Assembly (NCBI GenBank): GCA_028281235.1
Contig: JANQKG010000010.1
Location: forward strand, 1 to 64,000
Length of the DNA stretch: 64,000 bases
Reading direction: 5' to 3'
Origin: Afifellaceae bacterium
Lineage (GTDB): Bacteria; Pseudomonadota; Alphaproteobacteria; Rhizobiales; Afifellaceae
Positions 1-64,000 of this stretch are shown piece after piece (position 1 is the stretch's first letter; every line of letters starts with the position of its first letter). The position numbers and the translations under genes are program-made. A model generated the notes under the pieces. That model was not told the origin of the DNA. It ran no database searches and was given only the letters and a program-made list of their open reading frames with translations.

Positions 1-2
1 TG

Positions 3-155
3 GGATGTGGAGTGGTGGCATGGGCTGCGTCGCGGGGTAGCGGCGTGCGGTTCGCCTTCCCAACACGCCCGGTCCGCGCCGGCCATCGCGTGGCTCGCCA
101 GCCAACGGCTTCCCCGGCGGCGGCGCGCAGGGCGGTCGAGGCACCGACCCGATGA
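3..155 (+). CDS. Possible C-terminal end of an upstream gene (partial)
   Basis: This frame is open from the window edge to a TGA at 153-155. The stop overlaps the start of the following dctM gene in an ATGA junction, the arrangement used by many gene pairs in this window. The translated end is rich in Ala, Arg and Pro and matches no family I recognise. The longer frame beginning at position 7 runs through dctM out of frame and looks like a shadow. This end could be real or chance. Confidence 0.25.
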   Translation, partial: GCGVVAWAASRGSGVRFAFPTRPVRAGHRVARQPTASPAAARRAVEAPTR

Positions 156-1438
156 TTACGCTGTCGATGACTGGAATGTTCTTTATCGGCATTCTCCTGG
201 GCATGCCGGTCGGCATGGCCATGCTGGTGGTTGCGCTGGCGGCGATGGCCCTCGTCCTGCAAGTGCCGATGGCGCTGATCCCTCAGCTTCTGGTCACCAG
301 CCTCTCCAAGTTCGAGTTGCTCGCCGTTCCGCTCTTCATCCTGGCTGCCGAGATCATGAACGCCGGCGGTCTGACCAAAAGGATCTTCAACCTTGCGCTT
401 CTGTTCGTTGGGCGCATCGCCGGCGGCTTGGCGCAGGTGAACATCTTCGCCTCGATGATCTTTGCCGGCATCTCCGGAGCCGCGGTCGCCGATGCCGCGG
501 GGCTTGGCCGGGTCGAATACAGGGCGATGACCGAGGCAGGCTACAAGCGCGAGTTCTCTGCGGCGGTCACGCTCGCCTCCTGCCTGATCGGGCCGTTGAT
601 CCCGCCTTCCATCGTCATGGTGATTTATGCGGTGGAGGCGCAGGTCTCCGTCGGCCGCATGCTGCTGGCGGGTGTCGTGCCGGGCATTCTGATGGCCCTC
701 CTGCTGATGGCTTATGTGTATTTCGTTGCGCGCACCGGCCGCACACCGTGCCCGACCGTTCGCGTGCCGGGCGGCAAGGAGGCGCTCAAGGTATTGGCAA
801 GCGGGCTGCCGTCGGCGGTCGCACCTTTCATCATCGTCGGCGGTCTGGTCGGAGGCGTGTTGACAGTTACCGAGACCGGCGTGGCCGCATGCGTCTACAC
901 GCTGCTCGTGGCGACCGCCGTCCATCGCGAGATGACGTGGCGCAGCTTCGCCCTTGTGCTGGAGCGAACGGTGCTGTCCAGCGCCATGGTGATGTTCATG
1001 ATTGCCGCCGCCTCGGCCATGTCATGGGTCATCACCTGGGAGCAGAGCGTCCAGGATCTGGCCCACTGGTTCGGGGAGTTTCCGGTGAGCATCGTGGTCA
1101 AGATGCTGATGCTGGTCGTGTTTCTCCTCATCATCGGTCTGGTGATCGAGGGCGTCCCGGCCATGCTCGTCGTCACGCCGGTCTTCCTGCCGATCGTCAT
1201 GGAGCTGGGGATGGACCCCGTCCAGTTCGGCGTGGTGATGGCATCGGCCATGGGCATCGGGCTGCTCACGCCGCCCATGGGGCTCGCATTGTTCGTTGTC
1301 TCCGGATACACGCAGCTCAGCGTTGAGCGCCTTGCCAAGGCCGTGCTGCCGTTCCTCATCCCACTGACGGCCGTGCTCCTGCTCGTGACCTTCGCGTCAC
1401 CCATGTCGACGTGGCTTCCCTACAAGCTGTTGCCATAG
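152..1438 (+). CDS. dctM: TRAP transporter large permease (DctM-like)
   Basis: This is the large membrane subunit of a tripartite ATP-independent periplasmic transporter, which uses an ion gradient to import solutes delivered by a periplasmic binding protein. The 428-residue length is normal for DctM. Hydrophobic segments run through the whole protein, and there is a family-typical PPS motif near residue 150 and a TPPMG motif near residue 373. The ATG at 152 forms an ATGA junction with the preceding frame. The order here is dctM-dctQ-dctP, unlike the dctP-dctQ-dctM order of the other two TRAP operons in this window. The substrate cannot be deduced, but the downstream hyuAB genes suggest a cyclic amide or amino-acid derivative. 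Confidence 0.93.
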   Translation: MITLSMTGMFFIGILLGMPVGMAMLVVALAAMALVLQVPMALIPQLLVTSLSKFELLAVPLFILAAEIMNAGGLTKRIFNLALLFVGRIAGGLAQVNIFASMIFAGISGAAVADAAGLGRVEYRAMTEAGYKREFSAAVTLASCLIGPLIPPSIVMVIYAVEAQVSVGRMLLAGVVPGILMALLLMAYVYFVARTGRTPCPTVRVPGGKEALKVLASGLPSAVAPFIIVGGLVGGVLTVTETGVAACVYTLLVATAVHREMTWRSFALVLERTVLSSAMVMFMIAAASAMSWVITWEQSVQDLAHWFGEFPVSIVVKMLMLVVFLLIIGLVIEGVPAMLVVTPVFLPIVMELGMDPVQFGVVMASAMGIGLLTPPMGLALFVVSGYTQLSVERLAKAVLPFLIPLTAVLLLVTFASPMSTWLPYKLLP

Positions 1439-1451
1439 GCGGAGTCCGACC

Positions 1452-1949
1452 TTGACCGATCTTCTCAGCCGGACCCTTGAACGCATTGCCTCTGCGATGA
1501 TTGCGATCTGCAGCGTTCTGTTCTGCGGCGCGGTAGCAGCATTGAGCGTCGACATCGTGCTGCGATGGGGCTTCAACTCGTCCATCACCGGCCTGCACGA
1601 AGCCATCATCATCACCTTTCTTTACGGGTTCCTCTTGGGAACGGCCGCGCTTTATGTGCGGCAGGGCGACGTCGTTCTCACCTTCGTCATCGACCGCTTG
1701 GGCGAAAGGGCACAGCGCTGGCTGGCGACCGCCATGCAGGCGATCATCGGCGTGACGATGTCGCTCGTCGCCTACCACACTTTCGTGCTCGCGCTTGCCT
1801 GGCATCAGATGCACACGCCTGCGCTCTCGATGCCTCGCTCCGTCGAGCTCGCCCCGATCTTCATCTGCGCCGTTGTGATGGCCGCCGCCGGTTTTGTGCG
1901 CGTCATTGCGCCAATTCAGCGGCCAACGGTGGAGCAGCATACCGATTGA
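1452..1949 (+). CDS. dctQ: TRAP transporter small permease (DctQ-like)
   Basis: This 165-residue protein has four predicted membrane segments, the size and layout of the small TRAP subunit that pairs with DctM in the inner membrane. It probably starts at a TTG codon at 1452, preceded by GGAG at 1441-1444. It lies 13 bases after dctM and 18 bases before the chosen dctP start, so the three genes are surely co-transcribed. The function rests on size, hydrophobicity and context, because DctQ sequences are poorly conserved. Confidence 0.88.
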   Translation: MTDLLSRTLERIASAMIAICSVLFCGAVAALSVDIVLRWGFNSSITGLHEAIIITFLYGFLLGTAALYVRQGDVVLTFVIDRLGERAQRWLATAMQAIIGVTMSLVAYHTFVLALAWHQMHTPALSMPRSVELAPIFICAVVMAAAGFVRVIAPIQRPTVEQHTD

Positions 1950-1967
1950 ACAATGGAGGTTGTCGCA

Positions 1968-2960
1968 ATGAAGGCAAGCAAGCTGATAATTGGCACATTC
2001 GCACTGCTCTTTTCTCTCGGATCAGCCCAGGCTGCGGATGTTGTGCTGCGCATAGGCACGGCGGTCCCGGAAGCGACAGCTCAAGGCCGGGCCCTGGAGT
2101 GGATTGCTAAGACGCTTCGGGAGAACGGCTCAGGGATCGACATCAAGCTGTTTCACGGCGGCCAGCTCGGCACGCCCGAGGCGCAAGTCCAGAACGTGCG
2201 CATCGGCGCGCAGGACGGCTTTGTGGAAAGCACGGCCTGGTGGGAGCCTTTCTCCGATGGCCTGGGTCTGGAATCGGCGCCGTTCGTCTTCGATGGGGCC
2301 GACCACCTCAAGCGCTGGGCGGAGTCCGACTATTTCGACGGCGTTCAGCAGGACCTCATCAAGAACGGCAACCAGCGGCTCATCTTCTCCGACGAGCTGT
2401 GGTGGCGTGGGCCTTTCCGGGTGCTGATGGCCTCGCGCCCGATCCTCACCCTTGACGACATCTCCAAGATGAAGCTGCGCCTGCCGGCGATCGAAGCCAT
2501 GACCCGCTATTGGGGCCGCGACGGTCTCGGCGCCAATGTCGTGAACATCGCCTGGAATGACGTCTATCTGGCGCTGCGCCAGGGCGCGGCCGATGCGGTT
2601 ACCAGCCCGTTCGACCTCGTCGTCAGCATGCGATTTGTAGAGGTGGCGCCGCACATCATGCTGATCGACGAGTTCCGCCAGATTATCGTGGTCGGTCTCA
2701 ATGAAGAAAAGTGGCAGGCCATGACGCCCGAGCAGCAGCAGGCGTTCCAGGACGCCATGACGGAGGCCGGCAAGGCCTACAACGAAGAGATCAACGGCAA
2801 CGTCGACCAGTGGATGAGCGAGCTGAAGGCAGACGGTGCGGTGGTCCATGAGTTCGATCGCGCGCCGCTCGTTGAGAAGGTGAGTGAGCTCAACAAGACC
2901 TTCGCCGATGAAGGCGCTATCAACGCCGATCTTCTCGCAGTCATCGACTCGGTGCGCTGA
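1968..2960 (+). CDS. dctP: TRAP transporter substrate-binding protein (DctP-like)
   Basis: This is the periplasmic solute-binding subunit of the first TRAP system. The protein starts with a typical Sec signal peptide (basic MKASK, hydrophobic core, AQA cleavage site near residue 22). The mature part carries DctP features such as the GQLGTPEAQ stretch near residue 70 and the W-N-D-V-Y-L-A-L-R-Q-G-A-A-D region near residue 200. The ATG at 1968 is preferred over the one at 1953 because GGAGG at 1955-1959 is correctly spaced only for 1968 and the signal peptide begins there. A strong hairpin follows the gene, before hyuA. The ligand is unknown. Confidence 0.92.
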   Translation: MKASKLIIGTFALLFSLGSAQAADVVLRIGTAVPEATAQGRALEWIAKTLRENGSGIDIKLFHGGQLGTPEAQVQNVRIGAQDGFVESTAWWEPFSDGLGLESAPFVFDGADHLKRWAESDYFDGVQQDLIKNGNQRLIFSDELWWRGPFRVLMASRPILTLDDISKMKLRLPAIEAMTRYWGRDGLGANVVNIAWNDVYLALRQGAADAVTSPFDLVVSMRFVEVAPHIMLIDEFRQIIVVGLNEEKWQAMTPEQQQAFQDAMTEAGKAYNEEINGNVDQWMSELKADGAVVHEFDRAPLVEKVSELNKTFADEGAINADLLAVIDSVR

Positions 2961-2970
2961 CACCTTAAGA

Positions 2971-3003
2971 CCCGGCCGGATGCGCTCCGGCCGGGCCTCT
3001 TTG
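2971..3003 (+). terminator. Hairpin with T-rich tail between dctP and hyuA
   Basis: A perfect 10-bp stem (CCCGGCCGGA at 2971-2980 and its complement at 2986-2995) with a 5-base loop is followed by CCTCTTT. It has the form of an intrinsic terminator. Since hyuA starts only 31 bases further on and no separate promoter is evident, it probably acts as a partial terminator or mRNA stabiliser that keeps dctP expression above hyuAB. Confidence 0.7.
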
Positions 3004-3033
3004 CAGGAATGCAATTTTCGACAGGAGTGCAAG

Positions 3034-5097
3034 GTGTTTGTTGTCGGCTGCGATGTCGGTGGGACGTTTACGGATTTTTGCGCCATCGACATGGATACGG
3101 GCGCTGAAATCGTCTTCAAGGTTCCGTCGACCCCAGACGATCCGGCGCGTGCGATTGTTGACGGACTGGATCGAATGCTGGCGAGCCACGGCGTTTCGGC
3201 CGATCAGGTGGCGCGGCTTGAGCACGGAACGACGGTCGCAACCAACACGCTGATCCAGCGTAAGGGCGCCACCGTCGTGCTCATCACGACGGAGGGTTTC
3301 GCCGACCTGCTTGAGATCGGCCGGCAGATCCGGCCGCATAATTACGATCTGCAGCAGGATGCGCCGACGCCGCTCGTTCCTGCCGAGTTGCGCTTTGAGC
3401 TGGCCGAACGCGTCCTGGCCACCGGCGAGCCGCATAAAGTGCCCACCGCAGAGGATATTGACCGCATTGTCGCGCGCTGCCTCGACGCCGGAGCGGACGC
3501 CTGTGCGGTGTGCTTCCTGTTTTCGTTCTTGAATCCGCGGCACGAGGAGGCCGTGGGCGAAGCACTGGCGCGCCGGCGGCCGGACCTGCCGGTATCGCTC
3601 TCCAGCGAGGTGCTTCCGGAGTTTCGCGAGTTCGAGCGTCTCACCACTACGGTCCTCAACGCCTATCTGCAGCCGGCATTGGGCAGCTACCTGTCGCATC
3701 TCAAGCAACAGATGGATGCGCGCTATCCCGGCGTCGTCATCGGCATTAATCAATCGAGCGGCGGCCTGATGTCGGTTGAGCGTGCCCGCAACTATCCCAT
3801 ACGCACCGCGCTTTCCGGCCCGGCTGCCGGCGTGGCCGGCGCCATTCAGGTCGCCAAGACGAGCGGCGAGCCGAACGTCATAACGCTCGATATGGGCGGG
3901 ACGTCAGCCGATGTGTGCCTGATCCGCGAATTCGCGTTCGATGTCGGCCTGGACCACAACGTCTCCGGCTTTCCGATCCGTCTGCCGGTGGTGGGCATCA
4001 ATACGGTAGGCGCCGGCGGCGGCTCCATCGCATGGATGGAGGCCGACGGCCTGCTCAAAGTCGGTCCGATCAGCGCCGGCTCCGTCCCCGGACCGGCCTG
4101 CTATGGCAGCGGCGGAACGGAGCCGACGGTCACCGACGCCAATCTTTTGCTCGGCCGCCTCTCGGAGGGGGGATTGCTGGCCGGCGAGATGCCGCTTGAT
4201 CGCGCAGCGTCAGAGGCGGTTTTTGAGCGGCTTTCGCGCCAGATCGGCATGCAGTCCTTCGACATTGCGCAAGGCGTCTTGGAGATCGTCGTCTCAAACA
4301 TGGTCCAAGCTATCCGCTCAATCTCTACTGAACGCGGCCACGATCCCCGCGAATGCGTGCTCATGGCATTCGGCGGCGCCGGCCCGTTGCACGGGGTGGA
4401 GGTGGCGCGGGCATTGGGCATCGACCGAGTGCTCGTTCCGGCGGCACCGGGCATCCTCTGCGCCAAGGGTCTCGTCGTGGCCGATCTCACCGAAGAGTTC
4501 TCCCGCACCGTGCGCGTCCGCCCCGAGACGGACGGCATGGACGCCGTATGGCGCTATCTCGGTGAACTGGTCGAAGCGGGCTCAGCCTGGTTTGCGACCG
4601 AAGAGATCCCGGAGAACGAGCGCGTGGCGCGCGCCGTCCTGGAGGTGCGCTATATCGGTCAGAACTACGAGGTTCCGATCGAGGTTGCGGACTACTCAAA
4701 GGGGCCACCAGAAAAACACCTGTCCGTCGACGAGTTGCGAGAGCTCTTCATGCGCGAGCACGATCGCCGCTACGGCTTCTTCAACGCCGAGGATCCGGTC
4801 GAGGTCGTGAACGTGCGACTGCGGGTACGCGGGCGGCTGAAGCGTATCGATGCGGCGCCGTCGGCCCCCCAAGCGGAAGAAGGCGCTGGAGAACCGATCA
4901 CGCATCGTGACGTGCAGTTCAAGCGCGGGGCGTGGGTCAAAACCCCCATCTACGACCGCGCCAGCCTTGCCGCAGGCACGCGCATTGCCGGCCCCGCCGT
5001 CCTCCAGCAAATGGACACGACGATCGTTGTCTATCCGGGTGACAAAGCGTCGGTGCAGGGCAATGGAAATCTCCTGATCGAAATCGGTGCAATATGA
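3034..5097 (+). CDS. hyuA: Hydantoinase/oxoprolinase subunit A (HyuA-like)
   Basis: This is the ATP-binding subunit of a HyuA/HyuB enzyme. The family couples ATP hydrolysis to opening of cyclic amides such as N-methylhydantoin or 5-oxoproline, and also includes acetone and acetophenone carboxylases. The protein opens with the phosphate-binding motif VGCDVGGTFTDF and has a second nucleotide motif, LDMGGTSADV, near residue 290, followed by GAGGGSIAW. The GTG at 3034 gives a normal 687-residue protein and has AGGAG at 3023-3027; an upstream in-frame start at 2884 would lie inside dctP. It overlaps hyuB by an ATGA junction. The exact substrate is not determined. Confidence 0.9.
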   Translation: MFVVGCDVGGTFTDFCAIDMDTGAEIVFKVPSTPDDPARAIVDGLDRMLASHGVSADQVARLEHGTTVATNTLIQRKGATVVLITTEGFADLLEIGRQIRPHNYDLQQDAPTPLVPAELRFELAERVLATGEPHKVPTAEDIDRIVARCLDAGADACAVCFLFSFLNPRHEEAVGEALARRRPDLPVSLSSEVLPEFREFERLTTTVLNAYLQPALGSYLSHLKQQMDARYPGVVIGINQSSGGLMSVERARNYPIRTALSGPAAGVAGAIQVAKTSGEPNVITLDMGGTSADVCLIREFAFDVGLDHNVSGFPIRLPVVGINTVGAGGGSIAWMEADGLLKVGPISAGSVPGPACYGSGGTEPTVTDANLLLGRLSEGGLLAGEMPLDRAASEAVFERLSRQIGMQSFDIAQGVLEIVVSNMVQAIRSISTERGHDPRECVLMAFGGAGPLHGVEVARALGIDRVLVPAAPGILCAKGLVVADLTEEFSRTVRVRPETDGMDAVWRYLGELVEAGSAWFATEEIPENERVARAVLEVRYIGQNYEVPIEVADYSKGPPEKHLSVDELRELFMREHDRRYGFFNAEDPVEVVNVRLRVRGRLKRIDAAPSAPQAEEGAGEPITHRDVQFKRGAWVKTPIYDRASLAAGTRIAGPAVLQQMDTTIVVYPGDKASVQGNGNLLIEIGAI

Positions 5098-6812
5098 AAG
5101 AGCGAGTCACCAACCCCGACAGCCTGGATCCCATCAGTATTGCCATTCTGCAGAACGCTCTACGGTCGATCGCGGACGAGGCCTATTTGGCGCTCATGAA
5201 GAGCGCGTATTCGACCAACATCAAGGAGCGACACGACCATTCCATTATCGTGATGGACGCCAAGGGGCGCATTGTGGCGCAGGCGGAACGCGCGCTCCCT
5301 GGGCATGTCGGCGCGGCGCTGGGTGTGCTGGAGGCGATCTACGAGCGCTACGACGAAAGCGAGATCCTCCCAGGTGACATCTTCATCACCAACGATCCCT
5401 ACAAGGGCGGCACCACGCACCTGCCGGATGTCAACATCGTCAAGCCGTATTTCGTCGATGGCCGCTTCCTCGGGCTGATCTGCACGCTCGCTCACCACGC
5501 CGATATTGGCGGTGCGGCGCCGGGCAGCATGTCGAGCCACCTCACCAACCTCTACCAAGAGGGCATTCGCATTCCGGCGATGAAGCTGATGCGCGAAGGG
5601 GAACTCGACAAAGACGTCTTCGATCTGATCCTGGCGAATATCCGAATTCCGATCGAGCGGCGCGGCGACTATTTCGCTCAGATCGCGGCCTGCAATCTCG
5701 GTGAGCGCCGGATGCAGGAGCTCGCGCAGTCCTATTCGGCGGGCGTCCTGGAAGCGGCCTACGAGGAAATCATCTCACGCACGGCCGTGCGCATCGAGGC
5801 GGCACTGCGGCGCATCCCCGACGGCGTCTATCGCTTCGAGGACGTGATGGACGATGACGGCTTCGGCGCCGTCAACATCCCGCTCAAGCTCGAGGTCCGG
5901 GTGAAGAATGGCTATCCGACCTTCGACTTCACCGGCTGTGCGCCGCAGGTGACCGGCAACATCAACTGCACGTTCAACGCCACCAAAAGGGTCGTGGCCT
6001 ACGTCCTGAAGGCGCTTCTCGATCCCGATATCCCCACCAATCAGGGCATGTTCGACTGCTTCGACGTGATCGCTGAGGACAGCACGATCGTCAACTCGAC
6101 GTTCCCGGCGGCAGTCGCCAACCGCTCGCAGACCAGTCAGCGCGTCGCAGACATGGTGATCGGGGCGTTGGCGCCGGCCCTGCCGGACAGGGCCACCGGC
6201 TGTTCGCATGGCACAACCGTGCTCGCCGGCTTCTCCGGCCCGTACAGCAAGAATCCCGACGGCTACGTCTATTTCGAGGTGGTCGCCGGCGGTGGCGGCG
6301 CCCGCGCGACCAAGGACGGCAAGCACGGGGTGATGGTGCATGTCACCAACACTTCCAACCTGCCTGTCGAGGTGATCGAGATGGAGTACCCGCTGTTCGT
6401 GGAATCCTACGCTCTGGTGGAGAACTCCGGCGGCCTTGGCAAGTTCTGCGGCGGTCGCGGCATCCGGCGTATCGTGCGCCCGCTGGAGGAGCCCTGTTAC
6501 TTCGAAGGAAACGGTGAGCGTTTCAAAAATCAGCCGTGGGGCGTCTTCGGGGGCGGTCCGGGAAAATCCGGTCGATTCTATCTGAGACACGACGACGGCC
6601 GCACGGAAGAACTGCCGGGCAAGGTGGCCGGCCTGGCGATCGGCAAAAACCAGTCGATCGTCATCGAGGCTCCCGGCGGGGGCGGCTATGGCCCTTTTAG
6701 CGAGCGCTCTCACGACGGTCTGGAGCGGGATGTTCGCGCCGGCAACTACACCGAAACCTATCTTGAGATTGCCGTGCCGGACCGCTTCGGGCCTGCGTCG
6801 CGGGAGGAATAG
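5094..6812 (+). CDS. hyuB: Hydantoinase/oxoprolinase subunit B (HyuB-like)
   Basis: This is the partner subunit of HyuA. The 572 residues include family motifs NDPYKGGTTHLPD near residue 100 and HHADIGG near residue 133, and a glycine-rich C-terminal region (GGPGKSG, PGGGGYG). The start codon overlaps the hyuA stop, which implies translational coupling and a stoichiometric complex. It is the last gene before a strong terminator. With the preceding TRAP genes it probably forms an uptake-and-ring-opening pathway, but the identity of the cyclic amide is inference. Confidence 0.9.
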   Translation: MKERVTNPDSLDPISIAILQNALRSIADEAYLALMKSAYSTNIKERHDHSIIVMDAKGRIVAQAERALPGHVGAALGVLEAIYERYDESEILPGDIFITNDPYKGGTTHLPDVNIVKPYFVDGRFLGLICTLAHHADIGGAAPGSMSSHLTNLYQEGIRIPAMKLMREGELDKDVFDLILANIRIPIERRGDYFAQIAACNLGERRMQELAQSYSAGVLEAAYEEIISRTAVRIEAALRRIPDGVYRFEDVMDDDGFGAVNIPLKLEVRVKNGYPTFDFTGCAPQVTGNINCTFNATKRVVAYVLKALLDPDIPTNQGMFDCFDVIAEDSTIVNSTFPAAVANRSQTSQRVADMVIGALAPALPDRATGCSHGTTVLAGFSGPYSKNPDGYVYFEVVAGGGGARATKDGKHGVMVHVTNTSNLPVEVIEMEYPLFVESYALVENSGGLGKFCGGRGIRRIVRPLEEPCYFEGNGERFKNQPWGVFGGGPGKSGRFYLRHDDGRTEELPGKVAGLAIGKNQSIVIEAPGGGGYGPFSERSHDGLERDVRAGNYTETYLEIAVPDRFGPASREE

Positions 6813-6896
6813 CCAGGGCGAAGGCGGTCCTGAGGCCCACGCAGCGGCGTTCCGCCCGGCCACCACGCCCGAAACCTGAATGGCGATTGGTCCTAA

Positions 6897-6933
6897 CGCC
6901 GCGGTCCCGGTTTGGGGACCGCGGCGTCTTTCG
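6897..6933 (+). terminator. Intrinsic terminator after hyuB
   Basis: A perfect 12-bp stem (6897-6908 paired with 6915-6926) closes a 6-base loop and is followed by TCTTTCG. It ends the dctMQP-hyuAB unit and sits 84 bases after the hyuB stop. Confidence 0.85.
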
Positions 6934-7009
6934 TTCGTGCCCAAGCGCCCGCTTTTCCGGGACGAACCTTGTGAGCGAGAAATCGCCGCATAATTCCTAT
7001 AATAGAAAA

Positions 7010-7152
7010 TTTCCATTGATGTCCCTCATGATTCCTGTATTCTTCTAATGGAAAAAGATGCGTCAAGCTGCCTTCAGGCAGGCTGTCATGGTCGGACTGG
7101 ACGACGGCTTCAGGTTCGGGAGGGGTTCAAGAAGAACAGTGATAGAACTGTT
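7010..7152 (+). promoter_or_regulatory. AT-rich leader of the M24-TRAP operon with two inverted repeats
   Basis: The region between the hyuB terminator and the M24 gene is notably AT-rich. It has the paired sequences TTTCCATT (7010-7017) and AATGGAAA (7047-7054), and a compact repeat AACAGT-N6-ACTGTT at 7135-7152. The second lies about 22 bases before the start codon, a position suitable for a repressor operator. I could not assign a promoter with confidence. Confidence 0.35.
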
Positions 7153-7174
7153 TCAAAATGAATAAGTAGGAGTC

Positions 7175-8299
7175 ATGTCTTCTCGGGAATTCAACTTAGA
7201 TAAGCTCTCCGAAGCGATGAGCGTTCAGGGCATAGATGCCGTCGTAGCGATGTCGCCGTGGAACGTGACTTATACGAGCGGCGTCTACTTGAACATTCCG
7301 CAGGTCACGTTCCTAGTGACCACGCAGGACGGCCGGCAGGCGCTCGTGGTCAACGAGGCCGACGCCTACTACATGCGGGACAGTTCAAGTCTTCCCGACG
7401 TCCGCGACTATCGCTTCAGCGATACAACCTCGGTGGCAACTGAGCAGGCGCTGAACCTGCTCGCCGATATCTTGAAGGAGTTCGGGCTCTCTTCCGGCGC
7501 TGTCGGTCTTGAGGACGATGTCTTTCCCGGCAGCTACGAGGCGCATCTCTCTCAGGCGCTGCCGTCGACGTCGTTCAAGCCGGGAAGCTGGAGCCTCAAC
7601 GAAGCCAGGATCTACAAGCTGCCCTGGGAGATAGAGGTCTTCCGAAAGGCGGCCTACTACACAGACAAGGCGATCATGACCGGCTTCGCCCAGGCGCGTG
7701 TGGGTGATACGGAGCGCGACTTGGCGACCGCCATTCAGGCATGCACGCTTCGCTTCGGCGCGCGGACATTCAGCCACACGGTCTGTTCCGCCGGCAAGCA
7801 ATCCACCGTGGTTCATGCCCATCCGCTCGATAAGCCGATCCGTCGGGGGGAGGCGATCCACGTGGATTTCGGCGGATGTTTTGACGGCTATTCCACCGAC
7901 CTGTCGCGTACCGCAATCGTCGGGGAGCCGACCGATCGGCAGCGCGCGATCTACCAGACTTTATGGGACGCACAGCAGGCCATCTTCGAGATGATCAAGC
8001 CGGGCATCGTGGCCAAGGAGGTCTACGCGCTGAACCAGAAGGTGTTCGAGAAAGGTGGCCTGCACTATCCGTGGGGCACCGTCGGCCACTCCACCGGGCT
8101 TCTCGTGCATGAGGGTTTCGAGATCACCGCCACATCGGAGCGTGTGCTTGAGGCCGGCATGATCATCAACATCGAACCCACTCATCTGGAGAAGAACGAT
8201 GCGCGATATCACATAGAGGATTCGATCCTTATTAAAGAAGACGGAGTGGAGATATTGTCAAGCTTTTACAATTCCAGTGAGATGTTCGTCATAAAATAG
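7175..8299 (+). CDS. M24-family metallopeptidase (Xaa-Pro aminopeptidase/dipeptidase type)
   Basis: This 374-residue cytoplasmic protein has the two-part M24 layout: a creatinase-like N-terminal domain (about 1-140) and a pita-bread catalytic domain. All five expected metal ligands are visible: Asp231 (HVDFGG), Asp242 (STDLSRT), His305 (GHSTG), Glu334 (NIEP) and Glu348 (HIED). This favours a metal-dependent peptidase over creatinase, which does not need metals. AGGAG at 7168-7172 precedes the start very closely. It lies directly upstream of the second TRAP transporter, so it probably acts on the imported compound or a product of it, perhaps a peptide or proline-like amide. Confidence 0.85.
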   Translation: MSSREFNLDKLSEAMSVQGIDAVVAMSPWNVTYTSGVYLNIPQVTFLVTTQDGRQALVVNEADAYYMRDSSSLPDVRDYRFSDTTSVATEQALNLLADILKEFGLSSGAVGLEDDVFPGSYEAHLSQALPSTSFKPGSWSLNEARIYKLPWEIEVFRKAAYYTDKAIMTGFAQARVGDTERDLATAIQACTLRFGARTFSHTVCSAGKQSTVVHAHPLDKPIRRGEAIHVDFGGCFDGYSTDLSRTAIVGEPTDRQRAIYQTLWDAQQAIFEMIKPGIVAKEVYALNQKVFEKGGLHYPWGTVGHSTGLLVHEGFEITATSERVLEAGMIINIEPTHLEKNDARYHIEDSILIKEDGVEILSSFYNSSEMFVIK

Positions 8300-8343
8300 G
8301 ACATGAGAAAACAAGAAGCGCTGTGTAGAGACGGAGGAATCCT

Positions 8344-9351
8344 ATGAAAAGAAAGAGTGTTCTGTCAGGATTGGTCGCACTGCTCGTGACGACGCTGTCC
8401 TTTGCAGGCGTCGCGGCAAAGGCTGCGGACGTTTGGGACCTTTCTACCGAGTTCAACGAGCGCTTCATTTTCGGCAAGGGCTATATCCGCTTCGCCGAGG
8501 AGGTGGAGAAGCGGACCAACGGCGAGATCAAGGTCGTGCCGCACTTCGGCGCGGCCCTCGGCTATAAATCCGCAGACCATCTGGAACTCGTCGGGCAAGG
8601 CGCGGTGCCGATCGCCGACACTTACTCCGGTGCGCTTTCCGGCGTCGATCCGATCTTCAAGCTGTCCTCGCTTCCGTTCGTGGCGACGTCGATCGACGAC
8701 GCATGGGAGCTCTATTTGGCGGCCAAGCCCTATTACGAATCGTTCTTCGCCAAGAACGGGCAGGTGCTGCTCTACACGTCCTTCTCGCCGCCCAGCGGCC
8801 TGTGGGCGAAGAAGCCGGTCGCCAGCGTGGAGGACATGGCCGGCCTTCGCATCCGCACATACGACCCGGCCGGCAACGAGACGATGCGCAACATAGGCGC
8901 CGCGCCTATCCAGATGAACATCACGGATGTGATCCCGCAGCTTGCGAGCGGGGGGATCTCGGGCGTCCTGACCTCAGCGGAGGGTGCGGTGAGCTTCAAG
9001 TTCTATGAGTTCTTGGATCATTTCACCGAGATCAACTACGCGGTGCCGCTGCAGTTCCTTCACATGAACAAGGCAATCTTCGATGGGCTGCCGGCGGAAA
9101 CGAAGCAAGCGATCACGGAGATCTCTGCCGAGGTCGAGGCCATGAACTGGCAGGCCGGACGTGACGGAAAGGAAGAAGCCTACAGCGTCATGCGCGAGAA
9201 CGGCATGACCATCAACACGCAGCCGCCGCAGGAGTTCCTGGACGCCTTGCAAGAGGCGGGCGAGCCCGTGGTGACGGAATGGCTTGAGACGGTCGGCGCG
9301 GAGGGCGAGGCGATCCTGGCCGATTACAAAGAGCGGATCGGGACGAACTAG
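8344..9351 (+). CDS. dctP: TRAP transporter substrate-binding protein (DctP-like)
   Basis: This is the periplasmic binding protein of the second TRAP system, 335 residues with a clear Sec signal peptide (MKRKS, hydrophobic core, AKA cleavage near residue 27). GGAGG at 8333-8337 lies at a good distance from the ATG. The body has the DctP pattern of a conserved basic and glycine region followed by a helix-rich C-terminal lobe. It follows the M24 gene by 44 bases and is separated from dctQ by a stem-loop. The ligand is unknown. Confidence 0.9.
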   Translation: MKRKSVLSGLVALLVTTLSFAGVAAKAADVWDLSTEFNERFIFGKGYIRFAEEVEKRTNGEIKVVPHFGAALGYKSADHLELVGQGAVPIADTYSGALSGVDPIFKLSSLPFVATSIDDAWELYLAAKPYYESFFAKNGQVLLYTSFSPPSGLWAKKPVASVEDMAGLRIRTYDPAGNETMRNIGAAPIQMNITDVIPQLASGGISGVLTSAEGAVSFKFYEFLDHFTEINYAVPLQFLHMNKAIFDGLPAETKQAITEISAEVEAMNWQAGRDGKEEAYSVMRENGMTINTQPPQEFLDALQEAGEPVVTEWLETVGAEGEAILADYKERIGTN

Positions 9352-9377
9352 GCCGCCGTGACGACGATCGGTGCAAA

Positions 9378-9418
9378 GCGCAGGCGGCGGAATGCCCTGA
9401 GCAGATCCGCCGCTGCGC
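9378..9418 (+). other. Stem-loop between dctP and dctQ
   Basis: GCGCAGGCGGCGGA (9378-9391) pairs with TCCGCCGCTGCGC (9406-9418) with a single bulged base. There is no T-tract. It is likely an mRNA 3'-end stabiliser for the binding-protein message rather than a full terminator, because the permease genes continue downstream. Confidence 0.55.
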
Positions 9419-9449
9419 GGCATGTTCGACGCAAACGGGATATCAGGCG

Positions 9450-10031
9450 ATGAATGTACCCGATCTGCACAGGACAGGCCACGGCCTGGTGCTGCGCTGG
9501 GTCTTCGCGTTCCCCCGCATGCTCTCCGATGCCGCGGCGGTGCTGGCGGCCGGCATCATTGTCTACATCGTCCTTCATTTCCTGTTGGAGATGGCGCTGC
9601 GGGCGCTTTTCTCCACATCCAGCTTCGCACTCTCCGAGATGGTGAGCTATGCGGTGGGCGCGGCGACATTCCTGGCGCTGGGGCACGCATTTCAACGGAA
9701 CGCGCTCGTGCGGGTGCAACTGGCAAGAACCGCGCTGGCGAAGCTGCCGCGCGCCAGATACCTGCTGGAGCTTGTCTGCCTCGGGCTGACGGCAGGCTGC
9801 GGTGCCTTCGTATCGTGGTTCCTGGCACAGAGCGTGCTGCGAAACTACGCCATGGGCGCAACGAGCTACTCGACCATTCAGATGCCGCTGTGGATCCCGG
9901 AAGCGGTGCTTCTGTTCGGGATTGTCGTGTTCACCCTCCAGGTCATCGCTATCTTGCTGGAGACGGTCTTGCTCGGCCCTTCGGCCTTGGAGGGGCCTCC
10001 AGGCACTGACACTGAGGCCCGGCGGGCCTAG
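9450..10031 (+). CDS. dctQ: TRAP transporter small permease (DctQ-like)
   Basis: This 193-residue protein has four hydrophobic segments and sits between dctP and dctM, which identifies it as the small TRAP permease. It is slightly longer than the other two DctQ proteins here, with extra N- and C-terminal hydrophilic residues. The start is chosen at ATG 9450, ahead of the first membrane segment. The gene ends 18 bases before dctM. Confidence 0.85.
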   Translation: MNVPDLHRTGHGLVLRWVFAFPRMLSDAAAVLAAGIIVYIVLHFLLEMALRALFSTSSFALSEMVSYAVGAATFLALGHAFQRNALVRVQLARTALAKLPRARYLLELVCLGLTAGCGAFVSWFLAQSVLRNYAMGATSYSTIQMPLWIPEAVLLFGIVVFTLQVIAILLETVLLGPSALEGPPGTDTEARRA

Positions 10032-10049
10032 CGGCGCGGCGGCTCGCCC

Positions 10050-11360
10050 ATGGACCAGACGCTCCTCGTAAGCCTCATTCTTGCTGCGCTGGTCTTCCTC
10101 TATCTCGGGATAGGGATGTGGCTGTTCACCGGCCTCATCATGGTCAGCATCACTGCACTTTATGTGCTGCTCGATTTCCCCGTCGATCGCATCGGTTTGG
10201 TGACAAAATCGATGCTGTGGCGCGGCTCCACCATATTTGAGGTCGCCACGGTGCCGATGTTCGTATGGATGGGCGAGATCATCTATCGGACGGATATATC
10301 CACGCGGCTGTTCCGCGGGCTTGGTCCGCTCGTCCGCCGCCTGCCCGGGCAGCTTCTCCACACCAGCGTACTCGGATGCACGCTGTTCGCTGCCGTGAGC
10401 GGCTCCAGCACGGCCACCGTCGCGACCGTTGGGCGCATCACGGCGCAGGAGTTGATCACGCGTGGCTACGAGAAGCAGAGCGTGCTCGGCTCGCTATGCG
10501 CAGCCGGCAGCATTGGAATTCTCATCCCCCCTTCAATCGTCATGATCGTTTACGGCGTGCTGGCAGAGGTCTCAATTGCTCGGCTATTCGCCGCCGGCTT
10601 CCTGCCGGGGCTGCTGCTTAGCGGTCTCTTCATCAGCTATTTGATGCTGCGCTCATTGATGCGGCCGGCCTCCGTGCCAGCGCCGGCAGACAACGACGAA
10701 AAGACCGATTGGGCGCGGGTGGTCCTGGACCTTGCCCCCATTGTGCTGCTCATCGCATGCGTGCTCGGCAGCATCTATGCCGGCATTGCCACGCCGGCGG
10801 AGTCAGCGGCGATCGGCGTTGTGTTGGCATTAGCCATTGCGTTGGTGTCGCGGCAGCTTTCTTGGCGACTGCTTGGCGACTCGCTCATGGGCGCGGTGCG
10901 CACCTCGTGCATGATCTGCTCCCTTGTCGCCACCGCGGCACTTCTATCAACGACGATGGGCTATCTGCATATCCCGCTCAACATCGCGTCGACCATTGCC
11001 GACATGGAGCTCACCCCGTTCCAGCTGCTGCTGCTTCTGGCGGTTTTCTATACGGTGCTGGGCATGTTCCTGGACGGCATCTCCATCACGGTGATGACGC
11101 TGCCGATCTCACTGCCGCTGGTCCAGGCAGCCGGTTACGATCCGATCTGGTTCGGCGTGTTCCTGATCGTGCTGATTGAGATGGCGCAGATCACCCCGCC
11201 GATCGGCTTCAACCTCTTCGTGCTGCAATCGATCAGCGCCGAATCCATCTGGTATATTGCGCGTGCGTCGCTCCCCTTCTTCCTCCTGATGATCGTGTCG
11301 CTCGTCATCCTGACTGTCATACCGAACATTGTGATGGTGCTGCCGAATCTGTTGTTCTGA
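10050..11360 (+). CDS. dctM: TRAP transporter large permease (DctM-like)
   Basis: This is the large membrane subunit of the second TRAP transporter, with 436 residues and hydrophobic segments along the entire length. Family features include GSSTATVATVG near residue 120, IPPS near residue 160 and TPPIGFNLFV near residue 388. It completes a unit of M24 peptidase, dctP, dctQ and dctM on one strand. No perfect terminator was seen after it, only a weak GC-rich pairing near 11363-11412. Confidence 0.92.
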   Translation: MDQTLLVSLILAALVFLYLGIGMWLFTGLIMVSITALYVLLDFPVDRIGLVTKSMLWRGSTIFEVATVPMFVWMGEIIYRTDISTRLFRGLGPLVRRLPGQLLHTSVLGCTLFAAVSGSSTATVATVGRITAQELITRGYEKQSVLGSLCAAGSIGILIPPSIVMIVYGVLAEVSIARLFAAGFLPGLLLSGLFISYLMLRSLMRPASVPAPADNDEKTDWARVVLDLAPIVLLIACVLGSIYAGIATPAESAAIGVVLALAIALVSRQLSWRLLGDSLMGAVRTSCMICSLVATAALLSTTMGYLHIPLNIASTIADMELTPFQLLLLLAVFYTVLGMFLDGISITVMTLPISLPLVQAAGYDPIWFGVFLIVLIEMAQITPPIGFNLFVLQSISAESIWYIARASLPFFLLMIVSLVILTVIPNIVMVLPNLLF

Positions 11361-11673
11361 CGGCGCCCGCGCTTATGGCCCTGGCGGACCGACGCGCCTT
11401 GGCGGGTGCGATCGTGTAACGCGGTAGTAATCGACCTTTCTTTGCGTTTGGCGTAGCCCAACACAGTTTGTCTGATCATCGGCGGCTAAGAGCCGACATG
11501 CTTGCAGGGGACATTCGCTGGCATACGGCCCTGCGGACAGATGACAACAACACCCCACACACCCAGTCGGTCGCTAGCAGCAGGACGGGAATGAAAAGAA
11601 ATGTTGCAAATCGCCTCAGGCTTCCAGTAGAGAAATGAGGGCTTCAACGCTTCCGGGAGTATGACATTTCTCC
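11361..11673 (+). promoter_or_regulatory. Leader of the LacI-type gene with an inverted repeat around the ribosome-binding site
   Basis: This 313-base gap has no convincing gene. Near its end, GAGAAATG (11630-11637) and CATTTCTC (11665-11672) form a perfect inverted repeat that brackets the GGGAG ribosome-binding site (11655-11659) and ends one base before the start codon. It could be an autoregulatory operator or an mRNA hairpin that limits translation. Confidence 0.4.
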
Positions 11674-12702
11674 ATGGGTCGACGAGCGACCATAGGAGAC
11701 CTCGCTCGTGCAGCAGGTGTTTCCGTTGCAACGGTCGACCGGGTGCTCAATGGGCGCCACAAGGTCAGGACGGAAACGGCGCATCGCGTCCTGGCGGCGG
11801 CTGAAGAGATTGGTTTTCACGCAACGGAATTGATCCGCCTTCAGATCGCCACAGGCCGGCCCACGCGGACCTTCGGATTCGTGCTTGAACGGGAGGCCTA
11901 CCAGTACTTCAACGACCTCGGCCGGGCGCTTGAGGATGCCGCGCGCGCCGCCCCTAATGTGAGGGCCAAGTCCATCATCGCCTATGCCACGGATCTTACG
12001 CCTCACGGAATAGTGGCGACTCTGCGAGAGCTGGCGCCGAATGTTGATGCAATCGGCATCCTCTCCATTGATGACCCAGTCATCAACCAAGCCATTCGTG
12101 ACCTGAAGAGACAGGGCAAGCCCACCTTTGCCATCCTGAGCGAGTTGTCGTCCCCAGATTGTGCTGGCTACGTGGGAATCGACAGTCGTAAGGCTGGCCG
12201 GTTCGCAGCGTGGACAATTGCTCGCACTGCCCGGAAACCGGGCGATGTCGCCATTATGGTCGCAAGCTATCGCTACATCGGCGATGAGCTGCGCGAGATC
12301 GGTTTCCGGTCGTATTTCCGAGAGTATGCGCCTGATTTTCGTGTTGTCGAGGCGGTCACGGATCTCCGCGACGCAAACCACGCGGCAGGAGCGACGCTCG
12401 ATCTTCTCGCTGACAATCCCAAGATGGTCGGCATAGCCGCCGCGCGCGGTAGCGAGGGCGTGATTGCAGCGTTGCGGAAGCAGGAAGAACGTCGCCCACT
12501 TACCGTCGTCGTGAATGAACTGACAGTGACGACCCGGGCGGCCCTCGTAGACAACGTTGCCACACTGGTCATCTCCACGCCCGTAGAGCGCATCGCACGA
12601 ACCGTTGTCGGTGCAATGTCCCGCGTCCTTGACGGTGAGACCGCGTCAACGCCCCAGCAGTTCGTTGTTCCCTTCGAAATCTTTGCCTCCGAGAACATCT
12701 AG
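11674..12702 (+). CDS. LacI-family transcriptional regulator
   Basis: This 342-residue regulator has an N-terminal helix-turn-helix (IGDLARAAGVSVATVDRVL, residues 6-24) followed by a periplasmic-binding-protein-like sensor domain (about 60-342). The recognition helix reads VATVDRVLNGR instead of the common VATVSRVLNG, a variant seen in a branch of the family. It lies between the second TRAP operon and the ABC operon that begins at 12987, all on the plus strand, and may control either. The effector is unknown. Confidence 0.85.
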   Translation: MGRRATIGDLARAAGVSVATVDRVLNGRHKVRTETAHRVLAAAEEIGFHATELIRLQIATGRPTRTFGFVLEREAYQYFNDLGRALEDAARAAPNVRAKSIIAYATDLTPHGIVATLRELAPNVDAIGILSIDDPVINQAIRDLKRQGKPTFAILSELSSPDCAGYVGIDSRKAGRFAAWTIARTARKPGDVAIMVASYRYIGDELREIGFRSYFREYAPDFRVVEAVTDLRDANHAAGATLDLLADNPKMVGIAAARGSEGVIAALRKQEERRPLTVVVNELTVTTRAALVDNVATLVISTPVERIARTVVGAMSRVLDGETASTPQQFVVPFEIFASENI

Positions 12703-12986
12703 CGACACCGATCCGGAGCCCGCCGCCATTGTGCCAACTGCCTATGGCAAGTTCCAGCATTCTATCACGAATGCAATAAAATAGCGCACGTGATCAGACC
12801 TAGTTTGACGCTATATGGCCTCCTGTGCCAACTCACGTGACGTGGTTAACGCAGCGCAAGAAGAAGACTTGGGCGGTTTCGCCGGCCCTGCCGACACGTT
12901 GTTGAGCCCGCTACGCGGCGCCGCAAGCAAGGCACCGCGCTCTGATGTCCTGGACATGAAGCCACGTCGATGAAGGGAGGACTGAC
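12703..12986 (+). promoter_or_regulatory. Intergenic region ahead of the CUT1-type ABC operon
   Basis: This 284-base gap has no gene. An imperfect hairpin, AACTGCC-TAT-GGCAAGTT, at 12736-12753 may end the lacI transcript. Two direct copies of CACGTGA occur at 12787-12793 and 12834-12840 in the presumed promoter area of the ABC operon. GGGAGG at 12975-12980 is the ribosome-binding site for the binding-protein gene. The role of the CACGTGA copies is a guess. Confidence 0.3.
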
Positions 12987-14309
12987 ATGACTAGCAAGTA
13001 CATCTCGCGACGCGAATTCACCAAGTTCGCGTTCGCTGGAGCGGCATTAGCTGGCGGTTCGGGGCTGGGTCACGTCGCATCTGCTGTTGCTCAAGACAGA
13101 GCGTTTGAAGGTCAGGCCATTACGCACTGGTCTTTCCTCAGCCCCGAAGGCACCTCGCTCCGCGAGCAGGCCATCAACGAGATTGAGGAACGGTTCAAGG
13201 CTCGCACCGGAATCGAAGTGAACTATGAGATCTTCCCATGGTCCGAACTGCGGACCCGTATAATCGCCGCGGTCCAGGCCGGAAATGCCCCGGACAGCAC
13301 GCGTGTCGATTTCAGCGCCCTGCAGACTGTTCTCCGTGGCGAAGCGTTGACGAGCCTCGACTCATATATCGACCAGACCTTCTCAGATAACGAGAAGGAG
13401 GACTTCGTTGTTGATTTCAGCTCCGGCTTGATGATCGATGACCACAAATGGGCAATGCTGCTCGAGACCATTCCCCAAGGCTTTTATGTCAGAAAGGACT
13501 GGCTCGACGAGCTTGGGATGCCTTTCCCTAAGACCTGGGACGAGGTGGTTGAAGTGGCCAAAGCCATGACCGGCAATGGGCGCTGGGGGTATATGTTCTT
13601 TGCCTCAAAGGCAATGCTCATCCAGATGAACTATATGCAGCCGCATATCCGTGGGCGAGGTGGTCTCATTTTGGATGAGGCCGGCAGAGCTGCTTTCAAT
13701 AACGACGCCACCGCCGATGCCTTCCAGTTCTTCTCGGACTGCGTGCACAAGCATAAGATCACCCCTCCAGACGTAATCAGCATGAGCTACGAGGATCAGT
13801 CTGACGCTTTCCGGGCCGGCAGGGTCGGCATGTTCATAGAGGGCTCCCATCGTTATCGTGACAATCTACGGGCTGTCGGGGCGGAGAACGTCCAGGTCGT
13901 GGAGATTCCATCCAATGACCCGAACCGCCCCTCTCCGACCAACGTCGCGGGCTGGGGTATTGGGATTCCGCATGGTGCTGCAAATCCGGACGTCGCCTGG
14001 GAGCACATCAAGCACTTCATCAGTCCCGAAGCCCAGGAGATCAACGCCCGGATCGCTGGCTCGATACCCTCGCGACGCAGCGTGGCGGAGTCGGATTACT
14101 TCCAGACCGAGGAAGCAGCCTATATGCGTTGGTGGCTGAACTACGTGGCCGAGAACAGCGAGCCTCAGTTCAATGTACCGACGTTCAGTCAGTTGAATGA
14201 GATACTCACAAACGCCTTGCACCATGTGCTTCTCGACTCGTCCGCCAACATCGGACGCATCCTCGCCGATGCAGCAGATGAGTACGACCGGGTCGTAGAC
14301 GCGGCTTAA
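12987..14309 (+). CDS. ABC transporter family 1 extracellular solute-binding protein, Tat-exported
   Basis: This 440-residue protein resembles the sugar-binding proteins of CUT1 ABC importers. The N-terminus carries a twin-arginine signal (SRREFTKFAF, hydrophobic segment, then a cleavage region near AVAQD at residue 36), so it is probably exported folded by the Tat system. The mature protein has family-1 features such as the PDSTRVDFSAL region and the WDEVVEVAKAM helix. GGGAGG six bases before the ATG sets the start. It precedes two permease genes. The ligand is likely a carbohydrate or polyol by family, not shown by sequence. Confidence 0.9.
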   Translation: MTSKYISRREFTKFAFAGAALAGGSGLGHVASAVAQDRAFEGQAITHWSFLSPEGTSLREQAINEIEERFKARTGIEVNYEIFPWSELRTRIIAAVQAGNAPDSTRVDFSALQTVLRGEALTSLDSYIDQTFSDNEKEDFVVDFSSGLMIDDHKWAMLLETIPQGFYVRKDWLDELGMPFPKTWDEVVEVAKAMTGNGRWGYMFFASKAMLIQMNYMQPHIRGRGGLILDEAGRAAFNNDATADAFQFFSDCVHKHKITPPDVISMSYEDQSDAFRAGRVGMFIEGSHRYRDNLRAVGAENVQVVEIPSNDPNRPSPTNVAGWGIGIPHGAANPDVAWEHIKHFISPEAQEINARIAGSIPSRRSVAESDYFQTEEAAYMRWWLNYVAENSEPQFNVPTFSQLNEILTNALHHVLLDSSANIGRILADAADEYDRVVDAA

Positions 14310-14335
14310 GCGGCTCCTCTTCGGGTGCGATGAGG

Positions 14336-14363
14336 TCGACAGCCGGTCTTCGGCGGCTGTCGA
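14336..14363 (+). other. Stem-loop between binding-protein and permease genes
   Basis: TCGACAGCCG (14336-14345) and CGGCTGTCGA (14354-14363) form a perfect 10-bp stem with an 8-base loop. It lies just after the binding-protein gene and 9 bases before the first permease start, a position suited to differential expression of the binding protein. Confidence 0.6.
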
Positions 14364-14372
14364 TCGTTCCGA

Positions 14373-15317
14373 ATGAATACAGCTTCAAAGAAGAGAGCTT
14401 GGCCGTTGGCGGTGTTCGGCAATACTCTTTCAGGCCGAGCGAAGCCGGCTGAGACCCGGCACGTCGATTGGTTCCCATATGCCTTGATGGCGCCTGGTCT
14501 GGTGCTGGTCCTATTTGCCACGCTCTATCCCGTCCTGTTTGCAGTTAACTACAGCCTATTCAAGACACAGATCTTTCAGCAGCAGGAGTTCGTCGGGTTC
14601 GAAAATTACTCCCGTCTACTTTCCGATCCGCGTTTCGTTGAGAACGCCATCAATTCATTCATCTTCGTATTTGCGGGCGTTGGACTGACCTGGCTCTTCG
14701 GGCTCAGCCTGGCACTCTTCCTCCGATCTCAGACGTGGGGCAATGCGGTCCTTAAGTCGATTATTCTGATTCCTTGGGTCACCAACCAGGTCGTCCTTGC
14801 CCTCATGTGGAAATGGCTGCTCAGCGGCGACTTCAGCCCATTGGGCCACATTCTCCAGCGGCTCGATTTTCCCCCCTTCAATCCGCTGATCAGCCTGACG
14901 CAGGCGCTGCCCACTCTCACCATCATCAACGCATGGCGCGCGGCCGGTTTTGCACTGCTGCTAATGCTGGCCGGTCTCGCCGCCATCCCCGGAGAGTTGG
15001 ACGAGGCGGCGGCGGTGGATGGCGCGTCGCGTTTTCAGCAAATCCGCTATATTATCGTCCCGCTGCTTCGTCCGATTTCCATGGTATGCATGGTCACCCT
15101 GACGATCAGTTTCTTCAATATAGTGGTCCTGCCACTTGATCTTACTGGTGGCGGGCCGCTGCACAGTACAGAACTAATTAGTATTAGATTGTACCGAGAA
15201 GGTTTTCAGAACTACAATATCGCACTAGCGTCAACGGTCACCGTTTTTCTAGTTGTCCTCGATCTGATACTGGCCTGGATATACTTTAAGCTTATCCGCT
15301 CAAGGGCGTTCGACTGA
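14373..15317 (+). CDS. ABC sugar permease (MalF/UgpA-type)
   Basis: This is an inner-membrane subunit of a CUT1-type importer, 314 residues with six predicted membrane segments. The EAA loop that contacts the ATPase is present as DEAAAVDGASRFQQIRYIIVP near residue 210. Its stop overlaps the next start by one base (TGATG). No ATPase gene lies in this operon, so the transporter must use a shared MsmK/UgpC-type ATPase encoded elsewhere. Confidence 0.92.
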   Translation: MNTASKKRAWPLAVFGNTLSGRAKPAETRHVDWFPYALMAPGLVLVLFATLYPVLFAVNYSLFKTQIFQQQEFVGFENYSRLLSDPRFVENAINSFIFVFAGVGLTWLFGLSLALFLRSQTWGNAVLKSIILIPWVTNQVVLALMWKWLLSGDFSPLGHILQRLDFPPFNPLISLTQALPTLTIINAWRAAGFALLLMLAGLAAIPGELDEAAAVDGASRFQQIRYIIVPLLRPISMVCMVTLTISFFNIVVLPLDLTGGGPLHSTELISIRLYREGFQNYNIALASTVTVFLVVLDLILAWIYFKLIRSRAFD

Positions 15318-16180
15318 TGTTCGCGTACGCTGGAGCCGCGGCTGAGCGAATGGCGCTGGCAAGCTGGCGAAGACCGGCCCGATTGTTGGCGATGATGGTC
15401 GTCGGCTTCATCATTCTGACGCCTTTCCTATGGTCGCTCAGCACGTCCTTGAAAGAGCCGGCGGACGTTCTCGCGATGCCCCCGACGTTCATCCCGTCGC
15501 CCTTCACCCTCGAGAACTACATCGGCGTGCTGCGGAGTGGGTTTGGGCGCTACTTGCTCAACAGCACTGTCGTAGCCTTGTCGAGTGTCGCCGTGGTCCT
15601 ACTGGTTGCCGTTCACGCGGGATATGCCGTCGCCCGATACGAGTTCCTTGGGAAAACGGCGATGCTGTTCCTAATACTTTCCGGAATGGCAATGGGTGAG
15701 CTATCAACTGTCCTCCCGTTGTATTTCTTCGGCAATCAGCTCGGTATACTAGATACATATTTAATTCTTGTGATTGCGAATAGCGCTTTCATTTCTCCTT
15801 TGGCCATTTGGTTCCTGCAAGGATACTTTCGTGCAATTCCGGTACAATTGGACGAGGCGGCGATGCTTGACGGGGCGACTCGGCTTGGTGCGCTGTATCG
15901 CATCGTGCTGCCTTCGGCAAAGCCCGGTCTCATCACCGTCAGCCTGATTGCTTTCGTCAACTCGTGGAACGAGGTGATCTTGGCGCTTGTGCTGACATCA
16001 TCAAGCACAATGCGAACGGCGCCGGTGGGCCTGCACTTCTTTCTGACGGACTACGGGGTGCAGTGGGGGAGTCTGACGGCGGCCGGGATCCTGTCGACTC
16101 TGCCGGTCCTTGTTTTGTTTCTTCTGCTGCAGCGGCACTTCGTGCGGGGACTGACGGCGGGCGCCACGACAGGGCTGTGA
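15317..16180 (+). CDS. ABC sugar permease (MalG/UgpE-type)
   Basis: This is the second inner-membrane subunit of the same importer, 287 residues with six predicted membrane segments and the EAA loop DEAAMLDGATRLGALYRIVLP near residue 177. It is translationally coupled to the first permease by a one-base overlap. It forms a heterodimer with it by analogy to MalF-MalG. Confidence 0.92.
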   Translation: MFAYAGAAAERMALASWRRPARLLAMMVVGFIILTPFLWSLSTSLKEPADVLAMPPTFIPSPFTLENYIGVLRSGFGRYLLNSTVVALSSVAVVLLVAVHAGYAVARYEFLGKTAMLFLILSGMAMGELSTVLPLYFFGNQLGILDTYLILVIANSAFISPLAIWFLQGYFRAIPVQLDEAAMLDGATRLGALYRIVLPSAKPGLITVSLIAFVNSWNEVILALVLTSSSTMRTAPVGLHFFLTDYGVQWGSLTAAGILSTLPVLVLFLLLQRHFVRGLTAGATTGL

Positions 16181-16276
16181 GACACGGTTGAGTCGGACTT
16201 TGATCCGACCGCAGCTCCGTGCGCGGGGAGCTTCGGATGCAGGTCGCGAACGACGAGAGAGGAGTGGAAAGAAGCC

Positions 16277-17707
16277 ATGAAACTACGCGAGGAGTACGAT
16301 GTTGTGGTGGTGGGCGCCGGTACAGCCGGCGCGATTGCGGCAATCGCGGCAGCCAGGACCGGAGCGAAAACGCTGGTCGTTGAGCAATACGCCAGCATCG
16401 GAGGAGTATTGACGCTAGGCCAGTCATTGCTGGGGACCTCAGACGCAGAGGGTTACATGGCTCTCGGAGGAATCGGTGGTGAGCTGTTCGACCGGCTGGT
16501 TCCGCTGGATGGGGGAACCAGGACGAGCATCGATCCCTTGATGGGTTCAGTCGCCGGGCAGGATCCCGAGATGACGAAGCTGGTGCTGCTTGAAATGGCA
16601 GAGGAGGCGGGAGTCCAGTTCCTGCTTCATTCCTTCATGGCAGAAGTCTTGACCGACGGACAGAAGGTCGGGGGCGTGATGGTGGCCAACAAGGCAGGCC
16701 TTGAGGTCATAGCGGCAAAGACCTTTGTCGACTGCTCAGGCGATGCCGACGTGACCGCCCGAGCTGGTGGCCAATTTGTGTTTGGCCGAGAGCAAGACGG
16801 AGTTACACAGCCGGTTACCAACATCTTTCGGCTTGGTGGCGTCGATGTCACCAAACTCCTGGATTATCTCGAGGAACATCCGGAGGATCTGACTCAGCCG
16901 GAAGGCTTTTCGGGACAGATTCACAGTGTCGACTACCTCCGCAAGACGCCGGGAGCGACCATTGTCGGGTTGGAGGGCCTCATAGGCAAAGCACGTGCAG
17001 CGGGGGACTGGACGATCCCCCGCGACGCGTTCGGAATCTTCACCCTGCCGGGCAGAGGAGAGGTCGGGATCAACGTCACGCGAATCCACGGCATCGACGG
17101 AACCAATCCCGACGACATTTCGCGCGCGGAGATCGAGGCGCAGAAGCAGACCGTGCAGGCGGTGCGATTCCTGCGCAAATACGTTCCCGGATTCGAGAAT
17201 GCACGGCTGATTTCGACGCCATATCAGATCGGCGTACGGGAGACGCGACACATCAAGGGGAGCTACGTGCTGACCGCCGATGACGTGATGTCAGGTGCTG
17301 ACTTCGAGGACCAGATCGGCCGTGGCGCCTATCCGCTGGACATTCACGACACAAAGCCTGGCGCGGCGGTCGCCAATCGGGTGGTAAAGGGGGGAGGCAT
17401 CACGCTCTGGAAGATCGAGAGGTCCTACGGCATTCCCTCAAGGTGCCTGGTTCCGTTGGGCGTGGAGAACGTAACCGTGGGCGGACGCTCAATCTCGGCA
17501 ACCCATGAGGCGGCGGGATCTATCCGCGGCCAGGCCGTGTGCATGGTGACAGGTCATGCTGCCGGCACGCTCGCAGCACTCTCTGCCAAGCAAGGTGGCT
17601 CGCCCGCGGCTGTTCCTGTCGACGAACTGCAGGCGGAACTGCAAGCGCAGGGCGCGATTCTCCAGCGCGACCCGGCGCGGAGGGTGGCAACGGCGGCCTG
17701 CTCCTGA
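16277..17707 (+). CDS. FAD-dependent oxidoreductase (FAD_oxidored type)
   Basis: This 476-residue protein starts with a dinucleotide-binding fold (VVVVGAGTAGAIAAIAAAR, residues 11-29, ending in the acidic VEQ near 38) and a C-terminal FAD-binding region with GRSISATHEA near residue 400. It resembles the family of FAD oxidoreductases found beside sugar and aromatic catabolic genes. GAGAGGAG at 16256-16263 is about 13 bases from the ATG. It lies 96 bases after the CUT1 permease and is probably part of the same unit, oxidising the imported substrate or a derivative. The substrate is unknown. Confidence 0.83.
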   Translation: MKLREEYDVVVVGAGTAGAIAAIAAARTGAKTLVVEQYASIGGVLTLGQSLLGTSDAEGYMALGGIGGELFDRLVPLDGGTRTSIDPLMGSVAGQDPEMTKLVLLEMAEEAGVQFLLHSFMAEVLTDGQKVGGVMVANKAGLEVIAAKTFVDCSGDADVTARAGGQFVFGREQDGVTQPVTNIFRLGGVDVTKLLDYLEEHPEDLTQPEGFSGQIHSVDYLRKTPGATIVGLEGLIGKARAAGDWTIPRDAFGIFTLPGRGEVGINVTRIHGIDGTNPDDISRAEIEAQKQTVQAVRFLRKYVPGFENARLISTPYQIGVRETRHIKGSYVLTADDVMSGADFEDQIGRGAYPLDIHDTKPGAAVANRVVKGGGITLWKIERSYGIPSRCLVPLGVENVTVGGRSISATHEAAGSIRGQAVCMVTGHAAGTLAALSAKQGGSPAAVPVDELQAELQAQGAILQRDPARRVATAACS

Positions 17708-18011
17708 CGGACGACGTGTTGAGCCGACCTTCACCACCGAGCGACGGGGGCATGTTGCCCCGTGGAGGCGGGCGCTCGCACCGCTTCAGGCTACTAGGCC
17801 GTTGCTCGGCGAGTCGCCCGAGTTCAGGTGTCCTTGCAGCGGGGAACCATGTCGTTGATAACTTTGTCCTGCCGTCGCGCCTGATCGTCGGCGTTTCTGC
17901 ATGTGAGGGAAGCACAATTATCGTGACGCGGCGATAATGCCTGGATGGTGGGTTGCAGCCGACTTGCGAGGGCCCCGGAGGGAGCCCTCGACCGGCTTGA
18001 AGGCGATTTAT
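17708..18011. other. Gap between convergent operons with several hairpins
   Basis: No gene is supported in these 304 bases. Three inverted repeats are visible: 17745-17762 (GGGGC/GCCCC arms), ATTATCG-N8-CGATAAT at 17917-17938, and CGAGGGC (17967-17973) with GCCCTCG (17984-17990). They lie between a plus-strand operon and a minus-strand operon that converge, so they probably serve as transcription ends. None has a clear T-tract. Confidence 0.45.
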
Positions 18012-18959
18012 TTACATGCAGTCGGCGATGTACTCGTAGCGTTCTGCCTTTTCCGGCTCGTCGCTGGTGATGGTCACGATTTCCGTCAGGGTAATCTCGG
18101 GCAGCGATTCACCAGCGATCAGCTGCGCCGCCAGTTCCATGGCGACCTGGCCCTGTTGTTTGGGATTCTGGGCGATCAGAGCCTGCAACTCGCCATTCTT
18201 CAGGGCGCTGACCTGAGCGCTCGAGGCGTCGTAAGCGACCATCTTGACGCGCCCGGCCGCATCCGCCTGACGGAGACCGGTGATCGCCCCGATGGCGCCC
18301 TGGTCGTTGGTGGCAAAAATGCCTGCAAGGTCAGGATGCGCCGAAATGGTCGAGGTGACGATCTCGGCCGCGCGTTGGGGATCGTTTCGCTGATATTGAG
18401 CGCCGAGATATTCCAGGCCCGGATGGTTCTCAAGTTCCGCCTCGAAGCCTGCCGTCCGCGCGTCCTGTGCGAGTGAGCCTGGCGGCTGGGTGATGACCAG
18501 AACCTTGCCTTCGCCGCCCAGCAACTCAGAAAGCGCCTGGGCTGCCATGGCTCCGCCGGCTTCGTTGTCAGTGAGGATTTGCGTTTCTAGGAACGAGGTG
18601 TCGGCGATCGTCTGGTCGACGGTCATGACCTGCGTACCGCGTTCGGCAAGCTCACGCATCGGGGGTATGAGCGCCTGCATATCCGTGGGCACGATCACGG
18701 CGACGTCGGGCGAAGCGGCCGTGACCGCGTTGACGACGGGAACCTGGACATCGGCAGCAAACAGTTCAGGCGCGCTGACATTGAGGGCAAGGCCCAGCTC
18801 TTCGGCCTTCTCCATCGCACCGCATTGCAGTGCTTGATAGAACGGGCTCCCTTTGGTTCCGAGGACCAGCGCCACCGAATTGTCGGCTTGAGCTTGGACA
18901 GGCACCGCCAGGGCGAAGGCGCCCACCAACTTTGCTGCTAGAATAAGTCTTAGTTTCAT
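18012..18959 (-). CDS. Ribose-type ABC solute-binding protein
   Basis: This periplasmic binding protein of the RbsB/Peripla_BP_4 family has 315 residues, with a Sec signal peptide (MKLRLIL to VQAQA near residue 21). The start at 18959 is chosen over an upstream in-frame start at 18992 because it begins the signal peptide and has GGGAGA just upstream. The ligand-binding fold has the usual TNDQGAIGA segment near residue 220. It is the last gene of a seven-gene minus-strand operon. The neighbouring PfkB kinase suggests a sugar or a nucleoside-like compound. Confidence 0.9.
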   Translation of the reverse strand: MKLRLILAAKLVGAFALAVPVQAQADNSVALVLGTKGSPFYQALQCGAMEKAEELGLALNVSAPELFAADVQVPVVNAVTAASPDVAVIVPTDMQALIPPMRELAERGTQVMTVDQTIADTSFLETQILTDNEAGGAMAAQALSELLGGEGKVLVITQPPGSLAQDARTAGFEAELENHPGLEYLGAQYQRNDPQRAAEIVTSTISAHPDLAGIFATNDQGAIGAITGLRQADAAGRVKMVAYDASSAQVSALKNGELQALIAQNPKQQGQVAMELAAQLIAGESLPEITLTEIVTITSDEPEKAERYEYIADCM

Positions 18960-19011
18960 CTTGCTCTCCCTTGGTTGAAGCCACTTGTTCATTCGACGCG
19001 GCAGCGGCGCA

Positions 19012-20055
19012 CTAGCTGCGCTTCCTGAGCCGCCGCTTGAGCTGATCGACCCACACCGCTGCGATCAGGACCGCGCCCATCGCGACGGTCTGCCAGAAGG
19101 GCGGTATGCCCAGGATCACGAAGCCATTGAGAAGGATGATCGGAATGAAGACGCCAACCACGGTGCCGAAGACGCTGCCCTTGCCCCCGAAAAGGCTGGT
19201 TCCGCCCAGAACGACAGCGGAGATGGTGGTCAGATTGGCCATCACGTGGCCGCCGATCGTCGTCGTCCCGAAGCGGGCATTGGCCATAACCGCCGCCAAT
19301 CCGGCCGTCATGCCGCACAACGTGTAGACGGCCACGAGACGGCGGTGGACGCGGATGCCGCTGCGGCGGCCGGCTTCCTCGTTGGAGCCGACGGCGTAGA
19401 CGTGCAGACCGAAGCGGGTCAGATGGAGCATGATGCCGGCCACGATCACGGTGGCCGTTGCGATCAGAACAAGCACCGGAATTCCGAGCAGTTCGCCCGA
19501 ACCGATGTGCGTTACCATTCGCTCCGGCATCGCCCGGACGTCGACACCGCCGGTGATGATTTGGGCGAATCCGAGGGCCATGCCCATCGTTCCCAGCGTA
19601 ACGATGAGCGCCGGGATGCGAGCATAGGCGACCAGTGCTCCGTTCAGCGCGCCCCAGGCCGCGCCGGCGGCCAGCGCCGTGAGCACTCCGACAGCGACGA
19701 TACCCCACCCGGCTTCAGTCGTTCCGAATGTGGTGCCCGGTTCGCCTGAAAGGAACAGCATCACCTTTGCTGAAACGACCGAGGCAAACACAAGGACGGA
19801 GCCGACCGAAAGGTCGATGCCAGCGGTGATGATGACGTAGGTCTGCCCGACGGCCAGCACCATGAAGATGGCCGCGTTGATCGCAAGCTGTTGAATGTTA
19901 TAGGCCGACCCGAACTGTTCGGGCCGCAGCGCATAAAAGACGGCCACCAAGACAAGGAGCAAAAGGAAGATCCAGCCGGTTGCCAATAGGTTCAGCAACC
20001 GTTCTTCAAGGCTGGCCCTGTCATGATAGACGAGGTTTGTCGCTTGCTCGCTCAC
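19012..20055 (-). CDS. Ribose-type ABC permease (RbsC-like)
   Basis: This 347-residue membrane protein has about ten hydrophobic segments and the family signature GIDLSVGSV near residue 82, followed by the VLGGTSLFGGKGS segment near residue 288. It starts with GTG at 20055, overlapping the ATPase stop as GTGA. It would form a homodimeric channel with the ATPase encoded just upstream. Confidence 0.92.
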   Translation of the reverse strand: MSEQATNLVYHDRASLEERLLNLLATGWIFLLLLVLVAVFYALRPEQFGSAYNIQQLAINAAIFMVLAVGQTYVIITAGIDLSVGSVLVFASVVSAKVMLFLSGEPGTTFGTTEAGWGIVAVGVLTALAAGAAWGALNGALVAYARIPALIVTLGTMGMALGFAQIITGGVDVRAMPERMVTHIGSGELLGIPVLVLIATATVIVAGIMLHLTRFGLHVYAVGSNEEAGRRSGIRVHRRLVAVYTLCGMTAGLAAVMANARFGTTTIGGHVMANLTTISAVVLGGTSLFGGKGSVFGTVVGVFIPIILLNGFVILGIPPFWQTVAMGAVLIAAVWVDQLKRRLRKRS

Positions 20056-20813
20056 GCGGCCTTCTCCCCTGATTCGCCGCTGGTCATCGCCCGCACGAGA
20101 TCGTCGACGCCCACTTCGTCGGCGCCGAATTCGGCAACCCGCTCACCGAGCCGCAGCACCTGGATCCGGTCGGCCACGTCGAGGACTTGCGGCATGTTGT
20201 GACTGATCATCACAACCGATGTCCCCTCATCCCGAATGCGACGAGCGAGGTCGAGAACGCGTTGGGTCTGGACGACACCAAGTGCTGCGGTCGGCTCGTC
20301 GAGGATCACAATCCTTTCGGCCCACATCGCCGCGCGGGCGATGGCCACCGACTGGCGCTGCCCGCCCGAAAGAGCGTCGACCGCCACCCGCGCCGACTTG
20401 AGCCGGACGCCAAGCTTTTCGAACTGCTCTTGTGCAAGTCGACGCATCCTGCGCCGATTCAAGAAACCGGCCGCTCCCAAGAGCCCGGGCATCTTTATTT
20501 CGCGGCCAAGGAACAGGTTCTCCGCCGGCGTGAGATCCGGTGCCAGAGCCAGATCCTGATAGACCGTCGCAATGCCGGCAGCCTGGGCGTCGAGCGGCGA
20601 ATGAAAGGCGATCGGCCGACCGTCGATCAGAAGCTCTCCGCCATCGGGCAGATCTGCGCCGGACAGGATCTTGACGAGGGTCGACTTGCCCGCACCGTTA
20701 TCGCCGATAAGGGCACAGATTTCGCTCGGCATGACATTGAAGTCGGCGTTCTTAAGCGCCTGAACATGGCCGAAGGTTCGACTGATACCTCGCGCTTCGA
20801 GCAGCGGCTGCAT
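20052..20813 (-). CDS. Sugar ABC ATPase, single-domain
   Basis: This ATPase energises the ribose-type importer. It has Walker A GDNGAGKST near residue 39, signature LSGGQRQSVAIARA near residue 147, Walker B RIVILDEPTAALG near residue 168 and the switch His in MISHN. Starting at ATG 20813 it has 253 residues and only one nucleotide-binding domain, whereas classical RbsA has two; it probably works as a homodimer. An upstream start at 21113 would run through the preceding gene out of frame. The start overlaps the previous stop as TGATG. Confidence 0.9.
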   Translation of the reverse strand: MQPLLEARGISRTFGHVQALKNADFNVMPSEICALIGDNGAGKSTLVKILSGADLPDGGELLIDGRPIAFHSPLDAQAAGIATVYQDLALAPDLTPAENLFLGREIKMPGLLGAAGFLNRRRMRRLAQEQFEKLGVRLKSARVAVDALSGGQRQSVAIARAAMWAERIVILDEPTAALGVVQTQRVLDLARRIRDEGTSVVMISHNMPQVLDVADRIQVLRLGERVAEFGADEVGVDDLVRAMTSGESGEKAA

Positions 20814-21121
20814 CACGAGTCCGCACCTTCCTTGGCCAGTCCCAGATTGTTGGCAAAGGCGAAGAACTCGTTGTAGCGCTCGCCGCAGAGCCCCTCCCAG
20901 TGAGCAAATGCGGCTCGGCTGTCGGGGAATATCCAGATCTCGACGTCCTGGAAGTCGTGCTGCCCCCTGATGTGGTATGAGCCTTGGCACCGAGCGCCAT
21001 CCGCTTCGCTTCGGCTGCGCACCCTGGACCAGCTTTCCGCAAGCACGGCCTGATCGTCTTCGCCCAACGCGTACCAATGGGGCCGTGGCCGGCTGTAATG
21101 AATCCAGACGCATTCAGGCAT
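20813..21121 (-). CDS. Small uncharacterised protein (102 aa), related to the adjacent 258-aa protein
   Basis: I do not recognise a named family. The protein has Trp- and His-rich segments, a stretch YHIRGQHDFQDVEIWIF near residue 60 and an aromatic C-terminal helix ending FFAFANNLG. This pattern (His-rich turn, hydrophobic strand ending W-x-F/I/A, helix, then an aromatic segment with a Gly) also appears twice in the upstream 258-residue protein, suggesting a shared small alpha/beta fold. Tight overlaps with both neighbours place it firmly in the sugar ABC operon. A sensing or small-molecule isomerase role is possible but unproven. Confidence 0.7.
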   Translation of the reverse strand: MPECVWIHYSRPRPHWYALGEDDQAVLAESWSRVRSRSEADGARCQGSYHIRGQHDFQDVEIWIFPDSRAAFAHWEGLCGERYNEFFAFANNLGLAKEGADS

Positions 21122-21890
21122 TGACCGTGCTCCCGCGCGGAGACGCTGCGCGTGTAAAATCTCTTGGTTCGATGAGGTCGTTGAGCGGCCGCGAACGGCC
21201 AACGATGTGGCGGGACGTGGTGAACTTGAAGTCCGCGACCCGTTCATGGCCCGCAATGGCGCGGCCTGCCATTTCCGGGCCGTCGATCTCCCAGGCGCCG
21301 ATGTGATGCCAGTGGTGGCAGAGATCGAGACGATGCCGACCGGCGATGTTTACGCCCAGTTCAAGATCGCCTCGGAAGGCGATATCGCACTCCTCGTCAT
21401 ACAGGGCACGCTCCCGCGTGCTTGCGCGGCACCAATCGTCGTTCCATTCCCACAGGGCGATGAAGCCCCACTGATGGTCGGCTGGCGCGCCGGAACCGGG
21501 CACCGGAGCGAACTCGCGAGGTCCGATAAGCCATTGGGTGCGGAACAGCCGTGCCCAGCCGGCCTTTTCGAGGCGCACCGTGCCTGAGAGCGCCGCATCA
21601 ATGTCCGGCGCCTCGAAAACACCGGCGATATCGTGATCGTGGGCAAAGCCGGTCTCCAGGACCCTTGCCTGCGGATCGGCATCACGGTCAAAGATGCGGC
21701 GTAAGGACAGGACCCAGCCCAACGTCACAAGTTCGTCAAGCACGGCGGTGAGCCGATCTCGGTGCTCTTGCGTGTAAACCCCGTCCAGGATGTCCTGCCG
21801 AACGGCGGTGAACGCCACGATTGCCGGTCGCGAGTCACCGCCAACCTGCTCGGAAGAAAAGACGTCGGTGTCTCCGCTCAGGTTGGACAT
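21114..21890 (-). CDS. Uncharacterised protein (258 aa) with two apparent repeats
   Basis: No family is recognised. Starting at ATG 21890 the protein appears to hold two tandem units (about residues 20-125 and 126-235). Each has a strand-like hydrophobic segment ending in a W/F-E motif (IAGVFEAPD; HHIGAWEIDG), then a helix and an aromatic stretch closing with IGP or VGR. The second unit also has HHWHHIG, which could bind a metal. The 102-residue downstream protein looks like a third unit. The start overlaps the btpA stop by 13 bases and the end overlaps the next start by 8. Its function is probably linked to the imported substrate. Confidence 0.72.
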   Translation of the reverse strand: MSNLSGDTDVFSSEQVGGDSRPAIVAFTAVRQDILDGVYTQEHRDRLTAVLDELVTLGWVLSLRRIFDRDADPQARVLETGFAHDHDIAGVFEAPDIDAALSGTVRLEKAGWARLFRTQWLIGPREFAPVPGSGAPADHQWGFIALWEWNDDWCRASTRERALYDEECDIAFRGDLELGVNIAGRHRLDLCHHWHHIGAWEIDGPEMAGRAIAGHERVADFKFTTSRHIVGRSRPLNDLIEPRDFTRAASPRGSTVNA

Positions 21891-22738
21891 GGCGCCCGGA
21901 CCTCGCTGACAGCTTCCATGAGCTGCGCGACCCTGCGGGGGTCGACGGGGTTCCACCAGAGCCCATCAACCTTCAGCCATTGTCCGACGATCGCACCGTC
22001 GGCAGCTTCGAGCAGCGAGGGAACCTGATCCGGTGACAAGCCCGAACCGACGACGACCGGCAGGTTCGTCCCTGCGCGCACATTGTCGACCTCCGACCTT
22101 TTGGTCGGCGAGCCGGTGCGGGTGCCGGTTGCGATGAGCACGTCGGCATCAAACCACTCCGCATCTGTCGCCTGCTCAGGGATTGACCGGTCGGCGGTAA
22201 TGGCATGGGCGCCGAATTTGACGTGCACATCCGCGAAGATCGCCACGTCGCGCGCGCCGATGGCTGCCCGGAAGCGAAGCGCCTCCGCCGCCGGGCCGTC
22301 TATCAGCCCCTCATTGGCGACATAGGCATTGACCCATTGGTTGACCCGCACCCAGCGGGCGCCGACCGCCTTGGCGACCGCAAGCCCGGGAATGGCACCA
22401 TTGGCGACGCACGTGATACCGATTGGCAGGTCGACCGACCCCCGGATCTCCATGCAGGCAGCGGTCAGGGCGGCCACTGTTTCCGGGCCGATGTTCTCCG
22501 GGCGGCGGAACGGCAGATCACTGGCATTCTCCACAATGATTCCATCGACACCGCCGTTTGCCAGCGTCTGCGCATCCGCGACGGCGGCCGCGAAAACCTC
22601 GCGCATGGCTTCGCCCTCATAGCGCGGCGCTCCCGGCAGGGGCCTGAGGTGGATGACGCCGATTATCGGCTTGGGCTTGCCGAAACAGGCCGTCAGCGCG
22701 TTCGCCTTGGGGGGCATAACTTGCGGTCTTGGGTTCAT
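21878..22738 (-). CDS. BtpA/SgcQ family TIM-barrel protein
   Basis: This 286-residue protein begins near GVIHLRPLPGAPRY and contains family-typical stretches VNQWVNAYVANEGL near residue 140 and FADVHVKFGAHA near residue 175. BtpA-family proteins have a TIM-barrel fold. BtpA was linked to photosystem I in cyanobacteria and SgcQ belongs to an E. coli sugar operon, so the biochemical role is not settled; here the context argues for sugar metabolism. The ATG at 22738 overlaps the PfkB stop as ATGA and is preferred to the one at 22717. A close paralogue lies at 44255-45094. Confidence 0.88.
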   Translation of the reverse strand: MNPRPQVMPPKANALTACFGKPKPIIGVIHLRPLPGAPRYEGEAMREVFAAAVADAQTLANGGVDGIIVENASDLPFRRPENIGPETVAALTAACMEIRGSVDLPIGITCVANGAIPGLAVAKAVGARWVRVNQWVNAYVANEGLIDGPAAEALRFRAAIGARDVAIFADVHVKFGAHAITADRSIPEQATDAEWFDADVLIATGTRTGSPTKRSEVDNVRAGTNLPVVVGSGLSPDQVPSLLEAADGAIVGQWLKVDGLWWNPVDPRRVAQLMEAVSEVRAPCPT

Positions 22739-23634
22739 TCTGCTGGTTCTTGTTCTTGGCTTGTCGGAATGTCTGCGAGGCGAGGCAGACCGGCCTGCGG
22801 CCCGAGCGCCATGCAGGCGTGTGTGGCTGCACTGACGGCCTGAGGAAGCGCGCAAGCCATCGACTCGCCACGCCAAAGGCCGGCGAGCACCCAGCCGGCA
22901 AGACAGTCGCCCGCACCGGTCGTATCAACGGTCGGACCTTTTTGCGGTATGGGGATGCGGGCGGTGCCCTCGCGGCCGTGCGCCTGGGCACCCCGCGAGC
23001 CCATTGTGCGCACCACCGTCTGTACGCCCATATCAAGCAGGCACGACGCGGCGTCATCGCCGATAATTTCGGCGGCCCGATTATTGACGAACACGATCCG
23101 CGCGCCGCGCAGCAGTCCCGCCAAAGACTTCACGCCATCGGAGAATGTCGCCGGCTCCAGATCGATCGACCAGTTCGCCCCATGATCGCGTGCCCGATCA
23201 ACGACGTCGGCCGCTACGGTGGCGTAGACTGCGGTATGCACATGGTGGACATCGTCAAAGCTCGCGCGCCTAACTGCGCCGGCATCTGGATACATGGAGA
23301 CGCCCGGATGAAGCAGGAGCCGCTTCTCTCCGTGGGTGTCGATCAAAGTCACAACGCGGCAAAGGGGGCCTTCCCTCTGCTCGGCGTCGATCTCTAAGCC
23401 GTTTTCGTCCGCCAGCGCTTCACGAACGCGGTTGGACGCCGCATCGTCTCCGAGCTGGCAGAGCAAAATCGCGTGACCGCCAGAACGCGCGAAGGCGACC
23501 GCCGTGTTCGTCGCGACCCCACCAGGCTGCTCGGTGATGTCCTCACAATGGATTTTTTCGTCGGGTTCAGGAAGCCTGGACGTCAGAACGCTCAGATCCA
23601 GACTGACATCGCCTACGAAGAGGTAGCGACCCAT
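22735..23634 (-). CDS. PfkB-family carbohydrate/nucleoside kinase
   Basis: This 299-residue kinase has the N-terminal substrate region with GGVATNTAVAFARSG near residue 40 and the C-terminal signature DTTGAGDCLAGWVLAGL near residue 248, with the catalytic Asp in GAGD. It phosphorylates a sugar or nucleoside, probably the solute imported by the downstream ABC genes. It is the first gene of the minus-strand operon and is preceded by a promoter-like region with an inverted repeat. GAGGA lies upstream of the start. Confidence 0.9.
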   Translation of the reverse strand: MGRYLFVGDVSLDLSVLTSRLPEPDEKIHCEDITEQPGGVATNTAVAFARSGGHAILLCQLGDDAASNRVREALADENGLEIDAEQREGPLCRVVTLIDTHGEKRLLLHPGVSMYPDAGAVRRASFDDVHHVHTAVYATVAADVVDRARDHGANWSIDLEPATFSDGVKSLAGLLRGARIVFVNNRAAEIIGDDAASCLLDMGVQTVVRTMGSRGAQAHGREGTARIPIPQKGPTVDTTGAGDCLAGWVLAGLWRGESMACALPQAVSAATHACMALGPQAGLPRLADIPTSQEQEPAE

Positions 23635-23655
23635 TACAATTCCTCAAATGTCCCT

Positions 23656-23755
23656 TAAACGTAATAATGTTATCTCGTTTATGTCAACAGCGCTGCCTCA
23701 CCGCGGACAGGTGTTTCGATATATTTGATTTTAAATATCTAATCAGCGTCGAAAC
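23656..23755 (-). promoter_or_regulatory. Promoter and candidate operators of the PfkB operon and the divergent GntR gene
   Basis: Reading the minus strand, TTGACA (23687-23682) is followed at once by an inverted repeat with arms TAAACG and CGTTTA (23656-23661 and 23676-23681) that would cover the spacer and -10 region. A second, wider repeat, GTTTCGA (23713-23719) with TCGAAAC (23749-23755), encloses an AT-rich imperfect palindrome (23718-23739) nearer the GntR gene. These are good candidates for GntR operators serving both directions. Confidence 0.5.
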
Positions 23756-23865
23756 AGGCGCACGCAAAAGCTGCTCGTATCGAAAGCTTGTGTCGAAAGG
23801 CGCTTGAGCCTAAGAGCCGTCCGGACAGGGACAGAAGGTTGTAACATTCACTTGACGGGTTCGAA

Positions 23866-24609
23866 ATGGCTTGGGAACACGCAACGATCGACGGTGGCCG
23901 CGCACCGCTATGGCTTCAGATCGCTGACCTTTTGCGCAGCGAGATTGAGAATGGCCGGTTCGGGCCCGGTGACATCTTGCCTTCCGAGTCCGATCTGACC
24001 CGCACCTTCAAGGTCAGCCGGACGACGGCGCGGTCGGCATTGAACAAGCTGACACATGAGGGGCTGGTCAGACGCCGGTCTGGGGTCGGATCGGTGGTAC
24101 TCGACGGCAAGGTCGACCGGCCGGTCAGCCAGCTTCGCGGCTTCACCGAAGACATGAAGCGACGCGGGCTTACCGCCTCATTCCGTCTGATGCAGTCCGG
24201 TTTCGCCCCGGCCACCGACGAGGCAGCCCACGCTCTCAGCCTGGCGACAGGAGACAAGCCCTTCTTTTCCGAACGCATTCTGCTCGCGAATGAACGGTTG
24301 ATCGGTCATTCGATTTCCTGGATCCGGCCCGACATCTTCGGCAGGGCGCACCCACCGACTGCCGACCAGCTCTCCAGTGGGTCTCTTTATGCATGGCTTT
24401 CTAAGAATCTGGGCATCAATATTGTCGGCGGCGTCGAATTCATCGAAGCGCAGATGGTCAAGCCGGAGATGGCCAAAGCGTTGGAGTTGAGCATGCACGA
24501 TGCCGTGCTGGTCGCCAAGCGCGTGTCGCGCTGCGCGCGCGGCCTTCCGGTCGAGTTCGCGGTGGTCACTTATCGCGCCGATCGGTATCGGGTCCGGATC
24601 GACCTTTAG
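23866..24609 (+). CDS. GntR-family regulator, HutC subfamily (UTRA domain)
   Basis: This 247-residue regulator has an N-terminal winged helix (residues 12-80; GDILPSESDLTRTFKVSRTTARSAL spans the HTH) and a C-terminal UTRA effector domain (about 95-245). HutC-type regulators usually sense a substrate or phosphorylated intermediate of the pathway they control. It is divergent from the seven-gene PfkB-BtpA-ABC operon, with 231 bases between starts, so it most likely represses that operon and itself. Confidence 0.9.
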   Translation: MAWEHATIDGGRAPLWLQIADLLRSEIENGRFGPGDILPSESDLTRTFKVSRTTARSALNKLTHEGLVRRRSGVGSVVLDGKVDRPVSQLRGFTEDMKRRGLTASFRLMQSGFAPATDEAAHALSLATGDKPFFSERILLANERLIGHSISWIRPDIFGRAHPPTADQLSSGSLYAWLSKNLGINIVGGVEFIEAQMVKPEMAKALELSMHDAVLVAKRVSRCARGLPVEFAVVTYRADRYRVRIDL

Positions 24610-25006
24610 CGTCCACGTCCTGTGATCGAACGACAGATACGGGGCCGAAACAGAGCGGTCGGATGCCCCCCAGCTTCACGGGCGATGCCCGCCCACTGCT
24701 CTCAGCCGACGCAAGAGAGCGTTCGGAACCGACGCCTCGTCTTTTGGCGTTTCTGGCTTGGGGCGAGGGGGTATCTGGAAGAACGCGAGGCATGTCTCTC
24801 AGCACGGGCGATCAAAGATAGGTTCGAAGCCGAGCGCCTGTTCGGCGACGATAACGATCACGGCTTCATGCCTTCCAGGTGGTAGTCGGCGAGGGGAGGA
24901 GCCGCGGGGGGGGGCAGGTGGCAGTTTGACAGCGCGACCGTCGGATGGCGGACGCCCACAGAAGTAGCTCGGCCCAGAAAATCTTGTTCAACTGGCGCCA
25001 TCTGCT
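24610..25006. other. Gap without a supported gene
   Basis: No frame in these 397 bases has a recognisable product. A short plus-strand frame (24622-24885) is Arg-rich without family motifs. A run of nine G residues occurs at 24906-24914. The gap separates the GntR gene from the stress-response cluster and may mark a boundary between unrelated modules. Confidence 0.5.
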
Positions 25007-25870
25007 TCAGGCGTCTCGAACGGGCGGAATTGCGAGCACATCCTTGTCCGCGTGACGCAGCACTTCCGCAACTACGCTCCCGAGGAAAAACTTGGACAGG
25101 CCGCTCCTGCCGTGGGTCCCGACGACGATCAGGTCAACGCCGTCCGCCTTTGACGCATCGAGTATATCGTGGGCCGGCGCGGTTTTGTCATGGCGGACGA
25201 TCTGTTTCATTATCCCCAGATCGAGCGCGTTGACGAATGTCGAGAGTTCGCTGGCGGCGGCGCGCCCTTCATCTTCAAGATAGTCCTCCCGCGAGCCGTC
25301 GGCCATCGATTTGCTCATTGCCAGGTTCAGGGCCGGCGCGTCGAACACGTGGATGATCGAAGTCCTGGCTCGGGCATGCATCTCCAGGGCGCCGAACTTC
25401 TGGATGGCCTGCTTGGCCGCTTCCGACAGGTCGGTTGTCAGCAGGATGTGCCGATACGGCCCGACTGGCGGCGCATTCACCATCAGAACCGGACACGCGA
25501 CCGAACGGATGGTCCGCTCCGCGGTCGTGCCGACGAACACGTCGCGGAGCACGGCACGCCGGTGCGGCCCCACGACGAGAATGTCGGGACCCGCCGCCTT
25601 CGCAGCTTCGGCAATCCCCGAGAACGGCGCGCCGAGCACGACGCGCGTTTCGCAGGCCAGACCATCGACGTTTCGGACGGTGGCCTGCAGGTCCCGAAAA
25701 AGGGCCCTCGCCATGTCCTGCTCGCCATCGACGATCCGCCGCGGCTGGTCGTCATCCACGACATGTACGATGGACAACTCGGCTCCGTGCTGCCTGGCAA
25801 GGAGAGTCGCCCGCCGCAGCGCACGGTCCGACCGCTCGGAGAAATCCGTCGCCACCATGATCGATCTCAT
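25007..25870 (-). CDS. Universal stress protein with two UspA domains
   Basis: This 287-residue protein consists of two UspA domains (about 1-140 and 143-287). The second has the ATP-binding motif GTHGRSGLSKFFLGSVVAE near residue 255; the first has a degenerate version (GPHRRAVLRDVFVGTTAE near residue 108), so nucleotide binding may be confined to the C-terminal half. The start at 25870, with GGAG just upstream, is preferred to 25948, which would overlap the FNR-like box. Tandem Usp proteins are often induced by low oxygen or energy stress. Confidence 0.9.
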   Translation of the reverse strand: MRSIMVATDFSERSDRALRRATLLARQHGAELSIVHVVDDDQPRRIVDGEQDMARALFRDLQATVRNVDGLACETRVVLGAPFSGIAEAAKAAGPDILVVGPHRRAVLRDVFVGTTAERTIRSVACPVLMVNAPPVGPYRHILLTTDLSEAAKQAIQKFGALEMHARARTSIIHVFDAPALNLAMSKSMADGSREDYLEDEGRAAASELSTFVNALDLGIMKQIVRHDKTAPAHDILDASKADGVDLIVVGTHGRSGLSKFFLGSVVAEVLRHADKDVLAIPPVRDA

Positions 25871-25934
25871 ACCGTGCTCCAATGCGACACGAGCCTCGTC
25901 TCCGCCACATGAACACATCCAAACGCCACCATAC

Positions 25935-25975
25935 TTGACTGAAATCAATCAAACCGCGCCACAATTAAATATACT
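25935..25975 (+). promoter_or_regulatory. FNR/FixK-like box and -10 element of the antiporter-ATPase operon
   Basis: TTGAC-TGAA-ATCAA at 25935-25948 differs in one position from the FNR/FixK consensus TTGAT-N4-ATCAA. A -10 hexamer, TATACT, lies at 25970-25975, so a start near 25982 would place the box centre at about -41, the class II activator position. The site lies between the divergent Usp and HTH genes and could serve both. The box match and spacing are seen directly; regulation is inferred. Confidence 0.6.
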
Positions 25976-26005
25976 GCGGCATGCGCAACGAACGGGAGCT
26001 CCGTA

Positions 26006-26248
26006 ATGCCGCGCGACCAGTACCAGACCGTCAGGGAAGTTGCCGATCGTTTGAAGGTGAGCGAAGCCACCGTCCGTGGATGGATCCATGACGGCGCGCT
26101 TCGCGCCATAGAGATCGGCAACGTGTGGCGTGTCGCCGACACGGACCTTGAGGCCTTTCTCGAAAATCACGCTAACCGAACCCGCGCCGCCTCGATCGAA
26201 GATGGTGAGAGCGAGGCGCCCTCAGCGCTCGGCAAAGCGGAGCGCTGA
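26006..26248 (+). CDS. Small excisionase-type helix-turn-helix protein
   Basis: This 80-residue protein is almost entirely a winged HTH of the excisionase/HTH_17 type (VREVADRLKVSEATVRGWI, residues 9-27, then IGNVWRVADTDLEAFLE). GGGAG lies seven bases upstream of the start. It overlaps the antiporter start by one base. No integrase or phage gene is nearby, so it is more likely a transcription factor for this operon than a recombination factor. Confidence 0.82.
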   Translation: MPRDQYQTVREVADRLKVSEATVRGWIHDGALRAIEIGNVWRVADTDLEAFLENHANRTRAASIEDGESEAPSALGKAER

Positions 26249-27975
26249 TGGGCGCGCTCATCCAGTCGCCGTTCGCCGAAGTCGCTGCGTTGCTGATCCT
26301 GGCGGCGAGCATCGGTCTGGTCGGACTTATTCTGCGGCAGCCGTTGATCGTCAGCTTCATCGCCGTCGGGCTGATCGCCGGACCGTCGGCGCTCGACGTC
26401 GTTCGATCGGACGATCAGATAGACCTTCTGTCGAAGCTCGGCATCGCCGTATTGCTGTTCCTGGTCGGCCTCAAACTCGATGTCAAACTCATTCGGTCGC
26501 TGGGCAGCGTTGCACTCTTTACAGGTCTCGGGCAGGTCTTCTTCACGTCCGTCTTCGGATATCTGATCGGGCTCGCGCTCGGGCTCGACGTCGTCACCAG
26601 CCTTTACGTCGCCGTCGCGCTCACCTTCTCCTCCACGATCATCATCGTGAAGCTCCTCTCCGACAAGCGCGAGATCGACGCGCTGCATGGCCAGATCGCT
26701 CTGGGCTTCCTGATCGTGCAGGATCTCGTGGTGGTGTTTGCCATGATCGTTCTTTCCGCGATCGGCATCGGAGCGGCCGCAGGGGAGGGGAGCGGAAGCG
26801 AAGCCGTCCTTTGGGTGCTCGCCTCAGGAATAGCCATGGTCGCGCTCGTGGTCTTGTTCGTGCGTTACGTGGCCGATCCACTCACCGAACGGCTTGCCCG
26901 TGCGCCGGAGCTTCTGGTGATCTTTGCGATTGCACAAGCCGCGCTCTTCGCGGCGATTGGCGATTTCGTCGGGCTCGGCAAGGAGGTGGGGGGTCTTCTG
27001 GCCGGCATTTCGCTCGCCTCGACCCCGTATCGCGAGACGATCGCGGCGCGCCTGGCGCCGTTGCGGGATTTTCTCCTGCTTTTCTTTTTCATCGCCCTCG
27101 GCGCCACGCTGGATCTCTCGCTTCTGGGGGCACACGTGACAGGCGCAATCGTCTTTTCGCTTTTCGTGCTGATCGGCAATCCCTTGATCGTGCTCGTGAT
27201 CATGGGATGGATGGGATACCGCAAGCGGACCGGCTTCCTTGCCGGCTTGACCGTGGCACAGATCAGCGAGTTCTCGTTGATCTTCGTCGCCATGGGCGTC
27301 TCGCTCGGCCATGTCCGGGACGATGCGCTCGGCCTCGTGACGATGGTGGGTCTCGTCACCATCGCCGCGTCCACCTACATGATCACCTATTCCCACCAGC
27401 TCTATGCAATCTTTGAGCCGGTGCTTGGGGTCTTTGAGCGCAAGGACAGACCGCGCGAGCGGTCTGAGGCGGATGCCGGGCAGGGCGACCCTGCTTACGA
27501 GGTGATCGTTTTTGGCCTTGGCCGCTTCGGCACGGCAATCGGGCTGAGGCTGAAGAGGCGGGGCATTCGCGTGCTGGGCGTGGACTTCAATCCGCTCGCC
27601 GTGCGTCGCTGGCGCGAGTTTGGTCTTGAAGCCAAGTTCGGCGACGCAACCGACGCTGAGTTCGTAGCCGACCTGCCGTTGGCGAATGCCGAATGGATCG
27701 TTTCCACGGTGCCGCTGCACCCGACAGGCCTCAGCCACGAAGACACCCGCGCGACGCTCATCCAGTTGACGCGCGCCACTGGGTTCCGCGGGCGCATCGC
27801 GACGACCTCGCACACCACGGCCGACACGGAGGAACTCCTTGGCGCCGGCGCCGACATTGTCCTGGAGCCCTATCAGGACGCCGCCGACCGGGCGGCGGAG
27901 ATCCTGTGCGGCGCGCCGGAGGAAGAGCGCATCGAAATCCCGCCCCTTCAGACTGAGGAAAGGCAGGCGTCATGA
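26248..27975 (+). CDS. Monovalent cation:proton antiporter, CPA2/Kef type, with NAD-binding domain
   Basis: This 575-residue protein has a membrane domain of about 12 segments (residues 1-390) followed by a cytoplasmic TrkA-N/RCK domain (about 415-560) that starts with YEVIVFGLGRFGTAIGLRL and ends its first strand in the acidic GVDFN. Such proteins exchange K+ or Na+ for H+ across the inner membrane and are gated by nucleotides or glutathione adducts. Both ends are coupled to neighbours by start-stop overlaps. It belongs with the P-type ATPase in a cation-homeostasis unit. Confidence 0.92.
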   Translation: MGALIQSPFAEVAALLILAASIGLVGLILRQPLIVSFIAVGLIAGPSALDVVRSDDQIDLLSKLGIAVLLFLVGLKLDVKLIRSLGSVALFTGLGQVFFTSVFGYLIGLALGLDVVTSLYVAVALTFSSTIIIVKLLSDKREIDALHGQIALGFLIVQDLVVVFAMIVLSAIGIGAAAGEGSGSEAVLWVLASGIAMVALVVLFVRYVADPLTERLARAPELLVIFAIAQAALFAAIGDFVGLGKEVGGLLAGISLASTPYRETIAARLAPLRDFLLLFFFIALGATLDLSLLGAHVTGAIVFSLFVLIGNPLIVLVIMGWMGYRKRTGFLAGLTVAQISEFSLIFVAMGVSLGHVRDDALGLVTMVGLVTIAASTYMITYSHQLYAIFEPVLGVFERKDRPRERSEADAGQGDPAYEVIVFGLGRFGTAIGLRLKRRGIRVLGVDFNPLAVRRWREFGLEAKFGDATDAEFVADLPLANAEWIVSTVPLHPTGLSHEDTRATLIQLTRATGFRGRIATTSHTTADTEELLGAGADIVLEPYQDAADRAAEILCGAPEEERIEIPPLQTEERQAS

Positions 27976-30752
27976 GAAGTGGCTCCGATGTTGCAGAGCC
28001 GAAGCCGGGCATTGAACCGATGGCCGACGGCGATCTCCGCCTCGCCTTTCACGCCATCTCGCCGGCGGAGACGCTTCATCTGCTGCAGTCGAGGGCGACG
28101 GGTCTGAGTTCGGAGGAGGCGGCGCGCCGCCTTGCCGCGCACGGCCCCAACCGTCTGCCCACCCCGCCAAAGCGCAGCGTCATCCTGCGGTTTCTGGCGC
28201 ATTTCAACCATGTCCTCATCTATGTGCTGCTCGGCTCCGCCGCCGTCACGGCCGCTCTCCAGCACTGGGTGGATACCGGCGTGATCCTGGCGGTCGTCAT
28301 CGCCAATGCGGTGATCGGCTTCGTGCAGGAGGGCCGCGCCGAGCAGGCCATGGCGGCCATCCGCGGCCTGCTCGCGCCGCATTCGGCCGCGCTGCGCGAC
28401 GGGCGGCGGCAGAGCGTGGATGCCGCTGATCTGGCGCCGGGCGATATCGTGCTCGTCGAAGCGGGCGATCGCGTCCCGGCGGATCTGCGTCTTCTGGAAG
28501 CGCGAGGGCTCCGGGCCGAGGAAGCGATCCTGACTGGAGAATCGGCGCCCGTCGACAAGCGCGTGGAGCCCGTCGACGAGGGCGCGATGCTGGGCGATCG
28601 CCTCTCGATGCTGTTCAGCGGAACGTTGGTGGCTGCCGGCGCCGGGCGCGGCGTCGTGGTGGCGACCGGGAGCGGCACGCAGATCGGCAGGATCAGCGGC
28701 ATGCTGTCGACGGTCCAGACCCTGACGACGCCGCTCGTCAGCCAGATGAACGTCTTCGCCCGATGGCTGACGGTGTTCATCCTGCTGATCGCCGGCACAC
28801 TTCTGATCTACGGCTATTATGTGGACCACTTGCCGTTCTCCGAACTCTTCATGGCGATCGTCGGACTTTCCGTCGCCGCGATCCCCGAAGGCTTGCCGGC
28901 GGTCCTGACGATTACGCTCGCGGTTGGCGTTCAGGCCATGGCGCGACGCAACGCCATTGTGCGACGTCTGCCTGCGATCGAGACGTTGGGCTCCGTCTCG
29001 GTGATCTGTTCAGACAAGACCGGCACGCTGACCCGCAACGAGATGATGGCCGCGAACCTGGCCGCGGCCGAGCACGTCTATTCCGTGGGTGGCATCGGCT
29101 ATGCCCCGGAAGGTGCGGTCCGCTGGCGCGAAGCCGACGCGCACCCCGACGAGCACGCCGTTCTGATGGAATTCGCCCGCGCCGCGGCTCTTTGCAACGA
29201 TTCCGTCCTGCACAGCGCGGCCGACGGATGGCGGGTCGAGGGCGATCCGATGGAGGGCGCCCTGATGGCGCTCGCCGGCAAGATCACCCGCAATGGTTCG
29301 GACCCCTTCGGTGACTGGACGCGGACAGACGTGATCCCATTCGATGCCGCCAACCGCTACATGGCTGTGCTCCACGCGCACCGCGAGGGTCACGCCCTGA
29401 TCCACGTCAAGGGCGCCCCGGAGACCGTGCTGGCGCTGTGCGCCAACCAGCGCGCGGCCACAGGCGGCTCCGAGCCCCTGGATCACCGACACTGGCATGA
29501 AGCGGTCGAAGAGCTCGCCGCCCAAGGACAGCGGGTGATCGCGGTCGCGGTGCGCGAGGTTGCACACGATCAGACCGCTCTGAATGCCTCCGATCTCGAC
29601 GGCCATCTGACCTTGATCGGATTGATCGGCCTGATCGACCCTCCGCGCCCCGAAGCAATCGAAGCGGTTGCCGAATGCCATGCCGCAGGCATCCGCGTGA
29701 AGATGATCACCGGCGACCATGCGGCCACGGCGAAGTCGATCGCGGGATTGATCGGGTTGACGAGCTCCACGAGGGTGCTCACCGGCGCCGACATCGAAGC
29801 GATGGACAGCGCTGCCCTGGCGGCAGCGGCGGCGGAGACCGACGTGTTCGCGCGAACGTCGCCGGCGCATAAGCTGCGGCTCGTGACCGCGCTCCAGTCG
29901 CTCGGTCTGACCGTGGCGATGACGGGCGACGGCGTGAATGACGCGCCGGCCCTCAAGCGCGCCGACGCCGGCATAGCAATGGGGCAGAAGGGCAGCGAAG
30001 CGGCAAAGGAAGCCGCCGAGCTTGTGCTCGCCGACGACAATTTCGCCTCCATCGCCGCCGCCGTGCGCGAGGGCCGAACCGTCTATGACAACATCAAGAA
30101 GGTGATCAGCTGGACGCTGCCGACAAATGCCGGAGAAGCGATGACCATCATCGTGGCGCTCTTCGCCGGAATGACGCTACCGATCACCGCAGTGCAGATC
30201 CTCTGGATCAACCTGGTGACTGCGGTGACGCTGGGCCTCGCACTCGCCTTCGAGCCGTCGGAGCGCGGTACGATGCGCCGCCCGCCACGCCCACGCGGGC
30301 AGCCGCTTTTGACGGGAGAGCTCGTCTGGCACGTCCTGCTCGTCTCCAGCCTCTTCCTCGCCGCGGTCTTCGGTGTTTTTTCCTATGCGATCGACAAGGG
30401 CTATCCGCAGGCGCTTGCGCAGACCATGGCCATGAACACGCTTGTCGTGCTGGAGATCTTCCATCTCTTCTTCATCCGCAACATCCATGGCACATCGCTG
30501 ACATGGCGCGCGGCGAAGGGCACGAAGGTCATCTGGGCGTGCGTTCTCTCAGTCACCGCGGCGCAGTTCGCCATCACCTACATCCCGGCGCTGCAGCCCA
30601 TCCTTGGAACGCACGCCGTCCCGCTCACAGACGGCCTCCTGATTGTTGCAGTGGGCGTTGTGTTCTTCGCAGTCATTGAAACGGAGAAACAGATGCGTCT
30701 CGCGTTTCGCGGCGCGAACGGGTCCGTCACACGGCGCACGCGCGTGCGCTGA
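27972..30752 (+). CDS. Cation-transporting P-type ATPase (P2A, CtpF-like)
   Basis: This 926-residue pump has the full P-type layout: an N-terminal cation-ATPase domain, TGES actuator motif near residue 195, PEGLP in M4 near residue 302, phosphorylated Asp348 in DKTGTLT, and the hinge TGDGVNDAP near residue 652. SERCA-like ligand residues in M5 are retained (Asn719 and Glu722 in TNAGEA). In M6, however, the segment NLVTAV has Ala751 where SERCA has Asp. That pattern fits the CtpF-like branch, in which Ca2+ efflux has been reported, but the ion here is not certain. The ATG overlaps the antiporter stop as ATGA. Confidence 0.92.
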   Translation: MRSGSDVAEPKPGIEPMADGDLRLAFHAISPAETLHLLQSRATGLSSEEAARRLAAHGPNRLPTPPKRSVILRFLAHFNHVLIYVLLGSAAVTAALQHWVDTGVILAVVIANAVIGFVQEGRAEQAMAAIRGLLAPHSAALRDGRRQSVDAADLAPGDIVLVEAGDRVPADLRLLEARGLRAEEAILTGESAPVDKRVEPVDEGAMLGDRLSMLFSGTLVAAGAGRGVVVATGSGTQIGRISGMLSTVQTLTTPLVSQMNVFARWLTVFILLIAGTLLIYGYYVDHLPFSELFMAIVGLSVAAIPEGLPAVLTITLAVGVQAMARRNAIVRRLPAIETLGSVSVICSDKTGTLTRNEMMAANLAAAEHVYSVGGIGYAPEGAVRWREADAHPDEHAVLMEFARAAALCNDSVLHSAADGWRVEGDPMEGALMALAGKITRNGSDPFGDWTRTDVIPFDAANRYMAVLHAHREGHALIHVKGAPETVLALCANQRAATGGSEPLDHRHWHEAVEELAAQGQRVIAVAVREVAHDQTALNASDLDGHLTLIGLIGLIDPPRPEAIEAVAECHAAGIRVKMITGDHAATAKSIAGLIGLTSSTRVLTGADIEAMDSAALAAAAAETDVFARTSPAHKLRLVTALQSLGLTVAMTGDGVNDAPALKRADAGIAMGQKGSEAAKEAAELVLADDNFASIAAAVREGRTVYDNIKKVISWTLPTNAGEAMTIIVALFAGMTLPITAVQILWINLVTAVTLGLALAFEPSERGTMRRPPRPRGQPLLTGELVWHVLLVSSLFLAAVFGVFSYAIDKGYPQALAQTMAMNTLVVLEIFHLFFIRNIHGTSLTWRAAKGTKVIWACVLSVTAAQFAITYIPALQPILGTHAVPLTDGLLIVAVGVVFFAVIETEKQMRLAFRGANGSVTRRTRVR

Positions 30753-30904
30753 ACGCCGCCGGGCTTGCGTTCGCCGGCCTCAGGCCGTGGCTCACTCGGT
30801 GGCTGCGTCTCTCGTTTGATACTTCAATTAGCTCGGCTCTTAACCCGACAATCGCGCAGATTTCCGCGCGAGGCGGGGCGTTTGCGCCCTGACGCTCGTG
30901 GCTC

Positions 30905-31025
30905 TTGACGCAGAAGCAGGCCAGATTTATGCATGAGAAATCGATTTCTCAAAGATCGTATAGAATTGATACAACAGCCTGGAAAAAAAAATAAAAATAG
31001 AGATATCGTTATTGCGATGATCTCT
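30905..31025 (+). promoter_or_regulatory. Promoter and LacI-type operator of the third ABC operon
   Basis: A candidate promoter is TTGACG (30905-30910), 17 bases, then TATGCA (30928-30933). Directly downstream is a perfect 16-bp palindrome, GAGAAATCGATTTCTC (30935-30950), with the central AATCGATT that suits LacI-family proteins. It would cover the transcription start. A second imperfect repeat with arms AGAGATATCG and CGATGATCTCT lies at 30999-31025 in the leader. The regulator encoded at 34432-35451 in the same operon is the obvious candidate. The remainder of the gap (30753-30904) shows only a short hairpin near 30775-30786. Confidence 0.6.
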
Positions 31026-31056
31026 GCCCAGGTCCGGAACAGGAGGGAGCCGCGAT

Positions 31057-31977
31057 ATGACAAGATTCCGATTGATGCTTCGCACCGCGCTGTTTGCCAG
31101 TCTGGTCGGTGCTTGGCTCACACCCGCATTCGCACAGGACCAGGAAGACACGGCGATAGGCTTCTCCAACTGGAGCAAGCGTTTCGTCTTCTATCAGCAG
31201 CTCGAACATGGATTGAGCGAAGCCGCCGAATACGCCGGCGTCGCGCTGTCAGTCGGCGATCCGAACGGGGATCAAGCCGCTCAGCAGGCTTTGATTGAGA
31301 ACTTCCTCTCGCAGGGAATCAAGGGACTTATCCTCATTCCCATTGACAGCAATGCCGTCGGCTCGACGGTGGAGATGGCCAATGCGGCCGGCGTTCCCGT
31401 CGTCACGGTGGACATCTCCGCGGCTGAGGGCGATATCGTCACGCATATCGCCTCCGACAATTGCATGGGCGGTCGCCTAGCCGCTGAACGCGTAAACGAC
31501 GTGCTTGGAGGCGAAGGAAAGATCGCGCTCATCACATACCCCGTAATCAGCTCGACCATCGAGCGCGAAGAGTGCTTCCTTGAGGCGATAACGGATTACG
31601 CCGGGATTGAGGTTGTGGCCAACCAGAGCGGCGAGTCCGACCGGGCGCGCGCGCTTTCCCTGACGGAGGATCTGCTCCTGCAGCACGACGATCTTGCAGG
31701 CATTTTTGCCGTCAACGACATGATGGGCCTCGGCGCGTTGGCGGCGGTCGACGCGGCAGGCAAGAGCGATCAGGTATCGATCATCGGCTTCGACGCACAG
31801 CCGGAAGCGATGGAAGCGATGAAGTCCGGTACGGCCTACAAGGGCTCTGTCGCCCAGCAGCCCGGCTTGCTCGGCGCGATGTCGCTCGAAATGATGCTCA
31901 AGCACCTCGACGGAGAGGACATCCCCGCCAACATCCCGGTCGACGTGATGATGGTCACGCCTGAGAACGCGGAATAG
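31057..31977 (+). CDS. Ribose-type ABC solute-binding protein
   Basis: This 306-residue periplasmic protein has a Sec signal peptide (cleavage near AFAQD at residue 28) and the Peripla_BP_4 fold, with the family-typical NDMMGLGALAAVD segment near residue 225 and IIGFDAQPEAMEAM near residue 245. AGGAGG stands upstream of the ATG. It is first in an operon with permease, M20 deacylase, LacI regulator and ATPase. The deacylase neighbour suggests that the ligand is an N-acylated sugar or amino compound. Confidence 0.9.
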   Translation: MTRFRLMLRTALFASLVGAWLTPAFAQDQEDTAIGFSNWSKRFVFYQQLEHGLSEAAEYAGVALSVGDPNGDQAAQQALIENFLSQGIKGLILIPIDSNAVGSTVEMANAAGVPVVTVDISAAEGDIVTHIASDNCMGGRLAAERVNDVLGGEGKIALITYPVISSTIEREECFLEAITDYAGIEVVANQSGESDRARALSLTEDLLLQHDDLAGIFAVNDMMGLGALAAVDAAGKSDQVSIIGFDAQPEAMEAMKSGTAYKGSVAQQPGLLGAMSLEMMLKHLDGEDIPANIPVDVMMVTPENAE

Positions 31978-31996
31978 GGTCCCTTAAGCGTTTTGA

Positions 31997-32030
31997 CCGA
32001 GCTACGGGGGGCGCCGCCGCCGTAGCTCGG
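31997..32030 (+). other. Stem-loop between binding-protein and permease genes
   Basis: CCGAGCTACGG (31997-32007) pairs perfectly with CCGTAGCTCGG (32020-32030) around a 12-base loop. No T-tract follows, so it is more likely a processing or stability element than a terminator, favouring high levels of the binding protein. Confidence 0.65.
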
Positions 32031-32100
32031 CGCAACTCGATATGTATGCCGTTGGACTGCGAACGGGAATCCAAGTCTATGCGTCCCAAGTCTAAGCGTC

Positions 32101-33105
32101 ATGGCCTCTGACCTGCAGCACAAACCGCAACTCGCCGCTTTGTGGGCCAGGCCGGAGACACTCCTTGCGCGGCTCTTCGACCATCGGATCGCCGGCATCG
32201 CCACTGCGCTCCTGGCGCTGATGGTTTTCTTCTCCTTCGCGTCCGACGCGTTCCTTTCCGTGAACAACCTTCTCAATGTCACCCGTCAGGTCTCGATTAT
32301 GGCCATCCTCTCGGTGGGGATGACCATCGCGATTATCAGCGGCGGGATCGACCTCTCCGTGGGCTCCATCATCGCTTTTGTGGGTGTCATCGTCGCGAGC
32401 GCCATGACCGACTTGTCCCTCCCGATCTGGGTGGCCGTGCTGTTTGGCCTCGCGACCGGCGCCGCCATCGGCTTTGGTAACGGCGCCCTGGTGGCCTTGG
32501 CTGGCGTTCCCGCCTTCATCGCTACCCTGGGAACCATGACGGCTCTTCGCGGTCTCACCTATCTCTACACGGATGGATATCCGATCTATAATCTCCCGAC
32601 GGCGTTTGCGTGGCTCGGCGCGGGCTATGTGGCCGGGATTCCGGTGCCCACGATCCTGATGCTTCTGGTGGGAGCCGTCGCCTATGTCGTGCTCAGCAGA
32701 ACACCGTTCGGAATCCACATCTATGCGGTGGGAGAAAATGAGACTGCAGCACGCCGCGTGGGCGTGCGCGTTGCGCGCGTCAAGCTGCTGGCCTATGTCG
32801 CCTGCGGGATACTGGCTGCGATCAGCGCAATCGTTCTGGCGGCGCGGCTGAGGGCAGGCCTTCCCACGTCAGGCTTCACCTATGAACTCACCGCAATCGC
32901 CGCTGTCATACTCGGCGGCACGAGCATCAGCGGGGGACAAGGCTCCGTCATTGGCACCATTCTGGGGGCTCTCTTGCTGGGCGTGTTGGCAAACGGGCTG
33001 ACCCTGCTCAATATCGAGCCGTACGTGTTGGAAGTCGTCACCGGCGGCATCATTATCGTGGCCGTTCTCATGGACAGCCTCAAGCACAGGAAGCGCGCTT
33101 CGTAG
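32101..33105 (+). CDS. Ribose-type ABC permease (RbsC-like)
   Basis: This 334-residue inner-membrane protein has about ten hydrophobic segments, the GGIDLSVGS signature near residue 80 and the ILGGTSISGGQGS segment near residue 270. It forms the channel of the third ABC importer. A Shine-Dalgarno sequence is not obvious, and translation of this gene may depend on the structured leader after the binding-protein gene. Confidence 0.92.
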   Translation: MASDLQHKPQLAALWARPETLLARLFDHRIAGIATALLALMVFFSFASDAFLSVNNLLNVTRQVSIMAILSVGMTIAIISGGIDLSVGSIIAFVGVIVASAMTDLSLPIWVAVLFGLATGAAIGFGNGALVALAGVPAFIATLGTMTALRGLTYLYTDGYPIYNLPTAFAWLGAGYVAGIPVPTILMLLVGAVAYVVLSRTPFGIHIYAVGENETAARRVGVRVARVKLLAYVACGILAAISAIVLAARLRAGLPTSGFTYELTAIAAVILGGTSISGGQGSVIGTILGALLLGVLANGLTLLNIEPYVLEVVTGGIIIVAVLMDSLKHRKRAS

Positions 33106-33112
33106 CGTTGCG

Positions 33113-34435
33113 ATGGACCGGAATCGAGCACGCACCGTGATGTCCCAATCGGACCTTTCGTCCGCCGGCGCGAACGCCCGCGCGGCCATTGAGAAAGACC
33201 AGAGCGCCTTTTTCAATTTCCTCTCCCGCTATGTCCAGCATCCGTCTGTCGCGCCGAAGGTGGGCGACGCGAATGTCCGTGAGTGCCAGCATTGGCTGGC
33301 AAGCGAATTGCGGAGCTGGGGGTGGGCGCCGTGGATCGACACGTGGGAGGAGGTGCCGGGCGAGACGAACCTCGCGGTGCGCATACCCGGACTGTCGGGG
33401 GAGGCGCGCCTTATGTTCAACGGCCATACCGATGTCGTCCCCGTACCTCAATGGGAGGTTGATGACTGGCGCTTCCCGCCGTTTTCCGGCCACATCGCCG
33501 ATGGTTGCGTCTGGGGGCGTGGAACGAGCGACATGAAGGGCGGCGTCGCTGCTTTTCTGTGGGCTGCCAAGACGATTCTCGATCTCGACATCGCGCTTGA
33601 GCACGACCTTTTGTTGACGGCGAATATCGGCGAGGAATCGGCTCGCACCGATATCGGAATCAAAAGCGTCCTTGAGCGTGGCTACATTGCTCCCGTTGTG
33701 GTGAATGCAGAGCCTTCAAACCTCGGTCTCTACCGTGCTGCGATGGGATGGCTCTTCTTCGAAGTAGTCGTGGAAGGAAAGAGCACGCATCCCGCCAATC
33801 GGTATCTGTGCCTGGATCCCGCCATTGCGGCGGAGGACAGGCCAGGCGCGGATGCCAACGATAAGATGCGGCTGATCATCAACGCCCTGGCTGAGCTGGG
33901 TGAAAGGTGGGTTGGGCGCGAGCCGCACCCTCTCGCTCCTCCGCGCTCAACGAACCTCACACTCGTTCACATAGAGGGCGGCGAGAGGAGCGCCGCCCTT
34001 GCCGGGCGCTGTTCTGCCACCTATGCGGCCGTCTTCGATCCGAACATGACCTCCGAAGAGGTGAGCGAGGCCGTACGCGCATGCGTTGATGAGGCCGCGC
34101 GCAAAGACGAGTGGATGCGGGCGCATCCTCCGACGGTGAATCTCCCGGTTGTCGATCCGATCTGGGAGCCGATGGAAACGGCGGCGGATACGCCCGGCGC
34201 GAACGATCTCCTGGAGGCCGCCACCGCCGCACTCGGCGAGCCGCCGCGGGTGGGGAGCTTCCCCGGTCCGTGTGACGCCAACGTCATCGCAAAGAGCGGC
34301 GTCGACACGCTGATCTTTGGACCGGGAGATCTCGGCTTCGGCTGCCACGGGACCAACGAATGCGTACCGGTGTCGCATCTGACACAGGCCTGCGAGGTCT
34401 ACGCCCGAATGATTCTGCGCCGTTGCTGCATATGA
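33113..34435 (+). CDS. M20-family peptidase/deacylase (ArgE/DapE-like)
   Basis: This 440-residue zinc-dependent hydrolase has FNGHTDVVP (first His ligand) near residue 100, GRGTSDMKGG (bridging Asp) near residue 137, IGEES (catalytic Glu and ligand) near residue 171 and the late ligand region CHGTNE near residue 413. Members remove acyl groups from amino acids or diamines, or cleave dipeptides. Its position between permease and regulator genes of a sugar-type ABC operon suggests deacylation of the imported compound. An alternative start is ATG 33140; neither start has a strong ribosome-binding site. Confidence 0.87.
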   Translation: MDRNRARTVMSQSDLSSAGANARAAIEKDQSAFFNFLSRYVQHPSVAPKVGDANVRECQHWLASELRSWGWAPWIDTWEEVPGETNLAVRIPGLSGEARLMFNGHTDVVPVPQWEVDDWRFPPFSGHIADGCVWGRGTSDMKGGVAAFLWAAKTILDLDIALEHDLLLTANIGEESARTDIGIKSVLERGYIAPVVVNAEPSNLGLYRAAMGWLFFEVVVEGKSTHPANRYLCLDPAIAAEDRPGADANDKMRLIINALAELGERWVGREPHPLAPPRSTNLTLVHIEGGERSAALAGRCSATYAAVFDPNMTSEEVSEAVRACVDEAARKDEWMRAHPPTVNLPVVDPIWEPMETAADTPGANDLLEAATAALGEPPRVGSFPGPCDANVIAKSGVDTLIFGPGDLGFGCHGTNECVPVSHLTQACEVYARMILRRCCI

Positions 34436-35451
34436 GAACGAAGGAGCCGCCGCAGGCCAAGGCTGCGTCCACACAGCGGGACGTTGCGGCGCGCGCCGGC
34501 GTGTCCGTCGCTACGGTCTCGCGCGTGCTCAACGGGGTCGACAATGTCGATCCGGTGATCCGCCGGAAGGTTGAGCGCGCCATGTCGGAGCTTCGCTATT
34601 CGCCCAATGAGGTGGCGCGCAGCCTGCGTGTGCGTGCCACAAAGATGGTCGGTATCATCGCGCCGGAGATTGCCAACCCGTTTGCAATGGAGGTCGCTTC
34701 CGGCGCGCAGAGAGTGTTTCGGGACAATGGCTACGTGGCCTTCGTCAGCGGCAGCGAAAGCGACATCGCGAATGAACGATCCAACCTGCAGAGCCTTGTC
34801 GACAAACGCGTCGACGGGCTGTTGGTGACACCGCTTGAGCCGGAAGGGCGGGCGCTGGAACGTGTGAACCACCAAATTCCGATTGTGCTGATCGACTACA
34901 TCAATACCGATCGTCTGGATTCCGTCAGGGTCGACAACGTGGAGGGCGCTTTTCACGCGGTGGCGCATCTTGTGTCGCGCGGCCACCGCCACATCGCCAC
35001 CATCGCGGGGCCGCAGAGGTACACGTCCGACCGGGAGCGGCTTGAGGGTTTCCAGCGTGCCTGTAGCTTCTACAACCTCAATGTTCCGCAATCCTATATT
35101 CGCTTCGGCGACTTCTTCGTTGAGGGTGGTTACCAGCAGTGCCGGGCGCTGCTTGAGGATTGCCCCGAGGTGGACGCGATTCTGGCTGCGAACAACCTGA
35201 TGGGGATCGGAGTGCTGAAAGCGCTCCGGGATGCCGGCAAGCAAATTCCCGAGGAAGTAGCACTCTGCATCTTCGACGATTTCCTGATGGCGGACCTGGC
35301 GGCGCCGCCGCTGACAGTGGTGGCGCAGCCGGCATTCTCCATCGGGGAGACCGCCGCGCGCATGCTGATTGAGCGAGTGACAAAGCGCGTAACGGGGGAA
35401 GCGCGCCAGGTCTTGCTGAAGCCGGAGCTCATCGTCCGGGAGTCGACATGA
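34432..35451 (+). CDS. LacI-family transcriptional regulator
   Basis: This 339-residue repressor-type protein has an N-terminal HTH (RDVAARAGVSVATVSRVLNG, near residues 15-34), the hinge helix VARSLRVR near residue 65 and a sugar-binding-protein-like sensor domain (residues 75-335). The start overlaps the M20 stop as ATGA, so it is translated with the operon it probably controls. A canonical LacI-like palindrome lies at the operon promoter (30935-30950). This arrangement predicts negative autoregulation. Confidence 0.9.
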   Translation: MRTKEPPQAKAASTQRDVAARAGVSVATVSRVLNGVDNVDPVIRRKVERAMSELRYSPNEVARSLRVRATKMVGIIAPEIANPFAMEVASGAQRVFRDNGYVAFVSGSESDIANERSNLQSLVDKRVDGLLVTPLEPEGRALERVNHQIPIVLIDYINTDRLDSVRVDNVEGAFHAVAHLVSRGHRHIATIAGPQRYTSDRERLEGFQRACSFYNLNVPQSYIRFGDFFVEGGYQQCRALLEDCPEVDAILAANNLMGIGVLKALRDAGKQIPEEVALCIFDDFLMADLAAPPLTVVAQPAFSIGETAARMLIERVTKRVTGEARQVLLKPELIVREST

Positions 35452-35565
35452 GCCGCAGAGCGGAAGCATACGCCTTGCGGCGTGGCCGATTGAGCTGTGA
35501 TCGGAGGCAAGAAGCAACCTCCGCCGACCTCGTGCGGCGCGCTGGCCGGCAGTTGGGAGCTTGTT

Positions 35566-36306
35566 ATGCCCATTCTTGAGCTCCGCAATGTCGCCAAGCG
35601 CTTCGGCGCCGTGGAGGCTCTGCGTGGCGTCAGTCTGAGCATCGAGGCCGGGGAAGCAATCGGGCTGGTGGGCGATAACGGCGCTGGAAAGTCTACGCTC
35701 CTGAAGGTCATCTCCGGCGTCTACCCGCCCGATGACGGCGAGCTGGTCCTGGAGGGCAAGGTACGTCGTTTCGCTAGTCCGCTGGACGCCCGCGATGCCG
35801 GCATCGAGATCGTCCATCAGGACCTTGCGCTTTGTGACAATCTCGATGCGGCCCTCAACGTTTTTCTCGGTCGCGAACTGACACGCGGCATTGGGCCTTT
35901 CCGGCTTATTGACCAGGCGGCGATGCGCAGCCAGGCGAAGGCTTTGATTGAGGTGCTGGAGGTGGAGGTGGCTGTCACCGAACCGGTACGCGCGATGTCC
36001 GGCGGACAGCGGCAAGCCATCGCAATTGCCCGTGCCCTGCTCGGTAACGCAAAGATCGTGCTTCTCGACGAGCCGACGGCCGCCATTAGCATCGCCGCCG
36101 TGGAACAGGTGCTGGCGCTGATCCGTCGGCTCAAAGCGCGCGGGCACACCGTCATCATCATCAGTCACCGCATGTCCGACATCTTTGAGACGTGCAACCG
36201 CATTGTGGTGATGCGTCACGGGGAGAACGTAGCCACCAAGCGCGTGCTCGAAACCGATCGGCAGGAGGTAACCAACCTCATCACAGGAGCGCTCGCGCGA
36301 GCATAG
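35566..36306 (+). CDS. Sugar ABC ATPase, single-domain
   Basis: This 246-residue ATPase has Walker A GDNGAGKST near residue 36, signature MSGGQRQAIAIARA near residue 144, Walker B KIVLLDEPTAAI near residue 163 and switch His in IISHR. As in the operon at 18012-23634 it is a single-domain protein, unlike two-domain RbsA. The ATG at 35566 is preferred to 35497 because the conserved domain begins there and GGGAG lies seven bases upstream. It closes the operon and must energise the permease at 32101-33105. Confidence 0.88.
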   Translation: MPILELRNVAKRFGAVEALRGVSLSIEAGEAIGLVGDNGAGKSTLLKVISGVYPPDDGELVLEGKVRRFASPLDARDAGIEIVHQDLALCDNLDAALNVFLGRELTRGIGPFRLIDQAAMRSQAKALIEVLEVEVAVTEPVRAMSGGQRQAIAIARALLGNAKIVLLDEPTAAISIAAVEQVLALIRRLKARGHTVIIISHRMSDIFETCNRIVVMRHGENVATKRVLETDRQEVTNLITGALARA

Positions 36307-36366
36307 AGCGCGGGCGACGCTTCACGGCGGGGTCAGCCAGAGCCCGGGATAGCGTTAGCAATCTGA

Positions 36367-37119
36367 CTAAGCGGTCGCCAGCCAGTTCACTAGGTTGACC
36401 CACAGCTTGCGATAGCCGCTCCAGTTGACGAAAGCCGGCGGGCCCCAGTGCGGTCCGCAATCGGATGCGAAGACTGCGCTCCGGCCTTTGCTCACATTGC
36501 GCACCGCGATGAGTGGATCGTCCCCAATGCAGGCGACCAGGTGGGCCTCCGGATGCAGTGCCGCGCGGTTGTAGCCAAGAAGATCCGGCCAGTCTTGCAA
36601 GCCACTGAGTACCGGATGATCGCCGTCCGCGATTGTGGGTGTGAGACCTTGCGGTGCCTCGACCCGGTCGTCGGTTGCCGAAAGAACGACCGGCATGACG
36701 CGCTCCACAGCTGAGTTGTGATAGTTCCCCTTGGCTTGAATACCTTGGAACGTCAGATAGCCGCCAATCATCAACAAGCCGCCACCGTTCTCAACAAACT
36801 CCGCGATAGCCTCAAGCCGGTTGGCTGTTGGGAGCGAACGAACGAATGTTTGATCGGGCAGGAGCAGTGTGTTGGCGCCGATGTCGCTCAGTATCACAAC
36901 GTCATAAGCGGCCAGCGCGTCGGCCTCCATGGGGAACGCGTTCGCTGCAATGTGGCTCGGCTGGTATTCGACCGCGATGCCGGCATCGCGCAAAGTCGCG
37001 ATCAGCTCCGTGCCGCCTTCCGCGTATGCCGACGTCTCGAACGAGTCGAACCCCTTGATGTGGACCGTGTGAGTCACCCAGGATTCGCCTGCAAAGAGCA
37101 CGCTGGTTGAATTGGGCAA
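36367..37119 (-). CDS. GATase1-like (class I glutamine amidotransferase-like) protein
   Basis: This 250-residue cytoplasmic protein resembles the GATase1_like/ThuA-type superfamily: flavodoxin-like strands (VLFAGESW; DVVILSDIGANTLLLP), a GGGLLMIGGYLTFQG segment near residue 112, and a C-terminal VFASDCGPHWGP segment. No clear Cys-His-Glu triad is visible, so amidotransferase activity is not claimed. It starts at TTG 37119 with GGGAGG six bases upstream. A palindrome shared with the divergent ABC operon lies 25 bases ahead of the start, which puts the gene in the regulon of the adjacent LacI protein. Confidence 0.78.
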   Translation of the reverse strand: MPNSTSVLFAGESWVTHTVHIKGFDSFETSAYAEGGTELIATLRDAGIAVEYQPSHIAANAFPMEADALAAYDVVILSDIGANTLLLPDQTFVRSLPTANRLEAIAEFVENGGGLLMIGGYLTFQGIQAKGNYHNSAVERVMPVVLSATDDRVEAPQGLTPTIADGDHPVLSGLQDWPDLLGYNRAALHPEAHLVACIGDDPLIAVRNVSKGRSAVFASDCGPHWGPPAFVNWSGYRKLWVNLVNWLATA

Positions 37120-37143
37120 GCTGCACCTCCCTTGGCTTGGAAA

Positions 37144-37163
37144 TATCGGTTAGCTAATCGATA
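37144..37163 (-). promoter_or_regulatory. Candidate LacI operator in front of the GATase1-like gene
   Basis: TATCGGTTAGCTAATCGATA is palindromic with one mismatched pair. Its core GTTAGCTAATCG closely matches the operator at 38352-38365. The site lies between the lacI stop (37202) and the start at 37119. Confidence 0.65.
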
Positions 37164-37201
37164 CGCTGGCGGCGTGTTTGTGGCATGTCGGGCGCGCCGC
37201 G

Positions 37202-38245
37202 CTACGCCGCGCGGGCGCGGCGCGGACGGCGTGCGCAGGAATCCCTCACAATCAAGCTGGCGGGAAGGACGATTCTTGTCGGTTCGGCCGGCGCTTTGCT
37301 GGCCATGCGGTCAAGGAGAAGCTGCATGGCGGCCTCGCCGAGCTCTTGGATCGGCTGTCGCACAGTGGTCAGCCGCGGCGTGAACGTGCCTGCCCAGGGG
37401 AAGTCGTCGATCGCCGCCACCGAAACGTCGCGCGGGCAGGAGAGCTTCAGCTCGGAGATGGCTCGCATCAATCCGATGAGCATCAGGTTGTTCGATACGA
37501 ATATGGCGGTCGGAGCCTTTGCCGCGCTGAGTAGTGTCAGGCTCGCTTCGTAGGCTTTGTCCTCCCGGTAATCGGCAAAGATGACGTGTCCGGGATCCAC
37601 AGCAAGGCTGTGCTGCGCCAGCGCCTCGCGAAATCCCTCCAGGCGCTCGGCCGTGTTCGACAGATGCGCGGCGCCGGCGAGAATGGCGACCCGCTTGTGG
37701 CCGAACGACAGGATGTGCTCGGTCGCCTCGAACGCCGCAGCCCGATTGTCAATGGAAACAAGATCATACGGCGTGTCTTCGACGATGCGGTCGACCATGA
37801 CGAGCGGCTTGCCGCCGTTCGCAGCGGACAGCGTCGCATAGTCAGATGGTGCGCCGGTTGGCGCCAGTATGATGCCGTCGACGCGCTGGGTTTCCAGCAG
37901 CCGCAAGGCCGCCTTTTCCTGCTCGATGCTATGGTCGGTATCAAACAGCACCACGGAATAGCCGGCGCGCTGCGCTGAGAGGTTCATAACACGGACCAAC
38001 TCGGTGAAGAACGGATTTGTGATGTCGGCGACCACCAGCCCGATGAGCTTGGTGTTACGCACACGCAGGCTGCGCGCCACCGCCGAAGGAGCGTATCCGA
38101 GGTGCCCAACAGCCGCGAGCACGCGCTCTCTGAGCTCCGGGCTGACATAGGCGGTGTCGTTCAGCGTCGCCGACACGGTCGCCGTTGAGACGCCGGCTAG
38201 CCGCGCCACGTCCTTTATCGTTGCGACCGGCTTTTTTTGATCCAT
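37202..38245 (-). CDS. LacI-family transcriptional regulator
   Basis: This 347-residue protein has the HTH IKDVARLAGVSTATVSATL (residues 10-28), the hinge VARSLRVR near residue 60 and a sensor domain homologous to sugar-binding proteins (residues 68-335), with a basic C-terminal tail. GAGG six bases upstream supports the ATG at 38245. It is divergent from the ABC-PfkB-BtpA operon, and matching palindromes occur in front of that operon and of the GATase1-like gene downstream. It most likely represses both; the effector would be a sugar or its phosphate. Confidence 0.9.
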   Translation of the reverse strand: MDQKKPVATIKDVARLAGVSTATVSATLNDTAYVSPELRERVLAAVGHLGYAPSAVARSLRVRNTKLIGLVVADITNPFFTELVRVMNLSAQRAGYSVVLFDTDHSIEQEKAALRLLETQRVDGIILAPTGAPSDYATLSAANGGKPLVMVDRIVEDTPYDLVSIDNRAAAFEATEHILSFGHKRVAILAGAAHLSNTAERLEGFREALAQHSLAVDPGHVIFADYREDKAYEASLTLLSAAKAPTAIFVSNNLMLIGLMRAISELKLSCPRDVSVAAIDDFPWAGTFTPRLTTVRQPIQELGEAAMQLLLDRMASKAPAEPTRIVLPASLIVRDSCARRPRRARAA

Positions 38246-38351
38246 TCGCTGCCTCGGAGGCTTTCTGAAAGATGCCTGCCACGTTGAGGCGACTCAGCTA
38301 GCAGGCGCGATCATCCCTTAGCAAGGGAAGCGTGTCCAGGTCGTGACAAAA

Positions 38352-38401
38352 CGATTAGCTAATCGGTTTGCCGTTGACAATATCGTGCCGGGGTCTATCG
38401 T
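38352..38401 (+). promoter_or_regulatory. LacI operator and promoter of the fourth ABC operon
   Basis: The perfect 14-bp palindrome CGATTAGCTAATCG (38352-38365) is followed by a consensus -35 TTGACA (38374-38379), a 16-base spacer and TATCGT (38396-38401). The palindrome sits just upstream of the -35 box and repeats the core of the site at 37144-37163. Confidence 0.7.
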
Positions 38402-38447
38402 GATGGAGTCGGAGGCGTTGCGCCTCACCAGCACGGGAGTTCAGGTG

Positions 38448-39551
38448 ATGATGAGGTATTCGTTTATTCTGCTGTCCGCTCTGATTGCAGCACCGGCATC
38501 GGTCGCCTTGGCTCAGGAACGGCAGCCGATCAGCAACAAGACGTGCGACGAGCTTCTGGCTTTCTACGACAAGCTACCGTTCACCGACGTCCTGCCGCTC
38601 GATGAAGGCCCCATCGCAATCGGGGGTGATGCCGGCGAGCTGACGATCGGCTTTTCTCAGACCGGGTTCAATCACCCGTGGCGTATTTCGATGCTGGAGG
38701 CGATGCAGGCCGAGGCATGCCGGCACGACAACATCGAGCTCATTGTGCTCGACGGCAATGTCGACGTGGCCAAGCAGAACAACGATGTGCGCGATCTGTT
38801 GGCGCGCGGCGTCGACGGGATCGTCATGAGCCCGGTGGAATCGGCGGGCCTCGTTCCGGCCGCCCGCGCGGTCATGGCGGAGGGACTTCCGCTGGTGCTG
38901 CTTGACCGGGACGTGCCGAGCGAGAAGACATTGTTTATCGGCCAGAGCAACGTCACGATGGCAGAGCAGGTTGCCAAGCGCATGGCCGAGGACCTGGGTG
39001 GCAAGGGCGACATCGTGGTCATCACCGGGTTGAAGGGGTCTTCACCCGCGGTCGACCGTGATCAAGGCATGATGAACGTGCTGGCCGACTACCCGGACAT
39101 CAACGTCCTGGTGAAGGGGGACGGCGAGTGGATCCGCGAGCCGGCAGTGCGCCTCATGGAAGATTGGCTGACGGCCCACCCGAAGATCGACGCCGTGTTT
39201 TCGCACGCTGAGGAATCGGCCTGGGGCGCTCAGCTTGCCATCGCGCGCGCCAACCGCTGCGCGGAGGGCATTCGCCAATACACCTTTGACGGCTCCAATG
39301 CGGGCTTCAAGTCCGTGCGGGCCGGCACGTTCGGGGCGGACGGGAATTACACGCCGTTCATCGGCGATATCGGGCTGCGAGCGGTTATCTACACGCTGAT
39401 GGGTCAGGACATTCCCGGCAAAGCCGAGTACCATAATGCCGGCTATCAACTGGTGCTGCCGGATTCTCCCACCGTAGTGCCGGAAAATGCGGAGGAATGG
39501 ATTGGCCGTGGCTGGGGTGACTTCGAGCCGACGCCGGACCCCTGCCAATAG
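38448..39551 (+). CDS. Ribose-type ABC solute-binding protein
   Basis: This 367-residue periplasmic protein has a Sec signal (cleavage near VALAQ at residue 22), an additional N-terminal segment of about 45 residues before the binding fold, and the Peripla_BP_4 core (IGFSQTGFNHPW near residue 71; RDVPSEK near residue 160). The ATG at 38448, with GGGAG eight bases upstream, is preferred over 38343, which would place the operator inside the gene. A FNHPW motif and long N-terminus are seen in some YtfQ-like sugar-binding proteins, but the ligand is not assigned. Confidence 0.9.
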   Translation: MMRYSFILLSALIAAPASVALAQERQPISNKTCDELLAFYDKLPFTDVLPLDEGPIAIGGDAGELTIGFSQTGFNHPWRISMLEAMQAEACRHDNIELIVLDGNVDVAKQNNDVRDLLARGVDGIVMSPVESAGLVPAARAVMAEGLPLVLLDRDVPSEKTLFIGQSNVTMAEQVAKRMAEDLGGKGDIVVITGLKGSSPAVDRDQGMMNVLADYPDINVLVKGDGEWIREPAVRLMEDWLTAHPKIDAVFSHAEESAWGAQLAIARANRCAEGIRQYTFDGSNAGFKSVRAGTFGADGNYTPFIGDIGLRAVIYTLMGQDIPGKAEYHNAGYQLVLPDSPTVVPENAEEWIGRGWGDFEPTPDPCQ

Positions 39552-39584
39552 GCCAAAAAGCGGGTGCGTCGCAGCGTTCAATCC

Positions 39585-41087
39585 ATGAACGACGGCTTGG
39601 CGATGCACCCCCTGCTTGAAGCGAAAGGACTGCGCAAGTCCTTCGAGGGAAACACCGTCCTCTCTGACGTGGACCTCTCCGTTCTGCCCGGTGAGGTCCA
39701 CGCCATTGTCGGGGAGAACGGTGCCGGCAAGTCGACGCTAATCAAGATACTGGGTGGCGTCTATCAGCCGGAGGCCGGCCAGTTGCTGATCGGCGGGGCG
39801 GAGCGGCGCCTGCGCAGCCCGCGTGATGCGCTCGCCGCCGGCGTCGTGGTGATCCACCAGGAGCTCTCGCTGGCGCCGGATCTCTCCAGCCAGGAGAACA
39901 TCTTTCTTGGGCACATGCCGCTCAACAGCCTCGGCGTCGTTGATCAGAGCGAGATGCGTCGCCAGAGCCAACAGCTTTTTGATCGCTTGTCTGTTCAGAT
40001 CGATCCCAGCCGTCTGGCGGGCGAATTGAGCGTGGCTCAACAGCAGATGGTGGAGATCGCCAAGGCGCTTTCGTTCGACGCGCGCGTCTTGATCCTCGAC
40101 GAGCCGACATCGGTGCTCGACCGTGATCGGGTGGCGACGCTCTTTCAGGTTATCGAGCGCCTCAAGGCGCAGGGTATCGGGATCGTCTACGTATCCCATC
40201 ACCTGGACGAAATCTTCACAATCGCCGATCGCGTCACGGTTCTTCGAGACGGCAGGCGGACCGGCCTGGAGCGGGTCCAAGCAGTCGATCAGGAATGGAT
40301 GGTCAGCTGCATGATCGGTCGCGACTTCCCACCGCACGCAGCACATACCCGGAGCTCCGGGCAGCCGGCGCTGGAGGTCAAGCGCCTGACCGTACCCGGG
40401 GAGTTTGAGGATGTGTCGTTCTCCGTGCGCGAAGGAGAGATCGTCGGCCTTGCCGGCCTCGTGGGAGCCGGCCGCTCGGAGGTGGCGCAGGCGATCATGG
40501 GGCTGACGCGCCCGGTGCGCGGAGAGATCACTGTCTTCGGTCGGCCAACCCGCATCTCCGGCCCCGACGCGGCTGCCCGGCTCGGCATCGCCTATGTCAC
40601 AGAAGACCGCAAAGCTCAGGGGTTGCTGGCCAATCGTCCGGTCTGGGAAAACCTCACCATCTCCAATCTGAGGCGCTTCTACAGCTTTCCGTTTCTGCGG
40701 CCGAGAGCAGAGCGCGACTTCGTGCAGGACATGGTCAAGCGCCTGGATATTCGCCTAAGCAGCGTCAATACGGAGATCCGCAATCTGAGCGGCGGCAATC
40801 AGCAAAAAGTTCTGATCGGGCGGTCGCTCGCTGTCGAGCCGAAGATCCTGATCCTCGACGAGCCCACCCGCGGTGTCGATATCGGCGCCAAGCAGGAAAT
40901 CTATGCGTTCGTGGAGAAGCTGGTTAGCCAAGGCGTCGCCATTATCCTTATCTCATCGGAGATGGAGGAGGTCCTGCGCCTTTCCGATCGCATCGTCGTG
41001 CTTAAGGGGGGGCAGGTTGCCTCCACAATGTCGCGTGGCGAAGCCAGTGAGGAGTCGATTATGAGAGCGGCAGCACTTGCCAGCTGA
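39585..41087 (+). CDS. Sugar ABC ATPase, two-domain (RbsA/MglA-type)
   Basis: This protein of about 500 residues has two nucleotide-binding domains. Domain 1 has Walker A GENGAGKST near residue 45, signature LSVAQQQ and Walker B VLILDEPTSVLD. Domain 2 has the relaxed Walker A GLVGAGRSE near residue 292, signature LSGGNQQK and Walker B ILILDEPTRGVD. This is the normal RbsA/XylG architecture, unlike the single-domain ATPases of the other two ribose-type operons here. Possible starts are 39564 (GTG), 39585 and 39603; none has a strong ribosome-binding site, so the exact start is uncertain. Confidence 0.9.
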   Translation: MNDGLAMHPLLEAKGLRKSFEGNTVLSDVDLSVLPGEVHAIVGENGAGKSTLIKILGGVYQPEAGQLLIGGAERRLRSPRDALAAGVVVIHQELSLAPDLSSQENIFLGHMPLNSLGVVDQSEMRRQSQQLFDRLSVQIDPSRLAGELSVAQQQMVEIAKALSFDARVLILDEPTSVLDRDRVATLFQVIERLKAQGIGIVYVSHHLDEIFTIADRVTVLRDGRRTGLERVQAVDQEWMVSCMIGRDFPPHAAHTRSSGQPALEVKRLTVPGEFEDVSFSVREGEIVGLAGLVGAGRSEVAQAIMGLTRPVRGEITVFGRPTRISGPDAAARLGIAYVTEDRKAQGLLANRPVWENLTISNLRRFYSFPFLRPRAERDFVQDMVKRLDIRLSSVNTEIRNLSGGNQQKVLIGRSLAVEPKILILDEPTRGVDIGAKQEIYAFVEKLVSQGVAIILISSEMEEVLRLSDRIVVLKGGQVASTMSRGEASEESIMRAAALAS

Positions 41088-42060
41088 AGACACAAGCAGA
41101 GCCACAAAGCTGGCCGGCCTTTTGCGGTCGGGCGGCCTGCAATCTCGTCTGCGCCAACAGATCGGTGTGGTCATCGCGCTGCTGCTGCTGATCCTGGTCG
41201 CAAGCCTGGTGTCGGACCGCTTTCTGACGGTTCCGAACCTGCTGAATATCCTGCGGCAGGTCGCGATTGTCGGCATCCTGGCGATGGGTCAGACATTCGT
41301 AATCCTGACGGCCGGGATCGACCTTTCAGTCGGCGCTATTTTGGGCCTTTCCGTCGTGCTGTTCGCATCGCTGCTGGAGGGCCACGGTCTGGCCGTCGCA
41401 ATACCTCTTGGGTTGCTCGCCGGTACCCTTGTTGGGTTGGTCAATGGCATCGGCGTCGCCTATGCGCGCATCCCGGCCTTTATCATGACGCTCGGCATGC
41501 TCTCCTTCGCGCGTGGCTTGGCGTTCATTCATACCGGCGGCACGCCGATCCCGATTCTCAATGAAAACTACTATTACGTGGGCAACGGCTATTTGCTGGG
41601 AATACCGATCCCAGCACTTATCTTCATAGCCACGCTTATCGTCTCGGCGATCGTGCTCCGCCTGACCCCTTTCGGCCGCTGCGTCTATGCAATCGGCTCC
41701 AACGAGGACGCCGCGCGGCTCTCCGGCGTGCCCGTCCGCCGCTACAAGATGCTCGTCTTCGTCGTCTGTGGCTTCACGGCGGCGCTCGCCGGCATGGTCT
41801 TTTCATCCCAGCTCAGCGTCGGGACACCGATTGCCGGCCAGGGCTACGAGCTTGATGCAATCGCCGCAGTGGTCGTCGGAGGCACATCGTTGTTCGGCGG
41901 TAAGGGGTCCGTGTTCGGCACCTTCGTCGGCACCCTGATCATCGGCATCCTGGCCAATATCCTCAACCTGACAGGCGTCGATCCTTTCGTGCAGCAGCTT
42001 GCCAAAGGCGCGCTGATCGTCGTTGCGGTCTATGTCATGAGCCGGTCGAACCGGAGTTGA
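41077..42060 (+). CDS. Ribose-type ABC permease (RbsC-like)
   Basis: This 327-residue membrane protein has about ten hydrophobic segments, the AGIDLSVGA signature near residue 85 and VVGGTSLFGGKGS near residue 268. A TTG start at 41077 overlaps the ATPase end by 11 bases. It forms the channel of the fourth ABC importer. Confidence 0.9.
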   Translation: MPAEDTSRATKLAGLLRSGGLQSRLRQQIGVVIALLLLILVASLVSDRFLTVPNLLNILRQVAIVGILAMGQTFVILTAGIDLSVGAILGLSVVLFASLLEGHGLAVAIPLGLLAGTLVGLVNGIGVAYARIPAFIMTLGMLSFARGLAFIHTGGTPIPILNENYYYVGNGYLLGIPIPALIFIATLIVSAIVLRLTPFGRCVYAIGSNEDAARLSGVPVRRYKMLVFVVCGFTAALAGMVFSSQLSVGTPIAGQGYELDAIAAVVVGGTSLFGGKGSVFGTFVGTLIIGILANILNLTGVDPFVQQLAKGALIVVAVYVMSRSNRS

Positions 42061-42070
42061 GCGAGCCACG

Positions 42071-43288
42071 ATGATCCGCCGATCGTCCGCCATCGATCAG
42101 GCGCTCAGGGCATTTCCCGAAGCGCGAAGCTTGGCGGCAGCGGTCGAAGCATTGCGCCCGATTGTGGACGCATATGTCACCAAGGATCGCGTCCGCCGCT
42201 ATGTCTCCGCGCTGGCCGATATGCCGGCGCCGTCCACGGCAGCAAGCGCCTTCCGCCTGCCGGTGCTGAAGACGCTTCTTGAGGAGGACGGCGCGCTTGG
42301 CGACAGCCGGCTACAATTGCATGAGAATTTCGAGGGGACCGGCAGCACCGTAATGCTGACGGGAGGAGCGCGGAGGAAGCCGATCTGGTATTTCGCGCAT
42401 CTGGATTCGATCAGCTACCTTGTGCGCCCTGAAAGCGGCGGGCGATATCCGCTGGTGCCGTTTTGCTATCATATGATCGAGAACGGCGATCGGCAGGCCC
42501 GCGCCTACCGATACGACCTCTACACGCTCAGCTATCGCATGGTCGCCTCTGGCAGGCTTCAATCGGAGGGCGGGGTGCCGTTCTTTCTGCCCAGCGATCC
42601 ACACGAGCCGCTCGCCGCCGGTGACCGCGTGGTGCCGATCGCCAGCTACAGCGAGGACGAGCCGAGCGGCACCTTTGTCGGCCATGCGGACAATGCGGGC
42701 GGCGTGGCGGCGCTGGCGGTTGCCGCGCCGCTTTTGGCGCGCGCCAATGTGGAAGCGCTGTTGGCCTTTCCTGACGAGGAGGAGGGCCCGCGCGGTTCGG
42801 GCAGCCAGGTCATCGGTCGCGGCGGCACACGCATCGTCAATCAGATGCCGACGCCGGACCTGGCGATCGTCGCCGACATGCAGCAGGCCGGCGGCGACCT
42901 GGAGGAGGGCGCCGACGCTGACGATGCGGCACGGCTTGGCGGTGGCGCGATGCTTGCGGAGTTTTCCAGCCTTGCGCGCGGGGCCGTCACGCCGCCGCCG
43001 CTTTATACTCTGGCCCGTGCGTTCATTGAAACGCTCGCTGCCGTCGGCGTGCGTATCCAGGAATCACGCAACACCTACACATCGCGCAGCGATGACGTCA
43101 GCGTGCTTCTGAAAACGCCGAACATCCTGCTTCTCGGCTTCCCCGGTCTTGATCGCCACTTCGATCGGGCCGAGCCGCGGGCCAATCTCAACGACTTGGT
43201 CGATCTGGCGAAATCGCTCGTCTACTTTGCCGCGCTGCAACCGCAATACCGCGCCATGCAACATCGCATTCGGGAGGCCGACGCGTGA
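42071..43288 (+). CDS. M42-like metallopeptidase/deacylase
   Basis: This 405-residue protein resembles M42/M28 co-catalytic metallopeptidases. Candidate ligands are His and Asp in FAHLDS near residue 112, Asp in GHADNAGGV near residue 206, the EEEG catalytic glutamates near residue 237 and Asp in VADMQQ near residue 270. The last expected ligand region reads DRHFDRAEPRANL, so the final His is plausible but its spacing is not typical. The family cleaves peptides, and relatives deacylate or hydrolyse glycans. Placed after the permease and coupled to the PfkB start, it probably processes the imported compound before phosphorylation. Confidence 0.72.
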   Translation: MIRRSSAIDQALRAFPEARSLAAAVEALRPIVDAYVTKDRVRRYVSALADMPAPSTAASAFRLPVLKTLLEEDGALGDSRLQLHENFEGTGSTVMLTGGARRKPIWYFAHLDSISYLVRPESGGRYPLVPFCYHMIENGDRQARAYRYDLYTLSYRMVASGRLQSEGGVPFFLPSDPHEPLAAGDRVVPIASYSEDEPSGTFVGHADNAGGVAALAVAAPLLARANVEALLAFPDEEEGPRGSGSQVIGRGGTRIVNQMPTPDLAIVADMQQAGGDLEEGADADDAARLGGGAMLAEFSSLARGAVTPPPLYTLARAFIETLAAVGVRIQESRNTYTSRSDDVSVLLKTPNILLLGFPGLDRHFDRAEPRANLNDLVDLAKSLVYFAALQPQYRAMQHRIREADA

Positions 43289-44214
43289 TCGACCTCGTCA
43301 CCGTGGGGTGGCTGACGGTTGACGACATCGTGCTGCCTGAGGGAAGTTGCCAGAAGGACGTTCTCGGCGGCGGTGCCCTTTATTCAGCGGTTGGAGCGCA
43401 GATATGGGGCAGGCGGGTCGGCATTCACTCGGCGGCGGGCGCTGCCTATCTCGACTATACGCGCGGCACCATGGCAGAGCAGGAGCTCGATGTGGAGGGC
43501 ATAGCGCCCGCTCCGGGAAACGGCCTCCAATTGTGGATCCTGCACGAGAGCCAGAAGACCAAGCAGCAAATCCCAAAACTCTCCTCGTCCACTGCGTTGG
43601 AGATGGATGCGGGCCGTGGGCCGCTTCCCGATTCCTATAAAGGAGCACGCGGCTTTCATATCGCGCCGCAGGGCTCCGCAAGCACACTCGCCAACATCCG
43701 CGCACTGAGAGACCTGCCGTCCGACCCAATCGTCACGCTTGATGTTCTCGCCGACGCCTATGTCGACCCCACCCCGTATCGGGAGTCGGACTTTCTTACG
43801 GGGGTGACGGCGTTCCTGCCGAGCGATGCTGAGGTCGGCCGCTTGTGGCAGCCAACCGATCTTGAAAGCTGGGCGCGCGAGCAGGCGCGCCGCTTCGCCT
43901 GTCATGTCGCGGTGAAATGCGGCGCTGAGGGATCGCTGATCTGCGAGGCAGGTGGCGGACAGCTTCATCAGGTTCCGGCGCTGCCGGTAACGGTGGTCGA
44001 TACGACCGGCGCCGGCGACGCTTATTGCGGCGGTTTCCTAGCTGGGCTCCTGGAGAACCGTCCGGTCGAGGAATGCGCGGGCATGGGCACCGTCTCCGCG
44101 TCCTACATAGTGGAAGCGCGCGGCGCGCTTGCCACCAGGCGGCCTGACACCGGGGACCGGGAAGCCCGGCTTGCAGCCGTCATGTCGGAAATCCGAGCGT
44201 TCCGAACCGTATGA
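43285..44214 (+). CDS. PfkB-family carbohydrate kinase
   Basis: This 309-residue kinase starts at GTG 43285 in a GTGA overlap with the preceding stop. It has the GGGALYSAVGAQ substrate-site region near residue 28 and the signature DTTGAGDAYCGGFLAGL near residue 238 with the catalytic Asp. It should phosphorylate a sugar-like intermediate. It lies next to a BtpA gene, as does the PfkB gene at 22735-23634. Confidence 0.9.
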   Translation: MIDLVTVGWLTVDDIVLPEGSCQKDVLGGGALYSAVGAQIWGRRVGIHSAAGAAYLDYTRGTMAEQELDVEGIAPAPGNGLQLWILHESQKTKQQIPKLSSSTALEMDAGRGPLPDSYKGARGFHIAPQGSASTLANIRALRDLPSDPIVTLDVLADAYVDPTPYRESDFLTGVTAFLPSDAEVGRLWQPTDLESWAREQARRFACHVAVKCGAEGSLICEAGGGQLHQVPALPVTVVDTTGAGDAYCGGFLAGLLENRPVEECAGMGTVSASYIVEARGALATRRPDTGDREARLAAVMSEIRAFRTV

Positions 44215-44254
44215 GCAAGGGACCGCTCGTTCCCGCCGCTGCAAAGGAGCCGCG

Positions 44255-45094
44255 ATGACCGCGTCCGTTGTAGAGAAAGACCCGCTTCGCCGCATCTTCG
44301 GCATTGAGAAGCCGCTGATCGGGAATGTCCATTGTGCGCCGCTGCCCGGCACGCCGCGCTATCGCGGCGAGAGCCTTGACGCGATCATGGAGCGCGCGAT
44401 CCGTGATGCGACCACCTACGAACGCGGCGGGATGGACGGTGTCCTCATCGAGAACCACGGCGACATCCCGTTCCTGCCGCCGCATGACATCGGGCCGGAA
44501 ATTGTTGCCGCCATGGCGGTGATCGGAAAGGCGGTGGGTGAGGCGGTCGGCGTGCCGGTCGGTGTCAATCTCCTTGCAAACGGAGCCGTCGGTGCGCTGG
44601 CCATCGCAAAGGCGGCCGGCGCCCGCTTCATCCGCGCCAACCAATGGGTCAATGCCTATGTCGCCAACGAAGGTCTCGTGGAGGGGGAGAGCGGACGGGC
44701 GCTGCGCTATCGCCGGCTGATCGGCGCCGACAATGTGCTGGTGTTCGCCGACGTGCACGTCAAACACGGGGCGCATGCCATCGTGGATGATCGCTCGGTG
44801 GCGGAACAGGCGCGCGACGTCGAATTCTACGATGCCGACGTGGTGATCGCGACGGGAAACCGCACGGGCGATTCCGTCCCCGACACGGAAATCGACTCCG
44901 TCCGTCACGGGACCGGCCTCCCGGTGATCGCCGGAAGCGGCATCACGGCGGACAATGCTCACCAGATCCTGGCGCAGCTTGACGGCGCCATCGTCGGATC
45001 AAGCCTCAAGCGCGACGGTGTGTGGTGGAACGAGGTCCGGCTGGAGAGAGTGCAGGCGCTGGTGGCGGAGGTGAGGCGCCTGCGCGCAGAGTGA
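44255..45094 (+). CDS. BtpA/SgcQ family TIM-barrel protein
   Basis: This 279-residue protein is clearly paralogous to the one at 21878-22738: both contain NQWVNAYVANEGL, FADVHVK-GAHA, DADV-IATG-RTG and a C-terminal DGAIVG segment at the same positions. AAGGAG at 44244-44249 fixes the start at 44255. It ends the fourth ABC operon. The biochemical activity of the family is not settled; coupling to PfkB in two operons of this window supports a role in a kinase-dependent sugar pathway, perhaps as lyase or isomerase on the phosphorylated product. Confidence 0.88.
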   Translation: MTASVVEKDPLRRIFGIEKPLIGNVHCAPLPGTPRYRGESLDAIMERAIRDATTYERGGMDGVLIENHGDIPFLPPHDIGPEIVAAMAVIGKAVGEAVGVPVGVNLLANGAVGALAIAKAAGARFIRANQWVNAYVANEGLVEGESGRALRYRRLIGADNVLVFADVHVKHGAHAIVDDRSVAEQARDVEFYDADVVIATGNRTGDSVPDTEIDSVRHGTGLPVIAGSGITADNAHQILAQLDGAIVGSSLKRDGVWWNEVRLERVQALVAEVRRLRAE

Positions 45095-45213
45095 GCAGCC
45101 AACCGCCGTCGTGGCAGCGCGGCACGGCGAGCAACGGTGCACGATTCGGATGGATCGCCTCGGCGGTAGGTCGTGTCCCGTTTGATGGTGTAGGTGGCGG
45201 GTTGGGCCGCCGC

Positions 45214-45318
45214 GTGCACATCGAGGTCTCTGGAAGACTGTGCAACACTGACGCCACGCACCGTCACCAACTGGACGGCTTCGCTTTTGAACTCGCGGCT
45301 GAATTGTCGTCTCGTCAT
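45214..45318 (-). pseudogene. Remnant of an IS3-family transposase (OrfA N-terminus)
   Basis: Reading the minus strand from ATG 45318, about 35 codons match the start of an IS3-family OrfA (MTRRQFSREFKSEAVQLV, then GVSVAQSSRDLDVH), complete with a GGAGAGC ribosome-binding site. The frame then loses similarity and no OrfB follows. It is a truncated, inactive fragment behind the BtpA gene. Confidence 0.75.
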
Positions 45319-45344
45319 GTCTGCTCTCCGGTTCCAAAACACCC

Positions 45345-45450
45345 TAGAGCATGATCCCGAAAAGTGGACACCGTCTTTTCGGATAAGATCATGCTCAAAC
45401 AAAGAGATAGAGCGTTAGAGCGATTCAACGTAACGCGAAAACGCTCTAAT
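45345..45450. repeat. RIME-like intergenic palindromic repeat
   Basis: Two hairpins stand side by side. The first has outer arms GAGCATGATC (45347-45356) and GATCATGCTC (45387-45396) with inner arms CCGAAAAG and CTTTTCGG. The second has arms TTAGAGCG (45415-45422) and CGCTCTAA (45442-45449). This two-palindrome layout and sequence style is that of the intergenic mosaic elements widespread in Rhizobiales genomes. It lies between the IS remnant and the DUF1028 gene ends. Confidence 0.8.
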
Positions 45451-45493
45451 GCGGTGTCCTCAAACCGGCAGCAGCTCACAGCGTCCTTGCACG

Positions 45494-46195
45494 TCACGAG
45501 GCTTCGCGTTCTAGCCACTCTGTCCACTGCACCTCGGGATTGTCCGGCCAGAAGGAGCTGTAATAGGGGATAAGCGGCCTGTACGCGTCGAACACGCGCC
45601 TCAGCTCGATAACCGCATCGCCGCCATTCTCTGGCGGAACCGGGGTGACGTCGACACGCAGGTCAACGCGGGGCCGGCCCCCAGGTGCACCGACAATCAT
45701 GCCGGCGGAGCGTTGGCCAATGGGCTCGCCGCCTGCGGCAAAGCCGGCTTCAATGGTAAGCATCAGCCGCTCCTCGAAGGCCTCGCCGGAACTGCCTCCA
45801 TAGGCTTCGTACATCGCCTCTACGACCTTGCGGCTGGCCAGGCCGTTGCCCATGACGATGAAGTCCTTGCCGGTCATGTGACCGGTATAGGCCTTGCCAT
45901 TGGCACCCGAATGCACGGCGATCTCGCCGTTAATGGAGACGATGCCGACCTGGCGGTAGTCGAAATGCCGATCATAGCTGCGCAGCATTTCTAGTATCTG
46001 TTCTGGATGCACGTCGTTCGACAGCATGTCGAGACCGAGCATGCCGAGCTTTGGATTGGAATGGCACTGCGAGGAGATTGCGCCCACTCCCGGACGTAGA
46101 TGCGGGCACCGCGAGGCAACACCCAACGGGCTGGTCGCCAGGCAGATGCCGAGGGCATTGTCCTGTGGGTCGCGGGCGATAACCGTATATGTCAT
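45494..46195 (-). CDS. DUF1028-family protein (putative Ntn-type hydrolase)
   Basis: This 233-residue protein has the DUF1028 pattern: MTYTVIARD start, LGICLATSPLG near residue 15, the conserved DRHFDYRQVGIV near residue 75 and GKDFIVMGNGLAS near residue 108. The family is structurally akin to Ntn hydrolases and is often found beside peptide or amino-acid transport genes, but its substrate is unknown. It lies 31 bases after a second DUF1028 gene and shares with it the closing motif PLIPYY. Confidence 0.87.
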   Translation of the reverse strand: MTYTVIARDPQDNALGICLATSPLGVASRCPHLRPGVGAISSQCHSNPKLGMLGLDMLSNDVHPEQILEMLRSYDRHFDYRQVGIVSINGEIAVHSGANGKAYTGHMTGKDFIVMGNGLASRKVVEAMYEAYGGSSGEAFEERLMLTIEAGFAAGGEPIGQRSAGMIVGAPGGRPRVDLRVDVTPVPPENGGDAVIELRRVFDAYRPLIPYYSSFWPDNPEVQWTEWLEREAS

Positions 46196-46226
46196 CAGTC
46201 AATCTCCAGGTCTTGTAGTGCTCAGG

Positions 46227-46973
46227 TTATCGGCCGTGCACGGACACTGCCGGGGTCCAGTCACGCCAGGATCCAATATCGGGGTCGTCCGGCAGTGCCC
46301 TGTAATACGGAATCAACGGCACCCAGGCGTCGACCGTTCGGGTCAGCCGGTCGACGGCATCGCCGGCTGATTGGTCGTCCACCAGATCAACCCGCAAATC
46401 GGTGCGGGGCAGGGCTGCGCCATGTCCGACCATGAGGCTGGCGGAGCGCACTTCGGCCCCCTTCTGGAGCCGATTGCGTCCAGCACTCAGGCCGGCGACC
46501 AGGCGCTGCTCAAGAGGTTCGCTGCTTTTCTCGATGGCCGCCATGGCGGCGTCCAGCGGGCTGGCATCGGGAAGGCCGTTGCCGAGGCACACGGCATGGT
46601 CGCCGACACGCATGGCGGAACTCTGCGGTGTTCGGTCGCCGCTGAATGCTCCAGGTGCGTCCGCGAGCGGCAGGATGCCAACTTGGCGATAGGCAAAATG
46701 CCGATCATGTCGGCGGAGCAGGGCGAAGATTTCGTCCGTCTTCAACGTGTCGCCCAGCAGTTTCAGCGTCAGGGGACCTAGATGCGGATTGGTGAAGGCC
46801 ATGACCAGCACCACCGCGACCTGGCCGTCGATAAACAGGCAACGCGACCCCGCAGCGACTGTGGAGTTGGCGATAGCCGCTCCAACGGCGCCGGTGCGTT
46901 CGCAGCGCGCCATGACGCCGAGGCCGAAATCGGCGGGGCCCGAGAAGGCCGATTGCGTCGGCCCCTTCAGCAC
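46227..46973 (-). CDS. DUF1028-family protein, diverged paralogue
   Basis: This 248-residue protein aligns with its neighbour: LGVMARCERTGAVGAAIANS, DRHFAYRQVGILPL near residue 90, VCLGNGLPD near residue 128 and VPLIPYY near residue 220. It has an N-terminal extension of about 15 residues, and the catalytic-site region has changed (NSTVAAGSR where the neighbour has TSPLGVASR). The start overlaps the regulator's end by 7 bases. The two DUF1028 proteins may form a heteromeric enzyme. Confidence 0.85.
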   Translation of the reverse strand: MLKGPTQSAFSGPADFGLGVMARCERTGAVGAAIANSTVAAGSRCLFIDGQVAVVLVMAFTNPHLGPLTLKLLGDTLKTDEIFALLRRHDRHFAYRQVGILPLADAPGAFSGDRTPQSSAMRVGDHAVCLGNGLPDASPLDAAMAAIEKSSEPLEQRLVAGLSAGRNRLQKGAEVRSASLMVGHGAALPRTDLRVDLVDDQSAGDAVDRLTRTVDAWVPLIPYYRALPDDPDIGSWRDWTPAVSVHGR

Positions 46974-47482
46974 GGCGCTTTGCTCGTGCCGCTCCCGGCC
47001 TCATGGCCGGATGACAAAAGCTCGGCCAGATCTCGGGTGACGCCTTGCAAGAAAAGCTCCAGCTTCTGTTGCTGCTCGCTACTTTCCAAAGCCGGAACAG
47101 CGATCTCCAGCCGGTGCACACCGCCGGCCTGCTGATGCAATCCGTAGATATCGGCAGCCCGGTCGGGATGAGCCGCCAGATAGGCGCGCACAAACACTTG
47201 CTCCTCGGCCGGGGTGAAGCGACTGACCGAGCAGATCGCCCGCACATAGCGCGCCGGCAGCGCTACTGGATAACCGGGATTGGCAATCTGCGAGATGAAC
47301 GAGCGGTCCTTGCCGATGGCGTCGGCTAGGGCCTGACGGCTGCCAGGCGGCCGTCGATCCAGGAACGTATTGAGCAGCAATTTATAGTAGGCTACCGGTG
47401 AGATGTGTTCCTCCAGCACTTTGTAATCACGACTCGGGCGGCGGCCCGGTCGCTTCCGAGTGCGGCTGTCTGCATCGGCCAT
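46967..47482 (-). CDS. HTH transcriptional regulator of the DUF1028-ABC locus
   Basis: This 171-residue protein has a basic N-terminus, then an XRE-like HTH (SRQALADAIGKDRSFISQI, near residues 48-66) and a C-terminal helical region. It is the first gene of the minus-strand unit with both DUF1028 genes, and is divergent from the ABC transporter operon. An inverted repeat at 47520-47549, 38 bases upstream of its start, is a possible operator. No named family is recognised. Confidence 0.72.
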   Translation of the reverse strand: MADADSRTRKRPGRRPSRDYKVLEEHISPVAYYKLLLNTFLDRRPPGSRQALADAIGKDRSFISQIANPGYPVALPARYVRAICSVSRFTPAEEQVFVRAYLAAHPDRAADIYGLHQQAGGVHRLEIAVPALESSEQQQKLELFLQGVTRDLAELLSSGHEAGSGTSKAPC

Positions 47483-47519
47483 TGCGATAACCTCAGTTTA
47501 TTCCCGCGTATTCAAATAG

Positions 47520-47549
47520 TTGCGGGTGTTCATCAACTCGCACCCGCAA
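47520..47549. promoter_or_regulatory. Inverted repeat in the divergent promoter region
   Basis: TTGCGGGTG (47520-47528) and CACCCGCAA (47541-47549) form a perfect 9-bp inverted repeat with a 12-base spacer between the HTH regulator and the ABC operon. It could be the regulator's operator for both directions. Confidence 0.5.
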
Positions 47550-47629
47550 GGAATCGCTGGCGGGCAAGATGCTCAATCTCACGCTCCGATAAGAATCCGA
47601 CACTTCGCTCTTGTCAAGGAGACATATTT

Positions 47630-47710
47630 ATGAACTCAATATGTTTCTCGGCGCCGCGCGTGCTGAGCGGCAACGACCACCGTTACAAGGACAGGGAGAG
47701 GGACCGATGA
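47630..47710 (+). CDS. 26-codon leader ORF of the branched-chain-type ABC operon
   Basis: An ideal AAGGAG (47616-47621), eight bases from ATG 47630, starts a short frame beginning MNSICFSAPRV and ending in the charged tail YKDRERDR. Its stop overlaps the ATG of the binding-protein gene as ATGA. The perfect ribosome-binding site and the coupled stop suggest a translated leader that delivers ribosomes to the next gene. It is not rich in Leu, Ile or Val, so classical attenuation is not indicated. Confidence 0.55.
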   Translation: MNSICFSAPRVLSGNDHRYKDRERDR

Positions 47711-48852
47711 CACCACCGACCACGTTCACGACCATGAGCAGGCGCTTGTTCGTTGCCTGCGCCGTTCTCGGCTTGGCCCTTGTGCCACGCCCGACCCTGG
47801 CCGCAGATCCATTGGTGGTCGGTATGTTCGGACCGCAGAGCGGCGAGCGGTCGGCCTTCGGCACGCGCTTCCGCGAGGCCATTGAGATGTTCGTGGAGGA
47901 GACCAACGAGGCAGGCGGCATCGCCGGCCGGCCGTTGGAGGTGATCTTCGAGGATAGCCGCGGCACCCCGCGCGAGGCTGCGAACATCGCTCAGAAGTTC
48001 GCCCAGAACGACGATATGCTCGCGGTGGTCGGCGGCTGGTCCAGCACCGAATCCATGGCCGCCGCACCGATCCTGGCGGAGGCCAACCTGGCCCAGGTGA
48101 GCCCAACGGCCTCGCATCCCGACTTCACGCAGATCAGCGAATATCAGTTCCGCATGGTCAACACCCAGCAGAGCCTGGCCTTCGTGCACCGCGATCTTCT
48201 GGTAGACAGCCTCGGCGCCAGCAAAGTCGCCATCCTCTACTACCAGGACGACTGGGGTAACTTTGTGAACACCTCCACAGCCGAGAAGTTGCGCGAGGCC
48301 GGTAAGGAAGTCGTGCTGCAGGAGGCCATGATCCCCGACACCAAGGACTTCCGCGCTTTGGTGACCAAAGTGAAGTCGGCGGAGCCCGATGCGGTGTTCC
48401 TGGCTTCGCACTATGCGGAATCGTCCACTTTCATTCGTCAATTGCGCCAAGCCGGCATCGACGTGCCGGTGCTGGGCGCCGACACGCTGCAGAATCCAAA
48501 ATTTCTGGAGCTCGCCGGCGACGCGGCTGAGGGCGTGGTGATGCCCAGCTACTACTTCTCCGAGGACCCCGACGCGCTGGAGTTCACCAAAGCCTATGAG
48601 CAGCGCTGGGGTCGGCTGCCGGATTACTATGCCGTGTTCGGCTATGACGCCATCGCCATCATCGCACAGGCCATCGACACGGTGATCAAGTCCGGCCAGG
48701 AACTGACGCGTGATGCGGTGCGCGACGCGGTTGCGGCAACCACCGACTTTCCCGGCGTTGGAGGGCCCAATACATTCGACGAGATCGGCGACGTGGTGAA
48801 GCCGATGCGCGTGATTCAAATCCGTGACGGCGATTACGCATTGTATAACTGA
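47707..48852 (+). CDS. Branched-chain amino-acid-type ABC solute-binding protein (LivK-like)
   Basis: This 381-residue periplasmic protein of the Peripla_BP_6 family has a signal peptide (MSRRLFVACAV to TLAAD, about residues 10-33) and typical stretches IGG-like GEAGGIAGRPLEVIFED (seen as EAGGIAGRPLEV near residue 70) and SPTASHPDF near residue 134. The start at 47707 has a purine-rich AGGGAGAGG upstream and is coupled to the leader ORF; an upstream in-frame start at 47611 would lack a signal peptide at its N-terminus. The family binds amino acids, amides, urea or aromatic acids. The DUF1028 neighbours suggest an amide or peptide-like ligand. Confidence 0.9.
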   Translation: MTPPTTFTTMSRRLFVACAVLGLALVPRPTLAADPLVVGMFGPQSGERSAFGTRFREAIEMFVEETNEAGGIAGRPLEVIFEDSRGTPREAANIAQKFAQNDDMLAVVGGWSSTESMAAAPILAEANLAQVSPTASHPDFTQISEYQFRMVNTQQSLAFVHRDLLVDSLGASKVAILYYQDDWGNFVNTSTAEKLREAGKEVVLQEAMIPDTKDFRALVTKVKSAEPDAVFLASHYAESSTFIRQLRQAGIDVPVLGADTLQNPKFLELAGDAAEGVVMPSYYFSEDPDALEFTKAYEQRWGRLPDYYAVFGYDAIAIIAQAIDTVIKSGQELTRDAVRDAVAATTDFPGVGGPNTFDEIGDVVKPMRVIQIRDGDYALYN

Positions 48853-48893
48853 TCCTCATAGATCAGTTGGACGGCCGCGCCACGCGGCCGTCC
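48847..48893 (+). other. Two consecutive stem-loops after the binding-protein gene
   Basis: AACTGATC/GATCAGTT (48847-48854 with 48861-48868) is followed at once by GGACGGCCGCG (48869-48879) pairing perfectly with 48883-48893. They separate the binding-protein gene from the fused permease gene and probably protect the upstream message. Confidence 0.65.
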
Positions 48894-48942
48894 GCCCGTA
48901 TCTTGCTCTGCTGATGCCCCCAACCCGCCGGCCTGAACGTCG

Positions 48943-50820
48943 ATGATCGAGTTCCTCAGCCAGATCCTCAACGGCCTGATCATCGGTAACATCTACGCCA
49001 TCATCGCGATCGGTTTCACACTGATCTTCGGCGTATCCAACCTGATCAATTTCGCCCAAGGCTCGCTGCTGATGCTGGGCGGCTTCCTTGCTTACACGCT
49101 TGTCGGACTAGGGGTGGATGTTTGGGCGGCGGCGGCCGGCTCGATCGTATTCACCATGGGGATCGGCATGGCGATCGAGCGCATCGCCCTGCGGCCGCTT
49201 GAGAAGGCGCCATGGATCGCGCCTTTGCTCTCCACCCTGGCCATAACTTTCGTCTTCGACCAATCGGCGGAGCTGATCTGGTCGCCGGAAATACAGCCCT
49301 TTCCAAGCCCCTTGTCGGAATATGTCTGGCTGATCGGTGCGGCTTTCGTCACCGGCATCGATGTCGCAATTCTGGTGGTGTCGCTGCTCACGGTGCTGGT
49401 GCTGTGGCTGTTCCTCACCCGCACATGGACCGGGCGGGCGTTACGCGCCATGTCGCAAGACCTTGATGCGGCGCGCCAGATGGGCATCGATGTCGATTAT
49501 CACCGGCAAATTGCCTTCGGCATCGGCGCCGCTTTGGCGGCGCTGGCCGGCGTGCTGGTGGCGATGTATTTCCAGAACATCTTTCCGCAGATGGGGATTC
49601 CGTTCGGCCTCAAGGGCTTCGCTGCAGCGTTGCTCGGCGGCCTTGCCAGCGTTCCCGGAGCCATTGTCGGCGGCTTTGCCCTCGGCATCTTGGAGTCGCT
49701 TGCGGTCGGCTATGTCGGCGAGGGTGCTCGCGACATGATCGCTTTCTCCGCTTTGCTGTTGGTGCTGTTGGTGCGGCCCCAGGGTTTGTTTGGCCACCGG
49801 CGGCTCGACTCACTTGGCGGCACCGGCGGCGCCTCGGGTATCATGCCGACCACTAGCATCCTGGCAGGCCAGGGCGGGGCGATGCGCGCCGTGCGGCACC
49901 GGTTCGAGCTGTCGACGCCGGCGGTCTTCGGCGTCTGCGCCGTTCTGGCGTTACTGCCGCTCACCGGACTGGACAACTATATCCTGCAGGCGATCCTGCT
50001 GGCGGCGATCTTCGCCATCCTCACCGTCAGTCTCACCGTGCTTGGCGGCAGCGCTGGTGTGATGTTCATCGGCTTCGGTGGCCTCTTCGCCATGGGCGCT
50101 TATATAGGCGCCTTCGCGGCCAAGAGCTGGGGCCTGCCGGCGGAGCTGGCGATCCCCGTAGCCGGTATCGCCTCAGGACTCCTCGCCCTCGCCGTCGGCA
50201 TGATCTGCGTCCCCCTATCGGGGCATGTGGTTGCGCTGGCTGCCCTGGCGATCGGCAATCTGGTTTATTTGGTGTTCCTCAACTGGATCTCCGTGACCGG
50301 TGGGCCGAACGGCATTTTCGGTATTCCCCGCCCGTCGCTTGCCATTGCCGGCGGGCTTTCGCTGGGTTCGCTCCAGGCGCAATATCTCCAGGCCATCTTC
50401 TGTTTCCTGGTGATGTTCATCCTCGCCCGGCGCCTGATTACATCGCCGATCGGACGCACTTTCCGCGCCATCAGAGAAGACCGGCCGGCGGCGGAAGCGG
50501 CTGGCATTCCGGTGCGGCGATATCTGTTGACCGCCTTCGTCTTCGCAGGCTTCGGCGCCGGTGTTGCAGGCAGCCTCTACACCTTCCTGCACCGCTTCAT
50601 CAGCGCCGACAGCTTCCGACTGGACACGTCCTTTCTGCTGGTGGCAGCCGCGGTGCTGGGCGGGCTCGGCAATGTCACCGGAGCGATGATCGCCGGGGCG
50701 GCCATCGTGCTGCTGCCGGAACTGCTGCGCGGCTTTGCAGACTATCGCATGGTGGTGTTCGGCCTCCTGCTGCTGGTTGCCCTGAGGGTCCGGCCGGAGG
50801 GCCTGGCCGGCGTGCGCTGA
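48943..50820 (+). CDS. Fused LivH-LivM permease
   Basis: This 625-residue membrane protein joins both permeases of a branched-chain-type ABC importer. Residues 1-290 correspond to LivH (FGVSNLINFAQGSLLMLG near residue 30; GLKGFAAALLGG near residue 222), a hydrophilic linker follows at about 290-310, and residues 320-625 correspond to LivM (GYNLLGG-like LTVLGGSAGVMFIGFGGL near residue 366; AIREDRPAAEAAGI near residue 510). LivH and LivM are normally separate genes. There is no stop or frameshift at the junction, so the fusion looks genuine. The ATPase gene follows 5 bases after. Confidence 0.9.
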   Translation: MIEFLSQILNGLIIGNIYAIIAIGFTLIFGVSNLINFAQGSLLMLGGFLAYTLVGLGVDVWAAAAGSIVFTMGIGMAIERIALRPLEKAPWIAPLLSTLAITFVFDQSAELIWSPEIQPFPSPLSEYVWLIGAAFVTGIDVAILVVSLLTVLVLWLFLTRTWTGRALRAMSQDLDAARQMGIDVDYHRQIAFGIGAALAALAGVLVAMYFQNIFPQMGIPFGLKGFAAALLGGLASVPGAIVGGFALGILESLAVGYVGEGARDMIAFSALLLVLLVRPQGLFGHRRLDSLGGTGGASGIMPTTSILAGQGGAMRAVRHRFELSTPAVFGVCAVLALLPLTGLDNYILQAILLAAIFAILTVSLTVLGGSAGVMFIGFGGLFAMGAYIGAFAAKSWGLPAELAIPVAGIASGLLALAVGMICVPLSGHVVALAALAIGNLVYLVFLNWISVTGGPNGIFGIPRPSLAIAGGLSLGSLQAQYLQAIFCFLVMFILARRLITSPIGRTFRAIREDRPAAEAAGIPVRRYLLTAFVFAGFGAGVAGSLYTFLHRFISADSFRLDTSFLLVAAAVLGGLGNVTGAMIAGAAIVLLPELLRGFADYRMVVFGLLLLVALRVRPEGLAGVR

Positions 50821-50825
50821 TCGAC

Positions 50826-52571
50826 ATGGAGCCCGCCAATATGCCGGAAACGCCCCACGACATGGCGGCGCCTCATGCGTTGTCGTCGCAGCCGGCTCTG
50901 GAGATCGATGGTTTGACCGTCGCCTTCGGCGGCGTTCGGGCCGTTGACGATCTGAGCCTTGCGATTGCCGGCGGCGACGTCCTAGGAGTCGTGGGACCGA
51001 ACGGCGCCGGCAAGTCGACCCTGGTGCAAGCGATCAGCGGCTTTGCCCGCCCCTCGGCCGGGCGCATCCGCCTGTTCGGTAAGGACGTGACACGCGCAAG
51101 CCCATCGCGTCGCGCGGCGATCGGCCTTGGCCGCACTTTTCAGACCAGCCGGGTATTCCCGGCCCTGACGGTGATGGAGAGCGTGCTCGCCGGCGAGCAG
51201 CAGCGCTTGATCGGCAGCAAGGACGGACGCAGCATCGGGCCTTTCGGCGAGGTGGTAGCCGCTATTCTCGGCAGCGGCAGCTACCTAAGGCGCCAGCGTG
51301 CCATGGTCGGGCGCGCCGAGGTGGTGATGCAGCTTTTCGGCGACCGCTTGTGGAGCCGACGCGACGACCCCGCCCACTCGCTCTCCTATGCCAACCGCCG
51401 GCGTCTCGACATCGCCCGGGCCCTTGTCGCCGAGCCGCGCCTGCTGATGCTCGACGAGCCGACGGCCGGCATGAACCCGACCGAGACCGCCGAGCTCGCC
51501 GGCGTTCTGGAAGAGGTGCGCCAACGCTATCCCGACATGGCGGTACTGCTGATCGAGCACAAGCTCGACGTGATCCGCCGGCTGACCGGTCGAACCATCG
51601 TCATCAACCAGGGCAAGATCATTGTCGATGCGCCTCCGGCCGAAGCTTTGGCCCATCCGGAGGTGACTGCGGCTTATCTCGGACGCCCCAGCGATGCACC
51701 GCGCGGCGATGCCGAGGAAGCGCCGAAAGCACCGTCCCTGGCCAGCGGGTCCTCCGAGGCCCTATCCAGCGGTCTTGACATCGAACGCTGCGACGTTGAG
51801 GCGGGAGATGGCGCAGCTCGGGCGGTGGTGCTCAGCAATGTGGACGTCTTCTACGGTCCGGTGCAGGCGCTTTTCGACGTCTCCATCGAGGTGCGGCAGG
51901 GCGAGGTGGTCGCCGTTCTCGGCGGAAACGCCTCCGGCAAGTCGACCGTCATCAAGACTGTCCTCGGCCTCACCGAGGTGCGCTCCGGCACCGTTGAGTT
52001 GTTCGGCGATGCCGTGGCCGGCCGCCCCACGCCTGCCCGCATTGCCCTGGGCTTGGCCTCGATCCCGGAAGGGCGTCGGATGTTCGCCGAGATGAGCGTA
52101 GAGGACAACCTGCTTCTGGGGGCCTATGTGCGGCGCAAGGACCAAGATTTCGACCGCGCAAACTTGCTTGCTCGGGTTTATGAGGAATTTCCGTGGCTGG
52201 CGGAGCGCCGTGGCCAGCTTGCCGGAACGCTTTCCGGCGGAGAGCAGCAGATGCTGGCCATGGCGCGTGCGTGGTTGCGGCGCCCGCGCCTGCTGTGCAT
52301 CGACGAGCCGTCCATGGGCCTGGCGCCGGTGATGGTCGACCGTGTCTATGCCATCCTTGAGCGCTGGAAACGGGCCGGCCTTACGATTCTGATGGTGGAG
52401 CAGAGCGCAAACCGGGCGCTGGAATTGGCCGATCGCGCCTATGTGCTGCAGAACGGACGCATCGCCATAGCCGGTGACAGTGCCGATTTGCGTCAGGATC
52501 CGGCAATTCGTACTGCCTATTTGGGCGCTGAAAGTGATGAGCAGCCTTTGCCTCAACTCGCAGACGCATGA
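50826..52571 (+). CDS. Fused LivG-LivF ATPase
   Basis: This 581-residue protein joins two ABC ATPase domains. The LivG-like domain (about 20-285) has Walker A GPNGAGKST, a relaxed signature HSLSYANRRRLDIARAL and Walker B LLMLDEPTAGMNP. The LivF-like domain (about 340-575) has the variant Walker A GGNASGKST, signature LSGGEQQMLAMARA and LLCIDEPSMGLAP. An acidic Ala/Ser-rich linker of about 50 residues connects them. With the fused permease, one chain of each kind could make a complete transporter. Confidence 0.9.
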   Translation: MEPANMPETPHDMAAPHALSSQPALEIDGLTVAFGGVRAVDDLSLAIAGGDVLGVVGPNGAGKSTLVQAISGFARPSAGRIRLFGKDVTRASPSRRAAIGLGRTFQTSRVFPALTVMESVLAGEQQRLIGSKDGRSIGPFGEVVAAILGSGSYLRRQRAMVGRAEVVMQLFGDRLWSRRDDPAHSLSYANRRRLDIARALVAEPRLLMLDEPTAGMNPTETAELAGVLEEVRQRYPDMAVLLIEHKLDVIRRLTGRTIVINQGKIIVDAPPAEALAHPEVTAAYLGRPSDAPRGDAEEAPKAPSLASGSSEALSSGLDIERCDVEAGDGAARAVVLSNVDVFYGPVQALFDVSIEVRQGEVVAVLGGNASGKSTVIKTVLGLTEVRSGTVELFGDAVAGRPTPARIALGLASIPEGRRMFAEMSVEDNLLLGAYVRRKDQDFDRANLLARVYEEFPWLAERRGQLAGTLSGGEQQMLAMARAWLRRPRLLCIDEPSMGLAPVMVDRVYAILERWKRAGLTILMVEQSANRALELADRAYVLQNGRIAIAGDSADLRQDPAIRTAYLGAESDEQPLPQLADA

Positions 52572-52646
52572 GCATGAGCCTGTGAGAGGCAAAGGCAGAC
52601 TCGCCATTGGGGCATCTTCGATCAAAACGCATGCAGCTTCGGTGGC

Positions 52647-52814
52647 CTAGTGTCCCGAATCTGAAGTTCGCATGATTATTCAGCCCGCTCCGAACGAACT
52701 TCAGATTCGATAGGGACACTAGCAAGATATTGAAGCTCGTGTGGTTTTAGGGTTTGAAGTTCCTATGGCGAGCTCGCCGGAATAATGAAAGGAACTTCAA
52801 ACCCACCACACTAG
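52647..52814. mobile_element. Two adjacent inverted-repeat (MITE-like) elements
   Basis: Element 1 (52647-52722) has long arms, 52647-52670 and 52695-52722, ending in CTAG-TGTCCC and GGGACA-CTAG. Element 2 (52739-52811) has arms beginning GTGTGGTTTT and ending ACCACAC, followed by CTAG. Both arm pairs share the core TGAAGTTC. No transposase lies inside. The CTAG ends resemble target sites of IS630-type elements, so these may be non-autonomous derivatives, or simply foldback repeats. Confidence 0.6.
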
Positions 52815-53005
52815 ATGGCTGGCTCATAAGTCTGCTCGGCGCGGCGGTAGAGAAGGGTGACACAACAGCCAAGATCGAGACTGCCAAGACCGTGGTGGAG
52901 TTGGAAGCTCTAAAGGCGGGCACGTTGCTGGCGATCACCGCGCCTGAAGCTTCTGAGATCGAGGTCGGTGAGCTTCTCGCTCGGATCGGTAAGCTAGGCG
53001 GCTAG
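52814..53005 (+). pseudogene. Remnant of a lipoyl/biotinyl attachment domain
   Basis: An open frame that begins inside element 2 (52754) runs into a lipoyl-domain-like sequence: VEKGDT, IETAKTVVELEALKAGTLLAI and EIEVGELLARIG. These match the lipoyl core of 2-oxoacid dehydrogenase E2 proteins, where IETDK carries the modified Lys. The segment between VEKGDT and IET is shortened and no other E2 domain follows, so it is probably a fragment cut off by the element. A small free-standing carrier protein is less likely. Confidence 0.5.
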
Positions 53006-53099
53006 GCTTTGCGCGCTCCCGCGCGATACATGTGGATGGTTGCGGTTGGCCCTCGATCTCTAAGCGGCACGAGCATGCCCACGGCTTGTCCTGGCAGAA

Positions 53100-53534
53100 T
53101 CATCGGCTGACAATGGCGCTCACCGGTGCAATGCCGCTGATGCGCGGGGCGCATTCGTCCGCGCCGATGAAGCTGCCTTCGATGCGGCAGATGCCAACGA
53201 CAAAGTGGTAACTGTCGATGTCGTCGCAGGGTGCATCCGGCGTTTCGAAAGTGGCGGAGGCGGTGCCGCCCGGCGGCGCCGCAAGGAGCGACGCGCCCTT
53301 GCTGCGGGCGACCTGCTCCTCGCCGATGCGCAGCATCAAGCGGCCGTTGATCTCGTCAAGAACCACGTCGTCGGTCGTGTTGGTGACCGTCAAAGTGACC
53401 GTGCAGTAATAGTCGCGTTTCCCGGTGTCGGTGAGAGACAGCTCAAAGTCCGCCGCGCCGGCATTGTCCAAACAAGCGCCGGCGGCGATCCCGCCGACAA
53501 AGGCAGCGGCCAGGAACGTCGCGCTTTTCATCAT
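53100..53534 (-). CDS. Secreted small protein of unknown function
   Basis: This 144-residue protein has a Sec signal peptide (MMKSATFLAAAFVGGIAAGA, cleavage near AGAAD at residue 28). The mature part looks beta-rich with four Cys residues (YYC, APC, GIC, DEC) that could form two disulfides. No family is recognised. Its start overlaps the stop of the haem-monooxygenase-like gene as ATGA, so it is translated with it and may act in the same haem or iron process in the periplasm. Confidence 0.7.
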   Translation of the reverse strand: MMKSATFLAAAFVGGIAAGACLDNAGAADFELSLTDTGKRDYYCTVTLTVTNTTDDVVLDEINGRLMLRIGEEQVARSKGASLLAAPPGGTASATFETPDAPCDDIDSYHFVVGICRIEGSFIGADECAPRISGIAPVSAIVSR

Positions 53535-53848
53535 GCCTTGATCTCCTGAAGGATGGTGAAGCCCTCAAATTCCGGATGGCCGAGATAGAGGGGCTTGTTG
53601 CCGCCGGCGTCCTTGTGGGCGGCGCGAAACGCTTCGGAGCGTGTCCAGTTAAGGAATGCGTCTTCAGAGGCCCAAAGCGTGTGCGACGAGTAGAGGACGT
53701 GGTCATCGCGTCCGGGGCCGCGAAGAAGATGGAAAGCGACGAACCCGGGCACCTTGTTCAGATGCACCTCGCGGTTCAGCCAAACGGCCTCAAAATCCTC
53801 TTCCGATCCCTTCTTCACCTTGAAGCGGTTCATGGCGATGTATTGCAT
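53531..53848 (-). CDS. Antibiotic-biosynthesis-monooxygenase-fold protein, HmuQ-like haem monooxygenase
   Basis: This 105-residue protein has the ABM dimeric alpha/beta barrel fold pattern: MNRFKVKKGSEEDFE at the start, VPGFVAFHLLRGP near residue 30, LYSSHTLWAS near residue 48, then SEAFRAAHKDAG. The sequence closely resembles rhizobial HmuQ/HmuD haem-degrading monooxygenases, which open haem to release iron. The start at 53848 matches the family length. The frame stays open upstream to ATG 54034, so an N-terminal extension of 62 residues is possible. Confidence 0.78.
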   Translation of the reverse strand: MQYIAMNRFKVKKGSEEDFEAVWLNREVHLNKVPGFVAFHLLRGPGRDDHVLYSSHTLWASEDAFLNWTRSEAFRAAHKDAGGNKPLYLGHPEFEGFTILQEIKA

Positions 53849-54030
53849 GGCACTGCCTTCTCCATGTGCGGCCCGTTGATGCGTCGGCGCTACACGCGGG
53901 TCCTTTCGGGTGAACCGTCCCTCTAGCAACGGCTGCGCCTCGGCGGTATCGCAGGAGCCGGCGCTATATGACGCAATCTGGTGAACGAGATCGTCGACCT
54001 CGCGGTCACGCTCTGCGGTCATCGTCATTG

Positions 54031-54243
54031 TCATTCGCCTCTCACCGGGAACTGCGCCAGCGCTGTCCTCAAAGAAGACTGGCTCGACGTACGCAGAGGA
54101 AGAAACGGCTTGCCCTGCAGCCGACAAAGGCGCTTGGCGTGCAGGCAGGCGTCGTGGCTAATGCAGTCCACGGGGCAAAGCACGCAGTCGACGGCATCGT
54201 TCGCGCGGGCGCCCGACGGCGCCGGAGCGGCGGAGGACTCGTT
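54031..54243 (-). other. Cys-rich open frame without a usable start
   Basis: On the minus strand a 70-codon frame with strongly GC-biased third positions contains VDCVLCPVDCISHDACLHAK and a later Cys. Its stop forms an ATGA overlap with ATG 54034 of the upstream extension of the haem-monooxygenase frame. It has no ATG; a TGA precedes it, and ATG 54247 lies in another frame. It could be a gene disabled by a frameshift, or start at an internal GTG. Confidence 0.35.
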
Positions 54244-54465
54244 TCATGTCACGCTCCATCAGCAGGGTTCAAAGCCCTGCCATCGAGGCGTGGAGAGAGT
54301 GAGCAAACGTAGATTCTGAGTCAATAAAAAAGAATTTAAAAGTCAGGATAACACAGCGTCGCGTCGTGTGACGCGATATCGTCTTTCAAACTAGAATAAA
54401 TACAGACTGGCGCAGTTCAGCGTTTCGTTGAATCGCGTGGGCCCTTAAGGCCACGGCGAAACGCT
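54244..54465. other. AT-rich stretch with no supported gene
   Basis: From about 54310 to 54420 the sequence turns AT-rich (AATAAAAAAGAATTTAAAAG). This is the likely promoter region for the minus-strand haem-monooxygenase unit. No clear -35/-10 pair or iron-box palindrome was recognised. Confidence 0.35.
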
Positions 54466-54660
54466 AGATCAAAGCAAAGCCGACAAAACCCGCACACCAC
54501 AGCAGGCCCGCAAGGCCATAAAGCCAAAGCTCCCATTGTGGCAGTGCGCCCCCCAACAGACGCGCGGGCAAATCGCCGCTGAAAGAAAGAACGGCCGGAA
54601 CCCGAACGAGAGGACGGCCGGGCGGGACCAGGTGCGCATCTGCTCAGCGGAGACCGTCAT
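54466..54660 (-). pseudogene. NnrS-family remnant (N- and C-terminal pieces, frameshifted)
   Basis: From ATG 54660 the minus strand encodes RPAVLSFGFRPFFLSAA, the typical N-terminal signature of NnrS membrane proteins. The similarity continues in a second frame, QWELWLYGLAGLLWCAGFVG, which resembles the last membrane segment of NnrS, and stops at a TAG. About 300 residues between these ends are missing. NnrS proteins contain haem and copper and belong to nitric-oxide and denitrification regulons. Confidence 0.5.
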
Positions 54661-54851
54661 GTTCTCGTCCGCCCGTCTCGTCGTTCGGTATCACTCCGCG
54701 GCCGACATGGCGCGAGCCTCATTCTACTCAAGCCGCAGCTCGCGGCAGGGTGAAGAAGTCGCCGTGGTAGAGGTGCTGCGCCGGTGTTCGGAGGCTGCGA
54801 TCGGAACCGACGTGCGAACAGGCCGTGCGTCGTTAGTTGCGGCCGAGGTTG

Positions 54852-55469
54852 TTACTTTGATGCGTCCTCCGGTTCGAATGCCTGAGCGACCAGGCTACGA
54901 ACGGCCCAGTCCAAGGCCCTGGCTGCATCCTTCTTCTTCAGACCGCACAGATCAGACATCACGATCCATGCTTCCACTCCGATGAGGGCAGATAGAGCGC
55001 TGACCAGGTTACGGTAGGTTTGGTCGTCAAGCTTGTCGCGCTGCGGTTCCAGTGCCTTTTCGATCAGTTCCAGACGCCGGTATGAGCGCGGCGGGCTCTG
55101 CGCGCTGCTGCGGTCGCCGGCGATCGAGTTGGCCATCGCAACGCGCAGCAAATTCCTGAACTGCACTTCATTGCGACTTGCAAGGTCGAGCAAATAGGCG
55201 TTGACCTTAGCCACCCTGTCCGCCGGGCTCCCGCCGGCAAGGTCCTTGAACAGTTCTTCCGACGTCTGCGTACGGTCCGCGAGCGGAGCCTCAACAAGCA
55301 ACGTCTCCTGGCTCGGGAAGTAGCGATAGGCGGTGGCGCGTGAGATGCGCGCGTGCTCGGCTGCCTCCACGACCGTTGGGGTCCGCCCGCGCTTCATGAG
55401 CTCGGCGGCCGATTCCAAAAGTGCCTCGCGCGTGCGGTCCTTCTGTTGGTTTCTTGGCCTTTTTTTCAT
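54852..55469 (-). CDS. TetR-family transcriptional regulator
   Basis: This 205-residue regulator has an N-terminal TetR HTH (REALLESAAELMKRGRTPTVVEAAEHARISRATAYRYF spans it, residues 12-49) and a helical ligand domain. ATG 55469 is chosen; a GTG start at 55505 would add 12 residues. It is divergent from the third TRAP operon, 143 bases away, which it probably represses. Direct repeats of TGATACT lie just upstream of its start. Confidence 0.87.
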   Translation of the reverse strand: MKKRPRNQQKDRTREALLESAAELMKRGRTPTVVEAAEHARISRATAYRYFPSQETLLVEAPLADRTQTSEELFKDLAGGSPADRVAKVNAYLLDLASRNEVQFRNLLRVAMANSIAGDRSSAQSPPRSYRRLELIEKALEPQRDKLDDQTYRNLVSALSALIGVEAWIVMSDLCGLKKKDAARALDWAVRSLVAQAFEPEDASK

Positions 55470-55495
55470 TGATACTGAATTCTCATCATGATACT
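55470..55495. promoter_or_regulatory. Direct repeats near the TetR start
   Basis: TGATACT occurs at 55470-55476 and again at 55489-55495, 19 bases apart (about two helical turns), between the TetR gene and the divergent TRAP operon. They may be operator half-sites, though TetR proteins more often bind inverted repeats. Confidence 0.3.
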
Positions 55496-55612
55496 TATGT
55501 CGCACGAAAGGTGCCGGTTTTCAGGGCAAATGAGCGGCAGAGCCGCGGCAGAAGGTCTGCCAGCCGGCCATAACGACACAGCCTAAGCAGGAACTGGACT
55601 GGAGGAACCGAG

Positions 55613-56656
55613 ATGACAAAAACTCCCCGTTTAGCCATGCGCCGCCTGACCGCGATCGGCGCGTTCTCACTATCGGTCATCGTAGCCTCGTTGGCCATAA
55701 CGCCCGCCGTCGCCGATGATCCAATTGTGCTTCGCATGGCCGATGCGCAAGTGCCCGGCGAGCCGAGCTACGAGTCGCAGGTCTGGTTCCATGACGAGGT
55801 GAAGAAGCGGACCAATGGCCGCGTTGAGATTCAGTATTTCCCCAACTCGCAGCTCGGGACGGATAAGCAATACCTCCCGGCCATCCTGGCGGGGACCCTG
55901 GATATGGGCAAGTCGAGCGCCGGCAATTTCGCGGATTTCTCCGACGCTCTCTCCTTCGCACAGCTTCCTGGCATCGTGCACAATCCGGAGCATATGCGCG
56001 CGATCTGGGACAGCGATATCCGTGAAGAGGTCGCAGCGCAGATCAAGGCTGATACCGGCCTCACCGTGATTCAGTTCGACATTGACGGCGGTGCAGCGCG
56101 GGCGCTGGCCTACAAGGGCGATCCGATCCGCACGCTCGACGACATGAAGGGGCGCAAGTTCCGCTCAACCGGCGCACCGGTCGAGATGGCGCTGTTCCAG
56201 GCCTGGGGCGTCAACGCCACCCCAATTGCATGGGGCGAGCTCTACACCGCACTTCAGCAACGGGTGGTCGACGGTCTCTATGGCCATCCGCCTGGCGTCT
56301 TCACCAGCGGGATGGTCGAGGTCGTCGACAACCTGACGATCGTCAACATGTCCTACATCACGTCCATCCGGGTGATGAGCAAGCAGGCTGTGGAGAAGCT
56401 CGGCGGCGAGGGCTCCGAGCTGCTGGAGATTGTGCTTCAGGTTGCCCGTGAGGCGGAGCACATCAAGGACGAGATGAATCGCGAGGAACTCAAGACCGTC
56501 AAAGAACGTTATGCCAGCGCCGGCGTGGGATATTTCGAGCTCACTCGCGAAGAGCTCCAGCCGTGGCGTGAAGCTGCGCAGACGGTGTGGGCGGACTTCG
56601 TCGGCTCCAAGATATCGCCCGACCTGATCGCGAGAATCGAGGCGTTGTCGCCGTAA
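55613..56656 (+). CDS. dctP: TRAP transporter substrate-binding protein (DctP-like)
   Basis: This 347-residue periplasmic protein has a signal peptide (cleavage near AVADD at residue 34) and DctP motifs: FPNSQLGTDKQY near residue 79, GRKFRSTGAPV near residue 182 and WGELYTALQQRVVDG near residue 206. GGAGG lies upstream of the ATG. It is the first gene of the third TRAP operon, followed by a strong stem-loop. Confidence 0.93.
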   Translation: MTKTPRLAMRRLTAIGAFSLSVIVASLAITPAVADDPIVLRMADAQVPGEPSYESQVWFHDEVKKRTNGRVEIQYFPNSQLGTDKQYLPAILAGTLDMGKSSAGNFADFSDALSFAQLPGIVHNPEHMRAIWDSDIREEVAAQIKADTGLTVIQFDIDGGAARALAYKGDPIRTLDDMKGRKFRSTGAPVEMALFQAWGVNATPIAWGELYTALQQRVVDGLYGHPPGVFTSGMVEVVDNLTIVNMSYITSIRVMSKQAVEKLGGEGSELLEIVLQVAREAEHIKDEMNREELKTVKERYASAGVGYFELTREELQPWREAAQTVWADFVGSKISPDLIARIEALSP

Positions 56657-56668
56657 AGCATCCTCCCG

Positions 56669-56708
56669 AAGGCGGCGGGCGTGACTGAGCGGTCAAGCCC
56701 GCCGCCTT
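56669..56708 (+). other. Stem-loop between dctP and dctQ
   Basis: AAGGCGGCGGGC (56669-56680) pairs perfectly with GCCCGCCGCCTT (56697-56708) around a 16-base loop, followed by TACC. It is probably a stability or partial termination element that favours dctP over the permease genes. Confidence 0.65.
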
Positions 56709-56742
56709 TACCGGGTTCCTCTCAGCTGCGAGGGTTCCGCCC

Positions 56743-57258
56743 ATGCTGTCGGTCGTGGCCGCCGTCCTGGAAACGCTGAGCAAGCTCGCCTACTGGCTCG
56801 GCGTTGTCGTGCTGTTCGTCCTCGGCGTTGCCATTGCAGTGGTTCTCAATGTCGGCGTCTTCACCCGCTACGTCCTGAACGATCCGGTCATTTGGAGTGA
56901 GGAGCTTGCGCGCTTTCTGCTCATCTGGATCACGTTCGTCGGCGCCAGCGTGGCGGTGTGCAAGAATGAGATGCTGGCATTCCAATTTTCGACGACCTTT
57001 GTGCCGCAGCGCTATGCGCGTGTCATGCAGCTCACGGTCAGTCTGCTGACGATCGCATTTCTGGTGATCTTCCTGTGGTTCGGCCTCTCGTCGCTCGCGA
57101 TCTACAAGCTGATCACGTCTTCAGCCACCAGCATATCTCTGATCTGGCCGGCCTCCGGCATGGTGGTCGGCGCAGCGTTCATGATCGTTCACATACTTGC
57201 TCAGATCTTCAATGGACCGCCGGCGGCAGCGTCGGATGAGTCCACCCACGTCATGTGA
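56743..57258 (+). CDS. dctQ: TRAP transporter small permease (DctQ-like)
   Basis: This 171-residue protein has four hydrophobic segments and the DctQ pattern RYVLNDPVIWSEELARFLLIW near residue 45, the most typical DctQ sequence of the three in this window. It lies between dctP and dctM, 15 bases before the latter. Confidence 0.92.
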   Translation: MLSVVAAVLETLSKLAYWLGVVVLFVLGVAIAVVLNVGVFTRYVLNDPVIWSEELARFLLIWITFVGASVAVCKNEMLAFQFSTTFVPQRYARVMQLTVSLLTIAFLVIFLWFGLSSLAIYKLITSSATSISLIWPASGMVVGAAFMIVHILAQIFNGPPAAASDESTHVM

Positions 57259-57273
57259 TCCCCGCATCTGCTT

Positions 57274-58560
57274 ATGACTCCGCTTCTATTGCTTGGCATC
57301 TTCGCTGTTTTGCTCTCGGTTGGCGTTCCGATCGCCTTCACGCTCGGTCTGACCGTTATCCTGACGGTCTCCATCTCCCAGAACATCCCCATGATGCTGG
57401 TCTTCCAGCAGATGTACCAGGGCGTCGACACCTTCACGCTGCTGGCGCTGCCGATGTTCATGCTGGCCGGCGAGCTGATGATGCGGACCGGCATCATCGA
57501 CGACATTCTTCTCTTCTGTAACACGCTGGTCGGCCGTGTCCGCGGAGGACTCGGACAGGTCAATGTCGCGTCGAGCATGCTGTTCGCCGGTATCTCCGGA
57601 TCGGCGGTCTCCGATACTGCGGCGATCGGCTCCGCCCTTATCCCGTCGATGAAAAAGAACGGCTACGATTCGGAGTTCTCCGTGGCTCTCACCGGCGCAT
57701 CGTCCGTGATCGGTCCCATCATACCGCCGAGCATTGGCATGATCCTCTATGGATCGGTGACGTCGGTGTCGATCGCCGGCCTGTTTGCCGCCGGCCTTGT
57801 GCCGGGCATCATGCTGGGGATCGGCATGATGAGCACTGTGTATTTGCTCTCCAGGAGACGCGGCTATCCGCGGGCGGCGCGGCCTGAGAGCAAACGGCAG
57901 CTTGCCTTCTCCCTCGCCAAGGGGCTTCCGGCTCTTTTCGTACCCATCATCGTTTTAGGCGGGATCCTTGGCGGTGTGTTTACACCGACGGAGGCCTCCG
58001 CCGTCGCCTGTGCCTATGCGGCGCTGCTTGGTGCGGTCTACTACCGTACGCTGACCCCGCGCGTATTCGCGGAGGCGGTGGTGGCGGCCATGAAGCTGTC
58101 GGGGTCTGTGCTGATGATCGTGGCCGCGGCGACGCCGATCGGCTGGTTGATCGCCATCGAACAGGTACCGCAAACCATCGCCGGCGGCATCACGGCCATC
58201 TCGCTGGACCCGCTGATCGCGCTGCTCCTGATCAACCTGTTCCTGCTGATCCTCGGCTCCATCATGGAGGCGAACGTGAACGTTCTGATCTTCGCGCCGG
58301 TGTTTGCCCCCGTGGCGGTGGGGCTGGGCGTCGATCCGCTTCACTTCGGGATCATCTTTGTCCTCAACATCATAATCGGGCTCGCCACGCCGCCATTCGG
58401 TGTGTGCCTGTTCGTGGCGGCGGGGATCGGAAAGATCCCCGTGGAACGGGCAATGATCGCCGTCCTTCCCTTTGTCGCGATCATGATCGCGGTGCTGCTT
58501 CTTATCATTCTGCTCCCGGAGCTCGTGCTGTTCCTGCCGCGGGCGCTCGGTCTCTACTAG
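57274..58560 (+). CDS. dctM: TRAP transporter large permease (DctM-like)
   Basis: This 428-residue membrane protein has the DctM features GISGSAVSDTAAIGS near residue 107, IPPS near residue 150 and ATPPFGVCLFV near residue 370. It forms the transport channel with DctQ. Sixteen bases separate it from the amidohydrolase gene, so catabolic genes and transporter share one transcript. Confidence 0.93.
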   Translation: MTPLLLLGIFAVLLSVGVPIAFTLGLTVILTVSISQNIPMMLVFQQMYQGVDTFTLLALPMFMLAGELMMRTGIIDDILLFCNTLVGRVRGGLGQVNVASSMLFAGISGSAVSDTAAIGSALIPSMKKNGYDSEFSVALTGASSVIGPIIPPSIGMILYGSVTSVSIAGLFAAGLVPGIMLGIGMMSTVYLLSRRRGYPRAARPESKRQLAFSLAKGLPALFVPIIVLGGILGGVFTPTEASAVACAYAALLGAVYYRTLTPRVFAEAVVAAMKLSGSVLMIVAAATPIGWLIAIEQVPQTIAGGITAISLDPLIALLLINLFLLILGSIMEANVNVLIFAPVFAPVAVGLGVDPLHFGIIFVLNIIIGLATPPFGVCLFVAAGIGKIPVERAMIAVLPFVAIMIAVLLLIILLPELVLFLPRALGLY

Positions 58561-58576
58561 GCGAGGAAGACAGAAC

Positions 58577-59848
58577 ATGACCGAAACGGGCCGTTTCGCG
58601 GTGCATGCCGGCCGGACGATCGACGGCTTGTCAGATGAGCCGCTCACCGAAGTCGTTGTCGTCGTTGAGAACGAGCGGATTGCAGCTATCGAAACCGCGA
58701 GTGTGTTGCCGGCCCTGCGTCGCGACAATGTCGAAATCGTCGAGGCCGGCAATACGACCCTTCTGCCCGGACTGATCGACGGGCACGTTCACTTGAACTT
58801 CAGCGGCTCCGTTGATCCGCTGCGGGACTATTTGGCCGACAGCGACGAAGAACTCCTTCTTCGAGCGGTCACCAACGCGCAGACGGCGCTGCGGGCGGGG
58901 ATCACGACGTTGCGCGATTGTGGCTCTAAAGACGACATCGTTCTCAAGCTTCGCGACGCGATCAATGAGGGCCTTGTGGAGGGGCCGCGCCTGCTGGTCG
59001 CCGGCATGCCGATCACGACGACGGCCGGCCACTGCCATTTCTTCGGGCTCGAAGCCGACAGCGAGGACCAGGTCGCGGATGCTTGCACGCATCTGCTCGA
59101 CAGCAATGTTGATTTGCTCAAGGTCATGGCGACGGGGGGCAACATGACACCGGGCAGCAATTCGCGCCTCGCCCAATACCAGCTCCCGCATCTTCGCATC
59201 ATTGCGGAGCGTGCGCACGGCAAGGGCAAGCGGGTGGCGGCGCATGTTCACACGACACCATCGATCGGCGACTGCATCGAAGCCGGCATCGATACGCTTG
59301 AGCATTGCTCCTGGCAGACCGACCTGTCTGAACAGGAGACGCATGTCGACTATCGTGAGGATTTGGTCGACGCCATCATTGCACGCGGCATCCATGTGTG
59401 CCCGGCCATGGGGCGCAACTACACCATGTCGCCGGAGGAGGGGGCGCCGATTCCCGAACAGGTGGAGTTCTGGCGAAACTTCGTTGAGCTTCGCTTCAGA
59501 ACCTTGCGCGCCATGTTCGCCAGGGGCGTGCCGATGTTCGCCGGCACGGACGCAGGCGTCAAACTGACGACGTTCGATGCGCTGCCCGACATCATGGAGT
59601 TGATGCAGCGCGAGATGGGCATGTCCAACATGGACGTGATCCGCTCAGCGACGTCAATTGCCGCCGAAGCCATCGGCATTGCCGGCGAGACCGGCGCTAT
59701 TGAGGTTGGCCGGCGGGCCGATCTGCTCATCGTCGATGGCGATCCGAGCAGCAATCTCGCGGCCCTCAGGCAAGTGCGCGCAGTCTTTCGCGACGGTCGC
59801 CGTCCCGTGCTGACAAAGGGCAGCAGATGGACGGAGGCGGCCGAATGA
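58577..59848 (+). CDS. Amidohydrolase (imidazolonepropionase/prolidase-like)
   Basis: This 423-residue metal-dependent hydrolase has the amidohydrolase layout: beta-sandwich ends around a TIM barrel, HxH in IDGHVHLNF near residue 70, candidate carbamylated Lys in LLKVMATGG near residue 182, His in AAHVHT near residue 222 and LEHCSW near residue 244, and the late Asp in FAGTDAGV near residue 325. The family opens cyclic amides or cleaves peptide-like bonds. AGGAAG lies upstream of the start. It overlaps the aminotransferase start. Confidence 0.88.
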   Translation: MTETGRFAVHAGRTIDGLSDEPLTEVVVVVENERIAAIETASVLPALRRDNVEIVEAGNTTLLPGLIDGHVHLNFSGSVDPLRDYLADSDEELLLRAVTNAQTALRAGITTLRDCGSKDDIVLKLRDAINEGLVEGPRLLVAGMPITTTAGHCHFFGLEADSEDQVADACTHLLDSNVDLLKVMATGGNMTPGSNSRLAQYQLPHLRIIAERAHGKGKRVAAHVHTTPSIGDCIEAGIDTLEHCSWQTDLSEQETHVDYREDLVDAIIARGIHVCPAMGRNYTMSPEEGAPIPEQVEFWRNFVELRFRTLRAMFARGVPMFAGTDAGVKLTTFDALPDIMELMQREMGMSNMDVIRSATSIAAEAIGIAGETGAIEVGRRADLLIVDGDPSSNLAALRQVRAVFRDGRRPVLTKGSRWTEAAE

Positions 59849-61083
59849 TGCAGGGCCCCGAGCCCGTCTACTTCGCGCCGTTCAGGCGCGAGCTGCCGGC
59901 GGTCAGCCGCCTCGTCTATCTGAACAGCGCCGGTAGCGGACCGACGCCGTTAGTGGTCCACCGGGCCATCGAAGAGGGATACCGTTTGTGCTTGATGGAC
60001 GGCACGATCACGCCGTCGACAATAGCGCGCCTTCGCGAGCGGGCCGAATGGGCGCGCGGCGAGATAGCAGCCGCGTTTGGTGCGCCGCCTGAGAGTATCG
60101 CGTTCTTTCGCAGCGTTGCGCAGGCCCTGTGCACGGTCATCAGCGGCATGGCGTGGCGGGCCGGCGACGAGGTCATCATCTCCACGGAGGAGAATCCGGC
60201 CTTGATCCTGCCGTGGTTCAACCTGGCGAAGCGGCACGGCGTCACGATCCGAAAGCTCCATACAGACGGCGACGACGGCGATCTCATGGAGCGGTTGGAG
60301 TCTCTCGTCTCGCCGCGCTGTCGCGTGATCGCGGTCAGCCATGTGAGCCACGTGACCGGTCGCGTCCTGCCGCTCGTCGAGATCAGCCGGCTGGCTCGCG
60401 ATCGTGACGTAGTCCTGATGGTGGACGGTGCGCAGGCCGTCGGCCAGTTCGACATAGACCTGCCGGCGATCAGCTGCGATTGGTATTTCGGGATTGGCCA
60501 TAAATGGCTTTTCGGGCCCGATGGCACCGCTTTTCTGTATGGCAGGGCGGAGCGTGTGCGCGAAACTGAACCGGCAATGATCGGCGTCGGCGCAATATCG
60601 GATTTCGACTTCGATGATGGGCGCTTTGATTGGCGCGACGATGCCAGGCGCTTCGAGTTCGGCGGCAATCCGTGGCCGCTTTATGCGGCCCTTGGCGAAG
60701 CCGTCTCCTGGAACCGGACAATTGGGCCACAGCGCATTGCAGCCCGCGGGCAGCAATTGGCGGCCCACGTCAGGCGCCAGCTCGCTGATCGGATTCCCGA
60801 CGCTCAGATACTGACGCCCGCAGACGCGGAGCGGTGCAGCGCCATCCTGACGTTTGAAGTGCCGGGCCTGGACGCGCGCCCGGTGATCGATCAGCTGTGG
60901 CAGGACCATCGCATTGTCGCTCAATGGCGTTACGTCGATCTGACCGAGAAGCGGACGGCGATCCGTCTGTCGCTGGCGTGGTTTCTGGCGGAATCCGAGC
61001 TGGAGCGCGCGATTGATGTGATGGCCGACATCGTCAGCGCAATGGCGCCATCAAGGTCAGCACGGAGCGCGGGGCTGAGATGA
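59845..61083 (+). CDS. Class V aminotransferase (isopenicillin-N-epimerase/cysteine-desulfurase-like)
   Basis: This PLP enzyme of about 412 residues has the Asp in MVDGAQAVGQF near residue 200 that contacts PLP and the Schiff-base Lys in GIGHKWLFGPDGTAF near residue 220. Sequence style is closest to isopenicillin-N-epimerase-like and kynureninase-like members, which act on amino acids. The start at 59845 (ATGATG) overlaps the amidohydrolase stop; the in-frame ATG at 59827 would extend further into that gene. It probably converts an amino product released by the amidohydrolase. Confidence 0.85.
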   Translation: MMQGPEPVYFAPFRRELPAVSRLVYLNSAGSGPTPLVVHRAIEEGYRLCLMDGTITPSTIARLRERAEWARGEIAAAFGAPPESIAFFRSVAQALCTVISGMAWRAGDEVIISTEENPALILPWFNLAKRHGVTIRKLHTDGDDGDLMERLESLVSPRCRVIAVSHVSHVTGRVLPLVEISRLARDRDVVLMVDGAQAVGQFDIDLPAISCDWYFGIGHKWLFGPDGTAFLYGRAERVRETEPAMIGVGAISDFDFDDGRFDWRDDARRFEFGGNPWPLYAALGEAVSWNRTIGPQRIAARGQQLAAHVRRQLADRIPDAQILTPADAERCSAILTFEVPGLDARPVIDQLWQDHRIVAQWRYVDLTEKRTAIRLSLAWFLAESELERAIDVMADIVSAMAPSRSARSAGLR

Positions 61084-62117
61084 ATCGGGTCAATGTCGCG
61101 CTTGTCGGCCTCGGCGCCTTTGGCACCTGGCATGCGCGGTCACTCAGGGACTTGCCGCAATGCCGGATCGCGGGCGTGGCGGACGCCGATGCGACACGCG
61201 CGCGCCAAATGGGCGACGCGCTCGGCGTCCCGGCGGCAAGAGATGCGCAGGCGCTGATCGGCGACGAAGCGATCGACGCCCTGGTGCTGGCAGTCCCACC
61301 GTTTGCGGCGGCGGAGATTGGGGTCGCCGCGCTGAAGGCGGGCAAGCACGTCTTTCTGGAGAAGCCGATTGCGGTGACCGACGCCGATGCGGCGGCGCTC
61401 CAGGCCGCAGCCGAGGCGCATGATCGCGTGCTGATGGTCGGCTATGTGGAGCGGTTCAACCCATCGCTGCGCCGCACGAAGGCGCTGATCCGCACCGGGG
61501 CCATCGGCCAGGTGACCAAGATCTCCAGCCGCCGCGCGTCGCGCTTTGCAGGCAAGCCCGACTGGGTCTGGGATCGCTGCGGCATCGTGGTCCACGTAGT
61601 GGGGCACGATCTCGACGTCATGCGCTGGTTTGTGGACGATGAGGTCGAGCGCGTTTATGCCGAGGCCGGTTCGCTCATGCGGGGCGATCTTGGGCAGCCC
61701 GACACGGTGTGCGTGACGCTTCGCTTCCGCAGTGGAGCGGTCGGAATTATTGAATCGGCATGGACGCTGCCATCCAATCACCCGGCGGAGGAAAACGACA
61801 CCCGCATGGATGTTGCCGGCACGGCCGGAATGATCAGCGTCAACAACCTCGACCAAACGATCAATCTGTGCAGCGAGTCGTCGGGATATCGGCTGCCCAG
61901 CATCCTGAGATGGCCAGGCAACCTTGACGGCGATGTCGGCCCCCTGTCCTGGGCGCTGAAGGACGAGTTGGCGCACTTTGCAGCATGCGTCGGAGGGGAG
62001 GCGGAGCCGCCGGTCACCGCCGCACATGCGCGTGAGACGCTGCGCATTCTGCTGGCCATCAACAAAGCCATCGAAACCAGCGCGCCCGTTGCGCTTGAGA
62101 CGTTCCGGCCGCAGTAG
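61080..62117 (+). CDS. Gfo/Idh/MocA-family oxidoreductase
   Basis: This 345-residue dehydrogenase has an N-terminal NAD(P)-binding fold (VALVGLGAFGTWHARSL, residues 4-20), the EKPIAVTD motif near residue 97 with the active-site Lys, and a catalytic His candidate in VVGHDLDVMRW near residue 177. Members oxidise hydroxyl groups of sugars, inositols and related compounds. The start overlaps the aminotransferase stop as ATGA. Confidence 0.9.
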   Translation: MNRVNVALVGLGAFGTWHARSLRDLPQCRIAGVADADATRARQMGDALGVPAARDAQALIGDEAIDALVLAVPPFAAAEIGVAALKAGKHVFLEKPIAVTDADAAALQAAAEAHDRVLMVGYVERFNPSLRRTKALIRTGAIGQVTKISSRRASRFAGKPDWVWDRCGIVVHVVGHDLDVMRWFVDDEVERVYAEAGSLMRGDLGQPDTVCVTLRFRSGAVGIIESAWTLPSNHPAEENDTRMDVAGTAGMISVNNLDQTINLCSESSGYRLPSILRWPGNLDGDVGPLSWALKDELAHFAACVGGEAEPPVTAAHARETLRILLAINKAIETSAPVALETFRPQ

Positions 62118-62119
62118 CC

Positions 62120-62953
62120 ATGCAGATCATCGACGCTCACGCCCATGTCTGGAGCGACGATCTCCTCCGCTGGCCGTTGGCCGCAGGATTTCAGCGTAGC
62201 GCGATGCGTCCGGCAAGATACGCCATTGAGGACCTGCAAAACGAGATGGCTGCTAACAATGTGGACCGCGCCGTGCTCGTGCAGGTGTCCTATTACGGTT
62301 ACGACAACGCCTATCTGTTCGGTAGCGTCGATCGTTTTCCAGGGCAGTTCGCGGCCATCACCCTGATCGACCAGCACAGCCCGCACGTCACCGACCTCAT
62401 GCTGGCGCACAAGACGCGCGGCGCCCGCGGCTTCCGCATCTATCCGCGAGAACGCCCGGCGAAAACGTGGCTGGATACGGAGCCGCTGCGCGAGATGTTC
62501 GCGGCAGCGGCCGATCATAACCTCGTACTGTGCTGCCTCATCGATCCGGAAGCGCTGGACGCGCTTGGCCAGATATGCGCCCGGTTCAGCGACACAATTG
62601 TCGTGGTCGATCATATGGGCCGGATCGGCATGCATCGTCCGGTCGCGCAAGATGACATCGACAGGCTCTGCGCCTTGGCGGCCTATCCCCACGTCTACGT
62701 TAAAGTTTCTGCTTTCTATGCTCTCGGCGATAAACGCACGCCCTATAAGGATCTGATTCCGATGATCCGGCAGCTTCACAGCGTCTTCGGTGCGGATCGT
62801 CTGATGTGGGCCAGCGACGTCCCGAACCAGATTCGCAACGGGCACTGCTATAGCGACTCCCTTTCGCTCGCTCGCGACGGGCTTGATTTCCTGACGCGGC
62901 AGGAAAGGGCGGCTCTCCTCGGCTTGACGGCGCAGCGACTGTTCTTCGATTGA
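62120..62953 (+). CDS. Amidohydrolase-2 family metal-dependent hydrolase
   Basis: This 277-residue TIM-barrel hydrolase has HxH in IIDAHAHVWSDD (residues 3-14), a candidate His in VVDHMGRIG near residue 172 and the late Asp in MWASDVPNQ near residue 234. Family members include lactonases and decarboxylases. It follows the dehydrogenase by two bases, and lactone hydrolysis after Gfo/Idh/MocA oxidation is a plausible step. Confidence 0.87.
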   Translation: MQIIDAHAHVWSDDLLRWPLAAGFQRSAMRPARYAIEDLQNEMAANNVDRAVLVQVSYYGYDNAYLFGSVDRFPGQFAAITLIDQHSPHVTDLMLAHKTRGARGFRIYPRERPAKTWLDTEPLREMFAAAADHNLVLCCLIDPEALDALGQICARFSDTIVVVDHMGRIGMHRPVAQDDIDRLCALAAYPHVYVKVSAFYALGDKRTPYKDLIPMIRQLHSVFGADRLMWASDVPNQIRNGHCYSDSLSLARDGLDFLTRQERAALLGLTAQRLFFD

Positions 62954-63040
62954 GGGTGGCAGATCGCGTCGAAGGCTTTGTGAGCATCTTTGCCAATGAT
63001 ACCGAGTGACACCACCGCCGCTTGCCCGGAAGGCCTGACG

Positions 63041-63928
63041 CTACCTTAGAACCGGGTCACGATAGAAGGGCACCGTCTCGGCGCGGGGTGTCCAGAGACC
63101 CGCATCCGTCAGCCTCCAAACATGGTCAGCGATCTGGCCGAGCGTCGCAAACCACACGCCGCCCTTGGCCTGCATGTAGTCGATTAGCTTGGCAATGGCC
63201 CGCGCCTGCGCCGGTCTGCCGCTGACCGCCGGATGCCAGACGCCGACCCACATACCGCCATCTTCCCAAAGCGCGTCGAACTCGGCGCGAAACACGGCGG
63301 TCGCCGTATCAGGTGGCGAGATCGTCATCAGATGATCAAGGGCGCGACTGGAGACATATTGATTGTAGTCGTCGACCGATGCGGGAACCGGCAGCTCAAA
63401 CAGGCTGCCGTTGCCGGTCTTGAGAAGGATCGGTACATCGTCGGCAAAAAGCGACGAATCATAGGCGATGCCCGCTTCGACGAGGAGGTCGAAGGTGTTC
63501 AAGGAAAGCCCGTAATAGGGCGCGCGATATCCGCGGGGCGGGGCGCCTGTCAGCGCTCTTATCCGCTCGATGCCGGCCTCCAATGCGCCTTGCTCGTCGA
63601 TCCTTTCTTGTTGGCTTGGCCATTCGTGAAAGTGCCCGTGGTGGGCGATCTCGTTGCCGTTGCCGATGATGACGTCCATCTGCGGGCGATAGGTATCGAT
63701 GACCCAGCCGGGCACAAACCACGTGACCGGCACCTGGCGTTCGGCAAACATGCCGGCCAGGCGGGGCAGGGCGACAAACGGGTCATAACGCATGTGGGCG
63801 AGCGCGTGGATTTGCGCAGGCGCTTCGGCCCGATGGGCGGCATGAACAACGCTGTCCGCGTCGACATCAAACGAGAATGCGACGGCGCATCTGGCGCCCC
63901 CCGGCCAAGGCGGTGGATTGGCGATCAT
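63041..63928 (-). CDS. Polysaccharide-deacetylase (NodB/PuuE-like) family hydrolase
   Basis: This 295-residue protein has the NodB-domain motifs FSFDVDAD near residue 20, EIAHHGHFHEW near residue 95 and RAPYYGLS near residue 136. Lack of a signal peptide and the length fit the cytoplasmic PuuE-like branch that hydrolyses cyclic amides or imides (allantoinase type) rather than cell-wall deacetylases. It is convergent with the third TRAP operon and its start overlaps the preceding stop as ATGA. Together with the amidohydrolases it points to cyclic amide breakdown. Confidence 0.85.
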   Translation of the reverse strand: MIANPPPWPGGARCAVAFSFDVDADSVVHAAHRAEAPAQIHALAHMRYDPFVALPRLAGMFAERQVPVTWFVPGWVIDTYRPQMDVIIGNGNEIAHHGHFHEWPSQQERIDEQGALEAGIERIRALTGAPPRGYRAPYYGLSLNTFDLLVEAGIAYDSSLFADDVPILLKTGNGSLFELPVPASVDDYNQYVSSRALDHLMTISPPDTATAVFRAEFDALWEDGGMWVGVWHPAVSGRPAQARAIAKLIDYMQAKGGVWFATLGQIADHVWRLTDAGLWTPRAETVPFYRDPVLR

Positions 63929-64000
63929 CCTGCCTTACCCGGTTGTGCCGCGGCGCCCGCGCCGCCGTCGATGAAAAGCGTCTTGAGATGATCCACATCG
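63925..64000 (-). CDS. C-terminal end of a gene entering from the right edge (partial)
   Basis: The minus-strand frame enters at the window edge, reads DVDHLKTLFIDGGAGAAAQP and stops at 63925-63927 in an ATGA overlap with the polysaccharide-deacetylase-type gene. The visible part is too short for identification. The coupling indicates a shared operon. Confidence 0.6.
   Translation of the reverse strand, partial: DVDHLKTLFIDGGAGAAAQPGKAG

Follow-up and report, generated by a model that had tools for sequence, protein, structure and literature searches.

The window analysed here is a 64,000-nt stretch of contig JANQKG010000010.1 from an Afifellaceae bacterium, and positions 45494-52571 of it hold six ORFs, all of which lie where the original prediction had placed them. 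Three genes on the minus strand, coding for DUF1028-A (A), DUF1028-B (B) and a regulator-like protein, form a leftward arm that diverges from a plus-strand ABC importer of the Liv type. The spacing within the leftward arm is operon-like: A and B are separated by 31 bp, and the GTG start codon of B shares 7 nt (GTGCTGA) with the stop of the regulator-like gene. Both DUF1028 proteins score far above the gathering cut-off of the Pfam family DUF1028 (PF06267; 26.2 bits), and they are 34-36% identical to each other. Thus the tandem DUF1028 pair that abuts and overlaps a regulator gene, as well as the divergent three-gene importer of the branched-chain type (one Peripla_BP_6, two BPD_transp_2 and two ABC_tran domains), are both recovered as originally proposed. 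Scores from HMMs, modelled folds and the GC pattern by codon position exclude a chance origin of the cassette genes. A and B are the only DUF1028 genes in the source genome (4.4 Mb). Searches of positions 45000-53200 against the Rfam families gave no match, nor did a search for phage families. The features on which the following analysis is based are:

45494..46195, minus strand: DUF1028-A, predicted active Thr-type Ntn hydrolase (Pfam 177.5 bits; AF2 model with pLDDT 93.4)
46190..46192, minus strand: Thr2 codon of A, candidate N-terminal nucleophile once the Met is removed (Thr in 83/83 homologues; the first strand of the model begins here)
46227..46973, minus strand: DUF1028-B, diverged and predicted catalytically dead paralogue (Pfam 114.2 bits; AF2 model with pLDDT 92.1)
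46461..46469, minus strand: L169-Q170-K171 of B, replacing the conserved GG(E/Q/D) loop (G155 in 83/83 and G156 in 82/83 homologues)
46923..46925, minus strand: Gly17 codon of B, at the place of the invariant Thr (alignments; sole exception among the sequences examined)
46967..47482, minus strand: small regulator-like gene, 171 aa, probable XRE-type HTH (sequence pattern; HTH_31 E=0.12)
47520..47549, no strand: perfect inverted repeat TTGCGGGTG-N12-CACCCGCAA in the divergent intergenic region, candidate operator
47707..48852, plus strand: Peripla_BP_6 substrate-binding protein (Pfam 2.2e-67; closest solved relative 3hut)
48943..50820, plus strand: fused LivH-LivM permease (two BPD_transp_2 stretches in 625 aa; LivH and LivM models match its halves)
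50826..52571, plus strand: fused LivG-LivF ATPase (two ABC_tran stretches in 581 aa; LivG and LivF/UrtE models match its halves)

Importer, regulator and flanking DNA

The importer has the same set and order of domains as the Liv/HAAT branched-chain importers (binding protein, permeases, ATPases), but it comprises three genes because both the permease pair and the ATPase pair are fused. The ORF of the binding protein opens at TTG 47611, with the likely start at 47707, before the signal peptide and just downstream of a GGGAGAGG ribosome site. Its scores stay well below the curated NCBIfam cut-offs, both for branched-chain amino acid binding proteins (137.5 versus 477) and for the urea-binding protein UrtA (67.1 versus 492.75), so that a Liv substrate is not implied by the architecture and we rejected an assignment of the importer to urea or branched-chain amino acids; one half of the ATPase passes the cut-off for UrtE. 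The closest relative of the importer in our order sample (G108; 45% identity of the binding proteins) has no adjacent DUF1028 gene, and the present combination of importer and DUF1028 genes is therefore probably local.

Both arms share a divergent intergenic region of 224 bp. The HTH regulator beside it is the weakest of the proposed features: the sequence of the regulator-like protein reads as a probable XRE-type HTH and its relatives stand beside catabolic ABC operons, but no Pfam family passes its cut-off. These relatives (34-43% identity, from the same class) are found next to sugar ABC, DhaK, PfkB and SIS genes, neighbours that are consistent with a role as operon regulator and uninformative on the substrate of the present cassette. 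An inverted repeat of 9 nt as good as the one in the intergenic region occurred in 15 of 1000 shuffled sequences, and upstream of the regulator's relatives the repeat was not found.

Two different dispersed repeats bracket the cassette. The left one (45344-45449) is ~105 bp long, with ~40 copies among the matches listed in this genome, and the right one (52646-52815) is ~170 bp long, partly palindromic and present in >30 copies; both are multicopy in a genome of the same genus too, and neither has an Rfam match. Between DUF1028-A and a BtpA operon there is a minus-strand fragment (44959-45402) like an IS3-type transposase OrfA, in which HTH_Tnp_1 falls just under its cut-off. Further to the left, positions 37202-45094 hold a LacI regulator, a ribose-type ABC importer, an M20-like hydrolase, a PfkB kinase and a BtpA/SgcQ gene in a row, which resembles an operon for the catabolism of a sugar or nucleoside-like compound that includes a BtpA-family step.

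Active-site residues of the two DUF1028 proteins

AlphaFold models of A and B were built from alignments of the window sequences and the fetched homologues. In the model of A the secondary structure elements follow the order S1(2-9) S2 S3 S4 H1 H2 S5 S6 S7 S8 H3 H4 S9 S10 H5, and the same order (S1 S2 S3 S4 H1 H2 S5-S8 H3 H4 S9 S10 H5) is that of the proteasome beta subunit. Searching both models with Foldseek, we found the DUF1028 structure 2IMH (SPO2555) as the best PDB match, followed by subunits of the 20S proteasome, HslV and Anbu type; a proteasome-like Ntn fold is thus predicted for A as well as for B (pLDDT >92 in both cases), and the proposed resemblance of DUF1028 proteins to Ntn hydrolases is borne out. 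Proteasome beta, HslV and Anbu also have their nucleophile at the start of strand 1, although their identity to A and B is only ~8-14% and the TM-scores are ~0.4-0.5; for A and B nothing indicated a ring assembly or a protein substrate. In SCOPe, 2IMH is listed as an Ntn subfamily of its own, with the N-terminal Thr as nucleophile (PMC9140057), and this only solved DUF1028 structure comes without peer-reviewed data (PMC9140057). Our literature search found no demonstrated substrate for a DUF1028 protein.

In an alignment of 83 non-redundant DUF1028 homologues from the fetched loci, T2, G16, R81, Q82, G97, N117, R143 and G155 are present in all sequences, and G116, L144 and G156 in 82; the Thr is also kept in ~22 further sequences of the phylum sample. 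DUF1028-A (233 aa, no signal peptide seen) retains T2, Q43, RQ81-82, GN116-117, R143 and GGE155-157. Its N-terminus reads MTYT, placing the Thr that SCOPe gives as catalytic in 2IMH (PMC9140057) directly after the start Met and at the start of strand 1. For ~70 of the 83 homologues the Thr likewise follows the start-codon residue (Met, or Val/Leu possibly read from GTG/TTG), so that removal of the Met would expose it, while in about a dozen it is preceded by Asn, His or Ser, pointing to cleavage of a propeptide. N-terminal extensions whose last residue ahead of the Thr is Asn, His, Ser or Gly were seen at loci L089, L090, L043, L109, L113 and L169; by analogy with classic Ntn enzymes this suggests self-cleaved propeptides. 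Judged by its residues and its model, A looks like a working amide-cutting enzyme of the Thr-type Ntn class.

DUF1028-B is the only sequence examined that lacks both the Thr and the GG loop. It is a protein of 248 aa with a GTG start and an N-terminal extension of 15 residues, modelled at low confidence and probably disordered. Neither Thr nor Ser or Cys stands at the start of strand 1, where Gly17 is found instead; in addition, Gly19 replaces Ser/Thr4, Met58 replaces Gln43, and LQK replaces the GG(E/Q) loop. Of these losses that of Gln43 is the weakest, since Met at this position is also found in five homologues that do bear the Thr. In the fold, H4 and S9 flank the GG loop, whose place appears from the topology to be the one that the Asp166/Ser169 loop occupies in the proteasome beta subunit. 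GTG 46973 is the only in-frame ATG, GTG or TTG before codon 21 of B; whichever start is chosen, strand 1 therefore does not begin with an N-terminal nucleophile. Having lost the Thr and the conserved Gly-Gly loop, B cannot be an ordinary Ntn enzyme, and we consider it very unlikely, from its residues, that it acts as a Thr-type Ntn hydrolase. That one subunit of the pair has changed active-site residues, as originally proposed, is thus well supported.

Distribution, phylogeny and neighbourhoods of DUF1028 genes

A DUF1028 gene is present in 160 of the 397 genomes of the order sample, and among the matches listed for these genomes no adjacent pair besides A/B was found. No orthologue of B was found in the 264 phylum genomes, a genome collection scanned with B as the sole query gave no match, and no orthologous A/B pair was found in the order-, class- and phylum-level samples. 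The same-genus genome G008 lacks a DUF1028 gene, and at the DNA level it has no counterpart of positions 40000-59900 of the window besides dispersed repeats and a few short matches. Conservation of the pairing in other genomes, to which the original prediction had looked as a check, is therefore not supported in these samples: the A/B pair is known from this genome only, a Liv-type permease lies near only two of 42 other DUF1028 loci, and the idea that the pair is conserved in relatives was rejected.

In the phylogenetic tree, A groups with L014, L105, L108, L064 and L106 (support 97/83), a group drawn from G014, KLAP182, Ramlibacter, G688 and an alphaproteobacterial MAG. B falls outside this group and has the longest of all branches (3.35 changes per column). 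On this basis we reject the idea that B arose by a recent tandem duplication of A, and as B is no supported sister of A, a simple history of duplication and specialization is not supported either. Clustered or tandem DUF1028 genes were observed elsewhere, namely in Stella (three genes), Ramlibacter albus (two), an alphaproteobacterial MAG (two), G515 (three), an Enhydrobacter MAG (four) and a Reyranella MAG (four plus two). The four-gene arrays of Enhydrobacter (L112:10001-12845) and Reyranella (L113:3066-5904) are in tight tandem and pair gene by gene in the tree, which indicates that such sets are stably kept; multi-copy DUF1028 sets can, to judge from these sequences, be functional units. 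Loss of the Thr is not a common feature of tandem arrays, as every array member has it. D-glutamate-cyclase-like genes were seen near the four-gene arrays, two in L112 and one in L113.

An ABC ATPase lies within 5 kb of 15 of the 42 DUF1028 loci (compared to 3 of 17 control loci), an enrichment that is weak overall. In the clade of A the association is stronger. Among the five closest relatives of A, four are located in importer clusters of the PotABCD type, and clusters of this type were found at L043, L087, L105 and L106; the DUF1028 gene is flanked by transporter genes in L105 and stands beside amidohydrolase and M24 genes in L087. ABC importer clusters with DUF1028 hold genes for RidA, M20/ArgE deacylases, amidohydrolase, M24 peptidase and N-carbamoyl-D-amino-acid hydrolase, and the neighbours of more distant DUF1028 genes include RidA, ArgE/M20, FAD oxidoreductase, N-carbamoyl-D-amino-acid hydrolase and D-glutamate-cyclase-like genes. 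This context suggests that amide-type amino-acid derivatives are imported and degraded. The idea of a dedicated import-and-hydrolysis system fits the importer and hydrolase surroundings of A's relatives; its other part, the partnership with a Liv-type importer, is unusual for the family.

Proposed function and competing readings

The reading that we favour, tentatively and with slightly less than even confidence, is that the cassette couples import to amide hydrolysis in the cytoplasm, with A as the enzyme, B as its catalytically dead partner, and local regulation. The solute taken up by the Liv-type importer would be small and contain an amide; the most likely candidates are amino-acid derivatives of the N-acyl, N-carbamoyl, gamma-glutamyl or another peptide-like kind. 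The divergent regulator may control both arms from the common intergenic region. The start Met of A would be removed, and the exposed Thr (Thr1) would attack the amide bond in the cytoplasm. B, keeping the Ntn fold, may serve as a non-catalytic partner of A in assembly, stability or substrate shaping, presumably within a complex. The import and hydrolysis steps build on family knowledge and genomic context; the step that makes B a partner draws only on the loss of residues and gene adjacency.

The proteasome mixes active and inactive beta subunits, and to our knowledge no pseudoenzyme partner has been described before in the DUF1028 Ntn subfamily. A heteromeric DUF1028 enzyme that joins an active subunit of the Thr-type Ntn class to a dedicated dead paralogue and is coupled to its own importer is possible but on balance doubtful, and the physical A-B complex is putative. 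If true, it would be the first such partner in this subfamily and would offer a handle on the substrate: no substrate is established for this widespread Ntn family, and finding the ligand of the binding protein and then testing it on A would be a route to one. B, lacking the Thr, is a natural control for what the Ntn fold does when it cannot catalyse, and since tandem arrays recur, DUF1028 enzymes of several subunits may be a general phenomenon. Prozymes, i.e. inactive paralogues that activate an active partner, are described for trypanosome AdoMetDC and deoxyhypusine synthase (in PMC5201418 and PMC3663545); the likeness is one of concept only, as the proteins are unrelated and B would be an activator by analogy alone.

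The strongest rival to this mechanism sees in B a relic: a DUF1028 copy that diverged, no longer functions and is being lost, so that the chemistry is left to A alone. We regard this as unlikely, even though the long branch of B, the loss of three of the most conserved positions, the lack of a detectable orthologue and the absence of a good ribosome site at its start all speak for it. The ORF of B is intact, the GC content by codon position is normal and the fold is modelled with confidence; moreover, 8 of the 11 near-invariant positions are kept (including the G, RQ, G, GN and RL motifs), which under fully neutral drift would have a chance of ~2e-7 by rough arithmetic. The retained residues and the intact frame argue that the fold has been under selection for most of the long branch, although the loss of function may be recent.

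Alternatively, B could have a role of its own, independent of A: it may use the Ntn scaffold to bind a ligand or to regulate, or it may be an enzyme whose active site differs. The retained RQ, GN and RL motifs would suit such a role, as would the overlap with the adjoining regulator gene and the extension, which suggests an altered N-terminus; but with no alternative candidate nucleophile at the start of strand 1 and an extension that is probably disordered, we find this quite improbable. Similarly improbable is an accident of acquisition that brought together an importer and DUF1028 genes with different substrates, as the rarity of Liv-type permeases at DUF1028 loci, the binding-protein relative in G108 that stands without DUF1028 and the lack of a counterpart of the region in G008 might indicate, since the divergent layout around a common intergenic region with an inverted repeat, and the repeated ties of A-clade DUF1028 genes to importers of another type, speak against it.

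Returning to import coupled to hydrolysis by A, the closest known systems include the RidA-DUF1028-ArgE/M20-ABC importer clusters, for example those of Klebsiella and Pantoea plasmids, which share with our cassette a DUF1028 gene, an ABC importer and hydrolases for amino-acid derivatives; the cassette differs from them in its Liv-type importer, its two DUF1028 genes and the lack of RidA and ArgE. On a conjugative Klebsiella plasmid, the RidA, DUF1028, ArgE and ABC importer genes lie together at L115:7556-16630, and a DUF1028 match is present in 105 Klebsiella plasmid records.
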